Origin: Romanomermis culicivorax
Taxonomy: Eukaryota; Nematoda; Enoplea; Mermithida; Mermithidae
NCBI GenBank assembly: GCA_963922205.1
Contig: CAWUHX010000067.1
Location: forward strand, 62,001-126,000
DNA length: 64,000 nt
Reading direction: 5' to 3'
The notes beneath the pieces are model-generated. The model worked only from the letters and a program-made list of their open reading frames with translations. It made no database searches and was not told where the DNA came from. The position numbers and the translations under genes were made by a program. Shown here piece by piece: positions 1-64,000 of this stretch (position 1 is the first letter of the stretch; the number at the start of each line of letters is the position of its first letter).

Positions 1-1321
1 CTTACAACTGAATCTGTGTTCTCAGTTTTTCGATCTATGATTGATTCAAATGTTTAGATTCGTATTCCAGAACCATTTTCGAAATATTGTGTTAAACTTG
101 AGTTCGAAATTTTTTCTTTGTTCTTGACTTTTTGACCGGTATTTCATTGAAATTTTCAATTTTTTATTTATCAGTCTTGATTAAATTTTCGAAATCAAGT
201 TGACAAAACACTTCAAAAATCTAGTGTTCACTATCAAATGCCTGAACAGGTAATGATATTTTTTGTAAGTTTTATTTGAATTACATTTGTTCTAAAATTC
301 TGAAGTTCGAATAAAGTTCAGATAGGGCGAAATTTACAGCGCACTGGAAATGTAAATTTCGTCTGCTTACTTTAGTCTCAAAAAGTTTTTAGCCTTGCCA
401 CTCGTTGATTGCCTATTTTTCTACATATAACAACGCAATAAGCATTTTTATTTCCTTATTTGTGTGTTGCCATAATATGCGTTATTACCTTTATTGACCG
501 TTACAATCATTATAGTTCTATACGATCCTGTAACTTTTGTCTTTCTATTGTTTTATGTATTTTTTGCTTTTTGGCGGCACGATCATCACGCCTATCATGA
601 TCAATATAATGTATTTTTGACTTCAATAAAATTCTATTTATCGACTTCTTGGCCGCCACAGAGGAAATATTTGAGATAAGCTGGAATACTGATAGAAGCA
701 TAGTATTCAAATTGCAGAAAGATACTATACGAAAATGTTAACGGGCAAGATTGCCATGGAAATAATTTTCGGAAGATAATGCGGAGAGTTTTACAGTTTC
801 AAAAATGGAAAAAAGACGAAAATTGGCACTGTCGTCGAAATCGTTTTTCTAACAAAATTTTTACTAAATTTTGTTAGTGTTATGTTAACAGATCTTCAGT
901 CGAACGTGACACGTGTTTAGCTGGAAGTCGATAACATAAAATAGTTCTTTCTTTTCGACCTTTATTTACAAGCATTTCAAGAAAAACAGGCTGGTAGTTG
1001 AGTTGAGCAATTATTGGTGTTCCTAGTGTACACACTGAGCAGCGAATCCCCACAACAGCGATTCTCAAAACAATGATTCTAAAATAGACTGCAAAGTGAT
1101 AAACTTATGAAAAAGGACTGCATACTTTTGTTACAGTCATCATCTCTTGATGATGCTGAAAACAGACAGAAACAAATTTGTAAGTTTATAGCTCTTTCAC
1201 TGTTTGAAAATCTCCCGTTGTCGATTAAAGTAAAAAACACTTTGTTGATGCAGAAAAGACACACTAAAAAAAGTTAGATGAGCATCTGCATGTATGCCTC
1301 CCATTTATTTTGAAATGGTAG
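1..1321. other. AT-rich intergenic DNA, no gene seen
   Basis: No reading frame here looks like a protein; the open frames are short and rich in Phe, Ile and Lys. Around 820-1075 there is a stretch resembling 40069-40240 (shared words such as actgtcgtc.aaatcg and aagcatt.taagaaaaac) followed by short direct repeats of the type agcgattctcaaaac. This suggests a decayed copy of a dispersed fold-back-like repeat. Confidence 0.5.
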
Positions 1322-2707
1322 TGTCACATTAACTGAATTTGGAGCCATGTCACATTAAGTAAAATTGTGGCCAATCACATTGATGGGAAAACCCATGCCA
1401 TATTGATAGAAAATACGGCCATGTCACTGGAAGTGACATGCTGTGACCCCGTTGGGTGGCTCCGTTTGGTTATTCAGTTTGGGAACCTGACCCGGCTAGT
1501 AGTGACTATAGGAAGGCCTATAGAGTACCTTGGTGCTGTCCTAGGGTTCTGCTGTAGAGTAATGGACAATGCCACCAGGTCAGGAGTGCCAATCCCTGGT
1601 CCTATTCAATGAGAATGAAGGACAAGGTCACTGTGGAATGACCTAATGTAGGGGACTCGATTGTAAACCTAAATCCCCTTTTTGGCCCTAACCCAAGAGG
1701 TACAAGGGCTCCTCTAACTGAGGGGAATCTTATGGGAAAACCGACTTAGGAAAGGGTTCCCCAAAATACACCCTCAATAACAATAATCCCCTGAGAAGAC
1801 TGACCTAGTCCTGTTCTTCAAATACGATTCGGCATGAGGGCGACGGGTCCCTGTTGATCCACAGGTTCACGGGTCTTGGATGGTGGGAATGGAGGGTGAC
1901 GGGGATCCGGTCAGGTCGGTGCTGTGGGTGATGTGAATAGGTTGACGGGCGACGCAAACGATCCAAGGGTGGAGCAGCAGGAGGTAACTTGGCACAAGGG
2001 GTGATGGGTATATTCCTGAATAGGATTCGGGCGCCGGACCCAGTGGACACAATAAACGTATGCAAATTTATTGGTGTAAGGAGTACGGCGGTGGATGCAA
2101 TAATTATATAAATTCGACGAACGCAGAACTAAAAACGCAAGGAAAACTTGGAGAGCCCAAAAATGAGTACAAAACTAACGAAACAGGCCCTTTTAAGGAC
2201 CTCATGGACCTACAGTATGCCCTGGGCGGACCTAATCGACGCCCAAGCTAACTCATGCAGCAGAAGTCGGTGCAGAAGATGCCTATGGTCACATAGACAT
2301 TTTCCAGTTCCAATCCGTTAAGCATTGGGGCGAGTTTCACTCTCCATGCTTAACATATGAACATCTTTTAATGAGAATTTCCAAACTAGTCGTTTTGCGT
2401 TGCAAAACATCACTAGTTTTTACTGATAAGAGGTGCACGTAATGCTCCAATTATGGCCATGAGCTCGTAGAGCTTATCTGGTGGAAATTCTGATTAACAG
2501 GTTACATACCGTAGTCTACATGCGGAACAGAAACAACAAAAATGTAACGAAAATGAAACACAAAAATGCACACAAGAATGCATGTAAAACATAATGAACA
2601 AAACGAAATAAAAGTAAGTAACTGTTAAACAAAATATGACAAAAGACATAAAGTGTGAACATGATGTAAATCACGTGACGTTGGGCAAAATTGATCGGCA
2701 TGTGACA
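1322..2707 (-). mobile_element. Solo LTR related to the LTRs of element 2
   Basis: The segment begins TGTCACATTA and ends GCATGTGACA, the same inverted termini (TGTCAC...GTGACA) as the 1463-bp LTRs at 23568-25030 and 38307-39769. It is flanked by a perfect 4-bp duplication, gtag, at 1318-1321 and 2708-2711. Internal blocks align with those LTRs at moderate divergence, for example around 'gggtaatggacaa', 'aatgacctaa' and 'caatcccctgagaagact'. No internal domain remains, so this is a solo LTR left by LTR-LTR recombination of an older related family. By analogy to element 2 its sense strand is minus. Confidence 0.92.
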
Positions 2708-2857
2708 GTAGATGCAGGTGGGAGCAAATTCAGCAGACATGAGGTCGAACAATCTTCACATAATCTCAGAGCTCTTCAATGACGTAATCATTATCAATAA
2801 CCCAGAAGCAGGAAGAAAAAATTACGAGAAGAGCCACTTGAAAAAACCCATTACCAC

Positions 2858-3270
2858 CATACATGAACATGGGGGTGGGGTTTGACCCCCCAGCAGATTT
2901 TTATTGACCCCAGCAGATTCTTGCTGACCCCCAGCAGATTTGACTCAACTAGCTATGATTGAGAAGTTGATGAAAGAAAATGAGCAAGGGAGAAGAGAAA
3001 GTCGTCATAAAAATGGAAATGATGCTCTAGTTTAACAATTTTTCTAAACAAAGCATACTTGATTCCTAAGGAGTAACATTAAAACTTCAAAAAGTGCTGT
3101 CTAAGCAAATTATTTCTCATATATGACTAATATAGGTTGAAGAACATGCTGCTTGGATGTTGGAAGACCTTTCTAAGACCTTTTTTTCATTATCAGGAAC
3201 GAAAAAAAAATTGTATTCCTTCCCCTGTCCTGGCTGACCCCCAGCAGAATTTCTATGCTGTACATATATG
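2858..3270. mobile_element. hAT-type MITE, copy 1 (CATACATG ends, CCCCCAGCAGA motifs)
   Basis: Homologous to 7209-7590 and, inverted, to 57124-57460. It begins catacatgaac, carries repeated ccccagcaga words near both ends and ends tacatatatg. The TSD is not clean here (attaccac on the left, accacttg on the right), so this copy is older or its ends are damaged. No coding capacity. Confidence 0.75.
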
Positions 3271-5400
3271 ACCACTTGAAAAAAATCGTTGCTTTCGACC
3301 ATGATGCACAACATGCACCGTAAAAATTTCGAGATGCTTCGGAAAAATTTCAAGATGCATCGCAAAAAAATCAATATGTAAAGAGTTTTTCGATGTTCGA
3401 CTTTTTTTTGAAGTAAAAATCAAGACTCCAACTTGAAAAAGTTAAGATTCCATCTTGAAAAAATCAAGATTCCGTCCTGAAAAAATCAAGATCCCTACAT
3501 GAAAAAAATCAAGATCCCATGTTTAAAAAATTAATATTCCATCTTGAAGAAAAATCAAGATGGATAGCACGTCAAAGGATGAGAATTTTGACACTAGCCA
3601 GTCAAAGGCGTCGCTCCGCATCCTATGTTCATATATACGGGAACCCTTCAAGGTAGATTTCTGAGATCGCGGCTTGCTCCTTGGTTTTTACGGAGGGCGG
3701 CAGAGGGGAAGAGGTTATTTTGCACGGGATCAGAAATGCTTGTTTATCACCCAAAATGTAGTAATTCTGGAAAATAATCAAAATTTTTAACTTTGTCTGC
3801 AATTCTCAGACCATTCCGTATCTGCTCAGGAACCCGACAAAGAAACAAAAATTTGGTACCTTATCCGAAATTGGGTGAAAAACAAGCATTTTTGACGTTT
3901 TTCTGAAAAATCTTGAAAAATAAAAATTTTAATGAAAAATGGGTATGTCTATCAGAGGGCCTTGAAAAAGTCGTTACCACTTGAAAAAAATCGTTACCTT
4001 CTAACATGATGTACAATATTATTTCAAGATGCATATCTAAAAAATTTCAAGATCATTCGCGAAGAAGTCGAGATGTGAGTACGATGTTCCACTTTCTTTC
4101 CAAGTGCATCGCATTTTTACAAGATAATCTTGGAAAGAATCAATATGGCATCTTGAAAAAATTCAAGATGGTGTCGTGAGAAAATCAAGATTTTATCTTG
4201 AACAAAAATCAAGATGTGATCTTAAATAATAATCAAGATTGCATCTTGAAAAAAATCGATGTCCCATCTTGAAAAAAACAAGATCCCGTTTTGAAAAATC
4301 AAGATGGAAAAAAATTCTGAAACCAGCCAGTCAAAGGCGTGCTTCGCCTTGTGTTTATGCAGGGTGAGCTAAAAAAGGCGAGCGGCACTGACTTTTATAG
4401 CTTTCGAACGGGTGAAGCTTTTTTAATGCGGTTTCCTGTTATCAATAGATAAAACATCTGGCATAAATACTGCAAAGTTTCAACCAGATTGCCCGGATAT
4501 TGACTGACTAGAATCAAAAATACTAAACGTCGATTTTCCTGCTAATAAATATTTAAAAATTGACAAAATCAACTTGTTTAACAGCAGAAAAGTACAATAG
4601 ATCCAATCATAAGAATCATATAACAGCTGGAAATTATAAGAGAGCCCTTTTAGTGTGTCCTAATTTCTGTTTCACCAATAGTTTCAGTCGTTTTTCGATC
4701 TGGTCAATGACACAGTTGATTTTGCTTCAATTTTCCTTTTTTTCCAATTTCATAACAAAAGCTCTTGATTTTTGTGAAATTTTAATCATATTGAAACAAG
4801 CAGCAGCTGACTTTAAATTACGTGTAACTCACAAATTTGGGTGATTTCAAAAGTATTATTGTGTGTAAGCAGCTTTACAAAACTTTTTTCACAATAGGAC
4901 AACTTCTATTTTCATTTCAAAACTTTTATTTTTTGAAAAACGACCACTTTTACAAAATTTCTGTTTGTACAGTAACCATGAATGTTGGGAGCATGAAATT
5001 TGGCCCTTGTAGCAAAGACAAACAGGGCATTTTAACGCAGCAATCCGCATTATAAAGGCTTTATCCACTCATCGAAAGTTATGAAAGTCAGCACCGGTCG
5101 CCTTTTTTTGGCTCACCCTGTATATACAGGACCCTTCAAAGTGGATTTCTGAGGTCACGGCTTGCTGGTGGAGGGCAGCCTTGATTTTCAAGAGGGTAGG
5201 GTGGAAGAAAAAGCAGGTTATTTTTCACGAGGAATCCGATGGACATATTGGCTTTCCTCAAAAATTTTTATTTTTCGATTCTTCCAAAGGAACGTCAAAA
5301 ATGCTTGTTTTTCACCCCAAATGCGGTAATTTCCGAAAATAATCCGAATTTTTCTTTCTGTTTCCAGATCGCTGTTATGACTTTCGCTGTTTAGGGACAC
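3271..5400. repeat. Two degenerate copies of a roughly 0.7-kb unit containing a tcaagat/atcttga short repeat
   Basis: Copy A (about 3271-3975) and copy B (about 3976-5400, interrupted by an insertion at 4360-5120) share the same order of blocks: 'accacttgaaaaaaatcgtt', a tract of degenerate 20-30 bp repeats alternating atcttgaaaa and aatcaagat (about 3400-3560 and 4130-4310), 'gccagtcaaaggcgt', and 'tttctgag.tc.cggcttgct'. The short repeat is self-complementary, so each unit can fold into a small hairpin. No gene is seen. Confidence 0.65.
4360..5120. mobile_element. Tc1/mariner-type terminal-inverted-repeat element, non-autonomous
   Basis: The ends are inverted copies of one another: left CAGGGTGAGCTAAAAAAGGC, right (reverse complement) CAGGGTGAGCCAAAAAAAGG, with similarity continuing through gcactgactttt. 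The right end abuts 'tatatacag'; together with the uninterrupted version of the flanks at 3600-3640 this fits insertion at a TA. The interior has no transposase frame. CAGGGTG ends with a TA target are typical of Tc1/mariner relatives; the superfamily assignment is inference. Confidence 0.75.
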
Positions 5401-6992
5401 GCTTCATTCATAGTCTGAGAATGCAGACTTGTCCAAACGCTTTTTGAGACCATTTTTCCACTGCTGCGATTCTCCAATGCCACATGGCAATATCACGACC
5501 AGACCATAAAGTAAAACTCTAACCAGCAGCAGACTTCTACGAAATAGTGATTTTAGTATACCGATATTGTTGCCGTATTGCATGTATGTTGCTAGCTGAA
5601 TTATTTTTGCTTACAAAATGGGGCGCTGAGCACAATTTTTCGCTGCTCCGAAAAAAGAGCTGCTCACTCAATGTACTATAGCCCATTTAATTTGAAATGA
5701 TAGACAGGGCGACAACAAAAAAGTAGGCTTAATTTGATAGGTCATGCGTGCAAAACTTATTATTGTAGAATGACGAAGAATTTCTCTATGACAACGGAGC
5801 GCCAAAATCTAGAAAGACTCCGACGTTTATTCAATTTTTATTTGGATAGAACAGTGTGTTTTACACGCGAGTATTACTCTGGGAATTTTAATCATGATGA
5901 GGTAATGGAGGAACCTCATCAGCTGTTGCTTTGGCTGCTCACTGAAGAAAAAAATTCAATTAATTACAGTTATAAGCTTACTAGTTTTTTCCGTATTGAA
6001 CTTATTTTCATGGGATCGCTGCAACTATAATCGGCAATTAAAAAGCCAAGACGCAAGTGAAAAAAATTAGGAGAAAAATCACCGATTTCATTGTGTAGCA
6101 CGAACTAGAATTTGTTGTTGCCAAATATCGGAAGCGCAACGAAAATGTAGGAGGGTAATTTTAGACAAACTACTCCAACCACTCATAACTCTGTCAAAAG
6201 GGACGACATTATTTTTTAAACCATGTCTTTGAATAGATCTCAACGAGGTCTAACGAATGATTGCAATTTGTTGCGTTTTAACGAAAAATTCACTATGCTT
6301 GGGTGAGGTCAAACTTTTTCTGAATGAGGCAAAATCCTCAAACTTTCTGAGTGAGGTAAAATCAGGGAGTAAGATTAAGAAATCCTGCACCAAACCGGGT
6401 TTCTAAAAACATGTTCTCAGTTGATAACACTTTCTATAAGAACATGTGAGAGTCCGTTTTTTATAGAATTCTTGTCCGTTGAAAAATGACAAAAAAGTAC
6501 CCGCCTCAAGTCGTTTATACAAAAGTTATTCTGTACGACTATAACTCGGTAAAGCGTAACTGAGTGGTTCACAAGTTTCAAATCCTGTGACAAGGTTTAG
6601 TAGCTGGGACCCGTTAAGTTATTGGACAGTCGTTACCTTCCACTTTTATTATTTAAGCATCGCGTACTTCAGAGTTTAGGCAATGAAAATTAGAAAGCCA
6701 CGATTTTTTACCTTAACTTCAATCATTCCAGGACAGATTTTTTCGATAAACATTTGCGAACTAAGAAAAAAGTAAAACTTCCTGTGACGTTGCATGTATT
6801 TTATGCGAATGAATTGGTTGTTGGGGTGGTATACACAGACAATGTTCACCTATATTGCGAAATCGTAATACATGGACTAATTTTCGAGAGCTAAATTTTA
6901 CTTATTGGCGTTTGGCCATTATGAGCAAAACTTGATGAAGAGATGATAACTTACGCTAATGAACTACTATTATTGATTTTGCTTGTGATCAG
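5401..6992. other. AT-rich intergenic DNA upstream of the TTL gene
   Basis: No convincing coding sequence. A first exon of the downstream TTL gene, with a signal peptide, should lie in or beyond this stretch, but I could not identify it. At 5380-5480 there are short words (tttcgctgtttagggacacgct, split by mismatches) resembling 40010-40030, so a fragment of a dispersed repeat is present. Confidence 0.45.
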
Positions 6993-8025
6993 TAAAGTTT
7001 ACTGTGGGACTAGATGCGCCACAGCCGTGGGAACTGTGCATTGCCGAATCAATTCTACAATGGCCATGGATGTAGAAGTATTCCTAATGGATGACGATGG
7101 TAATTTTTGATTTATTTCATGCCAAATATCTCCGTTGAATAATATATATTTTGAATCGATATTTCATATTTCTACGATTTCTTACGAAGCCATATCGTTA
7201 ATGAGGACCATACATGCACGTGGGGGGTTTGGGGGGCGGTTTGACCCCCAGCAGACTTTGACTGACCCCCAGCAATGATAGAGAAGATGTCGAAGGAAAA
7301 TGAGCAAGAGAGAAGAAAAAGTCCTCATAAAAATGGGCATGATGCCATAGTTTAACAATTTTTCTAAACAAAGCGTATTTGATTCCAAAAAAGCAACATT
7401 AAAACTTTTTAAAAGTACAGTCTAAGCAAATAATTTCACATATCTGACTAATATAAGTTGAAGAATATGCTGCTTAGATGTCAGAAGACCTATGTAAGAC
7501 TGTTTTTTCGTTATCAACGAAAAAAAATGGTGTATTCCACCCCCTGTCCGGCCTAACCTCCAGCAGAATTTCTATGCTGTGCCATGTATGATGAGGACAC
7601 TGGAAATTGGTTAACCAAGATTTACCAATTTTTTGAGTACGTTACTCATACTCTATAATTTTTAAATTTACAAAAGTCTTCAAAAAGATAAAGTGTAGTT
7701 TTTTGGTAGCCCACTAAAATTGAATAATATATTCTGCAATAATTTCCCGTAACGATGAGCTTTCTTTTCCACTTCATCGATTTTTGCCTATCTTTTTCTG
7801 TTATTAGGCATCGGTAACCCGGACGATCAAATGGGATGGAATACGGCCGACGAAAATGGTCGTTTCAAAGTCGAAGGTTGCGGCTACGATTTTTTGTCCG
7901 ATCCCGATCCATTTGTCAAAATTTTCACTTACTGTAACTCACCGAAAGGCAAATACATAAAAACTAAAGTTGTACATATTTTCGCACCCGATATTATTGA
8001 TTACGGCGATATTGATCTGGATTGA
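6993..8025 (+). CDS. Transthyretin-like (TTL) family protein, two visible exons
   Basis: Exons 6993-7099 and 7808-8025 are joined in phase across a GT-AG intron (donor g|gtaattt, acceptor attag|gc), giving about 105 residues and a stop at 8023-8025. The product shows the TTL pattern: a Cys-containing start, a strand ending in an acidic LMDDDG turn, a D-D-M-G / T-x-x-N-G-x-F segment, then D-P-x-x-x-I-x-x-Y-C-N and a C-terminal DYGDIDLD strand. TTL proteins are small secreted beta-sandwich proteins found mainly in nematodes, with roles such as apoptotic-cell recognition (TTR-52); the role of this one is unknown. The 5' boundary is the acceptor at 6991-6992, chosen because the frame stays open; an upstream exon with start codon and signal peptide is missing from my model. 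The intron carries a hAT-type MITE. Confidence 0.8.
7209..7590. mobile_element. hAT-type MITE, copy 2, inside the TTL intron
   Basis: Ends catacatgcac and (reverse complement) catacatggcac. Flanked by a perfect 8-bp TSD, atgaggac, at 7201-7208 and 7591-7598. An 8-bp TSD with CA-starting inverted ends is the signature of the hAT superfamily. Interior homologous to 2858-3270 and 57124-57460; no coding capacity. Confidence 0.92.
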
Positions 8026-8596
8026 TGATAAATACACAACAAGGCGAATTTTGTCGTGAAGAATTCACTGTCATACTATTCTGATGTGAATTACTGTTGA
8101 TTTAAAGAATATACAGAAGACTCGCTTGTATAGTATGTTTTTTGTATAAAAAGTTTCACCCCTATTCAGCGAAACACACAATAGCGAAACTCAAAATAGC
8201 GAGACTCAATACAGCGAGTCTCAAAGCGTCCATGTCTCAAAATAGCGAAGTCCCAGAAAAAATGCCCGAAATAGAGAATTTTCAAAAAAGTTATCTTTAG
8301 AATGGGGAAATGGAGATTGGGCGGGGTAGACGTTCTGGCGCATGACCTGTCTGGTCCTCTATTTCGATCCTTTTGACATCAATCGCCAGATTTCTGACAT
8401 AATAGCTTTAGAGCGTTTTGACGACATTACAGATTTTTATTCTGGTCTGTTTATTATTATTTCATGTTTTTTGTTTATTTTTTCGTTTATCGACTTATTC
8501 CTTTTTTATATTCTTTTTATTTTGAGCCAATTTTTGTTCTTTTTTTATTTTTTCAGGTTGTGTACTTTTGTTTTGTTTTTTACCTACTTTTTATTC
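8026..8596. repeat. Spacer with a short tandem repeat (8165-8265)
   Basis: Downstream of the TTL stop, 8165-8265 holds about seven degenerate 13-16 bp units of the form aatagcgaaactca. The same motif in reverse complement occurs at 39896-40035. The remainder is AT-rich with a T-rich tract up to the LTR of element 1 at 8597. No gene is seen. Confidence 0.7.
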
Positions 8597-9214
8597 TGTT
8601 GGGCACCCTGTTGATGCCAATTCGTGTGGGGAAATCGACATGCAAATCGACAAAAGGGACGACCAGCGGCGCAGACATTTGCATAGAATGGAGCGCCACC
8701 AAAAGACCAAGAAAGATAGTGAAAGTCATTCTTCACTTAATATCGTTTTTATTATATTTCTTGACATTTTTGCTGGCGTCCCTAAATACAATTTTCCCAG
8801 CAACTTGTTTTCTTACTGAGTTATTCACTGTGGTATACCCACATTCTTTTTGCATAATTCGTCGGACTTATTGTTTAACATATTCGTTTGTTTATTTAGA
8901 TATTATTAGCGATCGACGAAGGCGGAGGGCCAAAGGCCCAGGCGCCGGCTTACATCAAGTAAGTTTTGGGAAACCCCTTTTGGGTTATACCCAAGTAAGT
9001 TTATCCCTGAGGGGATTCCTTGTCTCATCTAGGAGACTGCGGAGGTCTTTGGTAAGGCCCCCGTATTTAGAACAAAGTTTATCTTTGTTGTTGTAGGTCT
9101 GGGGATAAACGGACTGTTGCACAGATCACCGAGGCTCAGCCAAGGTATCAGTTCTAACAGGTCAGTTCAGACCCAATCTTTTCTTACGCCTCTTAAGGAA
9201 AGACCTGCACAACA
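8597..9214 (+). repeat. 5' LTR of element 1
   Basis: A 618-bp direct repeat of 22645-23262 with TGTTG...CAACA ends. The two differences found are a/g in 'atcgac(a/g)aaagg' and 'gtccct(a/g)aatac'. An open frame crosses it, but it is shared by both LTRs and does not resemble a known protein. Confidence 0.96.
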
Positions 9215-9216
9215 AG

Positions 9217-9234
9217 TGGTGGCTTTTAACTCCT
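9217..9234 (+). other. Putative tRNA primer-binding site of element 1
   Basis: TGGTGGCTTTTAACTCC starts 2 nt after the LTR end, as expected for a primer-binding site complementary to a tRNA 3' CCA end. I did not identify the tRNA. Confidence 0.55.
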
Positions 9235-9310
9235 TACCACGGAACTTCGTAGTCAGACTAGGAGAAAAGAAAATCCTCCAGGTTTCTACAGAAAGTTAGC
9301 AGGATTTAAA

Positions 9311-12300
9311 ATGCCTAACGAAAGGATACCGAGAGGTAATACTTTACGTAGATCACCACCCAGAGTGGCGAGTGCTGGGAATCTAGTCAATTTGGGAGAC
9401 GGAGATCAGCAACGGCATGCTGCTCCGGACCCAGTGGTCCCAGATCAAACTCCCGCGAGGGTTCAACCATTGCAACAAAATGCAATGCATTTTACGCCTC
9501 AAGATGCAGGCGTACCGATTGACCGACCGCCAGCGATTGCCATCGATCCGCAGGAGGCAGGCCCGGCGAATCCGAACCCAGACGCCGATGGACCGCCGCA
9601 ACAAAATTTCAAAAGGTCACCGCCACCAAAGGTCGAATTAGCAGGACCAAAAAGGGACGTCATTACGCCCGAAATTCGACCAAATTTCGAAGAAAGGGAC
9701 CCCGAAATCGATCAAAGATTAGAGAGGATTCCCCAGGAACAAGAGCGATTCCAACCGCAGGAAAGTGCTCCCGAGATGTCCAATCAGGAGTTGGCGACGC
9801 AGCTACGCGAGTTGAAAGGGACCGTCGAGGCCTTGTTCGACATAATCGCAAATGCAGCCACAGAGGACAACAAAAGGGAAGCCGACAGGCGCCGACAGGA
9901 GCCGGATAGACAGGTTAGACCATGTAATAGGGGTGCAGAAAGAGACAACCGTCTCCCTGCTGAAATAAGTGCAGGCGCAGGGCCTAGTAATAGGCCTGAT
10001 GTTGATGAAGGGCAAAGGCTTAACTTTGAGCCCAAAAGTTGGAGAGGTCCAGCTAGAGATCTTCGATTCGAGGGAGCTGAGCAATCGGCAGACTTCAGGA
10101 ATCAAAGTCAGATAGCTCCGCAGCATCCAACTTTAACTAGAGTGGTCTATGATGGTAGAGGAAATATAGTTGATCCAAATACCCTTAGACCAGATCAATT
10201 GGCATCTTTCCCATATAGGGATTACAGGTTTGACAAAGACAATATGCCATCATATCAAGGAGGTGTACCACCTCAACGAGATCCAAATAGGGTTATGCTG
10301 CAATCCCTGAACTCTGATCTTGATCCAGTATTAACAGCAGCTTATGATCAGAGGGAAGTGCCATCAAATAATTTGGCACAAGAGATTGTAGTCAGGAATA
10401 TCGTTAAAGGTGTGTTACCCAAACTTTTAGATGAGGGTATGGTAAATCAGCAGGTGCTTAGCTTCTTAACAGCACTTGAAGGGGAATTCCGTAGGGATAC
10501 ACCCGAATCAGCTAAGTATGAAGCACTGCTGAGGCTTTCTAAAGGTAGACCGAAGGCTGTTGCAGGAGACAACATGACCTATAGGGAGGCCAGGAGAGCC
10601 ATTATTAATGTCTTTGCACCTGAATGTAACCTGGAAATGTTAACCAGGGAGTTGTTTGAGATCCAACAAAGACCCAATGAACAGGCCGTAGAGTTTTTAA
10701 AAAGGGTCAGTATATTAGTGGAACTAGTTAAAGGTGATTTAGACTATCAGTCTAAACAGAGACTGATTATTGATACCTTTATTTACAAGAGTGATCCTAC
10801 ATTTCAGTCTGAACTGAAAAATTCAAAGCATACCTTTAGAACCTGGTATGATCTTGCAGTAGAGGTTCATGATATTGAACGTAGGTACAAAAATGCCTTT
10901 CAGAGATACGGACCCAAGGGTACACAACAGGATCCTATAGTAATTAATGAAGTAGGTATGCCTAGTGGGCATGATCCTGAAATTGCCGTAGTTGCTAGGA
11001 ACCAGTCAGAAGGATATCAACAAGGCCAGAGGCAAAGGTTTCGGCAACCATATCAAACTATAGGTAATCAGGTACAGGCCCAAACCCAAAGGTCAAGGAG
11101 TGATTCTCCTGAGATAGAGGAGATTCCAGTTCGGGAAGCCCCTAGGGCTCAGACCGAAAAAGGTAAGAAAGAATCTCTTCTATTGAAAATCTCAAAAGAG
11201 ATGGTACAACTGGTCGAAAGGTTCGACCAGCTCCAGCAAAAGGTTGACAACAGGCAAATGGAAAATCGGTCTGATGTGGCCATACCTAGTACAAGTCAGG
11301 GAGGTCAAGTTTCCCGAGATCCGACTAAGCCATGGTGTGAGTTCCACAAGAACATAACACATAATACTGCAGACTGCAGGACATTGAGAGTATTGTCCGA
11401 GCGCAGGAGCAGAGGTAGAGCCAGCTTCCCTACCTACAACAGGGGAGGCTTCAACACTTTTGCTCGAGGTAACTATAGAGGTAGAGGAGGTTACCCAAAT
11501 GCCAACTTTAATAGCAGAGGCAGAGGTGCTTATAATGTAGGCTATTCAGGTTATCAGGATAGCCACGAGAGTTACCAACAGAATTCAGATTATAATGAAT
11601 TTCTGGAGTTTAAAAAGCAGAAGGAGCTGCAGAAGCAGTTCCAACAGATGCAGCAATACCAACAGCAAGCTGCATTACAGCATCCTCAGCCTCCTCAGGC
11701 AATTATGGGTCCCACTCAGACTCTGCAACAGGGTCAATTCACAAATCAGCCACCTCAGAAGGATTATTCGAGTGTTATGGTTGCAAGGCAATCTCAAATG
11801 AGTCCTTTAGGTGAAGTAAACCAGAGAGTGAGTTGCCCAAATGTTGTATTAGGTAGTATTGTGCAAATGAATGCAATTGCACCACAACCTGTAGTACCAT
11901 CAGTACAAGTAATAAGGAGAGGCACACCAGCTAGTCCTCAGGAACAACATTTGCTGGATACGTACCCCAGAACAGCCCCATTCCACATTGAGGTTGTTAT
12001 AGGAGGTCGTAAGACAATGGCTTTAATTGACACAGGAGCTCAGTGCACTGTCATGTCGGCTAAGTTTCTGAAAGAAACTTTGGGCCCAGACTACACTGAA
12101 TATCCAAGGATATTAAATGTTACTGTAGCCAACGGTAAGACAGTCCAAGCCCATGGGTATATCCAATTTAGGATGGATACATTGTGTGGACAGTTCCCCG
12201 TAAAAGCAATTGTAATTCCTGAAGCAGGTGAAAATGTCATTGTAGGAACAGACTTTTTGGCTCATCCTCAGGTAGGAGCCATAATAGATTTCAGGAATAG

Positions 12301-15300
12301 GACGATGACGCTCAACAATCGCCAACAACGGATATACGTGACGCCGGACCAGCCCCAATCCAATTGTGGAGAGGTCATGACCACGAGCGCCGCGGAATCC
12401 ACGATGAGCACCGCCGACCAATACCAGCCAAAGATTTGCCTGCTAAAGGTTTCGGTGCCAGTGGTGAGTGTTAATCCCATCTACTTACCTAGTGGTACTG
12501 ATATACTTCTGAGAGCAAAGCTTTGGGATAAGGTAGGCGAAAATCGCCTCAATGGAATCATAATAGAGTCTGAAGACAATGAAGAAAGGTTCCACATTGA
12601 TAGTACCATAGTAGATGGTACAAAAGATGATTTTGTCGTTATGGTATCCAACAACACAGGATCAGGATGCCATTTGAAAAGAAATCAAATAATTGGCCAT
12701 ACTAATTCAGTGTTGTGTGATACTGATAACCAAGATCAACTTAAGGGGAAGATAGTTGAGGATTTGGAGAAGCTGCAAACTTGTGCAGTCCAGGCTAGAC
12801 CTGATTCGACTCAAGTGGATGAGAAAGAGTTCAAGGAAGCCTTGTACAATATGCTAGCTAAATCCAACATACCATCTGAACAATTGGAACAAGCTTTACG
12901 GTGTCTCGCAAAATATAGAGACGTGTTCAGCTTGCCCAGTGATCCTCCAACTACCACACCCTACCTGACCTGTAAAATCAATACAGGCGATGCAGCCCCT
13001 GTGGCCAAAAGGTACCACAGGACCGCTATAAATTTACGGCCACATGTTCGTGAGCATGTGCAAGATATGTTCAAAAAGGGTGTAATTGAGCCATCAAAGT
13101 CGCCTTGGGCAGCCCCGTTATTCCTTGTAGGTAAAAAGGATGGTACCAAGCGACCAGTAGTGGACTTTAGGGGTATAAATGACGTTACCAAGGATGATAA
13201 GTATCCCATTCCTAGAATGGATGACTATCTAGACTGTTTAGGTAAAGCCAAATTTTATACTACCCTAGATCTCAAATCAGGATATTGGCAAGTGCCAATG
13301 GATGAAGAAAGCAAGGAGAAAACCGCTTTCATATGCCAAGAAGGGCTTTATCAATTTAAAGTCATGCCCTTTGGCCTAAAAAATGCGCCAGCCGAATTCC
13401 AGCGTATGATGGAAAGAGTTTTGCATCCATATGTTTGGAAAATCTGTCTAGTTTATATAGACGATATAATTGTGTTCTCAAATACGTTTGAGGAACACTT
13501 AGTTAATCTAGAGCTAGTCCTGCAAGCTCTAAGAAAGGCTCATTTGACCTTGAAGCCGGAGAAGTGTGAATTCCTGCCTGAGAGAGTTCATTTTTTAGGA
13601 CATATCTTAAATTCGGATGGAGTTTCCCCAGATCCGAAAAAGGTCAAAGCTATAAATGATTTCCCATTCCCAGAATCTAAACGTAAACTGCAAAGGTTTC
13701 TAGGTATGTTGCAGTGGTGTAAAAAGTTCATACCGGGTTTGGCTAAACACGCCGAACCGTTGTATAAACTAACTGGGAAGAACTGTGTTTGGGAAGTCAC
13801 GGAGGTTCACCATCAGGCTTTTAGGAGCCTGAAAGAAGCACTATTGTCAGTGCCATTCCTTAGGTATCCGGTTTTGGACGGGTCTGCGGATTTTGTCCTT
13901 CAGACAGATGCCAGCGGAACGGCACTAGGAGCAGTCCTTTACCAGGAGACCAAGTCAGACCGCTGGGTAATTGCTTACAATAGCAGAATTTTAAAGGCGG
14001 ATGAGAAAAAGTGGTCAGCCACGGAAAGGGAATGCTTGGCAATTGTGTATGGCTTGAAGTTATACAAGCACTACTTAGTGGGTCATAAGGTGATCATAAG
14101 AACTGATCACAAACCTTTGTTGTCAATGAAGGTTAACGCCATGACCAATGGTAAGCTGAAGAGATGGTACTCATTCATCTCTCAGTTCAACCATAAACTA
14201 GAGTATGTGCCTGGAAAACAAAATGCCATGGCAGACTTTTTGTCCAGGATGGATGAACCAGACGATCAAGCGGAAAAGATACCGCCAAAATGGGAACACA
14301 TGTTCTCAGAGGATAAACGAGAGTCCGAAAATCTGAAAGATCTTGAAGCACAGCTTATTGAGAAAAAACACCTCAATTTGGTGAAGAGATTCAGAATTCT
14401 GACAGATCGGAATCCTGAAGACGGTACTCCGTTACATCCGGAGCCAAAAGGTAAGAAGAATCAGAGGACTGATATGAGTCCGAGATTCACCCAGGTTTAT
14501 CCAGAAGATTCTGAGGGTGATCCAGAATTAAACTCGCCTGCAGACTTGATAAATGCCGTAACTACAAGGAGCATGGCGAAGGAAGCGGACAAGAGTAATC
14601 AGGCTCAGATCCAGCCTGATGGCAATCAGGTCAACGGAAAGGTAAGTAGGGGAAATCAGGACAAGGGTAAGGAAAAAAGAGTAACCTGGTTATACCCAGA
14701 AAAGGAACAAGAGTTTACTTTGGCAGACCCCAAAGAAGATGAACTACCAAAAGGGCTAATTAGAGATGATCTCATGGCCCTCTTGCAGAGAAAAGATGAG
14801 GTACTACGACCATACTTTGATAGATTGGGTCCAAATGCGACAACCAAGTATCATAGTGGATTTTATATCCAAAATGAAGTGTTATACCGCGAAGCTGGAC
14901 AGGGGTCGGACGATCAAGTGGTCGTCCCATCCTGCCTTAGGGACAATACTTTGCACCAGTACCACGGTGCCGTAATGATGACTCATCAGGGGTTCAAAAG
15001 GACCCTTGCTATGATTAAAAAACGGTTCTGGTGGCCTGGAATTGAAAAGGATGTCAGGCACTGGATCAAGTTTTGTCCAGTTTGTCAAATGGCTAATCAG
15101 GGAAACACAGAAATTCCGCCACTGATACCAATTATTCCACAAGGTCCTTTTGACATAGTATCAGTGGATATCGTGGGTATTTCTCCACTCAGTGAGAAGA
15201 GACCGTATGTCATAGTCTTTCAAGACTATTTTACAAAGTGGGTTGAAGCTGAACTGATCCCGGATCAGTCAGCTAGCACCGTTGTAGATACTTTTCTACA

Positions 15301-16147
15301 AGCTATTGTATTTAGGCACGGGACTCCACAGAGACTACTCAGCGATAGAGGAGGTTGTTTTACCTCAGATCTAATGAAAGAGATCTGCAAGTTATTGGAG
15401 TGTCAAAAAATTTTTACAACAGCCTACCATCCACAAGGAAATGGTATGGTAGAACGGTTTAACCAGACACTCATCAAACAGCTCAGAAAGGTGGCCATCG
15501 AGGAAAAAGATAACTGGCCAAGATACTTGAGAGCTGTGGTGTTTGCTTACAATGCCACACCACATGCAGCCACGGGGCAATCCCCATTTTCGTTGCTTAG
15601 AGGTCATGAGGCAACCTTCGGGTTAAACTTATCGAAAGCATACGATATTGTAATGCCGGACAGCAATGCTGAGGCATACAAATTTGTGTTGACCAATCAT
15701 TTAGTCAACCTTTACGAGGATATTGCCAAAAATATCCAGAGTGCTGCCGAAAAATCGAAGAAATACTTCGATAAAAAGTCCAAACAAAATGGATTTAAAG
15801 AAAAGGATTGGGTTCTGCTCAAAGTAGATAAGCAGAAAAAACTAGGACTACCATGGTCCGGTCCGTTCATAGTTACGGACATTTCGCGAGAAGCAGAGAA
15901 TGTTGTCACCATTGTACATTGGGACAACCCGCTAAATCGCCAAACTGTTTCAATCAGCAGGTTGAAACATTTTCGTTACGAGACCACTAGGGTCTTGCCG
16001 CGAATAGCGCGAGCCAATCAGGACGCGCCACGTGACGAAAATACGTCACTTTCCAATATGGCACAAACAGTTACGACTGGAGCGCCGATTCAAATGAAAT
16101 CATTTGAAAATTCGCTCAAGGCGAATCTATGCGCGATCTCGCGCTGA
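9311..16147 (+). CDS. Gag-Pol polyprotein of element 1 (Gag, protease, RT, RNase H, integrase)
   Basis: A single 2278-codon frame begins 97 nt after the LTR. Residues 1-330 are Pro/Arg/Gln-rich; about 350-560 look like a retrotransposon capsid domain (Y-E-A-L-L-R-L..., R-R-A-I-I-N-V-F). A Cys/His cluster near residue 675 (C-x2-H-x5-H-x4-C) and an RG-rich stretch near 700 may bind RNA. The protease active site is DTG at about 907, with IVGTDFL downstream. RT has the YIDD box at about 1382; RNase H starts LQTDAS at about 1530. Integrase has its HHCC zinc domain at about 1882-1926 and DDE residues at about 1953, 2010 and 2046, then a GPF-type C-terminal module. Gag and Pol share one frame with no stop or frameshift. 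All catalytic motifs are intact. This would supply particles and the reverse-transcription and integration machinery. Confidence 0.96.
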
Positions 16148-16567
16148 TTTTTTTTTATTTTGTGTACATATCTCGCGCGTGTAAGTACTAATTTTAATTA
16201 AAATTGTATTAATTTGTAATATTTATCGCGTTTATGTAGTATTCGTGTTAATTTTGTAAATTTTTCATATTAATTTCAGACTTTGGGAAAAATTCTTCGG
16301 AATTTTAGACCAAAGTGACAACCCAAAAAATTTCTGACATTTTTTCTAAAAAATTAAATTTCAAATTTTTCATTTTTCCAAAAACAAACTATAGCTGCCC
16401 CGCTTATCTGAATTCTAAACTTCCATCGGAAGGAAGAAGGAAAATATTCCCCGAATCGCGATAAAAAGGAAATTAGCAAAATTGCTAGATTAAACTTTTT
16501 CAGCGTTCAAAAATTTTAAAAAATTATAAATTTATTCGAAAAGAAAAACATTTCGAAAAGAAAAGAA
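16148..16567 (+). other. Gag-pol to ORF2 spacer in element 1
   Basis: AT-rich, with no plausible coding sequence. It lies between the gag-pol stop and the first ATG of the ORF2 model. A splice acceptor or internal promoter for the ORF2 transcript might lie here, but none can be singled out. Confidence 0.4.
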
Positions 16568-19500
16568 ATGGGAAAAGGCGCGCGGAACCGCCAACAAGCT
16601 CCGACGCGCGAGTGGTCGCACACAGAGCGCCACGTCGAATATGGCAGGGCCCAGCACCGCCAAGACAACCGTTTTTTCTTCATCGACGGTAAGTTTCGAA
16701 CTTATTTTTATCAAATATTCTTGGAAACCGCAGGAAATGCCCAGAAGTCACTGGAAGACCAGCTCGGCGCCCCAAAGAGCAGACGAGGTTAGGACTTAGA
16801 GGGAACGAAAAATGGGAGTACTGCGAAACGGAAGCTCGAAGCCAAGCAGGGAATTTCCAATTTGGAAATATACCTGATACCACCGAGAGCTATAGGATTC
16901 AAGGAAAACCTAGAACCTTGGGTTCAGCCCGTTTTAAAGTTTTATCATTCAAAAATTCATCAAAAATTATTTATTTTCAAATCAAATCAAATCATATCAC
17001 TTTTTCGATACAAAATTCATTAAAAATTATCAATTTCGAGCGCTATAAAAATTGTAAATACAGCGCCATAAATGGAGCGTAGTTGGTCGCTCAAGCAGCT
17101 GGTCAGAGATTGGTGTCCGATCAAGTGGTGGACAGTCGGATCAGGTCTACCCTCCCCAACATATAGAGGTAGCAAGGGTAAGATTTGGTAAGGTGTTAGT
17201 TGCCTACCAGCTCAATGTTTGTATATCAGTGGCTCACCTAACAACCTGCACTAAACTTAATTTTCTGCGAAACTTAACCCGCTTGGTGTTGTGGTGCTGG
17301 TGTAGTATAGACCCGAAAATGCGCTGAAAAAAGGGGAATAAAACACTAAAATTAATAGTACTTTATGTTTAGATTATAACGTCAAACGGGCCGTACGAAT
17401 CCACGAACTGGATCAGTGGTTTAAAGCCACATTTGGGTACTGGCCGGCCAATCCCAAGGAACCTCGAATGGTAGACATCGGGAAGGTCAGCCAGGTACTC
17501 CATTTTATCCGAGAAGTGTCAATCTTCAGAGGACAACCAGTTTGTGGCTTCGACGTTGAAAAAGTCAACCAGGATAAGGTCGCCGCCTTGTTCAAAACAA
17601 GGGAGGTCGACAATCCAATGGGAAAGCAGTTTGCCCGATATATCAGCTTCGCGCTAACGAATGGTCAAACCTACGTTATTGATACAACGTCGATGATGAT
17701 CAAAGAGTGGACCAGCCTCCACGACTTCTTGAACTCCGACATGCTCTTCGCCGGATATGCCGTACTGGAGGATCTGGTGAGTATCTATAACGTTTGTGGC
17801 GCAGGGTGAGATAATAAGGACAGGGACAAAACTGTCCCCTTACGGGAATTTCTAAGGAAGACCAAAGGTCGATACTTTGACTTAGACCGTTTCGCCCTCA
17901 CCATGGTAGGAGTAAACCTGGAGAAAAAATGCTTTCAGACAGGTATATGTCCCGAAACTTTTCGGTTAAAGGGACTGTTCACGGAATTTTATTTGATAGA
18001 CGTGGGCCCCTACCAATATGACTTTTCGTTAAAAGCGAACCGTGATCGGTTTGCCAAAAGGGATATATTGCCGGAAGAGCTCAGATACGCCGCTCTAGAC
18101 GCATACTACTCCTTATTGGTCATGTTTGCCGCCATTCACTATGGCATGGCCGATCAACTGCTTATGCAAATGCAGATTTTCGACCATGACAAGGTGGATC
18201 CCAAACAGATCAACACCATTGCCCTGCATTTTTATCAACAATATCTAATGATTCCGGGCAATGTGAACCGAGAAATGGGGCTAGGTACCCCAGTTATGGA
18301 AACCGATCAGGTTCAACCAAATATGGTCTATCACATGATGAAGTGTGAGATGTATAACCGTTGGGCGGTACAGATGCAGGGAAATAACACAGGTTATTAT
18401 ACCGCGCCCACGGAGTGTAATCCAGTTCGTCCGCAGGGAGTTCAGCTGCCAAGTGGTTTCTACCCACTACTTCCAAGAGATAACAAACCAATGAAGGACG
18501 ACGGATACACCACAGATAGCGATCCCGACGAAATCCAGGACGTCCAGATACCAGACTGGGTTAATATTTCAAAAGATATCCTGGAAAATCTCAAGTCAGG
18601 TGGAACCTACTGGGATTTAGACGGGAAAATTTCCTTAACGTTGTACGAAAACGCCAAGCTATACTGGCAACAAGCCGGGAAGCCCGATACCATTCCACAA
18701 GAGGTGTTTTCCTCTAATAACCACTACCCAGTGGGTATCGAGGGCCATAGACAGGCCTATAAGACCAATTTTTACACGCCAAATTTGGCAAAAATTTCAG
18801 GTATGTTGGATGAGCGAAACTTCCCAGAGTTAGAGGTCATCTGCAAATTTATGCCATTGGCTTATCATTTGGCATGGCCTCATTCTAGAGCGGAGTGTGA
18901 CTATGAAACTAGCGCTCTGCTAAACTATAACTTTCTAAATAGTTATACTAAAGAGGGCCAGGAAATGATAAAGAAAATGTCCTGGAAGTCAGGCGACCGC
19001 CTGGCTTACTATTTAGAATTAGCAGCGACGCTACCGCCGTCGGAACCCCGCTTTCCATCTAAAAAAGGGGTATACGCATGGCAGAATCGGTTCGGTTTTG
19101 TCCCGCTACGATTTCGAGAAGCCGAGGAGATCCTACAAATTGGCGACGACAAATCGTTATTGAAGGACGGAGCCTACAAGGTAAATCCTTATTTTTATGT
19201 AACTTTTTACTACGTAGGCTTCGAGACTTTAACGCCGGGACTGCGGCATCCCATGACGGAAGACGCATCGCCAACCGACTACCCGATTACCTACGCACCG
19301 AGAAATCCGCTCGAGCTCAGACCGGAGTTTGTCAGCAAAAGCTTCCGGGAGAGAACAATCGCTTCGGAAATGCCCGGGTATACACTTACATATACCCCAG
19401 CCGGTGAGTTAATTTCTAAGGTACCGCTAAATCGTCCCTCAACTTCCCAAACGGCGCAAGCCGGAGGGACGGGACAGGTCAAAGCGCAGCCGCAGGCGCT

Positions 19501-21901
19501 AGCGCCAGTGGTCAAAGCTACACCAGCTTTGGACACTGCTGCTACGCAGGCAGCTGCAGTAGTTGTCGTGGTGCCGCCGCCAATCCAACCAGCGGTGGCA
19601 CAGCCGACTCAAGTACCTCAAGTACAACAACCGGCCGAGCCTGAGCCAGAGGTTGTCACCATAATGCAATCAGTACCTCCAGCACCAGCTGTTTTGCCAG
19701 CTAAAGTAAAGCAGCTGTTGCCGAAGATACGAAATTCAGACTCTGAGTCCAGTTCAGAGGAGGATGTAGAAGAAGAAGAAGAGGGTGAAATCCTCGAATC
19801 TGAGGGCCAGACATCAGAGAATAAGGATGCGATGGAGGCCAAAACTCAGAAACAGGCTCTTGAGGAGGAAAAAATCCAGACTCAAATTGACGAAGCAGTC
19901 ACCAAAATGTCAGGGATCGATGTCAGACTGGAGAAGATGCAGGAAGCATCCCAGGAGATACCTGTGAAGGCCAAAGATCCTAAGGATCATGACCGTCAAG
20001 CGAAGCAAGAGGCCCTACAGGCCAAAATTCAGGAACAGAGAAGGCTGACGCAGCAGGAATTCCTGCGTCAGAGGGCAATCCAAAGAAAGCTGAAGGAGCA
20101 GGCACTAGCCGACGATAGCTCAGATTCAGCCATTGCAGCGACAGAGCTGATGCGGAGGGGAAGAATTGCCGAGGAAGGCATTCCTGGAATTTATTCCCCA
20201 GACAAAGTTCAGCAGATGTTAGCTGAAGGTATGTCGGAAAAATTTATCCGACACCTAGCCAAGGAAAAGGTAAGGCGTAGAAAGAGGATAGGTAAGGCCA
20301 AGCGACGCAGACTTGCAGCTCAGGGACAGCAGCAACAAGGAGCGGCCGCCACCGGATCCGAAAACGACGCCTACGATACGGCCGAAGAAACGACGACCCC
20401 ACAATACTCGACGAGCCAAAAGTCGAGATCGGAGACTTCAAAGAGTCAGACGAGAACGGAGACTTCAAAAAGTCAGACGCGAACGGAGACCTCCATAGGC
20501 CAGACAAAATCGGATAGGACAACAGGGTCCACTGCGACAACATCGTACACTCAGACGCGAACGGTATCGAAAACCGGCGGAGAGGTTAGTACTTCTTCTG
20601 GCAAAAGTAAATCCGTGCCCTCCAGCTATACCGCAAGAAGTAGCAAACCTGCGGGAAGCGTATTGGTGAAGCCCGATCTTGAATCGGAGGAGAAATTGAT
20701 CAAGAAGGTCAAACTGAATGTGGTAGCTACTAGACCCGAAAGGGAACCACAGCAGTTTGTCACTCCTGGTCAATTAGCCGAAACTCTGATTGATTATTGG
20801 GAGTGGCAATGGGAACAAAGGCGCCTAATTGGGCCGATCTCATTTGAAAATCCAGAGGTCGCCAATTACTTCGCCTTTGATCGGCAAGAACGGCCGATAA
20901 TTTACAGAATGGTCAATGATGCCATGGCCGAGATTCACGAAAATTACCGCCAGCAATTCGAAATGCAAGGCGCATTTATGTTTGACGGAGAGCGCATCCC
21001 TGAGGAGATCTGGGAATGGATAATTTTAATTCTCATCCCCAGATGGCTTCAGGACTACGATGCCTCAGACGTCTTTACGGCCATTAGGTATGTGACCCTA
21101 ATGATTTTTCTTCAGTTGGACTTCGCTCCGATCACGCCAACGGCAATTGGTAGGTGGTATGCCCAGGCGTGTTCGTTTGCGAACAGACAACTAGTTGTTG
21201 AGGCCCAGGGAAACCGCGTAGACGATGTCTACATTGCAGCCTTTAATCAGTATATTTTTATGGGCTCGCAAAGGTTAAACCAGATGGGTGTTAAGAGGAA
21301 AGCACCAGGCGATGACAGGTCGCAAGCTGATAAATTTCAGCGAACGGCTGCCAAGAGCCCGAGTAAGTTCAAGGTGCCTAGACTCCCTCCGGCTAAGAAA
21401 CAACCACCGATGATACAACAATCATCGGCTACGACCAGCCAGAGGTCATATAGTGAAGCTGCTAGCACTTCTTACAAAAGTCCGCTTTCTCGGTCAAAAT
21501 CAATTTCATCTAAATCTCTTAATTCAACTTACCGGACACAAAAACCACAACGCAGCAGCTCCACTAGCAGTGGTCAAAGGCAGCAGGGGAGAGACGATAT
21601 GTTCTCAAACCCGGCCCCGTACAGGGCTAGACCGGGGTATGACCAAGGTCAACCCAGGGGAGGCTTCAGAGGGCGCCCTCAGCGACCTTACAGAGGCCGA
21701 GGAACCTGGCAACACCAAGGTCAAGACCCGGATGCTCAATTCCATAATCCGAATTTTATTCCGCTAGGTAGACGCGGCGGAAGCCAACAAGGCCAAAATA
21801 GAGGCCAGGATGGAGGTCAGACCCGAGGCCAACCAGGTCAGAGGGGGTACTATCAAGGTAGACCTCGAGGAGGCTACCAAGGCGGCGGGCAGCAGCAGTA
21901 A
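16568..21901 (+). CDS. ORF2 of element 1: DEDDy 3'-5' exonuclease domain plus long low-complexity RNA-binding-like tail (spliced)
   Basis: Proposed exons are 16568-16688, 16734-16787, 17373-17776 and 17861-21901. All junctions are GT-AG and keep phase, giving 1539 residues; the last intron removes an in-frame TGA at 17807. Residues about 80-290 match the RNase D/WRN/MUT-7 exonuclease family: Exo I FDVE (D119, E121), Exo II G-Y-x-V-L-E-D-L (D192), Exo III Y-A-A-L-D (Y269, D273). All five DEDDy residues are present, so 3'-5' exonuclease activity on RNA or DNA is predicted. Residues from about 290 to 780 are globular-looking but unrecognised. The tail has Pro/Ala/Gln runs, an acidic block (19735-19805), Lys/Arg/Glu-rich helices, a triplicated T-x-T-S-K-S-Q motif (20420-20490) and an RGG-type C-terminus (21600-21900). 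The start codon and first two exons are less certain than the exonuclease. Confidence 0.85.
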
Positions 21902-22644
21902 ATAGCCGCAAAATTTTGGCCCAAAAATTTCTTTTTCTTACATATATTTTTACTTATTTCATAAAACACAAAACCCAAAAACACTAATAAAATAACAAAA
22001 AATCCAAAAAAAAATCAAAAAACAAAAAATCCAAAAACATTTCTTTTCGGTGCTGCTGGCCATCAAAAATCTCTTTTTTGACAAAACCGGTGCAAAAACG
22101 CAACCGTAAAAAATATTTTAACTTTTGGCCACATTCTTGCTCAAATTTTTTAGCGCATTTTAAATTTTGTGATATCCGTACAACCCCGCGTCGTCTTTTT
22201 GTATCGCCATATAATCTCGTATTTTAGTTTAATTTAGAAAAAATAGAGACGCGGGAAGTCGATTTGCATGCGGTTAGACCCACAGCCAACGAATTGACAC
22301 AGCATGCAGACCGAGCGGCCGAGCCCGAAGCCGACCACACATCCGGCACCGACGTTTACGTCATACTCCCTAGGGCAGGAGGTTATTCCATCAATGCCGA
22401 GGTCAAAATGGACGTCACTTGCCAGCCATTGCGGCGAAGCCCTTGGTATTCGTTGTGTCCAATGACCAGCACAGGAGTTCTATTAGGACAGACTGTGAAA
22501 CGGGAGTCCGGTGAGACAAACTGTTTATCAGGAGTCAGCCGGAGTTGTAGATTTTTTCTTTTTGATTAATTCTTTTAATGCCGGGGTAACCCGGCCAAAA
22601 GTTTTTTTTCTACCTCCCGTAGGTCGGTTTCGACGCGCGAGGGA
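21902..22644 (+). other. 3' non-coding region of element 1
   Basis: A-rich, then mixed sequence between the ORF2 stop and the 3' LTR. No conserved protein is visible; an open frame at 22264-22569 has no recognisable content. The 10 nt before the LTR (cgcgcgaggg plus a) are purine-rich but make only a weak polypurine tract. Confidence 0.55.
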
Positions 22645-23262
22645 TGTTGGGCACCCTGTTGATGCCAATTCGTGTGGGGAAATCGACATGCAAATCGACG
22701 AAAGGGACGACCAGCGGCGCAGACATTTGCATAGAATGGAGCGCCACCAAAAGACCAAGAAAGATAGTGAAAGTCATTCTTCACTTAATATCGTTTTTAT
22801 TATATTTCTTGACATTTTTGCTGGCGTCCCTGAATACAATTTTCCCAGCAACTTGTTTTCTTACTGAGTTATTCACTGTGGTATACCCACATTCTTTTTG
22901 CATAATTCGTCGGACTTATTGTTTAACATATTCGTTTGTTTATTTAGATATTATTAGCGATCGACGAAGGCGGAGGGCCAAAGGCCCAGGCGCCGGCTTA
23001 CATCAAGTAAGTTTTGGGAAACCCCTTTTGGGTTATACCCAAGTAAGTTTATCCCTGAGGGGATTCCTTGTCTCATCTAGGAGACTGCGGAGGTCTTTGG
23101 TAAGGCCCCCGTATTTAGAACAAAGTTTATCTTTGTTGTTGTAGGTCTGGGGATAAACGGACTGTTGCACAGATCACCGAGGCTCAGCCAAGGTATCAGT
23201 TCTAACAGGTCAGTTCAGACCCAATCTTTTCTTACGCCTCTTAAGGAAAGACCTGCACAACA
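22645..23262 (+). repeat. 3' LTR of element 1
   Basis: Direct repeat of 8597-9214 with the same TGTTG...CAACA termini, followed by the TSD attc at 23263-23266. Confidence 0.96.
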
Positions 23263-23567
23263 ATTCCATTATTTTACTTTTCGTTTCTTTATTATTTGTT
23301 CTGTCTTTACTGTTTAATTATTTTATTCATTTCATCCTTTTTGCTTATTTCATTTTGTTTTATTTATTTCATTAATTTATTTTTTTTGCAATTAAGCTCC
23401 ATACAAAACAACTTTAATGGGAATCCTCATGATAATTTTTTGTTTTTTTTTCAAACGTTTCGCAAAAATGTTTTTCTGACAGATATTTTTTTGGTGATTT
23501 TGGCATGGTCCGTTGGTACATACCTACCGTAACTGCAGACCAAAAGCATCTAAAACTTAGATGTCCA
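23263..23567. other. 305-bp T-rich host spacer between the two LTR elements
   Basis: T-rich low-complexity DNA continuing the T-rich sequence found left of 8597. It ends with the TSD tcca (23564-23567) of element 2. No gene is seen. Confidence 0.7.
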
Positions 23568-25030
23568 TGTCACATATTGCGCCATCCATGTCACGTGTAT
23601 GACATGTGGATTTGGGAGAGCTGGGGAGGTTTGGGTATCGCATCAGGTGATACCGTGTTTTAGACGTCACATTGATGGTGAACCATATCAGATTGATCCT
23701 ATTACAGTGAGTAATAGGCTGTGACTCCTGATGGATACTGGCATTTTCCCCAGGATTCCCTAAATGGCGTTGGGGGCCTAACCTGGCGATTAGTGGCTAT
23801 AGAGAGGTCTATAGCTGGTTCTCTTGGGTTGTCCTTGGGGTCTTGCTGTAGGGTAATGGACAACGCTGCCAGGCTAGGTGCGACAACCCCCGAGTCCTAC
23901 TCAGTGAGAGTGGGGACAGGGTCACCCGTAAAATGACCTAAATTATGGGGCCCGATTATGAACCAGACAGCCCCTTTTTGCCCGAACCTGAGAGGTGGAG
24001 GCCCTACTTATCTGTGGAAACCTTGGGAAACCGACTCAGGAAGGATTTCCCAACAAATAACCCACAAATAACAACAATCCCCTGAGAAGACTCACCTACT
24101 CCTGTTTCTCAAGCGATTACGATGCAACGGGCGGCAAGTCCCTGGATGCTTTCGGTCTTCTGGCACTGGGAGCGGGGGATGCGATCCTCAAACGTCCTAG
24201 GCGGCGAGCGGCGGCGAGCGGCGGCGAGCGGGAGGGAGCGGGAGCGAGCGGGAGGCGAAACTCCAACGTTTAATTCACGAACCGGGGCGGTCGGACACCT
24301 GGCACTGATGGGCAGCGGGGTACTGTAAACGGTAGGCGGCGGACGCAGTGAACACGGGTAAATTTATGCAAATTTATTGATAGTAAGGCGGCGGACGCAC
24401 AGGTATATAATAAAATTATGCAAATTTGACGAGGAGGCGGCGGACGCGGAGTGACAACTGGACGAAAGCTTGGTGAACCCAAGAATGAGCGAAAAACTAA
24501 AGAAACATGTCCTTTTAAGGACATGTTTGGCTACAGCTGCAGCTTGGGCGGAGTTTCTCGGCGCTCAAGCTAACTTCTGCAGCTAGACGCGATGCAGAAG
24601 ATGCCTATGAGCACATAGACATTTTTTCATTCACATGCGTTTAGCACTGAGGCCGGCTGCAGTGCCTATGCTAAGCATATGAACGTCTTTAGCTAAAACT
24701 TCTTAGCTAGTCGTTTTGCGTAACAAAAACGACGCTAATTTTTGATGATAAGAGGTGCGTGAGCGCACCAAAAATAGCCATGTGCTCGTGGAGCACGACT
24801 GGCGGAAGTTTTTAGCTAAAGGGCCTACTGTAGCCCGCGTTTGTAAAGAAATAAAAATACAACAAAACGAAACATAGAAATGCATGAAAAATATAAAAAC
24901 GAACGTAAAATGCATGTGTAAAAATGAAATAAACAAAAGCATGATCGGGTAATAAACAAAACATGAAAAATAACAAAATGTCGGCATGATCGGGATCACG
25001 TGACGTTGGAGAATTGAGCGGCACGTGACA
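23568..25030 (-). repeat. 3' LTR of element 2 (left copy)
   Basis: A 1463-bp direct repeat of 38307-39769. Differences seen: ctactcctg vs ctagtcctg, attacgatgc vs attacgacgc, and ggcggcggacgc vs ggcggcagacgc. It contains a G+C-rich minisatellite of gcgagcggcg units (about 24200-24255). Confidence 0.96.
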
Positions 25031-25549
25031 CGGCGGTCCTTCGAAAAAGGGCGTCCTCGTCCTTGCAGTGGTCAGTAGTGAGGTTTTATGCGGCGTGTCC
25101 GTGGTCGTAGGTCATTCCAAGGTGTGACGGCGAGAGTGGTCGAATAGGTCCGTTGGGTTGTCGGTGGATGAGGCCTTCTTTGATCGTAATTCGTTCGGTG
25201 GTATGGTGACCGGAGGTTGTTTATGCGTGGAGTAGCCGACATTGAATATCCTGTGCGAAGGTCTAGAACACAGGAAAGAAAAAATTTTCAGGGCAAGATG
25301 TAGGCTATCGCAGAGGATGCGCCCAGTGAGGTACAGATTGTCGGGCTATCGCAGAGGATGCACCCTGAGAGGTGTAGGCTATCGCGTGAGGATGCGCCTA
25401 AGGCGTGACGCTTAGGTTGCTGAACGCTCTCTTCTATCCACTAAGATCCAGCATGGACAAGAGTGGATACTTCGTGAGGGGCACGGCGGTCCTTCGAAAA
25501 AGGACGTCCTCGTCCGTAAGCGGGGACAATGAAGAGAGTGCATCCTGAG
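25031..25549 (-). repeat. 3' region of element 2 with short direct repeats
   Basis: Between the polyprotein stop and the 3' LTR. Three copies of a ggctatcgc.gaggatgc motif lie at 25301-25320, 25343-25361 and 25375-25397. A block of about 34 bp directly abutting the LTR (about 25029-25062, cggcggtccttcgaaaaagg and on) recurs at 25482-25515 next to the stop codon. A clean polypurine tract adjoining the LTR is not visible. Confidence 0.7.
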
Positions 25550-28500
25550 TTACGGGTCGGGGACCTCTGCATCAAGATGTGGGTCAATCAGATTCGGTGT
25601 AAAGTCCCGGCTTATTGATGGATACAATAAGGGTGCCGAATCCGTTGCCTGTGAAGTGGGAGGTGTATCCTCTGCTTCACTCGGTTGTTCAGGGGACACG
25701 TAAAGTCGAAGCTGGTTGACATGTACAGTGTCTTCCTGATCCATCTCGAGACGAAGTGTGACATTGGGATATGCCACACTTGTTACAAGGTAGGGTCCAT
25801 CGTAGATGGGCAGCAATTTAGGAGTGAGTCCACGTTTGCTGGAGGTGCGCAGTTTGAGCACCTGATCCCCTACTTTGTACGAGACATCATGTGCCCTCCG
25901 GTCGTACGACCGTGCATAGGCTTCCTGTGCTTTCTCAATCCGACTCTGGATTAAGGTTAACGCATTCGTGAAATGACGTTTGACCTCCATATCATATGAG
26001 GAAACATTAATGATATGGGCCGGAGGGTTGAATGAGAGCGCGGCGTCAACAGGGAGCATGGGTGTGCGACCGTACATGAGTTCAAAGGGCGAGTACCCTG
26101 TTGACTCATTCATGCTGATATTGACGGCAAACACAGCGTATGGTAGGTGTTCATCCCAATCAGTATGTCCTTGATGAACATACATACGTAGCCGTGTGGC
26201 TAGCGTCTGATTAGCTCTTTCCACTTCGCCGTTGGTCATCGGGTGATAGGCGGTAGAGTGGATTTTCTTCGTTGCGCAGATCGCAGTGATTTCAGTCATC
26301 AGTTTTGATGTGAAATCAGTGCCACGATCTGACTGAAGAATCTGCGGTGCCCCGTGCCGGCAGACAATTTGCGTTACAAACAGCCGGGCTATGGTGTTCG
26401 CAGTGATGTCCGGAGTAGCGAAAGCCTCGACCCATTTCGTAAAGTAGTCGATAAAGACTACGATGAAACGGTTGCCAGCTTCGCTAGTGGTCATTGGTCC
26501 CATGCAGTCGACACCTACCCGGTGAAACGGTCCCGTGATGGTGATAGGTTTCAGGGTCGCAGTGGTTTTCTGTCGAGCGGGCTTATTCCGTTGGCAAAGA
26601 TCACACCGCTGACAGAAGGACTTGACATCCCGACTGAGGGAGGGCCAGTGGTATCTGCGAGCAATGAGCCGCGCAGTACGTTTAGCACCGAAATGTCCAG
26701 CTAAGATGTCATCGTGATGAGCCCGGATAATGGTAGTAACCATGGATCTGGGTATGACGATCTTATTGGACTCGCCTGTCCATTTCTGAAGGACGTTATC
26801 CAACAGATGGTAGCCTCGCACATCATTCTGGTTGCCCAGAGGCTTAAGAGAGCGAATGATGTCGGCTAATTCCGGATCCTCCAGCTGAGCAGCGAAAAGG
26901 TCGGGGTGCTGCGCACCGACGGATATCTCGGCATAAGACTCTGATCGTACCGGGCGCTCCGCGCCAACAGTGACCGGTGCTGAATTACTTGAACGCGCCA
27001 GGTGCTGCACACCATCGGTCAAGGTCCTTGATCTCGCCAGGTGCTGCGCACCATCGGTGATCATCATAACGTGCCCCTCAGGTCTGTAAAGGGGAGTATC
27101 ATCAATACTCTGACCGGTGAGGGAGTTAGGATCCGGCAGGCGTGATAATGCGTCAGCATTACCATTAGACTGACCTTTTCGCGGCCGAATTGTCAGTTTG
27201 AATTCGGCGAGCACGAGTCCCCACCGAGCGATCCGAGCAGAGGGGTTAGGCTTCTCCAACACTGCTTTGACCGCGGTATGGTCAGTCTGAACGACCACCT
27301 CGTGCTGGAAGAGGTATGGTCGAAAGTGCTTGACGAAATGGACAACAGCGAGAGTCTCCAGTTCTGTAATGGAGTAGTTTTTCTCGGCCGCTGTTAACCC
27401 TCGGCTGGCGTACGCGACAGGATGGTCGTATCCATTTTCGTCTAACTGGCTAAGAACCGCTCCTATCCCCGAAATACTCGCATCAGTTTGAAGGATAAAG
27501 GATTTCGAAAAGTCCGGATGGCGCAGGATAGGAGGGTTGGTCAGCAGGCGGCGGAGTTCATCGAACGCCTCCTGCTGAGGTTTTGACCACTGGAAAGTAG
27601 TTTCCTTCCGTAAGAGCTTGGTGAGTGGCTCGCTGAGCCGGGCACAACCAGGGATGAAACGCCTGTAGTAAGACACGAGGCCTAGGAAGGACTTGATGTC
27701 TTTGGCGTTTTGTGGAATGGGTAGGTTTTGGACGGCGGCCAGCTTGGCTTGGTCAGGTTCTAGGCCGCTCTGTGAGATGCGATAGCCTAGGTACTCTACC
27801 TCTGAGTGCGAAAATTTGCACTTGCTCAGTCTGAGCTTCATTCCACCCCGGCGAAGACGGGCGAACACATCTGCCAGGCGCTCAAGCATTTGGGTGTGAG
27901 AGTTCCCGAACACCAAAATGTCGTCGAGATAAGTCAGAACCGTGCGCCATTGGATTCCAGTAAGGAGGAGGTCCATAAGGCGTTGAAATGTCCCTGGCGC
28001 GTTGCATAAACCGAAAGGCAAATAATTGAATTCGTATAGTCCAATAGGCGTATTAAAAGCCGTCTTTTCCTTATCGGCCTCGGCAATCGGGATTGACCAA
28101 TAAGCGTTAGCCTGGTCAAGGGTAGTGAAATACTTCATACCCTTGAGTGTGTTGAGGATGTCATCTATCCGTGGGAGAGGGTAGACATCCTTTTTCGTGA
28201 CCTCGTTAAGACCACGAAAGTCAACACACATACGGTGAGAACCGTTTTTCTTGCGCACCAGGACAGTATTAGTAGCCCACGGAGACGTGCTGGGCCGAAT
28301 AATACCTTTCTCCTGGAGCGCCTTGACCTCCTGCATGATGAGATCCTTTTCCTTAGGTGAGGACCAGTAAGGAAAACGGCGGACTGGGCGGGCATCACCC
28401 GTGCTGATTTCGTGCTGGACGAGATCAGTGGAACCTGTGTCCTTTTCATCAAGAGCATAAAGGTCGGTGTATGCAACCAGTAGATCGAGTAAGGCGGCCC

Positions 28501-31500
28501 GGTCCCGGGGGGAGATGTCCGGTGAGATCACAGCATTGGCCTCGACCCACTGACGATCGAGGACGGTGTCTGAGTCGACCGGTGATTCCCGTGAGGGCTC
28601 ACTATGCATTTGCACATGACCGATGGTCGTGTGCGGGTAGAGAACCACGGAGTGAGTACTCGGGTTGACCACCTGAAGCGGTATGTGACCGTTGGTCACG
28701 GTACTGACGCTTCCTGCAAAATATACGTGTCGTTGAGACCCGGTGAGGTTCTTCGGAAAGAAGGCCACCTCAGGCACGTTCGTATAGATTGGTGGGACAG
28801 GTACAGTGAATCGTGTCATGGAGGGAGGCTCTAGAATCACCAAGTCCTTCAGGGGCAAAGCGCCGCGGGCAGAAGGTGGGCTGTGGATGAGACCGTCACA
28901 GGGGATTCTACTCTCTTTGAACTGGAGGAAAGATTTCTCCCAGTTCAAACTGACACAATTGAACCGGCCGAGGAAATTGGTTCCGAGGACCAGTTCAGCT
29001 GAACAGTTCTCCTGTATTTGGACCTGAATCCGTTCAGAGACATCAGCCACTGTAACTGTGATGTAGGCTGCTCCTAGCAGTGGGATCGGGGACCCGTCGG
29101 CTGCGATAGGGCGTGCCCTGGTTGGTGATAGTGACAAGTTGGGCAGCTGGGCCGCTAACTTGTGGTCCAAGAGTGAGAAAACAGCTCCTGTGTCGACCAG
29201 TGCCTTTGCTTCTACCCAGTTGTTGAGGAGAACTTTGATGTGGGGTGTCCGAATATCATTTGGGTAAAAAGCCGTGACCACATGACCGGAATCAGGTGTG
29301 GTGGCACCACTAACATGTTTGGTCTTACCGGACCGCTTTGGAATCGGCAGTCCCGTACGACGTAGGAGGCCTACTAGAGCGTATCCGACGGAGGGTTCCG
29401 GGTCATTCAGAAGGGTGGACTCATCCTGTACTGTTAGTATGTGGTCTGAGTGATCCTTCGGACTCTGAGTAGCTCCTAGTGATTCAACCTCGGTGTCCGA
29501 TAGCGGAGGCGCGTTTGGCACGGGTGATGTCGGAGCATCTGAATCACTTGGCTCACGGTATCGGCCCTTCTCTAGCGTTACTGGAGAGGTTCCAGGCGGA
29601 GGTCGAGGGCAACCTGACCCGTGCAAGGTCGACAGATGACGACTTGCCCGTCTAGAAGAGGCCCGGGATCCCCTAGTTGACCCACGTGATGAGGCAACTG
29701 AGGAGGCCCGTGAGTGTGGCCGAGAGATGGACGAAGCCCTGGACCGCGATCGTGATCCCGACCTGTGTGAGTTTCGCGAGAGAGCACGGGTGTTCTCCCA
29801 CCAGGGGTCGATCTGGTCAATCTCCGGCATGGTCAGCAGGAGGGGTAATTCTACCGCGTCCAGCCGACAAACATTACGTTGGTAGTCAAACATAATGTTC
29901 TTGAACTGTTCTAAGAAGTCCAGTCCGAGTATGAGGTCAACAGGTGCCCAGAAGGGAGACGTAGTCTTGCACACATGGAGATGTACATCGATCCGTGTGT
30001 TCGGCTGGCGGTTTCCGGGCAACATGATTTCATATGGTCCCGAAAGGATGGTATGAACGGCTTTACCATTGATGCTCATCAATGGGTTAAAGTCGTGATG
30101 TTGCTGGAACGCCATGACCGCCTTCGGACTTTCTTTAGCCAAGGCCTTATGAAGGCGTTGGCTAATGATAGTGCGTGGGCAACCCGTGTCGAGGAAAGCA
30201 GGAGTTTCCTTGGTGTCCAGCAGCACGATGAAGCACGGTGTGATCCGGTCAAGCTGGGAGGGCACATCGTTTTGCACGTAGTGAAAACCGACCCAGCGTT
30301 GGACTTTGCGGTAAAGACCCAACGGGGAGAAACGGCTAACAAACCTGACCTGTTTGCTCCGCAGACGGTAGCTGAGATAATAAGATACACCAAGATAGGC
30401 AAGGTATCCTGCACCGATCAGCACTGTCAGGGTAATTAGGATGTTAAAGATCAACTGGACCGGCCCGCTCAGGACAGCATGCAAGCCCTGGGCGAGGGTG
30501 TGCTCTTGACCCGTAATAACATGGTTTGCTGCCAAACCGACACCTTCCAGAGAGGCCTTGATGTCGGTTCCTACCCCTGCAAAGGCCTGGTAGATGGCGT
30601 CTGGTTGCAGGGATAGACCAGCGGTAAAATTTACCAGCCGGTTGAGTACCGCTTCAATTTGCTCAGTCTTGTAAACGTACTGTTTAAAGAAGGCAAAGTT
30701 TGAAGGGGTCATCGCCAACTGGTCATGGAAGAGCGCTGGTGCCTCAAAGTGAGTGATGTTGAAGCGCTGCTTCCAGAAGAGTTCCAGTGGGATGTGGCTC
30801 ACATGGACCGCGCCAGACTCAGTAAACCAGCCCGAGCGATTTCGGAAAATCCCCGTAAAGTGGTGATGACACGGCACAATTGGGCTAGATTTAATGAGAT
30901 CCGGACCACCGGGGGTGGCGAAGTAGATGGTGCCGCCAACCTGCACAGGTAAGTACTTGTAGCAAACGTTCCCCACCCGGTACGAATGGTAAACGTAGGT
31001 GGCGTTGACCTTCTGACACGGCCATATTGTCAGCGCATCGCCTGTGAATTCCGCCGTCAGGTCATTCCTCTGGAGGAATGCCCGGGCACCCAGGGTAGGG
31101 TCGAAGCGAAGCAACTGCCAAGTCAGATCAAGATAGCGTTGAGCGTGAGAGCAAAGCTCAAGCCACGTGAACCGGAAACCGTTAATTTCCGACTCCTTGA
31201 TCTGCTGAGCCAGATAGTTCAGCTTGGCATTGACAGGATCGGGACGGCTGTCCGTTGCCACTCTGAACATGTTTTGGGTCAAATTGTATCTCCCGTGGAT
31301 GCGAAGGAGAAGACCCTGATCCGTCCGGACTGTGGTGGAACGTAGTTCTGGGCACAGTTGGAAGACACGGGAGTTTCCCGGGATCTTGAGGGCAACCTGC
31401 AGATCATCGATGATGACGTGGTTCCCTGACATGGACGCAGTGTAATTTCCCTTGGGGTGATAATGACATCGCGCCGTGAAGTTTTGTGCAGGCCAGACAA

Positions 31501-34500
31501 TGACCCCGTCTAGGGTAGTGCACTGGCCTGCAGTGGGACTGCATCCACCTACATCGCCTAAGGTGCTTAGGGCCGTAGTGCCGTCCCACGAAGCGACTTG
31601 TCCCTCCTCGATGAAGAGGTTAGTCACTGTCTTGCAGACGTCGCTGCAGCACCATTCGTACATCACTTCCAATGTTTGGTTTGTGCTATAAAAGCCAGGG
31701 CGAATGCCGACAAGTTTTTGTGAACCAAACATTTTAGTGCGATGTGCTAGCGTGCATGCCGCAGGCGCTAAGTGCTGAGTGGTGATGACGTCTGCAGTGA
31801 TGCCCCTAGAGCCGAAGAAACCAGTGTTGGTGCAGACTTTGCGGGAGCGCAATGTGCATTTCCACGCTGTGGTTGTAATCGGGTCTGAGCTAGGGACATA
31901 CACCGTAACATTCATGCGCCGCGGGCTCCATGAAGATTGCGGTGATTTACACTCTACACGCTGGGGTAACTCAAGTGGATGTCCGCTTCTTGAGAGACCG
32001 CAAAATTGATACTGAGCCGCCGGTGCTGACAAACTCACCCCTAGAAACAGTGATGCTACCAAGGTCAATTTTATTGTCAAAAACAACTGTACAAACGTAA
32101 TTTGTAAGTGTTCACTCAATTTCACAAATCTGGCCTGAGGGGCAGTGTCAGATTTCTTCTTCGTCGCTGTCGGACGAGATTGGTTCCTGGTCGGGGAAAT
32201 CGAGGACCAATTCACCGCTGGGGAGGATTTCCCGAAGGGTACCGACTTTCGGCGACCGTGGGTTGACTGCCGTTGGGAACGGTGATGTTTCGACAATGCT
32301 GACATCCTCATTAACTGGACGTAAGGTCTCGCCGACGGCCATGGGTTCGACGACGGGCGACTTGGTCGCGGCGGTCGGAGATGTCGTTTGGGCTGGTGCC
32401 GGCGATTTGATCTGGGCTGTTGCCGGCGGTGTAGGATCATTTGCGGGTTCCTTGGCCGGGGGCGAGGAAGCAGTAATGTCCATCTTAGTTGGCGATGTCG
32501 CGGCAACAGGTGGTGCTGCTGCCGGTGATGTAGCGGCGGCAGCAGGCAGGAGGATCCGACTGGCCTGTTCGACTGCTCGGCGGACGGCGTCGACTGAAGG
32601 CGAGGATGGCTCCCCGTCCAATAAGAACTTCTCGACGGGCGAGATGGTGATAGTCCCATTGGCAATGAACTCGAGTGCCCGGCGGGCGACGTCGGGTCGT
32701 AATAGGCGCATCGAGACGGGTGCTGCAAGCACGACGTCGGCGGCCGTGAGCGCTTCGACATTTGATGGCTCGTTGAGGAGAGTCCACGGCAAATGCGGGT
32801 ATTTCTTGGCCAGGTCGACTGACCAGATGGCCAACATCGCGTCTTGGACGGGCGATGGCGCTGTGAACAAGAAATCAATAGAGTCGTGGACTGGGAGAGA
32901 TTCCTGGTTCCTACTCTAGGATCACCTGAAGAAGAAGGTAGTATACCTGACAAATTCATGGGCTCGACCTGGTCGAGGACTTCCGTAGCCGAATCCGTGG
33001 GGATCGAAGGCGGTGGTCCTGGAGGGACGGTGCGGGCCGGTGGCGCCGAAGACGTCGTATTCGCGGCTGGAGTTGGCTCGGCAGTCTTGAGTTTAGGTAT
33101 GCGATACGATGCGAGGATGTTAGCGTGGCCAACAAACTGCGGTGTCGTCGAGGGGTCCAGAGTGACCGGCATCGCATACTTTGGTGGTGGTGGTGGCAGC
33201 GGTATGTCCGATACGTTCATCGGTACGGGTACCTGGGCTGCTTGGACCACTGAAAATCCAATACTGATTACGCAGACAGGATAACACTGTTGTGAAGAAT
33301 CTGTCAGGTGTTCAGCAAGTGCCTCATCATCCAGGTCAAGAGGATCTGGATGAGGAGGGCCATCGGTAGCCCCAACGGCGTTGTTGCGGCGTATGGGCTG
33401 CCGATAATGGTTTCCTGTCCCGTTGGGAGGGTGATAACCATTTCTTTGATGATACACATTTGTCCCCTGGGAAGAATAACCAGTATCTTGGTAGACATTC
33501 TCACCCGTGTTTGCCGGATTGCGCTGCGGACAGGCAGTTGATCGGTGCACTCGCACTTGACGACAATGAGGGCATGGCCTATCACATCGGTCCGTGGGGT
33601 GGGCACGTGTACGGCAAAAATAACAGCGACCACCGTTAGCGGCGTTGTTACCGGGGGCGGCACCGGTGGGACGCTGGGCCCGGCAGTCGGCGTCGCTATG
33701 TGTACACAGTCCGTGGAAGGAGCACGTTTGAAGGTGTGCTCCCGACGAGCGTCGCCCGGCGGACTGATTTGGTGTCGACGGCTGTGGAGGCGGCGTCTGT
33801 TGGATTGGCGCGGGTGCATGTTGCTGGGCCGTGAGCTTCACTACGTGGGCCGTGAGCCTGGCCATTTCCTGTTTCAAGCGGCGAACCTCATCGGCGGAGG
33901 ATGACGACGTTGGAGCGTTGCTCTGACGACCGTTTGCGCTTCTGTTAGGCATATCGGGATTATATCCGGCGTGTTTAGGTTCTGAAGAGAAAACGGCGTT
34001 AGATGGAGCAGTGTACCGGATCTCGTCCCGAAAGATTTGGGATTCTGCGTAACAGGCTGCCTTGAGTGTCTCTTCAAGAGTCGTGAACTCCCTAAACTTG
34101 ATACTATCTCGGAGGACCGGCTTCAGTCCCCGCAGAAAGATAGGGTTGATGATAGAATCTCGGACATCCGTCGCGAGATCTGGATACGCTACCCTGGATA
34201 GTCTCTTGAGGTGCTCAAGGTTGACTATCGCGGACTCTGTCGGCTTCTGCAGTCGATCTTGGATCAGCTGCTGATGCAGATCAGAGTCGCGCCCTACCGG
34301 AAAATCTCTCCGTAGAAAAGCCGTAAACTCTTCGTAGCGGGTAGGTATTGGAGTGCTGCTGCTAAAGTCCCGGTAGGAGGCGAGAGCAGGGCCTGTGAGG
34401 CATGACTCCAGAAAGGCGATTTTATACGCATGATCCGTTTCGCTTACACCCTGGAGTGTAAAGAAACGAGTAAGATGCGACATAAAATCGGTGATAGACT

Positions 34501-34666
34501 CACCAAAAGCACCGGAGAAGGTGGGAGGGGCCATAAAGCTGGACACGGGAGGGTGCCTCCGACCATTCATGGCCTCTAACTTTTGGTTGAGGGGTCCAAG
34601 AGCATTCTCAAATGCTGCCTGGACCTTGTTCTCGATCTGTGAAGGGAGATCAGTTTCCGACTTCAT
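25550..34666 (-). CDS. Polyprotein of element 2: Gag - glycoprotein - protease - protease - RT - RNase H - integrase
   Basis: One stop-free frame of 3038 codons. Residues 1-240: capsid-like Gag with F-S-G near 50 and R-x-F-P-V near 130. About 315-380: a Cys/His cluster (C-x2-C-x4-H-x4-C type) for nucleic-acid binding. 385-590: Pro-rich linker. About 590-850: Arg/Ser/Pro-rich, probably a shadow of another frame. About 855-1435: signal-anchor-like helix, Cys-rich ectodomain and a membrane helix at about 1404-1431 (glycoprotein entry). About 1480-1600 and 1815-1910: two retropepsin-like domains, DTG at about 1492 and 1825, each with LGxxFL. RT: YLDD at about 2248. RNase H: LQTDAS at about 2393. 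Integrase: HHCC about 2655-2700, DDE about 2719, 2780 and 2813, then a GPY-type end. There is no stop between glycoprotein and Pol, so either a giant polyprotein or several mRNAs are made. Confidence 0.93.
30340..32112 (-). other. Envelope-like glycoprotein region of element 2, resembling chuvirus/mononegavirus-type G
   Basis: This part of the polyprotein frame starts with a hydrophobic segment at about 32106-32030 fitting a signal peptide ending in A-P-A-A, followed by about 520 residues with many Cys and N-x-S/T sites and a hydrophobic membrane anchor at about 30456-30375, then basic residues (Y-R-L-R-S-K). The spacing C...G-x-C-x4-G-x3-W...C and later VIIDD / TDQG-LLRI blocks resemble the glycoproteins of chuviruses and of the insect LTR elements that captured them. 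Such proteins mediate membrane fusion in their viruses; the relation here is by pattern only. No frameshift or stop interrupts it. It lies upstream of the protease, where LTR elements with envelopes normally have nothing. Confidence 0.72.
32148..32922 (-). CDS. Overlapping-frame ORF in element 2, unknown acidic Ala/Pro-rich protein
   Basis: Open for about 258 codons in the -1 frame relative to the polyprotein, from just after a TAG near 32925 to a stop at 32148-32150. Its first 100 residues look like real globular sequence (Ala/Leu/Val helices, [11 protein letters not shown]), followed by Ala/Pro/Thr-Ser repeats and an acidic end (S-D-S-D-E-E-E-I). Over the same stretch the polyprotein frame reads as Arg/Ser/Pro-rich nonsense, so this frame is probably the selected one. 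The first in-frame ATG is at about 32836. Expression could be by -1 frameshifting at the end of Gag, by splicing or by internal initiation; no classical slippery heptamer is visible. No family recognised. Confidence 0.6.
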
Positions 34667-36540
34667 GTCCGAGGGTTCGTTTTCCCGTAAGGTGGTTAGA
34701 ACAGACGTCCTTGCCCGTGAAGCAATTAAGTCAAATTGAATAGAGAGCGGCTCACTGGTCTGTACAGGCTGGGTACTGAGACGGCAGGAACGACGGGGTG
34801 TCTCTATTGTGTAAAATGAAAGTGAGTACTACTTTTGAATTCGCGGCGAAAGAGCGCGTGAATTCGGGAAAACGCGTGTGCGACGGCGTTTAAGACGTAA
34901 ATTGACTTAGCTTAAGACTAGCGACCACGGAAAGGGAGCTAGAATAGGATTATAAGATGTAAGATCAGAGTACATCAGGGTGACGCAGAAGGGAATTTAT
35001 CTGGTCGCCCGTGATGGACAGAGGCTTGGCCTGAGATATGGGGAATCGATCCCGACCAAAATGTAGAATTTGGGGCCTGGACCCGGCAATTAGAATAGGT
35101 GAAGAGGGCAGAAGATCATGTAGAAAGGAGAGAAGAGGCGGTTTTTCCTGCCGAGAAATAAGGTGACGGATGAACCCGCTCAGGAGGGATTTTTCCTGGA
35201 AGTTCGACCGCTGTACTAGTTTACAAACCTTGGGGCGAGGCGGACTCGTAGCCGGCAAGATCCTACTCACCAGGAGTAGCGCATAAAGTGGCATGAGGTG
35301 GAAAAGGATAGGGGTCAACTGAAAATGAACTTAAGAGGGAGCAATAAATAGGGACAAAACTAATTTACAAACCCAGTTACGCAAAGGGGTCGCGCAGTTG
35401 CGCAACGGGCCTCACTCGCCAGGAGCGATTGCGATCTCTGCATAGTGAGATGGACTATACAGGAGGTTCCGTGCTGGACGACATTCGCAAATAACTTACA
35501 GCCGTGTTCGAAACGGGAGCCCGCATTCCGAACAGAACGGACACTCTCCAGGAGTATTATACACAGCTGGTGGCCGGGTTTGCCGATCACTGAGATGAAG
35601 TGAGGTTCGCAGGTCACACAGTAGAAGAGGGAAGGAGCACGGGTACCAAGGGTGCTATTCTGACACACTCAGTCAGTTAAAATGAAATCTCTGGATGTTT
35701 TGAGGGCGCACCCGAAAACATCTAAGGGATCACGGGTACAAGGTGTCCCTGATTGAATATGAGTGTAAAGTATGTATCGAGGCGTACTCAATACCTTCGC
35801 TGAGGCGGACTCAACGGTGCCTATTATTTACATGACTAATAAAGGGTAGACCGTGGAGGCGGACTCTGGGTCAGTGGCGACTCTAGCGCGGGCATCGTTA
35901 AGCCAGTTAACGAAGGCGTTCGAGTGAGAGAAATATGACAGGGGGTCCTATACACTCTAGGCCCAACCGGAGGCTGTGCCGCGGTCCCTTGGGAACCACT
36001 ACGGTGGGGACACTAAAGAAGATCTATGTATGACAGCTCGATGAGATGAAAGAGAATGAGTGAATTTAGATAAGAAATTTACAAGAAGATTGCCGAACTC
36101 TTGCAGACGTCAGACACAGGCAGTACCGACTGCAAATGCCTATCATCTGCACGAGTCAAGCAACCAACCCAGCTGAGGCCGAGTGTAACTCGTTCAAACC
36201 TGCAGTTAAAGCTTGAAGACAGCCACATACTGATCAACAGTGCCGCTACCCGGGCGGACAACCTGATCAGTACGTAGGCTAGTGAGCATCTCAGGTGGTG
36301 TATGTATGTGGACTGATGTTTCCCAGGCATCAGCCCCCAGACACACACAACCCTTGAACAAGAGAGGTAGGTGATAGGACCATGCGCCAGCGACCACCTA
36401 CAACTCAAGTGGAATACTCATAGGGCCGACAGTAACCTGGTGCGGACGTCAGAAGGTAGGGGGTATGGACCAACACATAACCTTGGTGCTGACTGCAGGT
36501 GCCTGGGATAAGAGTATTCAAGTATCACGTCGCAGTTGCA

Positions 36541-37137
36541 GACGCCAGGGGTGAGTGCCTAAGGCCAGCAAACCCCTGCAGTAGCACGTAATGTTACCGT
36601 TGCAGACGTCAGAAATAGGATCATGTAACCTCAATTCCTGCTGCGAGAGCATGATACGTTGTCATTGCTGACGTCAGCAATAGGGCCCTGAAGCCAGCTA
36701 TCGGTGTACAGCAACACGTGATGGTGCCGTTGCTGACGTCAAAAGGTGGAACCGAGGGTCTGATACCTTTGGTCAATGACATGAGATGCAGTTGTTGCAG
36801 ACGTCAGATGTGGTACCCGTAAGACCTGCACATCTTCGAATAGTGACACGGTGCGTCACCATTGCTGACGTCACAGATGGGGTGCAGAGAACCAGCCGAA
36901 CCTGTTGCAACAACGTTGGCTTCACCTGTTGCAGACGTCAGAAGTCATTACTACTGGAGTGTTAACTTGAACAACAACACGTAGTGTCGGTTGCTGACGT
37001 CAGGAGTAGAACCCGGAGGGCTACCCACCCCTTAAAGCAACAGCAAGTGAAGCGGCTGTTGCAGACGTTAGTGGTTGCATCCGTGAGGCTGACCCACACA
37101 ACAACAACAACCCGTAACGTTGTCGTTGCTGACGTCA
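36541..37137 (-). repeat. Tandem 65-67 bp array with GACGTC / TGACGTCA (CRE-like) cores
   Basis: GACGTC or a one-base variant occurs at 36541 (gacgcc), 36605, 36670, 36735, 36800, 36867, 36934, 36996, 37064 (gacgtt) and 37131, a step of 62-68 bp. Further degenerate copies lie at 36445 and 36106. Units are of two kinds, gttgctGACGTCA and gttgcaGACGTCAG; full TGACGTCA palindromes are at 36669, 36734, 36866, 36995 and 37130. TGACGTCA is the cAMP-response element bound by CREB/ATF bZIP factors. A role as an enhancer, or as a structured RNA leader, is inference. Confidence 0.88.
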
Positions 37138-37270
37138 AAGAACATGACCCGTAAAGTCTATGGTCTAGCTGCAACAACCGGAAAGTAGAAGAAACAGACC
37201 TTACGGTAAGTAGAAATGAAGAAGAGAGAAACTTATGTAAGGGTGTCATACTGTAGCGGTGGCATCCGAA

Positions 37271-37274
<4 letters not shown>

Positions 37275-37302
<28 letters not shown>
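37275..37302 (+). repeat. 28-nt poly(T) tract
   Basis: Uninterrupted T run in the leader of element 2; the sense (minus) strand carries poly(A). It could be a slippage-prone site or the trace of a retroposed sequence. Confidence 0.9.
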
Positions 37303-38287
37303 GACACCGCTCAGCTGACCGAGAAAGGAAAAGGGAAAGGAAAATAACCGAAGACGGGGAATACGGGATTTGGACATACGCGTGTTAAATGTGTAAACAG
37401 TCGGTGTAAAATTTTGGGGCCGGAAAAGTGAGCAATTCCGACAGTTTCCGCCGACATACAAAAAGACTGTACACAATTAACAAATCGCAGCCACGTATGA
37501 CGTCCAGAATCATACGGGGAGGGTGTACTGTATCATGGGGTCAAGGACCACCAACAGTCAGGAGAGGCCGTAAACCCCTACAGCTGTGATACCAGTACCC
37601 GCGTATGGGTATACTGTAGTTACAGTACGGGAATGGGCACAGGCGTACTGTAATGGCACCCACCCGGAGGGCTACAGTATACCACCCAGGATTAGAGGAA
37701 GGGGGGGGGGATGATGGAAAAGAAAACAGATAAGAGAATTTACAACACAGATTTAAGTATGCAGAATGTACAGAATGAATCAGAGGAGAAATACAGAATA
37801 CTCGATATACAACTCAACTCTGGGACAAATAACGCGACTCTGGGGATAAATAACTCGACTCAGAGGGGATTTATTGCTCATAGGGGGTAATACACACGCA
37901 TGAGATAGTTATTTACACATATAGATCACATTTAGATCACTCGTAAGGGCAAATCCCGTCTTACAGTAATTAAATTTGATGTTCAGGGATAAATTCCCGA
38001 CCTACAGTAATAACTCTCGGTGGCACGGGAAAAAATTTCCGACTACAGTAATAACACGCGACGTGAGGTGGGGGTATCCGACCTACAGTAGCGGTAATCC
38101 GAAATAAGGGGCATTCCCGACCCATTAGGCAGTAAACCCGAATTTGGGGGGTCTCCGACTTATTGGATGGCTAGTGCCCAATTTTAAGGGGGCTTGTCCG
38201 ACTTAAAATGGGAGTTGACCCGACCTGGGGGTAGATCCGACCCAAGGGTAAAGTTTTACACTTAAGGGCGAGTGCCAGACTTAAGGT

Positions 38288-38306
38288 CGATTTTCCAGCC
38301 TCGCCA
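38288..38306 (-). other. Putative primer-binding site of element 2
   Basis: On the minus strand the bases directly after the 5' LTR read TGGCGAGGCTGGAAAATCG, starting with the TGG expected opposite a tRNA CCA end. The tRNA was not identified; the start shares TGGCGA with tRNA-Ser-type primers but then diverges. Confidence 0.6.
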
Positions 38307-39769
38307 TGTCACATATTGCGCCATCCATGTCACGTGTATGACATGTGGATTTGGGAGAGCTGGGGAGGTTTGGGTATCGCATCAGGTGATACCGTGTTTT
38401 AGACGTCACATTGATGGTGAACCATATCAGATTGATCCTATTACAGTGAGTAATAGGCTGTGACTCCTGATGGATACTGGCATTTTCCCCAGGATTCCCT
38501 AAATGGCGTTGGGGGCCTAACCTGGCGATTAGTGGCTATAGAGAGGTCTATAGCTGGTTCTCTTGGGTTGTCCTTGGGGTCTTGCTGTAGGGTAATGGAC
38601 AACGCTGCCAGGCTAGGTGCGACAACCCCCGAGTCCTACTCAGTGAGAGTGGGGACAGGGTCACCCGTAAAATGACCTAAATTATGGGGCCCGATTATGA
38701 ACCAGACAGCCCCTTTTTGCCCGAACCTGAGAGGTGGAGGCCCTACTTATCTGTGGAAACCTTGGGAAACCGACTCAGGAAGGATTTCCCAACAAATAAC
38801 CCACAAATAACAACAATCCCCTGAGAAGACTCACCTAGTCCTGTTTCTCAAGCGATTACGACGCAACGGGCGGCAAGTCCCTGGATGCTTTCGGTCTTCT
38901 GGCACTGGGAGCGGGGGATGCGATCCTCAAACGTCCTAGGCGGCGAGCGGCGGCGAGCGGCGGCGAGCGGGAGGGAGCGGGAGCGAGCGGGAGGCGAAAC
39001 TCCAACGTTTAATTCACGAACCGGGGCGGTCGGACACCTGGCACTGATGGGCAGCGGGGTACTGTAAACGGTAGGCGGCGGACGCAGTGAACACGGGTAA
39101 ATTTATGCAAATTTATTGATAGTAAGGCGGCAGACGCACAGGTATATAATAAAATTATGCAAATTTGACGAGGAGGCGGCGGACGCGGAGTGACAACTGG
39201 ACGAAAGCTTGGTGAACCCAAGAATGAGCGAAAAACTAAAGAAACATGTCCTTTTAAGGACATGTTTGGCTACAGCTGCAGCTTGGGCGGAGTTTCTCGG
39301 CGCTCAAGCTAACTTCTGCAGCTAGACGCGATGCAGAAGATGCCTATGAGCACATAGACATTTTTTCATTCACATGCGTTTAGCACTGAGGCCGGCTGCA
39401 GTGCCTATGCTAAGCATATGAACGTCTTTAGCTAAAACTTCTTAGCTAGTCGTTTTGCGTAACAAAAACGACGCTAATTTTTGATGATAAGAGGTGCGTG
39501 AGCGCACCAAAAATAGCCATGTGCTCGTGGAGCACGACTGGCGGAAGTTTTTAGCTAAAGGGCCTACTGTAGCCCGCGTTTGTAAAGAAATAAAAATACA
39601 ACAAAACGAAACATAGAAATGCATGAAAAATATAAAAACGAACGTAAAATGCATGTGTAAAAATGAAATAAACAAAAGCATGATCGGGTAATAAACAAAA
39701 CATGAAAAATAACAAAATGTCGGCATGATCGGGATCACGTGACGTTGGAGAATTGAGCGGCACGTGACA
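38307..39769 (-). repeat. 5' LTR of element 2 (right copy)
   Basis: Direct repeat of 23568-25030 with TGTCAC...GTGACA termini. The TSD tcca follows at 39770-39773. Confidence 0.96.
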
Positions 39770-39773
39770 TCCA

Positions 39774-40559
39774 AATGCAACTAAAAATGGACTAACTCTA
39801 CTAGCAAAAACGATTTTAATATACCTAATTTTCATATTTATAATAAAAATGATGTGGGCGTTTACTCTAATGCATAGAACTTTTTACTATTGGCTGTATT
39901 GAGATTCGCTCTTTTAAGAATCGCTGTTTTGAGAATCACTGTTTTGAAACTTCGCTGTAATGAGAATCGATGTTTTGAGACTTCACTGTTTTGAGTCTCG
40001 CTATTTTGAGTTTCGCTATATTGGGGACACGCTACATAAAATGCTTCCAAATAGAAAATAAGTGACACAAATTAGTACTGTCGTCAAAATCGTTTGAATT
40101 AGAGCTCTTACTGTAAAAGTTTTCAGCCGAAAAGTTGTGGTTAGTTCAGTATGCTCACAAATTATGTATTATTCATCAGCCAATCGTGAAAAATCTGAAT
40201 ACTACTTGCTTTCCACTTTAGAAGCATTTTAAGAAAAACAAACTATAGTCGGTAAGGAAGTCTGGAAAAATCTGTTTGATATTATGGTGTTTTTTAACAT
40301 GATAAAATTTACGGGTGTAAATGAGACAACAGTGCATCAGCACAAAGGGCCTGTGGCCTAAGGCTGCGTTTTTGCAATACCGGAAAGTTCATTTTGAAAT
40401 AATCGATGCAGCTATCCCGTGAGAAAGTACGTTTGATTCGGAAAAAATCTGCACCTGACAATGTTAACATACACAGTTAAGTTAACAGCTCAATTTTCTC
40501 GATATGTTTTGTGTGCAGGAGTTAAGCTGCAACTGACCTGCAGCTTAACGGCAAGGTCA
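39774..40559. repeat. Host spacer with short tandem repeat at 39896-40035
   Basis: About ten degenerate 13-16 bp units (ttttgag..tcgctg) lie at 39896-40035, the reverse complement of the repeat at 8165-8265. The following 40069-40240 resembles 820-990. The rest is AT-rich with no gene. Confidence 0.65.
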
Positions 40560-41566
40560 GTTCCCAAATGAGCGATTCCCATGCGGGTGATTCCAATTAA
40601 GCGAATTCCCATTGGGGCAATCCTAAATGAGGCAATCCTGACGGGCGATAGAGAATGTATTAATACTTTCTTCAGACTTTCCTTCTTTACCTCATTTTTC
40701 TTTGTATACATTTCTTCTTTCTTTCGTCCTGTGTGTTGCTTATATTTTCGTTTATGTATGTTTTTGCATTTTTATCTTTTGTCTCCGCTTTCTTTCATTT
40801 TTTTCTCTTGTCATCTATTTTTTTTGCTAATGAAACAACACATTACAAGTTGTCATTTTTAATAAGCATTATCTCCCATGTAATTGGTTCACAATTCGGC
40901 ACGCTCTATTTCCTATTTAATTTTATCCTTTGTCATTTTTCTTCATTGTTACTTACTTTTCATCTTAGTTTTTTGCTTTTACTTCTTTATCTTTTTCTCT
41001 TTCTATTCTCCTCATCTTTTCTTATTTTTTGATTCTTTTTTCACATAATTTTTTCTTTCTTCTTTGCTGCTTTCCATATCTTGCTTCTTCTTTCTTGTCA
41101 CTTTTTTTATGTTTTTTTTTCTTATGATTTTTCACTTATTCTTAATGTCTTTATTTTTGTTGACGTTTCCTTTCGCTTGATCTTTTGTTTCTACCAGTAT
41201 TCTTTTGTTTGTATTTTTATGAAGATTTTCGCACTTACAACGATGAGAGACTCAAGCACGCCGAACCGTACAACAGGAGACTACGGTTAAAATGACAACT
41301 TATAATGTATTGTTATGAGCAGAAGAGAAAATCTGATGACGAGAAGGAAGAAAATGAAAGAAAGCAGAGACAAAAGATGAAAACGTAAAAACATACATGA
41401 ACGAAAACATAAGCAATGCAATCCACACAGAAAACGGAAGAAAAAAGAAATACATATACAAAGAAAATGTGAGGTGAAGAGGGAAAATATGAAGAAAGTG
41501 TTATTAGATTGTTGATTGCTCGTTTGGAATCACCCAATCGGGAATTTGCTCATTTGGGACTTCGAT
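40560..41566. mobile_element. Fold-back element A with about 300-bp inverted arms
   Basis: The left arm (about 40560-40860) and right arm (about 41290-41566) are inverted copies: 'gtatgtttttgcatttttatctttt' on the left matches 'aaaagatgaaaacgtaaaaacatac' on the right. The tips are short tandem repeats of the type cgaattcccaatggag. The middle is T-rich. Phe-rich open frames in it are composition artefacts. A second copy lies at about 56472-57828. TSDs were not resolved. Confidence 0.82.
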
Positions 41567-42459
41567 TACATGAGTTAATTAAGTTTCAGTTCAGCTGGTG
41601 CTTGCCTGTTTGATGAAAGCGGCCAAATCAACTATTCCCCAAAAAATTATGAAAATTAGTGCAAACAATTTTCAAGACAGGTCTCTTCTCACTTCTTCGA
41701 TTAGGAAGAATAAAAAACACGACTGTTACTTGATTTTTGTTCATTTTACAATGATTCTAGTTCCCGTCGCCGTGATCACTCAAAAGTCGTTACAAAATTA
41801 TTTTACTTTCATATATTTTCGTCGAATATAAACCGTTCCCAGCAATATGGGGATTATCAAAGGAAAAATTTCGTACAGCGCGAATTAACAAACTAATCGA
41901 CTAATAATGGAACGAGAAGGCAAAAAAGCTGAAACACTGTATAAGAGACAAAAGCAGTTATTAAAAACTCGCAAATATTTTCATGAGCTCGTTGACATGG
42001 AGAGTTTGCGAACAAACGTATAGATCAAAAAAAAAAAAATCAAACCAGTATCGTATATAGCACAGAAATTCGTAAAAAATTAAATATACAGTTACTGTAT
42101 AATTATAGACATTTCAGTAAGCCGTAGAAAATATTACTTGAGATTATACTCCATTCATTTTGAAATGATCGATGTAGCGGTCGGAGTTAAGGCAAACGCA
42201 GCCCTAAGAAATCGAAAAATCAGTTTTGATAATCTTTAAATTATTGAACGAATAATCATGAAGGATCCTGTATCATGAGGAAAAAATTGACTGATAAGGG
42301 TCAACGAGCCTTTCATAATTTTGAATAAAAGTTTGGTTGCGACCTCGCTGCATCGATCACTCTAAAATGAATAGAGCATTGTGCCGATCATACAATCTTT
42401 AAGAGAATTTTGAAACAAAATGAACATTCATATTTCTGGAATTTTTACTTAGTACGGTC
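41567..42459. other. AT-rich intergenic DNA with a small inverted-repeat element (42146-42376)
   Basis: Left 'ctccattcattttgaaatga' plus 'tcgatgtagcggtcg' (about 42148-42183) is answered in inverse near 42345-42376 (cgacctcgctgcatcgatca, then ctaaaatgaatagagc). Related words occur near 5690 and 47895. No gene is seen. Confidence 0.55.
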
Positions 42460-44307
42460 CAGGGTTTTTTTAGGCCAATTAGGAGCCATGGCCCCTAAAA
42501 ATTCTGATTGGCTCCTAAAAATTTAGGGGCACAAGCCAAATTGGCTTGTAAAAATGAGAGCCTAACTACCCTTTTTGATTAGGCTATAGGGCTTCCTGTG
42601 CGGAGATGGATTTTTATGCATTATAAAACGAAAAATACCGAAAATTTTCCGGCGCTTCGCGCCGGATTTCAAATCATTTATGATTCTTGGTATCATTACT
42701 GTTGTGCGGTTAGAAAATGTCATCTTAGCTTATGCTTATAGCTTTCAGAAACTAGCATGTTATGGATGAATGTTTGACCTTGTATGTTTTTTCCCCACGT
42801 ATTTGACAACAATTAAGATTTTCCTAGATTAGCTTTACTTTTTGCATTTGGAAAATGATTGAAACATCCACATGGGAGAATGACAGAGGTGCTATCTGAA
42901 GAAGCCAATTAGATCCATTGTTGCTCACCTAATTTTTGAATTCTAGTGTTTGCCCCACAGAAAACTCATTGAATTCACTGAAAAAATAGACCCTTCATGC
43001 AGGAAAAAGATTCCCAACACAATAGAATATCGTAATCTAAAATTTTCTTTCAGTGCTAAGCGCCGGAGATATTCAAGTCCGAAGTAAAATATCTATCGCG
43101 CTTTTTTATGTTATAGATCATGTGAAAACAATCGCTTTTGATAAATAATTGTGATTGGTAAATTACTGGCTCCAGATATATAAGATCCAAAAAGGAGGTA
43201 AAATGTTTGACCTCTTCCGCCAACCAAATGGTGCAAAGATCGGTCATCGCCAGTTGCAGCAGAATGTGATGAAAAATGCATTTTCCAACATTTTAGAGGC
43301 CTCGAAATTAAAATTTTTCGGCGCCAGGTACCGAACAACATACATGTAACGGAGCCCCGAGGTCTGGGGGGGGGGGGGTTGGGCGACTTTTTTGCGGCCG
43401 GGGGTCAGTAATTCCCAAAATTTTTGGGGGAGGGGTCTCTCAAGGAAAAAAATTCGATTTTTTTCACGAAAAAAGTCCGAAAAATAGTTTAAAAAATAGT
43501 CACTTTTCCCTAAAAAGACCGAAAAAATGTATCCATGGTGCGAAGCGCCAAGAAAATTCACATTTTTTACCATTTTTCGTTCAAAAATTCCCATTTTTAA
43601 TCAAAAAATTGACATTTTTCAGTATTTTTCCGACCAAAAGTATGGGGGTCCCTACGGCTACCATACGGCTAGCCATTGGATTGGAAAATCCTGGGGGGGG
43701 GGGGCGGTTGCCCAATGGCTAGCCATATGGTCGACGATTTCTGGGGGGGGGGGGTTCCCATAGCACTTCCCCCCAATTACATGTATGCCGAACAAGTTAC
43801 TTTAGCTAGACTTCTGATTTCTTTCTAAAAACTCAAGAAATTCAATTTTAGAAGTCAGGAACTGATGCGAAGTGAATGAAATACAAGTGAAGTAACTTTT
43901 AATCATTTTTCTGGTGAAATTAAGTGAATTTATCAATTTTATAGTGAGCAAGTAAAAATTATAATCCATGCAACTAAATTTTTCCCCAAGTTGCAGATCA
44001 ATGTGGTTTGTGTGAAAAAGCCCTGATGATGAATTTGAATGATGACTGATGATTTTGATTTGTGAGCCTTATTATTCTGGGTGTGATTAAAAATGTATTC
44101 AAAATGATTGATCTGTTACATATGTGGAATTCTTTTTGAAGATTTTGAAGAGTGTTTTTGACTAAATTTGTTGAAAAAAACATTGTTTTTTACTACCACA
44201 TTTATTTACATACTTTTCAGTTTTGGCTTGTTGGAATTCCTTTTGGCCTGTAAAATTTTGACCTTAGGAGCCAAATGGCCTGTCGGGAAAAAACCAAAAA
44301 AACCCTG
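42460..44307. mobile_element. hAT-type non-autonomous element (CAGGGTTTTTT ends), with a nested MITE
   Basis: Ends CAGGGTTTTTTTA and (reverse complement) CAGGGTTTTTTTGG. Perfect 8-bp TSD gtacggtc at 42452-42459 and 44308-44315. Subterminal regions repeat words such as aggagccatgg and ttggcttgt. A hairpin CCGGCGCTTCGCGCCGG is at 42649-42665. No transposase frame. It lies just downstream of the USP9X-like gene and contains a second element at 43339-43787. Confidence 0.93.
43339..43787. mobile_element. hAT-type MITE (CATACATGTAA ends, G-runs) nested in the 42460-44307 element
   Basis: Ends catacatgtaa on the left and ttacatgtatg on the right are perfect inverted repeats. Perfect 8-bp TSD ccgaacaa at 43331-43338 and 43788-43795. 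The interior has runs of 8-13 G near 43368, 43692 and 43743. A truncated relative starts at 63851. Confidence 0.94.
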
Positions 44308-44391
44308 GTACGGTCTACTAGCGATGTAGAAATTATTATATTCACGATAACGTATATATTACAGGAATTGAAAAACAATAAAATTCCAGTT

Positions 44392-44397
44392 TTTATT
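44392..44397 (-). terminator. Candidate AATAAA polyadenylation signal of the USP9X-like gene
   Basis: AATAAA on the minus strand about 125 nt downstream of the stop codon at 44521-44523, in AT-rich sequence. Position and motif fit a 3' end signal, but such motifs are common by chance at this base composition. Confidence 0.5.
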
Positions 44398-44520
44398 TCT
44401 TTCAAATTTTGCAGTTTAGAAATATTCAAAATTGGCACAATTTAAATTTTGCGTTTGCTCGAAAAATCGTAAAAATTACGTACATTAAAATCCAACTTCG
44501 ACCGATTACATTTTCGAATT

Positions 44521-44820
44521 TCAATCCATCGATAAACGCCTGAGACGCTGAATGGTCGAATTTGCGTCCTCGTCGTCTCCTTCTTCTTCGTCCATTCGGA
44601 CGCCGTTCGATTTGTCGACTAGGATGGCTCGAACGGCGGTTCGACGCGCATCGGGACTTTGAACGTCGGCCGGTGCCGGAGGACTCGTAGACCTATCGTC
44701 ATCGCCGGGCGACGTTTCCACCGACGATGAACAACAATTGACGCCGAGATCGAGCGGCGGCGTCGCGGCTTTTCGTTCCAGAATGACGTCACCGGGCGAC
44801 GAACTACACTCGAGTTTAAC
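44521..44820 (-). CDS. Last exon of the USP9X-like gene, lineage-specific acidic tail
   Basis: Acceptor ttttacag|GTT at 44821, open to TGA at 44521-44523, 99 codons. It joins in phase to the exon ending at 45608. The sequence is rich in Ser, Asp, Glu and Pro, with R-x-x-R-L-S-M-D at the end. It does not resemble the long helical C-terminus that follows the same point in animal USP9X. Confidence 0.75.
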   Translation of the reverse strand, partial: VKLECSSSPGDVILERKAATPPLDLGVNCCSSSVETSPGDDDRSTSPPAPADVQSPDARRTAVRAILVDKSNGVRMDEEEGDDEDANSTIQRLRRLSMD

Positions 44821-47800
44821 CTGTAAAATCTTCTAATGTGAAAAATTGTGAAATTCAAAATTTATACCGTACGTTAAAAATAAAGAACCGAAATCATTAT
44901 CCCAATTTGAAAATTTCGTAAACAATTTTTGTTTGATGATATAGATTTTCAACAGATTTTTTCAATTTTTCAGAAAAATTTTTTTAAACAAATTTTTCAT
45001 ATTTAAATCGATTTTTCTAACGATATAGAATTTTTCTAACGATATAGAATATAGAAAATCGTTGATTGGTCAGGTATATTAAGCAAGAGCTAGAGCCCGT
45101 TCTAAATTTTTGATTATTTTTACAAAGAAAATGAGGACTGTTGCATTGTTCAACCAAATTTATCCCTTTTTATGAAGAAAGATGATGCCATTTTTTTCTT
45201 CTAGATGTTTTTACAAGCTTCCATATCAGATTTCAGTTGACACGAATTCCAGATTTAAAAGTGCCTCAAAAAAAGACTTGTCGCTAAAGACTTTTTTAGC
45301 ACGAACTGCAATTCTTACTGACTGATGTTAGGAACCTCGAAGCTCAAGAATTTTTGAAGAGATTTCGAAAAAACCGCCATGATGCGATAGTTGCCTTATT
45401 TTCAGGTCAAACGGCTTTTAAGTTGTTAAATAATGAAACAATCGTAAGATTCTAATGGGAAATTTTTTCATACATTTAATGACGAAAAAACACGATTGTG
45501 AAACTTTGTGTACAATAAATTTGAATTTCGAAATTTCGGTACAAATCTTCTTCGTGCAGTTCTATGTAAACATTTTCGAATTTGAAGGACTGAAAAATGT
45601 TACTCACATCTTCTTCGTTATCCGACACAGTTATCCGTTTACTAGTTTTATTCCGTGTAATGGGCGATAAATTGAAAACCCTGAGCAAAGCCGTCAAAAT
45701 GTTCAATAATTTTTGTGCTTCGCTATTGTAAGATCCGCCGGCATTACCGCCGCAGCATCGTTGATTATCGACTAAATTCGTAAGATCGGACGTCAATTTC
45801 AACAATAAAACTGGTAAATCCAGCCGGGTCAATTGACTTTTCTGAAAGAGGGATACAAAACACGTTTTCGCATAATTTTTACAACAAATTTGATTTAAAA
45901 AGTGAAATTCGAATGACGACTGCGAAAGTAATTTGCTGATAACATTTTTGTCGAACACAAATGGTACTAAAAATATGCGATCGAAAATTGGATAATTTGC
46001 AACATGTTTTAGAAACTGAATCAAGCTAGACAAAAGGAACAATAATCGTTTTGCATCAGATAAGCATTTTATGGGATAAAAAACATTCCGCCTTTTATGA
46101 AAATTTCAGCAAAGGTATTAAAAAAATAATTCGTCGAAATTGCTTCATATGTAACCTGAGAACACTCGTTTATGGAGCTTGTAAAAAAATTTCGCTTCTT
46201 AAAAAACTCACGTATGTAGGTCCAAGACCAGCGTAATAATACATGTTAAGTAAATATTCTCTCAAGTGCCTGAATCGAGAATCATTAGCGGCATACGCCG
46301 TATTGTTGTGCACGTATAAATTATTATCCTTTCTTAATTGATCGATTAGAGTTTTGAGCAAACAGTCGGACAAGCTTTCGTCGGGAGACGATAAGTATCG
46401 ACCTGGAATATAGATACATAAACCGAGCCTCTTTTTAAAAGTTCATCGAAGAAATGATAAAAAACAATTAGAAAATAACAATACAATATCTAATCTGCAT
46501 ATCATAGATACAGAGTGATTAAACTTCGAATGATACATACTTATCAAGATTGATTGTTTTAGAAATCCACTTCTGATGTCTTACTTGGAATCGTAGTTAT
46601 TTTCGAAGCTAAATCGTCGACAGAAAACTGAGCCAAACACATCAAAATTCGACCGAAAGTTAATCGGATCTATATGTACAAAAAATGATTATATTCTTGT
46701 CCAACAGTTCAAAAATAAATTTCCTTATTTATGTATACATACATCAGGATGGGGTGCCTCTAATAAAAATTCAGAGAATCTAGTCGGAATTCTGTACAAA
46801 ACGTCCTGCGCGAACCAATGTCGAGCGGCTGGGCATAGGCGAAACGCCGGTTCAAAAACGTCCGAAGCCCATTCTTGCAGAGTATTGCAACTATAAAAGA
46901 AACGCAAGTTCAAAACGTGAAAAACAGAGAACGCAGCCGGTGCTACTGTAAATTGTGCTTCGCTCGAAAGCCAGTCGTTAATAAAAATTTGACGGCCATT
47001 TGAACGCTCAATAGTAGTAAATGATCACCAGCGGGAGTCTGTAAATGAAATTATTTTATTGATGAAAAAAAATCCACAACTTTTCTAATTTCTATCGGTC
47101 AATTGCTAGGAACAACATTTGATAAAGCATTTTGTCATAATTGTTACAATGCTTGAAAATCACGACGGTAGAAAACAGAATTCCAAAGTGTCCTAAAAAT
47201 AAACATTACTTCCTACTATGACTCGCGAGAGTAATGCACGAATCAAAGTGCAGCATGTAATTCACAGTCAAACTTCGACTTTGGATACAAGCAATTAGTA
47301 CTTAATTACAACATTAATAATTGACAAGTTTCTTCTGTCAAAATTAAAAACTCACCACACGTGTACCAATCCGTTTCAAAATTAAAGGATTCGCCGAGCA
47401 CATATTTCTCATAAACTGGAAATATTCTGGAGTATATTGATTTCGCTCATGCATAGACTTGGTATTTTTCCGTTTAACGTTCGTTTCTAGTCTGCTAGAC
47501 ATACGTTTAAATTGTTTGGGATCTACATTAGGTACAAATAGAAGCACTATATATTTTGGGATTATTCTTTTTAGATTATCAAACATACGGATATCCAGTG
47601 AATTTGCAGAATTCACTATATTCGACATCGCCGCATCAACGTCCTTTGTCGCGTCGAGTTTTTCATAAAAAAGAATATAAGCGTTCCACCATCTTTTACA
47701 CAACCGTTTTTGTATTCTAGAAATATCAAAATGGAATTCTTCACGAATTTTCATATATATATTTAATGAACAATAACGTATTTCTACCTTCGGCAGTAAG

Positions 47801-50800
47801 GGTCGAAATTTTCGGATGAATATTCACCGCCGAAACACTGAGTTTTCATCTCCTGTTGAATTTCACTCATACAAAATCTAATCTAACAAAAACATGGTCT
47901 ATTCATTTTCATGAAATGACTGATGCAGCGAAGTCGAAGCATAAGTTTTATGGTAAAAACGGGACCCTTATCAAAAGTATTTATATTCTTTTTATCCACG
48001 ATTCGTTTCAACAGTTCCAAGATGGCTGTAGCTGATTTCCTGGTCTCTAATAAGTCTGTATCTAAAAACTCTCCACTTGCTACATGTGCCATTCGAAAAT
48101 AAATAGACTATGACAGAACTGATGTAGACTTTACTTCATCGTCGTCTAATTTACATTCGGAAACTTCCCCATCGTCAAATTTATACCACTTTTTGGTACC
48201 GTCTGGATAACTGGAAAAAACGTTCTGAATAAGTGATTCCCGAGACCAATTAATGAAAGGCTACAGCCCAAACATACTTTACTATATAGCAGGCTTTTTT
48301 AGTCATTTCAAGGGCCTGGGCCCATAAAAGTTTGGAAATGGCTCCTAAAATTTTGACTTATTCATATATATTATAGTGAATATTTTCATTCAATTTTAGA
48401 TTTAAAGTGAGTGTTTTACAGACCCTAAAATAATAAAACATCGAAGTTCGCGCCGGATCTCATTATGTAATTTTTCAAATTAGTCTATTCACTGTTTTTC
48501 TATAAATCAAACTTTCTTGGCGGGGGGGGGGCGGAATTCTCGAAAAAAGGAAAAAATATGGGGGTTCGACATGGAAAAGATAAATTTTGGTGCATTCAAG
48601 AGATCATATTCTCAATTTTTCTTTTTCTGTAAACTATTATTTTAAATACGGAGCCGAGTTTGAATTCATGATCATAATGGCGGTGCTTTTCATAAATTTC
48701 AAGTTTAATTTGAATTTGTCAAACAGATGAACATATTTTTTAGATTGTAAAATGATATATGTTTTTGAACCTTGTATGTTTATCGAATAAGTTATCCTCA
48801 AATTGGTTTTCCAGCATTTTAGAGTGTCAAAATCTAAAAAACAATTTCGTTACGTAGCACCGGAAAGATATAGAAAACAACAGAACAATAAGAACAGAAG
48901 CTGCATTTTCAAAACTCTATACTTTTTAATTAGAAGGTAATGAATTCAACAGCTATCTTGGAAGAGAGTTTGCAAAAATAAACGAAATATCGTGTTTTTT
49001 GCATAAAAAATTTTCTTTGCACAAAGATTTCTCGGCCGATCTTTGCATATGTAGAGAGAAGTCTGTAACCGAAAACGCTAGTTGGAAATCAAATTTCGAA
49101 GATTAATTTTTTAAAACTCGTATCAAATGATTGGATATCTATGTAATTTAATTATATAGTACGTTTTACAGTGTGTTACAAGCCCGTTTTTGGATATTCA
49201 ATTAAAAATTTTTGGCTCCCAAAATTTCAATTTGGCCCCTAAAAATTTAGGCCAGGAACCTTTTGGCTCCAGGTATTCAAACCAAAAAAGGCATGCTATA
49301 TAGTGTATAATTTCGAAATTTACCGGCTTAGCGACGAAAACTTACCTGTGCAATATACAAGAATAATAATGACCACCGTTAGCCTGACCAGAATGTATAA
49401 CAATACCACGTAATTCATATACCGTATTCGCTTTTTCTTCACAAGTTTCAGAAAGATGTCCTACGAAAAGAAAGGTTTTAAAAACAACATCCAGAAAGTT
49501 TTAAAAGGAAGTTTTAATGAGCAAATAAACACTTAAGTTACCCTCTAGTTTTGACAATCCGTCTGCCGTGTACGGTTCCATGTCAACTTCACGGGGAAAT
49601 TGAAAATAATCGTGAAATTTTACCGCCACTTCTCTAAAAAAATAATTTTTTGAATAATACGTGAAAACTGGAAAAGTTACAGTCAGTACAACCTTTCCCA
49701 ATCAAAATCGAACCGTTTTAGCTGAATGGCTAAAATCCGAGGCAGCTTTTTGATGCACAAACGTTTTACTGCGTCGACCTGAAGTGGTGTAGAAAAACCG
49801 ACGCGAGATTGAAACAGAAAAAGGGATTCTCTCAACTTGAACGAGAACAGAGAAGAACATAGAACTGAGAATCAAGTCTGTATTTGTCAAGCAACAATAT
49901 TTATGGATTACTTCAAACGCTTATGCGAACGTTTCCTAAGAGTACTACAAGATAATGATGTCCTTTTCTTACCTTTTTACTACACTTTTCGCAAAAATAA
50001 GCGTTCTCCGACTCCAGAAGATCGCCTTTTACGTACTCCTGCAACGAATCCAACAAATTATCGTGATGCCTAACGTCCAATGATAACGTATTGAAAGGTT
50101 CTTCACGAGTGTATCTTGAAAATTAGCCGAAGTTAAAGTTATGTCTATTCAATATTCATATAAAACAGATCATCAATATCACCTATGAGGACAACCTTTA
50201 CAAATTTTTTGATCGGCGAAGGTACCGCCGAAAATTTGCGAACATATTTCGCCCTTTCCCAAAAATTTGGCCGCTTCGTCCAACGAGTCAACCAATTTAT
50301 TGAAAAACTCTAAGGCGTCGTGTTGTTCGCGTAAGTTTATCCCCTCGTTTTGAATGAACCTTGAACAATTTTTCAATGAAGTGCACTAGTCTATTATATA
50401 TGTTCAAAATTCAACCGACTTTCAAGAAAAAAATATTCCCACTACAGCAAAAAGTTCATTCAGAGGACAGGCAAATTTTAACTTTCTGAAAAACGAACAA
50501 CTGCAGAAAATGTTTTTTTTTCAAGAATGTAAGAGAGAATTTAAAAAATGTCAAACATCTAATATTACATTTTTTTTACAAGATAAGGTGCGTGACTTCA
50601 ATAGAAACGTATGACTTGGAGAGAATAAATATTTGAAACTGATTAACTCTAAAATTGTCATTTTTGTATAGCGTGCTACTTTCATTTTTATTGGTATCAT
50701 TACTATTATTACCTAAAATGCTTCCAAAACGTCCGAGGTACATAATATTGCAACTGCGAACCGACCAAATGCGCAAAAATATTTTGGACGCAATGAAAAA

Positions 50801-53800
50801 TCCCCAAATGATAATTTCGCCTACATTCGTCGTCAGAAGACGACGATGACGACGGTGAAAGTGCTCCATTGACGGAAGAAGGCGACGCTTTATTGCTACA
50901 TTCATCGGCCAGTTGCGATCCCATCGTGATTAGTTTATTTTGAATCGTAATATTTTCATCTTCATCCGACGAACAGGCATCAGGTATAATTTTTGTCAAA
51001 TCACGATCGATGCTTAAAATTGCTTCTCGCAGTGGTTCGATGGTGAATAACTAAAAACAAATTCTTCTCCGTTAACGCTTATATTTTTTAAATATTTAAT
51101 CTTTTTCCAAAAAAATTGCCTAACCTCAGAGGCAGGAATGAAAAAAGCACCGAAAATTCATTAGGCTGTGATACTTTTTGTGAAATAAATATACTCGTAA
51201 CAATAATTTCTTTCCTCGCAAACTGCTGGTTGAAAAAATGACCGCTGGTATGGCTTAATTTGTGGGAAAGATCTTTTTCTGAGTCTGACTCCTGGAAGAA
51301 TTTCGACGTCTTTTGAGCGCATTCCAATTTCGAACCAGAATTTTGTCAAAAAAGCCAAATTTCGCTGAGTGAAACACGTGAAATAACTATGTGAAACATC
51401 TATGTGAAAAATATCATCTTTGAACAAAATTTAAATGTAGCATTGAGAAGCAATTATTTCCTTTTCAGAATATTTACAGCACATCAACACAAAAACATTA
51501 CCTGCTGCAAAACCGAATTCATATAGCACGTTGCACCACCATTCTTTAGACCAACAAACGGATTATTGTTTCTCAAGTTAACGGACGGCAAATAATCCCA
51601 CTCATTCACGGAACTAATATCTGAAAAGAAAGTTGAAACCCAGTCAATGAAGTTATGGATTCGGAAGAGGCTTCATGAAACTCCCAGAAATACATAAAAA
51701 ATTAGCTAATGTATTCAAGATTTTGACGTGTATATGAAGATGCAGCATAAAGTCAAAAATCATGTTCAAACTAACCATTACAATTGTAATACATTTCCGT
51801 TAGAATATTCACGGCGACTTGAAAATTGAGGGCGCAATTCGTACATAAAACAATGACCAATTCAAATGCCGCTGTGGTTGAATTCGGAGTGCCGCAAACC
51901 GCTGTGCAGCGTACGGACGATTGTATATTGGGCGAACAGAGAGTTGCGGATCTTAAGTCATGACGAAATATAAAACCGTTAGATATTTGATAAGAATGAC
52001 AAATTCAGAGTGGTCTAAATTCTCTAGATTCAAAATCTATCTATCCTCTGATAAATATTCCCACACAACTTTTGTGAGAGTTGACAGCGACATGAAAGTA
52101 GATATCAGGTTAATTGTACCTTGAGCAATCGGCAGAGCTATTCAATGACAGAAAATTTAACTGGTTATAAAATCCAACTATCTGGTGGATTGCCTGCTAT
52201 TAATTTTTTTTCCGATTTTCAGCTCAAAATTGATGAAATTGTTGCTGTTTTGTAAGCACTTGTCAAAAATAATTGATTTCTGACATTTTTGGTTTTCTAA
52301 ATAGCTAGTTGACAACAATATCTATAGTCCATTAAGAAGATCACTACATTACTCAGATCTGGTGGTAAGTATTCCTTCACTTCCGCCGTGTTACATATGT
52401 ACATGCTTGTGTGACTCCCTGCCCGAACAAGTAGTAAAGAAGCAGTAGTAAAAAACGTTCTTGTTATACCTCGGCAAAGTTTCTGATCCACCCTTTTTCG
52501 CATATAAATTTTCGTTGATGGTCGTCGATTTCGATAGCAAAGCGAATTTATTGCTCTTACTTTGTTCCAGATAAATTTTCGACGATGGCAATAAAAAGTC
52601 TTCCAATAATTCCTGTAAATGAATAAATTTTAAAATTTACAAGAAAAATTGAGGACGTGAAATTCCGTATCACTTTGACTAAACAAGAGCCTTCTTTCGC
52701 CGAACCAACGTCATATTTGCTGCTAGGATCGAGGAACGACGCGAGTTCTTTAGTTATCGTTAAGTGACCTTCCAACAGCAAATCTTCCGGATAAGATTCA
52801 CCAGTTTGAAGGCATTGATGCTAAAATTAAAAAAATAAAGTTCAATTAGACACAAGTCAATGGTCACGTAATGAAATTTTCATTATACCCTGACGGCTTT
52901 GAGCCAATCGATTTCTAATCTTAGATAATTGAATAAATTTGGAATTTCGAATCCGATTGAACTAGAGAAGCTCAACAAGCTAGAATATAAATTAACACTC
53001 GATAAGAGAATGCTCTTCAACAACACAGTAGTTTACTCATCGGCATTCTTGGACATGAGGTAGCCGAAGTATATAGTTTTACAATGCGTATAGAGATGTA
53101 ATGCAAAGATAGGTAACTATCATTTTATCTTGGACCGTAGAACCCAAGAAAGTTACACTTGAATCGATATTTCTCTTATTATGTATTTTATAATCATGAA
53201 AACATGTGGAATGTAACTGATAACAATGCTCACTTCCTCAAACCGTTGAAAAACTCGCGACACGCTACAGGGTGTCGAACAGTTTTGACGCCAACAGCCG
53301 CGAAAAACATCGTCAAAAAATAGTGTAATAACCTGGCGCTTATTTTACAATATTTAGTAGCCAATAATACTAAAGAATCGACTGTCGTTGAACGTATGGA
53401 TCTTAAGAAGAAAATAGAAAATGCAAAATTGCAGAAGAAAGCTAAGCATATACATGGAAAAGCTACTCACTCGCTAGGCGAAAACAACAAATCTAGAATA
53501 CATTGCTGCAAACTCTTTTCTTTGGTAAAGGGTTCGACTAAATCGGGGTTTAAAGCCAAACATATGACCATATTTTCTAAGGCTATTCTACAAAGCTCTT
53601 GAGCATCTTCGTTAAGATCGCAGTCTCTGACCTAAAAATATTTTGTATGATAGTTCTATGTTGAACAAGACACTGAGGAAACTTTAAAGTCTGGTGAATA
53701 ATTGATATTTGTTTCCAAATGTCATGAAATTTTTGGAAACGAACACCCCGAAATATAGGATTCTCAACAGCAGAGTTATTATTCTAGCCCGGTGCTAATG

Positions 53801-56800
53801 AAGTTGGGCGTGTGCTAATGAAAATTTTTGTCATGCTAAGAAACACTAATATAAATTAAGGAAAGTTAGCGACCGTGCTAATGGGACACGTGCCAAAAAA
53901 GAAAACCATGCTGAACAGGGTTACAACTCGAGAATTTTACAGAATAGAGTTTTCGATTTCAACTCCTCATTTCTCACTTTCGAACATTTATCGCGAATTT
54001 TCTCGTCCGACGACAACAACAAGGAAAAATCGTTACTGGCCGCCACCCAAGCGATTCTCAACAATCTTGTCACATGACACATTTCGATCACTTTAGTTTC
54101 TATCCTCTTGAGAAAGTAAAGTAACGAAATTAAAAAAATTACGTGAAAAAAATCAAGAAGTATTACGCAAGAATTTCTCAAGGATTCCGCCCATAATTTG
54201 CTTATTCGATGTCGTATCGCATCACACTGAGACGGCGCCAAGACCGAATGCAAGAAAATAGTGCTCGGCGATGGTAATAATTTTTGACACGTAGCGTTGG
54301 ATTGTCTCGAACGTGTCGCTTCATCAACTGCCAAATAGCCGGTGACAGAGAGCAGAAGCTATAAAATAAAACGTGACATAAATATAAACGCTAGAAGATT
54401 AAATTTTTGAGCACCTGAATCAATCAAAAGCAAAAATTCTCCAATAAAAATTATTTACCCTCAAAATTTGTAACAACCAATAAAAAGCAGCCGACTTGAC
54501 ATTCGAATCTTCGCTCTGTTGAAGAAAGTTATTTTGTACTAACATTGACAAGCAAACCCGAAGGCCGTCGGCTTTGTAAAACGAAAATTGAGCCGCTTTT
54601 TGCCTTTCAATCAATAACGATGACCATTGATCGTCGAATGGTCGCGCGGGTGCTAGTTGACAATAAGTCAATTCCAAATTGTACAAGGTTTCGTGGGGTG
54701 ATTGTAGGAAGTAAAAATTTTGAAGTGGCGAAATATTACCGAATGGAGCATCTGAAAGTATGATTAAAAAATTTAAATTCCTCAATTCCTCAGCAAATAC
54801 AAATCTGTTCATTTTTATATGGAACTTTGAGTAAAAACGTTCCAGATATTTTCGTCCTGCATGAACGAATTTAGGCTAGGCCTATTGTGCTACTTTTACC
54901 GCATGCTTGTCCAGCGATTTGATTCAGCTTATCTACCGAATCGACGCAACAAGGCACAGACCGTAATAGAAGCCGGCAATTTTCGGCCAAATTTGCGGCC
55001 GGCGTAGAAACTTCGACGTAATTTTTACCGGACAATGCGTTGAAATGGTGCCGAAATGAGTGAGAAAATCCAATCATAGATGCCAGATCGGCCAGACGCA
55101 GAAGGAATGTCGTAACATCTTTTTGTCGGGACAAAATTTCACCGGGTAAACACCGAGCTCAAAAAGAAATTTTCTTTAGAACATATCTCAACGTTTGTTA
55201 GTAATATGTACACCGCATTAATAGGATGGGAATCAGACGTCCCCAAGGTTGGAAATCCAGGTAGAGGTAAAATCCTGTATCGTAAGGTTAGTGCTTTCCC
55301 ATTCTACGATGTGACCTTTTTTTGCTTACTGTGTACAGTCAGAGGGGGTGTGTATTCCGGTAGCTCTCTGAATTTATACTTTCTACAAAAGTACCGCAAA
55401 AATCTTCGGACGGAGCCAAAAATGTTTTTTTCCTACAAAATCAGTGGTTTTGTACAGCTTTCAATTTCTTCACTCTCATAAATCAAAAATATTTATGCAG
55501 TATAAACATTCTCAAACCTGGAGACACCGTGAAAGTATTTTTCCCATTCTGACTTTGCACTCTCACAAAAAATTGCCAATATCAATAATTCTTAAGCTAC
55601 CCACTCACCCATTACCTTCAAATTGGCTTGCCCATATGACCGGGGTAATACCCCATACAACCCTATGGGATGATCTGATGGGAATGATCCAAACAACCAA
55701 ATCACGAAAGTTTATGAGCAATTTTAAAAAATCACGCGTACTGCAGCTGAAGGATGTTACCACTTCGTTTTTCCGAATCTCAAATTTCACCTACTATGTG
55801 AATCTTGTATAATTGCTTGTCATTTTTCAAAGAAGAAACATATACTCAAAGCGCATACTTATATCCTGTTTATCGGGCGAGGCGACAGGTGTATCGGGAG
55901 TCAAGGTAGTTTGCTGACTAGTGTCGGAATCACCGGCGACCGTAATAACGTTCGAATCCTCGGATGGACTAGCTTCGCCATTACTGCTATCGTCGGGAGA
56001 ACTATCGCTAGCCCCACGTCTTCGCGTTTGACATTGCATAATTTTGGCTGAAGAAAGCCAAATTATAAACAAAATTAACAGAAACATATTACAAAATTCA
56101 AGTCTTCTTAAGACGATGGAACTGACAATGACTCGAAGGGCAACATTAAATATCATTGGTTAGAAAACAATGGCGGATATTATAATTTGTGTTCCAGCAT
56201 TTATAATTCGTATTCAAGACACTGTTGATCATTAATGTATGCAAAGCATGATTTCAACTTCTGTATGAGTGGTGATGTGCGTCATAAAAGTTTTCATATC
56301 CGGATATCAGTGTTTTTTGCACTTTCGGACATCTGCATATTCCGGATATTTTTAATGTTGTTTGCAAAGGAGTAAAAAGAAGTCACATATCAAGTAATAA
56401 TACACTAGGTCAACTAAAATACTACTGAACATTTCGTTTTTTTTGTTGTTGAAACTTTGTGCAATAATTTAGGGATATTCCCAACTGAGCGAATTACCAA
56501 GTGAGCGAATTCCCAATGGAGCGATTCCAAACGAGCGATAGAGAATGTAATAACACTTTCTTCACATTTTCCTTATTTCCCTTATATTTTTCTTTGTATG
56601 TATTTATTTTTTCGTTCGTTTTGTGTGTTGCTTATGTTTCCGTTTATGTATGTTTTTGGATTTTTATCTTTTGTCTCTGCTTTCTTTCATTTTTTTTATT
56701 GTCATTTAGTTTTTTTACTCATGAAACAATACTACAAGTTTTCATTTTTCATAAGCATTGTCTCCCAAATAATTCGTACACAATTCGGCACGCTCTATTT

Positions 56801-58228
56801 CCTATTTAATTTTATTCTTTGTGATCTTTCTCCATTCTTACCTACTTTTAATCTTAGCATTTTGCTTTTACTTCTTTATCTGTCTCTTTTTCTATTCTCC
56901 TGATTCTTTATTTTTTTTGTTCCGTTTTCACATTATTTATTCTATCTTCTTTGCTGCTTTCTCTACTTCTTTCTTGTAACTTTTTCATTTTTATTTTCTT
57001 TTTCTAATGCTTTTCCACCTATTTTCACTTGTCCATTTTTGTTGACGTTTTCTTTTTCTTGATGTTTCGTTTCTTCCAGCATTCTTTTGTTTATATTTTT
57101 ATGAAGATTTTCATACTTACAACCATACATGCACAGCATAGAAATTCTGCTGGGGGTCAGCCAGAACACGGGATGGAATACAAATTTTTTTCGCTCTTGA
57201 TAACGAAAAAATGTCTTAGATAGGTCATATGTGAAATTATTTGCTTAGACAGCACTTTTAAAAAGTTTTAATGTTACTTTTTTGGAATCAAGTATGCTTT
57301 GTTTAGAAAAATTGTTAAACTAGAGCATTATTCCCATTTTTATGATGACTTTCTCTTCTGTCTTGCTCATTTTCCTTCGTCATCTTCTCTATCATCGCCG
57401 GGGGTCAGCAAGAATCTGCTGGGGGTCGAAATCCTCCCAAACCTCCCACGTGCATGTATGCTTACAACGATGACAGACTCAAGCATGCCGAACTGTACAT
57501 GAATTATACGGAAGACTACGGTGGTATTTAAAATGACAACTTGTAACGTGCAGTATAATGGGCAAAAAAGAAAAAAATTAGATGACAAGAAGGAAGAAAA
57601 TGAAAGAATGCACAGACAAAAGATGAAAACGTAAAAACATACATAAACGAAAACATAAGCAATAGACACAGAAAACGAAAGAAAAAAGAAATATATACAT
57701 ACAAAGAAAAATATAAGGTAAAGAAGGAAAATATGAAGAAAGCGCTCGTTTGGAATCGCCCCATTGGGAATTCGCTCAATTGGGAATTCACTCACTTGGG
57801 AATCGACGACTTGGAAATCGCTCACATGAGAAGCTGTCAGCTGCAATTGAAGCTTATAAGTACGCAGACAGAAGTCAGTTACATACTATTAAGATCAAAA
57901 CAGTCACAGTTGTATAAGCGGGGTCAGCCAAGCACAAAAAATAATTCACCAGTAAGACGCGGATTTACAGATTGGTCATTTTTTATTTATAATGATGGTA
58001 GTAGTGGTTTCAGGTCGAAAAATGTGCATTATGGTGCATTTTAAATAGTCGAAAAACCTAAATTTTCCGTAGCTATAACCGTTAATTCTGACAGTACAAT
58101 TAAGCCGAAATGTGCCCATAAAGAAGTATAGTTTCATTTCTCAGTCATCCTTGATTGCTTGCAGAGAGTAAAACTTGACACTACCTTAGAAAATACATAC
58201 AGTGAAAAGTTAAAATTTCCCGATTCTG

Positions 58229-58259
<31 letters not shown>

Positions 58260-61200
58260 CATGAAATCGTTTTCTCAGATTATCGTGGAACATGGAAGCC
58301 CGAAACCATTTTCTTTTTGACCCAGTAGATTCAAAACTTTCTAAATACCCTGCAAAATATCTCCGCTGTCAATGTCAAGTTCGGCAAGCGTTCGTCGATC
58401 ATCTTTTATTGGATCTAACAATTCATTTTGGTGATAAAGCTCCAGAAAATGCGTACGATCGATCGCATCATGATCGACGGACTTACGCCGGTAACGAGTC
58501 TGAAAAATTCCAATATTAGGATGATGGTTAGAGGTTAGACGAGCAAGGTAATTGGGGATCATGTATACTGTGACTTGGCAATTGACATTTATAAAAAAAA
58601 GATTCCATATTAAATTAACAAATGTCATCACGGACAATTTGGAGGGTATCATCTAAGTGTCAAACAAAACACATAAATTAGCGTTTGATGCAAAATCATA
58701 GATTGTGACGTTTTTAAATTTTTATTCATTTTGAGTGACAAATAGACTCCTAAGATCTGATCTGCAGAAAAGTTTTCATCACTGATATACTCTTTTAGAA
58801 CTTACCTTCGAAGTTAAATTTCGCGATTCCCTCTCTAAAACTTTAAAATTTCGAGCTATACAATGACGGAAAGAGGCCATCATTTCGTTAGTATGAGTCA
58901 AAAATTCCGACGGATCAGGCGACGAGTCACTGCCGTTCGACAATATAGATCGATCTTGAAAATTATAATTACGATGAAAGAAATAGAATTTCAATCAATC
59001 TGTACTCGCAGATTCTTCAAACCAATTTAGGCATAACACTACCGTGCAAATTTTTTTGTTAATGGTCATGAAGTTTCTACTGCAAATCTCATCAACGAAG
59101 ATTAGCATAACTAGCGCAAGTCACATCTTGAAAATATTATCAGAAGGACTCATCATATTAAATTATGACTTCCGAAGCTATAATTACAGTAAACTTACCA
59201 GGATTAGACAATTGTTTACTAAACGATGGAGTCGCCATGACGATCGAAACGCCCACGTTTATTGCACGACCGATCGACGACCTATTCATCGGTTGCGGTT
59301 CTAGCGACGTATTTTCGTATCGAATCGAACCTGAATCCGTGTAAACATTGAGGAAATTGTCGTTCGCACCGGGTGGTTTCTCGTCGTATTGACGTACATA
59401 ACCGTACAAAATGCGAATAACGCGCGAGGAACGAATCAAAAGTTGTCTGATTTGCTGAGCAACATCAATATCGGACGGATCAACGCTAGAAAAATATCAA
59501 ACTGATATCTGTCAAACACTTAGTTTGAGACTTTGGATGTCCTGAAAACTTGAAGAAATATAAAAGCACAAAATGTGAAAATTTTCCCTTAAATAAAAAA
59601 TGATTAAAAGTGAGGACAATTCATACAACCAAATTTTCGAAAAATTACCTGCTCTCGTTCAAAATGAAGTTATGCGGATTTTTATTGTCAGCCAACAGGC
59701 GTAATGTTTCGTAAGAAGCTTGTAAGTGACTAAGACAATCTTTAATAAAGTCCGAATGGAAATTTGATAATTGGGCGTACAACGATGAGTGAGGATTGCC
59801 TGCGGAATAAATGACAAAGACCGAATTTAAAAAATATATAAAGACCAGGTAGATGTACATTAGAGGTTACAAGAAGTTGGTAACCTCGCCCAGCTCAGAC
59901 TTCAAATAACCCTCCTCGAATTTTTGAAAGCAGTCATTTACCCCTACGTCAGCTTTTAGAAATAGACAAAATAATTCCCAAAAATCACGTTTTCCTGCCA
60001 AAATTGATCTTTTTAAGGAGAAATTATAACCTTCCCATTAACCTCCCCATTTAACCCTCACTTCAATTCTCCCACTTCGACCCTGTCAAAGATTTCCCCG
60101 AGCATATTTGATAGAAACCAACCGTAAATTTCATGAATGAGTTCAATAGCACGCTCGGCCACTTGCTCGTTGCCTTGCATGACCAATCGCCAAACATATT
60201 CTTGACCGATAGTGTCGAAATTACAAATGTATGTCGTAGGCTTCTTTTCGGGTGAAACGGTGGGCGAAGTTAAACGCTTCGCATTGCAGTTGACAATCTT
60301 GTAGAATAATTCGAAACAATGCATTCCTACACAAAATGTGAAGTTATGAATACAGAAACGAATGCGTGTTATACATGCACACAGTTTTTTTTAGCATTTT
60401 ACAAGCCATGGCTTGTTGGACTGACAAAATGGCTTGTAGGATTTTAGTCCAACAAGCCAAAATGGCTTGTCAGAATTTTTTGAGTCATGTGTTTGATCAT
60501 ATCGGATACAGAAAAGATGCATTTTGGTGCATTTTAGAAGGTCATAATCTCAAAATTTTCCGGCGCTCCGCGCCGGTTATAACTTAAATAAGCATTATTA
60601 TTTATTTCCTAGCTCAGGCGCTACTTCTAACATGTATACCTTCACTTATCATTTAATCTTTAATAGTTTTAATCATCTTAAACGTATTATCTCATGTTTT
60701 AATTGGTAATCTTCAATATTTCATCTTGATATTTAATGAAGATTCACATTTTTCCCCTGACACATTTTTTGAGAAAGATCAATACCTCAAGTCTGTAAAC
60801 TTTTTGAAGCGATTATTCCTTTCTTAACGTAAAATGAATCCAAAAGCTTCATGGAAGTAGTTTTCGGAAATTTCTACTCTTCTTACTCATATCTTTTCGG
60901 CCAAGTTCATGAGAGTGTGTGAATAAATTGTTGGTTTTAAAATTTTTCAAACATAAAATTCTAGAAATTACGACTTTTGAACAGGAAATTCGAATCTAAT
61001 TCTTCAAATAAGTGTTTGGAAAATTGATTTTCCAGCATCACATAATGTCAATAGGTACCCAAAAAAATTTTCCGGCGTTTCAGGCAGGACAGATTAATAG
61101 CTTTCTTGGGTTCTCACTTGTCATCACAGAGGACTTAACCGTCGATTTCTGATGTAATTCAAAGTCATTATGTCCTTGGATAGTTTGCTGGAAAATTTGT

Positions 61201-63421
61201 TCCACAATGCTTGTAGATTAGACTTTAATCAAACTCAAAAATTTCAAATGTATCCTGAATTTTAATGAATTAATGGCTCTAAAGTGTTATTGAATAATGT
61301 TGAATGACATCTCTTTTTTGATCGATTGCCGAGATGCTCAATATATACATTTCCTTAAAAAATAACCTAGCATTGGAATTTATTCACGTATACCGATATT
61401 ATAAAATTGGCTTGTAAAATTTTAGGTCAACAAGCCACTTGGCTTGTGACTCGTAGGTCAAAAAAAACCCTGCGCACATAGAGAGGAAAGGGGAGGGTAA
61501 ACTCCTCTACTTGATCTCTGACCACGCCCCTGGCCCTAGAAAAATCGTCAACCACCCGCCTGAACTTTTTCCAAGAGAACTTCTTTGATGATTTTTGTGC
61601 ATACTTTGTATGAAAAATTAGCTTGCAGAACTTTTTTTTGTTTTTTTTTGCTCGCCTACCGCCCTACCCTCTGGATAAATAGCCTAAGGCCCCTCCCGCT
61701 GGAAAATTCTTGCCGTGTATGTCTGATGCGGGTGTCCCAAAAAATTTATCAAAACTTTAAGTTGTGAATGTTAATGTTGAATCAGATCCAATCCTTATCT
61801 ATAATTTTATGGTCTGACCTGAGACCTCTTGTGGAGGATGATACACATATTTAGCATCTATTAAAAAATTCAGGGTTCGACTAAAAACCTGCTGTAGGAA
61901 ATTTTAGTTAAACTCTGGAGAAGAGCACTAAAATTAAAAAAAAGGTAAAAAAATCCTACAAAAATCAACCCATTTTCCTTGCCCGAAAATAATATAGAAG
62001 ATTTCTAGTCGATGCCCTCAAATGTAAATGGGTGATGAAACGCCATAAGAAAAGGCGAAGTGTCAAAGCCACATCGTACCTTGTCCAGAATGTTTGGGAA
62101 CGTCTGCGGCCATAAAATAGGGAGGGAGTCCGATGAGTTGATAAGTCTCCGAAAATCTATGAATATTTTTAAATAGTCGACAAACTCGGGGGGAGTGTGA
62201 AGGGTTTGCATAAGAGAAACCAAATTTCAAATGGGAGATTCCCTATACTCCCTGTTACATGTATATCATAATAAAGGCTGTTGTTCGAACTCCAAACCTA
62301 GTCAATACAGGATCCAGCATAAAAGATTAGATATTTGAACTAAAAATAGTCTATTTTGATAAAAAAACACAACAAAAATGTTAATTTTTTGGAGCCACGT
62401 GCTATAAACGGTTGTTTCATGGGGATTTTGAGGCAAAATATACAGAAAAACTGTTCTGCATCAGCTCACTCTATCGGAACGGGTAGGTAACTGTTCTGAT
62501 TATAAATTTTCAAAGTTTCCCTCCTTTAAAAAGCATCAAATAATGTCCTTAATGCAATTTTGATGTTTTCTAAAAGTCGCTGTAGCGTTGTAAAGTATGA
62601 TCATTTAGGAATAAATGCATAGCGATTGGGACGATGCGCCGGAAAACTTTGGGCTTTCATCTTCTTGGATTACATCTGGAATCAGAATGATGTTTCATTT
62701 TCTTTTTGATGCACTTGACTAACCTCATAGAAAATTGTTCCTGACTGCATTGAAATGAAAAATCTGGGATTTTAACCTTATGGAATGCACAAAAACGTTC
62801 TACCCGCTTCTAGCTACGCCAATGAACAAGAAGGCAGATTAAAAATACTGGATTTTCGAATCGAAAACGTTAGTTTAGAATTATATTTTGGACGTTAATA
62901 TAACAAAAACCTTAATGTCTCAGTGATACAAGCGCATAGAACATTTCAGCAATCACGGTTATTTTACCAGCTTCGCTCAACAAAGACGGGTCCAACGTCA
63001 ATACTTTCCCCGTGAAAAACGGCTCGCAAACGCTCGGTTCTAAATCGCAGAGATCTTGTAAAATTTCCGCGAACCACCGAAATCCTAACTGACGGTCCTG
63101 TTCGGCCATGAACGGTTCAACGATTAAACAATGCCAAAGTTTTTCGGCTTGTTCTCCCATCAACCATAATCGACCGTGATGCAAAATAAATTTGATGAAA
63201 GACAATCGGCAGGTGACGTGTTCGACGTGCCGCTGGCGTTCTTCTAAAGAAAAGTCGGTTTCGGTATGTTTAGATTTCGGAAACTCCGATCTGCGTTCAT
63301 CAACGTAATCGGCCAGACTGTTCGTTACACAGTTTACGAGTTTGAAGTCGTTTTGGAGGCAGTTTATAAGGTTGTGCCTTAAAAAGTTGAAACTGTTTAA
63401 AAAAATTACAAAATCCACCAG
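44521..63421 (-). CDS. USP9X / fat facets-type ubiquitin C-terminal hydrolase, about 33 exons, 5' part outside the window
   Basis: Exons (high to low): 63421-62929, 60326-60123, 59799-59649, 59485-59199, 58954-58806, 58499-58349, 56047-55859, 55157-54900, 54751-54459, 54358-54167, 54106-53978, 53631-53471, about 53330-53240, about 52975-52890, 52820-52674, 52612-52561, about 51952-51776, 51620-51502, 51050-50713, 50359-50183, 50114-49973, 49778-49693, 49633-49542, 49460-49346, 48210-48135, 47852-47788, 47716-47356, 47038-46947, 46890-46743, 46669-46585, 46402-46212, 45841-45608, 44820-44521. Most junctions are GT-AG and phase-consistent; the three 'about' exons are weak. The product removes ubiquitin from substrates in this family. 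It has the ubiquitin-like segment, Cys box, CxxC finger pairs, His box and the C-terminal helical region. The last exon is Ser/Asp/Glu-rich and unlike the USP9X end. Roughly the first 900 residues of a USP9X-like protein would lie to the right of the window. Confidence 0.92.
48290..49295. mobile_element. hAT-type non-autonomous element filling a USP9X-like intron
   Basis: Ends CAGGCTTTTTTAG and (reverse complement) CATGCCTTTTTTGG. Perfect 8-bp TSD ctatatag at 48282-48289 and 49296-49303. It contains 'gttcgcgccgg' and subterminal 'ggctcc.aaaattt' words shared with 42460-44307. It sits in the intron 48211-49345, leaving only about 129 bp of other intron sequence. No transposase frame. Confidence 0.92.
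49346..49460 (-). CDS. USP9X-like exon with the catalytic His box
   Basis: Encodes the segment [14 protein letters not shown], the His box of the USP (C19) peptidase family; the His of GGHYY is the general base. Acceptor cgtag|GAC, donor CAG|gtaagt. The next exon (48210-48135) completes K-W-Y-K-F-D-D-G. The intron between them is almost entirely a hAT element. Confidence 0.93.
49973..50359 (-). CDS. USP9X-like exons 50359-50183 and 50114-49973: catalytic core and zinc-finger-like Cys pairs
   Basis: The first exon carries [12 protein letters not shown], the QxDA-type box 2 of USP enzymes, and ends C-K-G-C-P-H-R. The second carries [12 protein letters not shown] and C-E-K-C-S-K-K. The two C-x2-C pairs form the zinc ribbon of the fingers subdomain. 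Split codon AG|A restores Arg across the 68-nt intron. Confidence 0.93.
51502..51620 (-). CDS. USP9X-like exon with the catalytic Cys box
   Basis: Encodes [13 protein letters not shown], the Cys box of the USP family; the nucleophile codon TGC is at 51526-51528. Animal USP9X has A where the second G of this GGATC stands. Acceptor tttcag|AT, donor CAG|gtaatg. Confidence 0.94.
56472..57828. mobile_element. Fold-back element B, interrupted by a hAT-type MITE
   Basis: Same family as 40560-41566: left arm about 56472-56760, inverted right arm about 57530-57828, with tips of cgaattcccaa.gagcga repeats. It lies in the intron 56048-58348 of the USP9X-like gene. It is interrupted at 57124-57460 plus one 8-bp duplication; element A supplies the uninterrupted reference around 41230-41260. 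Confidence 0.82.
57124..57460. mobile_element. hAT-type MITE, copy 3, nested in fold-back element B
   Basis: Ends catacatgcac and gtgcatgtatg are inverted copies. Perfect 8-bp TSD cttacaac at 57116-57123 and 57461-57468. The empty site, one cttacaac followed by gatgagagactcaagca, is present in fold-back element A near 41235. The interior is the reverse complement of 7209-7590. Confidence 0.95.
58229..58252. repeat. (AT)n microsatellite
   Basis: About 12 uninterrupted AT units in the intron before the ubiquitin-like exon of the USP9X-like gene. Confidence 0.9.
60382..61472. mobile_element. hAT-type non-autonomous element in a USP9X-like intron
   Basis: Left end CAGTTTTTTTTAGC, right end (reverse complement) CAGGGTTTTTTTTG. 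Subterminal palindromic words 'caagccatggcttgt' and 'aacaagcca' occur near both ends, and the hairpin CCGGCGCTCCGCGCCGG lies at 60560-60576. It belongs to the family of 42460-44307. The TSD is imperfect (catgcaca vs cgcacata), so the copy is older. No transposase frame. Confidence 0.82.
61473..62928. other. Large-intron remainder of the USP9X-like gene, no gene recognised
   Basis: AT-rich sequence between the hAT-type element and the exon at 62929. An open frame at 62005-62223 (-) has a faint reverse-transcriptase-like look (a D-F-R-R-L near its middle) but lacks any catalytic motif. Nothing else is seen. Confidence 0.5.
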
Positions 63422-63850
63422 CTAAAAAATCAAAAATCGAATGAATGGAGAAAAATTAAATTAGCAAACTACGGAAAGAAAAAGCCCAAAATAGAAGAAC
63501 AAAGCATGAAAAAAAGAGTTTCAGAATGGGAAATAATAGAGCGATAAAAACGAGAGGAGAAAACATAAACGAATGACAAGCAAAAGTGCAAAAAAGCAGG
63601 GTAGAAAGCTTGATAATGAGAAGAAAGAGGAATGAAACAAAGGTGCGAAAGCCAAATGATGGCAAGCACAAAAAAGAAAATTTCAAAAATGAGAAACAAA
63701 CTGAAACAACGAGAAACAAAATAGAGAAAAAGCAACAACAAATAACGGTATATATTCGAATTTAAAAACAAAAAAGCACAGAACAAATAATATAAAGCAA
63801 GCAAACATCACAATGAAAAGAATATTAGAGAGAAACTAATGCAGTTGAGG

Positions 63851-64000
63851 CATACATGTAACGGAGCTCCCAGGTCTGGGGGGGGGGGGTTGGAGCACTT
63901 TTTTGGGGCCGGGGGTCAGTAATTCCCAAAATTTTGGGGGGAGGGGTCCTGAAGGAAAAAAATTCGATTTTTTTCATGAAAAATGTCCGAAAAAACGGTT
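63851..64000. mobile_element. hAT-type MITE cut by the window edge
   Basis: Starts catacatgtaacggagc and follows the left half of 43339-43787 closely, including the G run and 'gggggtcagtaattcccaaa'. The right end lies outside the window, so the TSD cannot be checked. It lies in the intron upstream of the exon at 63421. Confidence 0.85.

What the first reader, a model, noticed from the sequence alone, without database searches (positions are those of the whole stretch)
16568..21901. LTR retrotransposon carrying an intact WRN/RNase D/MUT-7-type exonuclease
Seen: ORF2 has all five DEDDy residues (D119, E121, D192, Y269, D273 in my spliced model) in the right order and spacing, inside a young element. 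Known: DEDDy exonucleases of this family include WRN, EXD2 and nematode MUT-7, the last needed for transposon silencing and RNAi. Inference: the element may use the enzyme to degrade or trim host small RNAs, to process its own RNA or cDNA ends, or as a decoy of MUT-7. I know of no Ty3/Gypsy element with such a domain.
Basis: partly seen in the sequence, partly recalled or inferred. Interest (0 to 1): 0.93.

Follow-up and report, generated by a model that had tools for sequence, protein, structure and literature searches.

The report
Worm retrotransposon with exonuclease-like gene
A young virus-like jumping element, probably from a mermithid worm, carries an extra gene whose front end is related to enzymes that chew nucleic acids from the 3' end; the gene belongs to the element's family but is interrupted by a stop in this copy, and a similar acquisition was already known from rotifers.

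Summary
The element is real: 14,666 bp, 618-bp LTRs 99.7% identical, target duplication ATTC, one open Ty3/Gypsy-type gag-pol ORF. [quoted passage not shown] Its N-terminal part is a very divergent DEDDy 3'-5' exonuclease-type domain: one sub-threshold Pfam hit (PF01612, E 0.0071), but a profile-profile score of 41.7-43.4 against a DEDDy profile, versus at most 18.8 in 391 shuffles and 17.1 in 42 other segments. The domain is a family trait: 31 relatives, 30 labelled Romanomermis culicivorax, a mermithid nematode; 8 of 26, and 3 of 5 found later, join it to pieces of this element's gag or pol. Two reader claims fail. The domain is not intact here: the assumed intron is translated in all 6 relatives that span it, so this copy has a premature TGA at 17807-17809. 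And DEDDy ORFs in LTR retrotransposons are in print, from bdelloid rotifers (PMC5408684). Best reading: an RNA-handling accessory protein from a spliced mRNA, acting on 3' ends of the element's own nucleic acids; function not shown. New variant of a known kind.

The parts
8593..8596 (.). target-site duplication ATTC, left
8597..9214 (+). 5' LTR, TG...CA; holds donor-like GTAAG sites at 8959, 8995, 9052
9311..16147 (+). gag-pol ORF, 2278 aa: aspartic protease, RT, RNase H, integrase (Ty3/Gypsy order)
16495..16503 (+). candidate splice acceptor CTTTTTCAG, 64 bases before the ORF2 ATG; 16568 is the first ATG after it
   Evidence: use not shown
16568..16688 (+). ORF2 exon 1 (model), donor GTAAGT at 16689
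   Evidence: relatives P0003, P0017, P0020, P0028 match it
16734..16787 (+). ORF2 exon 2 (model; may be skipped)
   Evidence: P0007, P0028 keep it; P0003, P0020 skip it
17373..21901 (+). ORF2 exon 3: DEDDy domain, then about 1200 aa without a significant Pfam match, RG-rich tail; one in-frame TGA
17381..18274 (+). DEDDy exonuclease-type region as profiled (298 codons)
17552..17560 (+). ExoI: D119 and E121
17771..17773 (+). ExoII: D192
17807..17809 (+). premature in-frame TGA in this copy
18086..18100 (+). ExoIII: Y and D (Y297, D301 in read-through numbering)
22645..23262 (+). 3' LTR
23263..23266 (.). target-site duplication ATTC, right

Best explanation
The element is a Ty3/Gypsy-type LTR retrotransposon of a mermithid-like nematode whose third gene region (ORF2) encodes an RNA-handling accessory protein with an N-terminal DEDDy 3'-5' exonuclease-type domain. 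Shown by computation: a young element, remote homology of the domain, linkage of the domain to gag and pol pieces in relatives, a premature stop in this copy. Inferred: ORF2 is made from a spliced subgenomic mRNA (donor in the 5' LTR, acceptor ending at 16503, first ATG 16568), as env or Cer1 CERV mRNAs are; the RG-rich tail binds the element's RNA; the DEDDy domain engages and, in copies with a full active site, trims 3' ends of the element's own RNA or cDNA in its RNP. This copy can hardly make the full protein, so either its mobility rested on protein from other copies or the stop arose after insertion.
For: DEDDy homology: hhalign 41.65 and 43.43 against null maxima of 18.8 and 18.4; window sequence alone 36.4 and 40.9; PF01612 is the only Pfam hit of the shortened domain (E 0.0071). 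Family trait: 26 hits of 609 candidates, 25 labelled R. culicivorax and one label cut off; 8 of 26 join the domain to gag or pol pieces, and 3 of 5 found later do (P0028, P0030, P0031). Spliced 5' end: N-terminal exons and the junction at 17373 recur in relatives' gene models. Donors in the LTR and a strong acceptor before ORF2. Highest Kyte-Doolittle value over 19 residues is 1.50, so no env-like anchor is evident; six RG[GRYF] motifs after residue 1400. Precedents: a spliced 3' ORF acting on genomic RNA in Cer1 of C. elegans (PMC10309623, passages); 3'-end processing suggested for rotifer DEDDy ORFs (PMC5408684).
Against: Catalytic residues are not well kept in relatives: first D in 7 of 12 models with an ExoI motif; last residue of ExoIII is D in 3, E in 3, N in 1 of 7. 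No relative gene model was found with all three motifs. The ExoI block alone does not beat its null (6 of 100 shuffles reach it), and the best local match of the ExoII block lies behind D192, not on it. Single DEDDy templates score only 11-22. AlphaFold models are too poor to show the fold (pLDDT 51 and 42), and Foldseek had no match at E <= 0.001. No transcript or activity data.
Confidence: 0.5

Rival explanations
1. ORF2 works like Cer1 CERV: a nuclear RNA-binding and export factor for unspliced genomic RNA, in which the DEDDy fold is a partly degenerate RNA-binding module, as in catalytically dead cellular relatives; nuclease activity is not needed.
For: Same position (3' of pol), inferred spliced mRNA, nematode Ty3/Gypsy element (PMC10309623 passages). 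First and last catalytic D are replaced in 5 of 12 and 4 of 7 relatives with the motif. Dead DEDD derivatives (Maelstrom, EXD1) that keep RNA binding are named in PMC5408684.
Against: E121 is kept in 13 of 13 and Y in 7 of 7 aligned relatives, and the window copy has all five residues; many relatives may simply be decayed copies. The CERV passages read describe no DEDDy domain.
Confidence: 0.22
2. The exonuclease attacks host small RNAs or their precursors, a counter-defence of the element.
For: In Trichinella, a clade I nematode, transposons are silenced by RdRP/Dicer small RNAs with DNA methylation and without piRNAs; methylation machinery is present in R. culicivorax (PMC4323106 passages). 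MUT-7, a DEDDy protein, is required for transposon silencing and RNAi (title of a reference listed in PMC5408684; otherwise recalled).
Against: No sequence feature points to small RNAs; MUT-7 was not compared as a whole and the subfamily is unresolved; nothing tested.
Confidence: 0.13
3. One reading: the 51- or 84-nt stretch is an intron, so this copy makes an intact enzyme.
For: GT...AG borders and an open frame after removal; the domain scores better in Pfam and hhalign without the stretch; the match of P0009 ends at 17779, next to the donor at 17777.
Against: 6 of 6 relatives that span the stretch translate it, with conserved sequence, and none of 31 removes exactly 51 or 84 bases. A cryptic splice in this copy alone is not excluded.
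Confidence: 0.1
4. A passenger: a host exonuclease gene fragment picked up by chance and decaying.
For: Stop in this copy and variable catalytic residues in relatives.
Against: Domain linked to gag or pol pieces in 8 of 26 relatives and to downstream ORF2 parts in others, at 46-84% identity; 1363 open codons after the stop.
Confidence: 0.05

Closest known systems
Bdelloid rotifer LTR retrotransposons Juno and Vesta with DEDDy ORF3 (PMC5408684)
   Same: LTR element with gag, pol and an extra ORF with RNase D-like DEDDy exonuclease homology and no TM domain (abstract and passages read)
   Different: Other phylum; here ORF2 is about 1550 codons with a long unknown part, RG-rich tail and an inferred spliced start; the rotifer motif is given as DEED; no sequence comparison with the rotifer proteins was made
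Athena/Terminon retroelements with DEDDy ORFs (PMC6431247, PMC5408684)
   Same: Retroelement with accessory DEDDy exonuclease (passages)
   Different: Penelope-like RT, telomeric, not an LTR-gag-pol element
Cer1 of C. elegans and its CERV protein (PMC10309623)
   Same: Nematode Ty3/Gypsy element; extra ORF between pol and 3' LTR; spliced multi-exon mRNA (passages)
   Different: CERV is 517 aa with no obvious homology outside nematodes; no exonuclease domain is described in the passages read
Cellular DEDDy exonucleases (WRN, EXD2, RNase D; MUT-7 not compared)
   Same: Colinear ExoI-ExoII-ExoIII alignment with a WRN/EXD2/RNase D profile
   Different: 15% identity in the profile alignment, 105 residues from ExoII to ExoIII, transposon-borne, fused to a long C-terminal part without known relatives

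Membership tests
Ty3/Gypsy (Metaviridae-type) LTR retrotransposon | paired LTRs with TG...CA ends and short target duplication | tested here: met
   618 bp, 2 mismatches, ATTC/ATTC
Ty3/Gypsy (Metaviridae-type) LTR retrotransposon | domain order PR-RT-RNase H-IN with matching Pfam models | tested here: met
Ty3/Gypsy (Metaviridae-type) LTR retrotransposon | RT phylogeny within Ty3/Gypsy | not tested
   no reference RT set was fetched; clade not assigned
DEDDy 3'-5' exonuclease family | profile match above curated cut-off | tested here: not met
   PF01612 16.6 bits against cut-off 23.6, only with 17 residues left out; none for the read-through domain
DEDDy 3'-5' exonuclease family | remote homology across ExoI-III beyond chance | tested here: met
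   hhalign 41.65/43.43, null maxima 18.8/18.4
DEDDy 3'-5' exonuclease family | D-x-E, D, Y-x3-D active-site residues | tested here: met
   present in the window; variable in relatives
DEDDy 3'-5' exonuclease family | RNase H-like fold | tested here: inconclusive
   AlphaFold pLDDT 51, no Foldseek match at E <= 0.001
DEDDy 3'-5' exonuclease family | nuclease activity | not testable with these tools
   needs an assay
MUT-7/WRN subfamily | closest placement within DEDDy enzymes | tested here: inconclusive
   eukaryote-only and bacterial-only profiles score alike, 26.0 and 24.2; single templates 11-22; MUT-7 itself not compared
Bdelloid-type DEDDy ORF3 elements | LTR element with extra DEDDy ORF beside gag and pol | tested here: met
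   organisation against the description in PMC5408684
Bdelloid-type DEDDy ORF3 elements | common descent of the DEDDy ORF with the rotifer ones | not tested
   no rotifer protein was among the hits, and none was fetched
CERV-like protein | spliced mRNA and nuclear export of genomic RNA | not testable with these tools
   splice sites only predicted

The most novel reading that the evidence does not exclude
Mermithid Ty3/Gypsy elements have turned a MUT-7/WRN-type exonuclease fold into an element-borne factor that removes or disarms the 3' ends of host RdRP/Dicer small RNAs (or of their templates), an anti-silencing enzyme in a nematode lineage without piRNAs.
Probability: 0.12. Interest if true: 0.88.

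Novelty: new variant of a known kind. Interest (0 to 1): 0.55.

Why it matters
It suggests that LTR retrotransposons took up DEDDy exonuclease-type genes in a second animal phylum, in a family where the domain recurs in many copies and is fused to a large protein with an RNA-binding-like tail. If the domain is active or still binds 3' ends, it offers a way to ask whether retroelements process their own 3' ends or act on host small RNAs; nematodes of this clade, lacking piRNAs, are a telling place to ask. It also corrects the record for this copy: the gene is broken here.

Tried and rejected
Intron model for 17806-17856 (and 17777-17860): accepted at first, rejected after relatives were read. 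Host-gene chance insertion: rejected as main reading. Env-like role: no anchor evident. Homology of ORF2 with this element's gag-pol or with the neighbouring element's ORF: none (best E 2.5 and 1.7). Whole-ORF2 protein search: 5656 candidates, none at E <= 1. Viral contig scans with the RT region and with 17903-18400: no relative confirmed. NCBIfam and PHROGs: no match for the 4 and 3 proteins given. Profile against PDB sequences: none. AlphaFold of the domain (19 rows) and of an ORF2 C-terminal piece (4 rows) gave poor models. The null may hold stale values because failed hhalign runs were not caught; one search replaces it (failed shuffles dropped there: 6 and 3 for the two full profiles, 2 for the one without ExoIII). 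The ExoII pattern demands the D, so its 7 of 7 says nothing; the aligned count is 6 of 7, the seventh being a duplicated match of P0008. dN/dS, copy number in the host genome and a subfamily tree could not be done: no nematode DNA was reachable.
Full report
What is there. The finding lies in a complete LTR retrotransposon of 14,666 bp (8597-23262). The LTRs (8597-9214, 22645-23262; 618 bp, TG...CA) differ at 2 sites, and the 4-bp duplication ATTC flanks both ends. One open ORF (9311-16147, 2278 aa) has aspartic protease, RT, RNase H and integrase matches in Ty3/Gypsy order. RT phylogeny was not done, so the clade is open.

ORF2. [quoted passage not shown] A model with exons 16568-16688, 16734-16787 and 17373 onwards is consistent with splice borders and with relatives' automatic gene models: P0007 and P0028 keep exon 2, P0003 and P0020 go from exon 1 straight to 17373. 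Such models are predictions, not transcripts. The 5' LTR holds donor-like sites (8959, 8995, 9052), and CTTTTTCAG ends at 16503, with 16568 as the first ATG behind it. A spliced subgenomic mRNA is therefore likely (inference).

The broken frame. Relatives speak against both. Of 31 relatives, 6 match the window unbroken across the stretch (P0010, P0013, P0018, P0023, P0025, P0028), and P0030 covers it from 17810 on; all translate it with recognisable sequence. None removes exactly 51 or 84 bases. Read as coding, this copy has one premature stop, TGA at 17807-17809, between ExoII and ExoIII, and no other before the end. Relatives open at this place exist; I go no further on that. A cryptic splice that skips the stop in this copy is not excluded.

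Is it a DEDDy domain? Pfam gives one match, PF01612 (E 0.0071, 16.6 bits, cut-off 23.6), and only for the version without the 17 residues. The read-through version and the 11 of 31 relatives scanned give none. NCBIfam (4 proteins) and PHROGs (3 proteins) give none. PDB sequence searches give no DEDDy chain. I therefore built a profile of the family from 10 rows (A4; 9 of 31 relatives, X-padded) and compared it with a profile of 8 DEDDy sequences: WRN human and mouse, EXD2, E. coli RNase D and four bacterial-type PDB chains, one of them a reconstructed ancestor. The score is 41.65 (probability 77%), or 43.43 (83%) without the stretch. Shuffling the columns gave at most 18.8 (194 runs) and 18.4 (197 runs); 42 segments from gag-pol, the neighbouring element and the rest of ORF2 gave at most 17.06. 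The full alignment, of the version without the stretch, is colinear and puts ExoI, ExoII and ExoIII on their counterparts. By parts: the profile without ExoIII scores 19.9 (0 of 98 shuffles reach it) and ExoIII alone 23.8 (0 of 100); the ExoII block scores 20.0 (0 of 100), but its best local match lies behind D192; ExoI alone does not stand out (6 of 100). Single templates are weak (11-22), and eukaryote-only and bacterial-only profiles score alike (26.0, 24.2), so the subfamily cannot be named. AlphaFold gave no usable fold (pLDDT 51). My view: homology is well supported, membership by curated cut-off is not met, activity is unknown.

A family trait. The domain search found 26 proteins among 609 candidates (E 2.9e-67 to 1.2e-8). 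Of these 25 are labelled Romanomermis culicivorax; the label of P0005 is cut off in the output. A profile search found 25 among 2013 candidates, 5 of them new and labelled R. culicivorax; one of the five, P0032, has only E 8.2 there and is counted for its matching end. No other organism appeared. In one search, 8 of the 26 (P0003, P0006, P0007, P0014, P0016, P0019, P0025, P0027) also match this element's gag or pol, as do P0028, P0030 and P0031 of the five new ones. The domain thus travels with the element. Identities of 46-84% suggest another mermithid or another subfamily; the window's species is not known to me. R. culicivorax is a mermithid (Enoplea, Dorylaimia).

Against an active enzyme. 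Among relatives with an ExoI motif the first D is kept in 7 of 12 (Y 2, N 2, V 1) and E in 12 of 12. Among those with an ExoIII motif the last residue is D in 3, E in 3, N in 1 of 7. In the aligned count, of the first 26, E121 is kept in 13 of 13, Y in 7 of 7, D192 in 6 of 7 (the seventh a duplicated match of P0008) and D119 in 6 of 11. Many relatives are fragments and may be dead copies. No gene model was found with all three motifs.

How it may work. ORF2 shows no evident membrane anchor and ends in an RG-rich tail, so an RNA-bound role is more likely than an env role (inference). In Cer1 of C. elegans a spliced ORF in the same place, CERV, is required for export of genomic RNA (PMC10309623, passages). 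For rotifer DEDDy ORFs 3'-end processing has been suggested and catalysis is yet to be shown (PMC5408684). I commit to an RNA-handling protein whose DEDDy domain grips or trims 3' ends of the element's own nucleic acid (0.5). A purely binding, CERV-like role is the main rival (0.22). An anti-silencing enzyme is the boldest reading not excluded (about 0.12): nematodes of this clade lack piRNAs and use RdRP/Dicer small RNAs and DNA methylation, shown for Trichinella, with the methylation machinery present in R. culicivorax (PMC4323106, passages).

What is known. DEDDy ORFs in bdelloid LTR elements were published in 2017 and, by that paper, were acquired at least twice (PMC5408684, abstract and passages); later articles repeat it (PMC6431247 passages; PMC6338049 passage). 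I saw no report of one in a nematode in the ten searches of the open-access library; for most papers I saw only the listing. The claim is therefore a new host phylum, as far as those searches reach, and a new protein architecture for a known kind.

Noticed in passing
window 23568-39769, minus strand: A second young LTR element (LTRs 1463 bp, 3 mismatches, TSD TCCA on both sides, which corrects the off-by-three flank check). Its single 3038-aa ORF (34666-25550) has a sub-cut-off Ty3 capsid match, then a viral fusion glycoprotein match (Monjiviricetes_fusion, E 2.4e-13, residues 1145-1288), then PR, RT, RNase H and IN: an env-like domain inside the gag-pol ORF, ahead of the protease, instead of behind pol.
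   Followed up: partly
window 1479-2707: Diverged relative (69-76%) of the second element's LTR.
   Followed up: no
window 2925-3271, 7209-7591, 40593-41568, 56477-57803: Dispersed, partly inverted repeats at about 76-84% identity.
   Followed up: no
window 16148-16567 and 16788-17372: Non-coding stretches around the first ORF2 exons with several ATGs and splice-like signals; control of genomic versus spliced RNA may lie here.
   Followed up: no
P0005, P0028 (relatives): Automatic names such as Tsr3 C-terminal domain and DUF4216 are attached to proteins that carry the ORF2 domain; likely mixed gene models.
   Followed up: no
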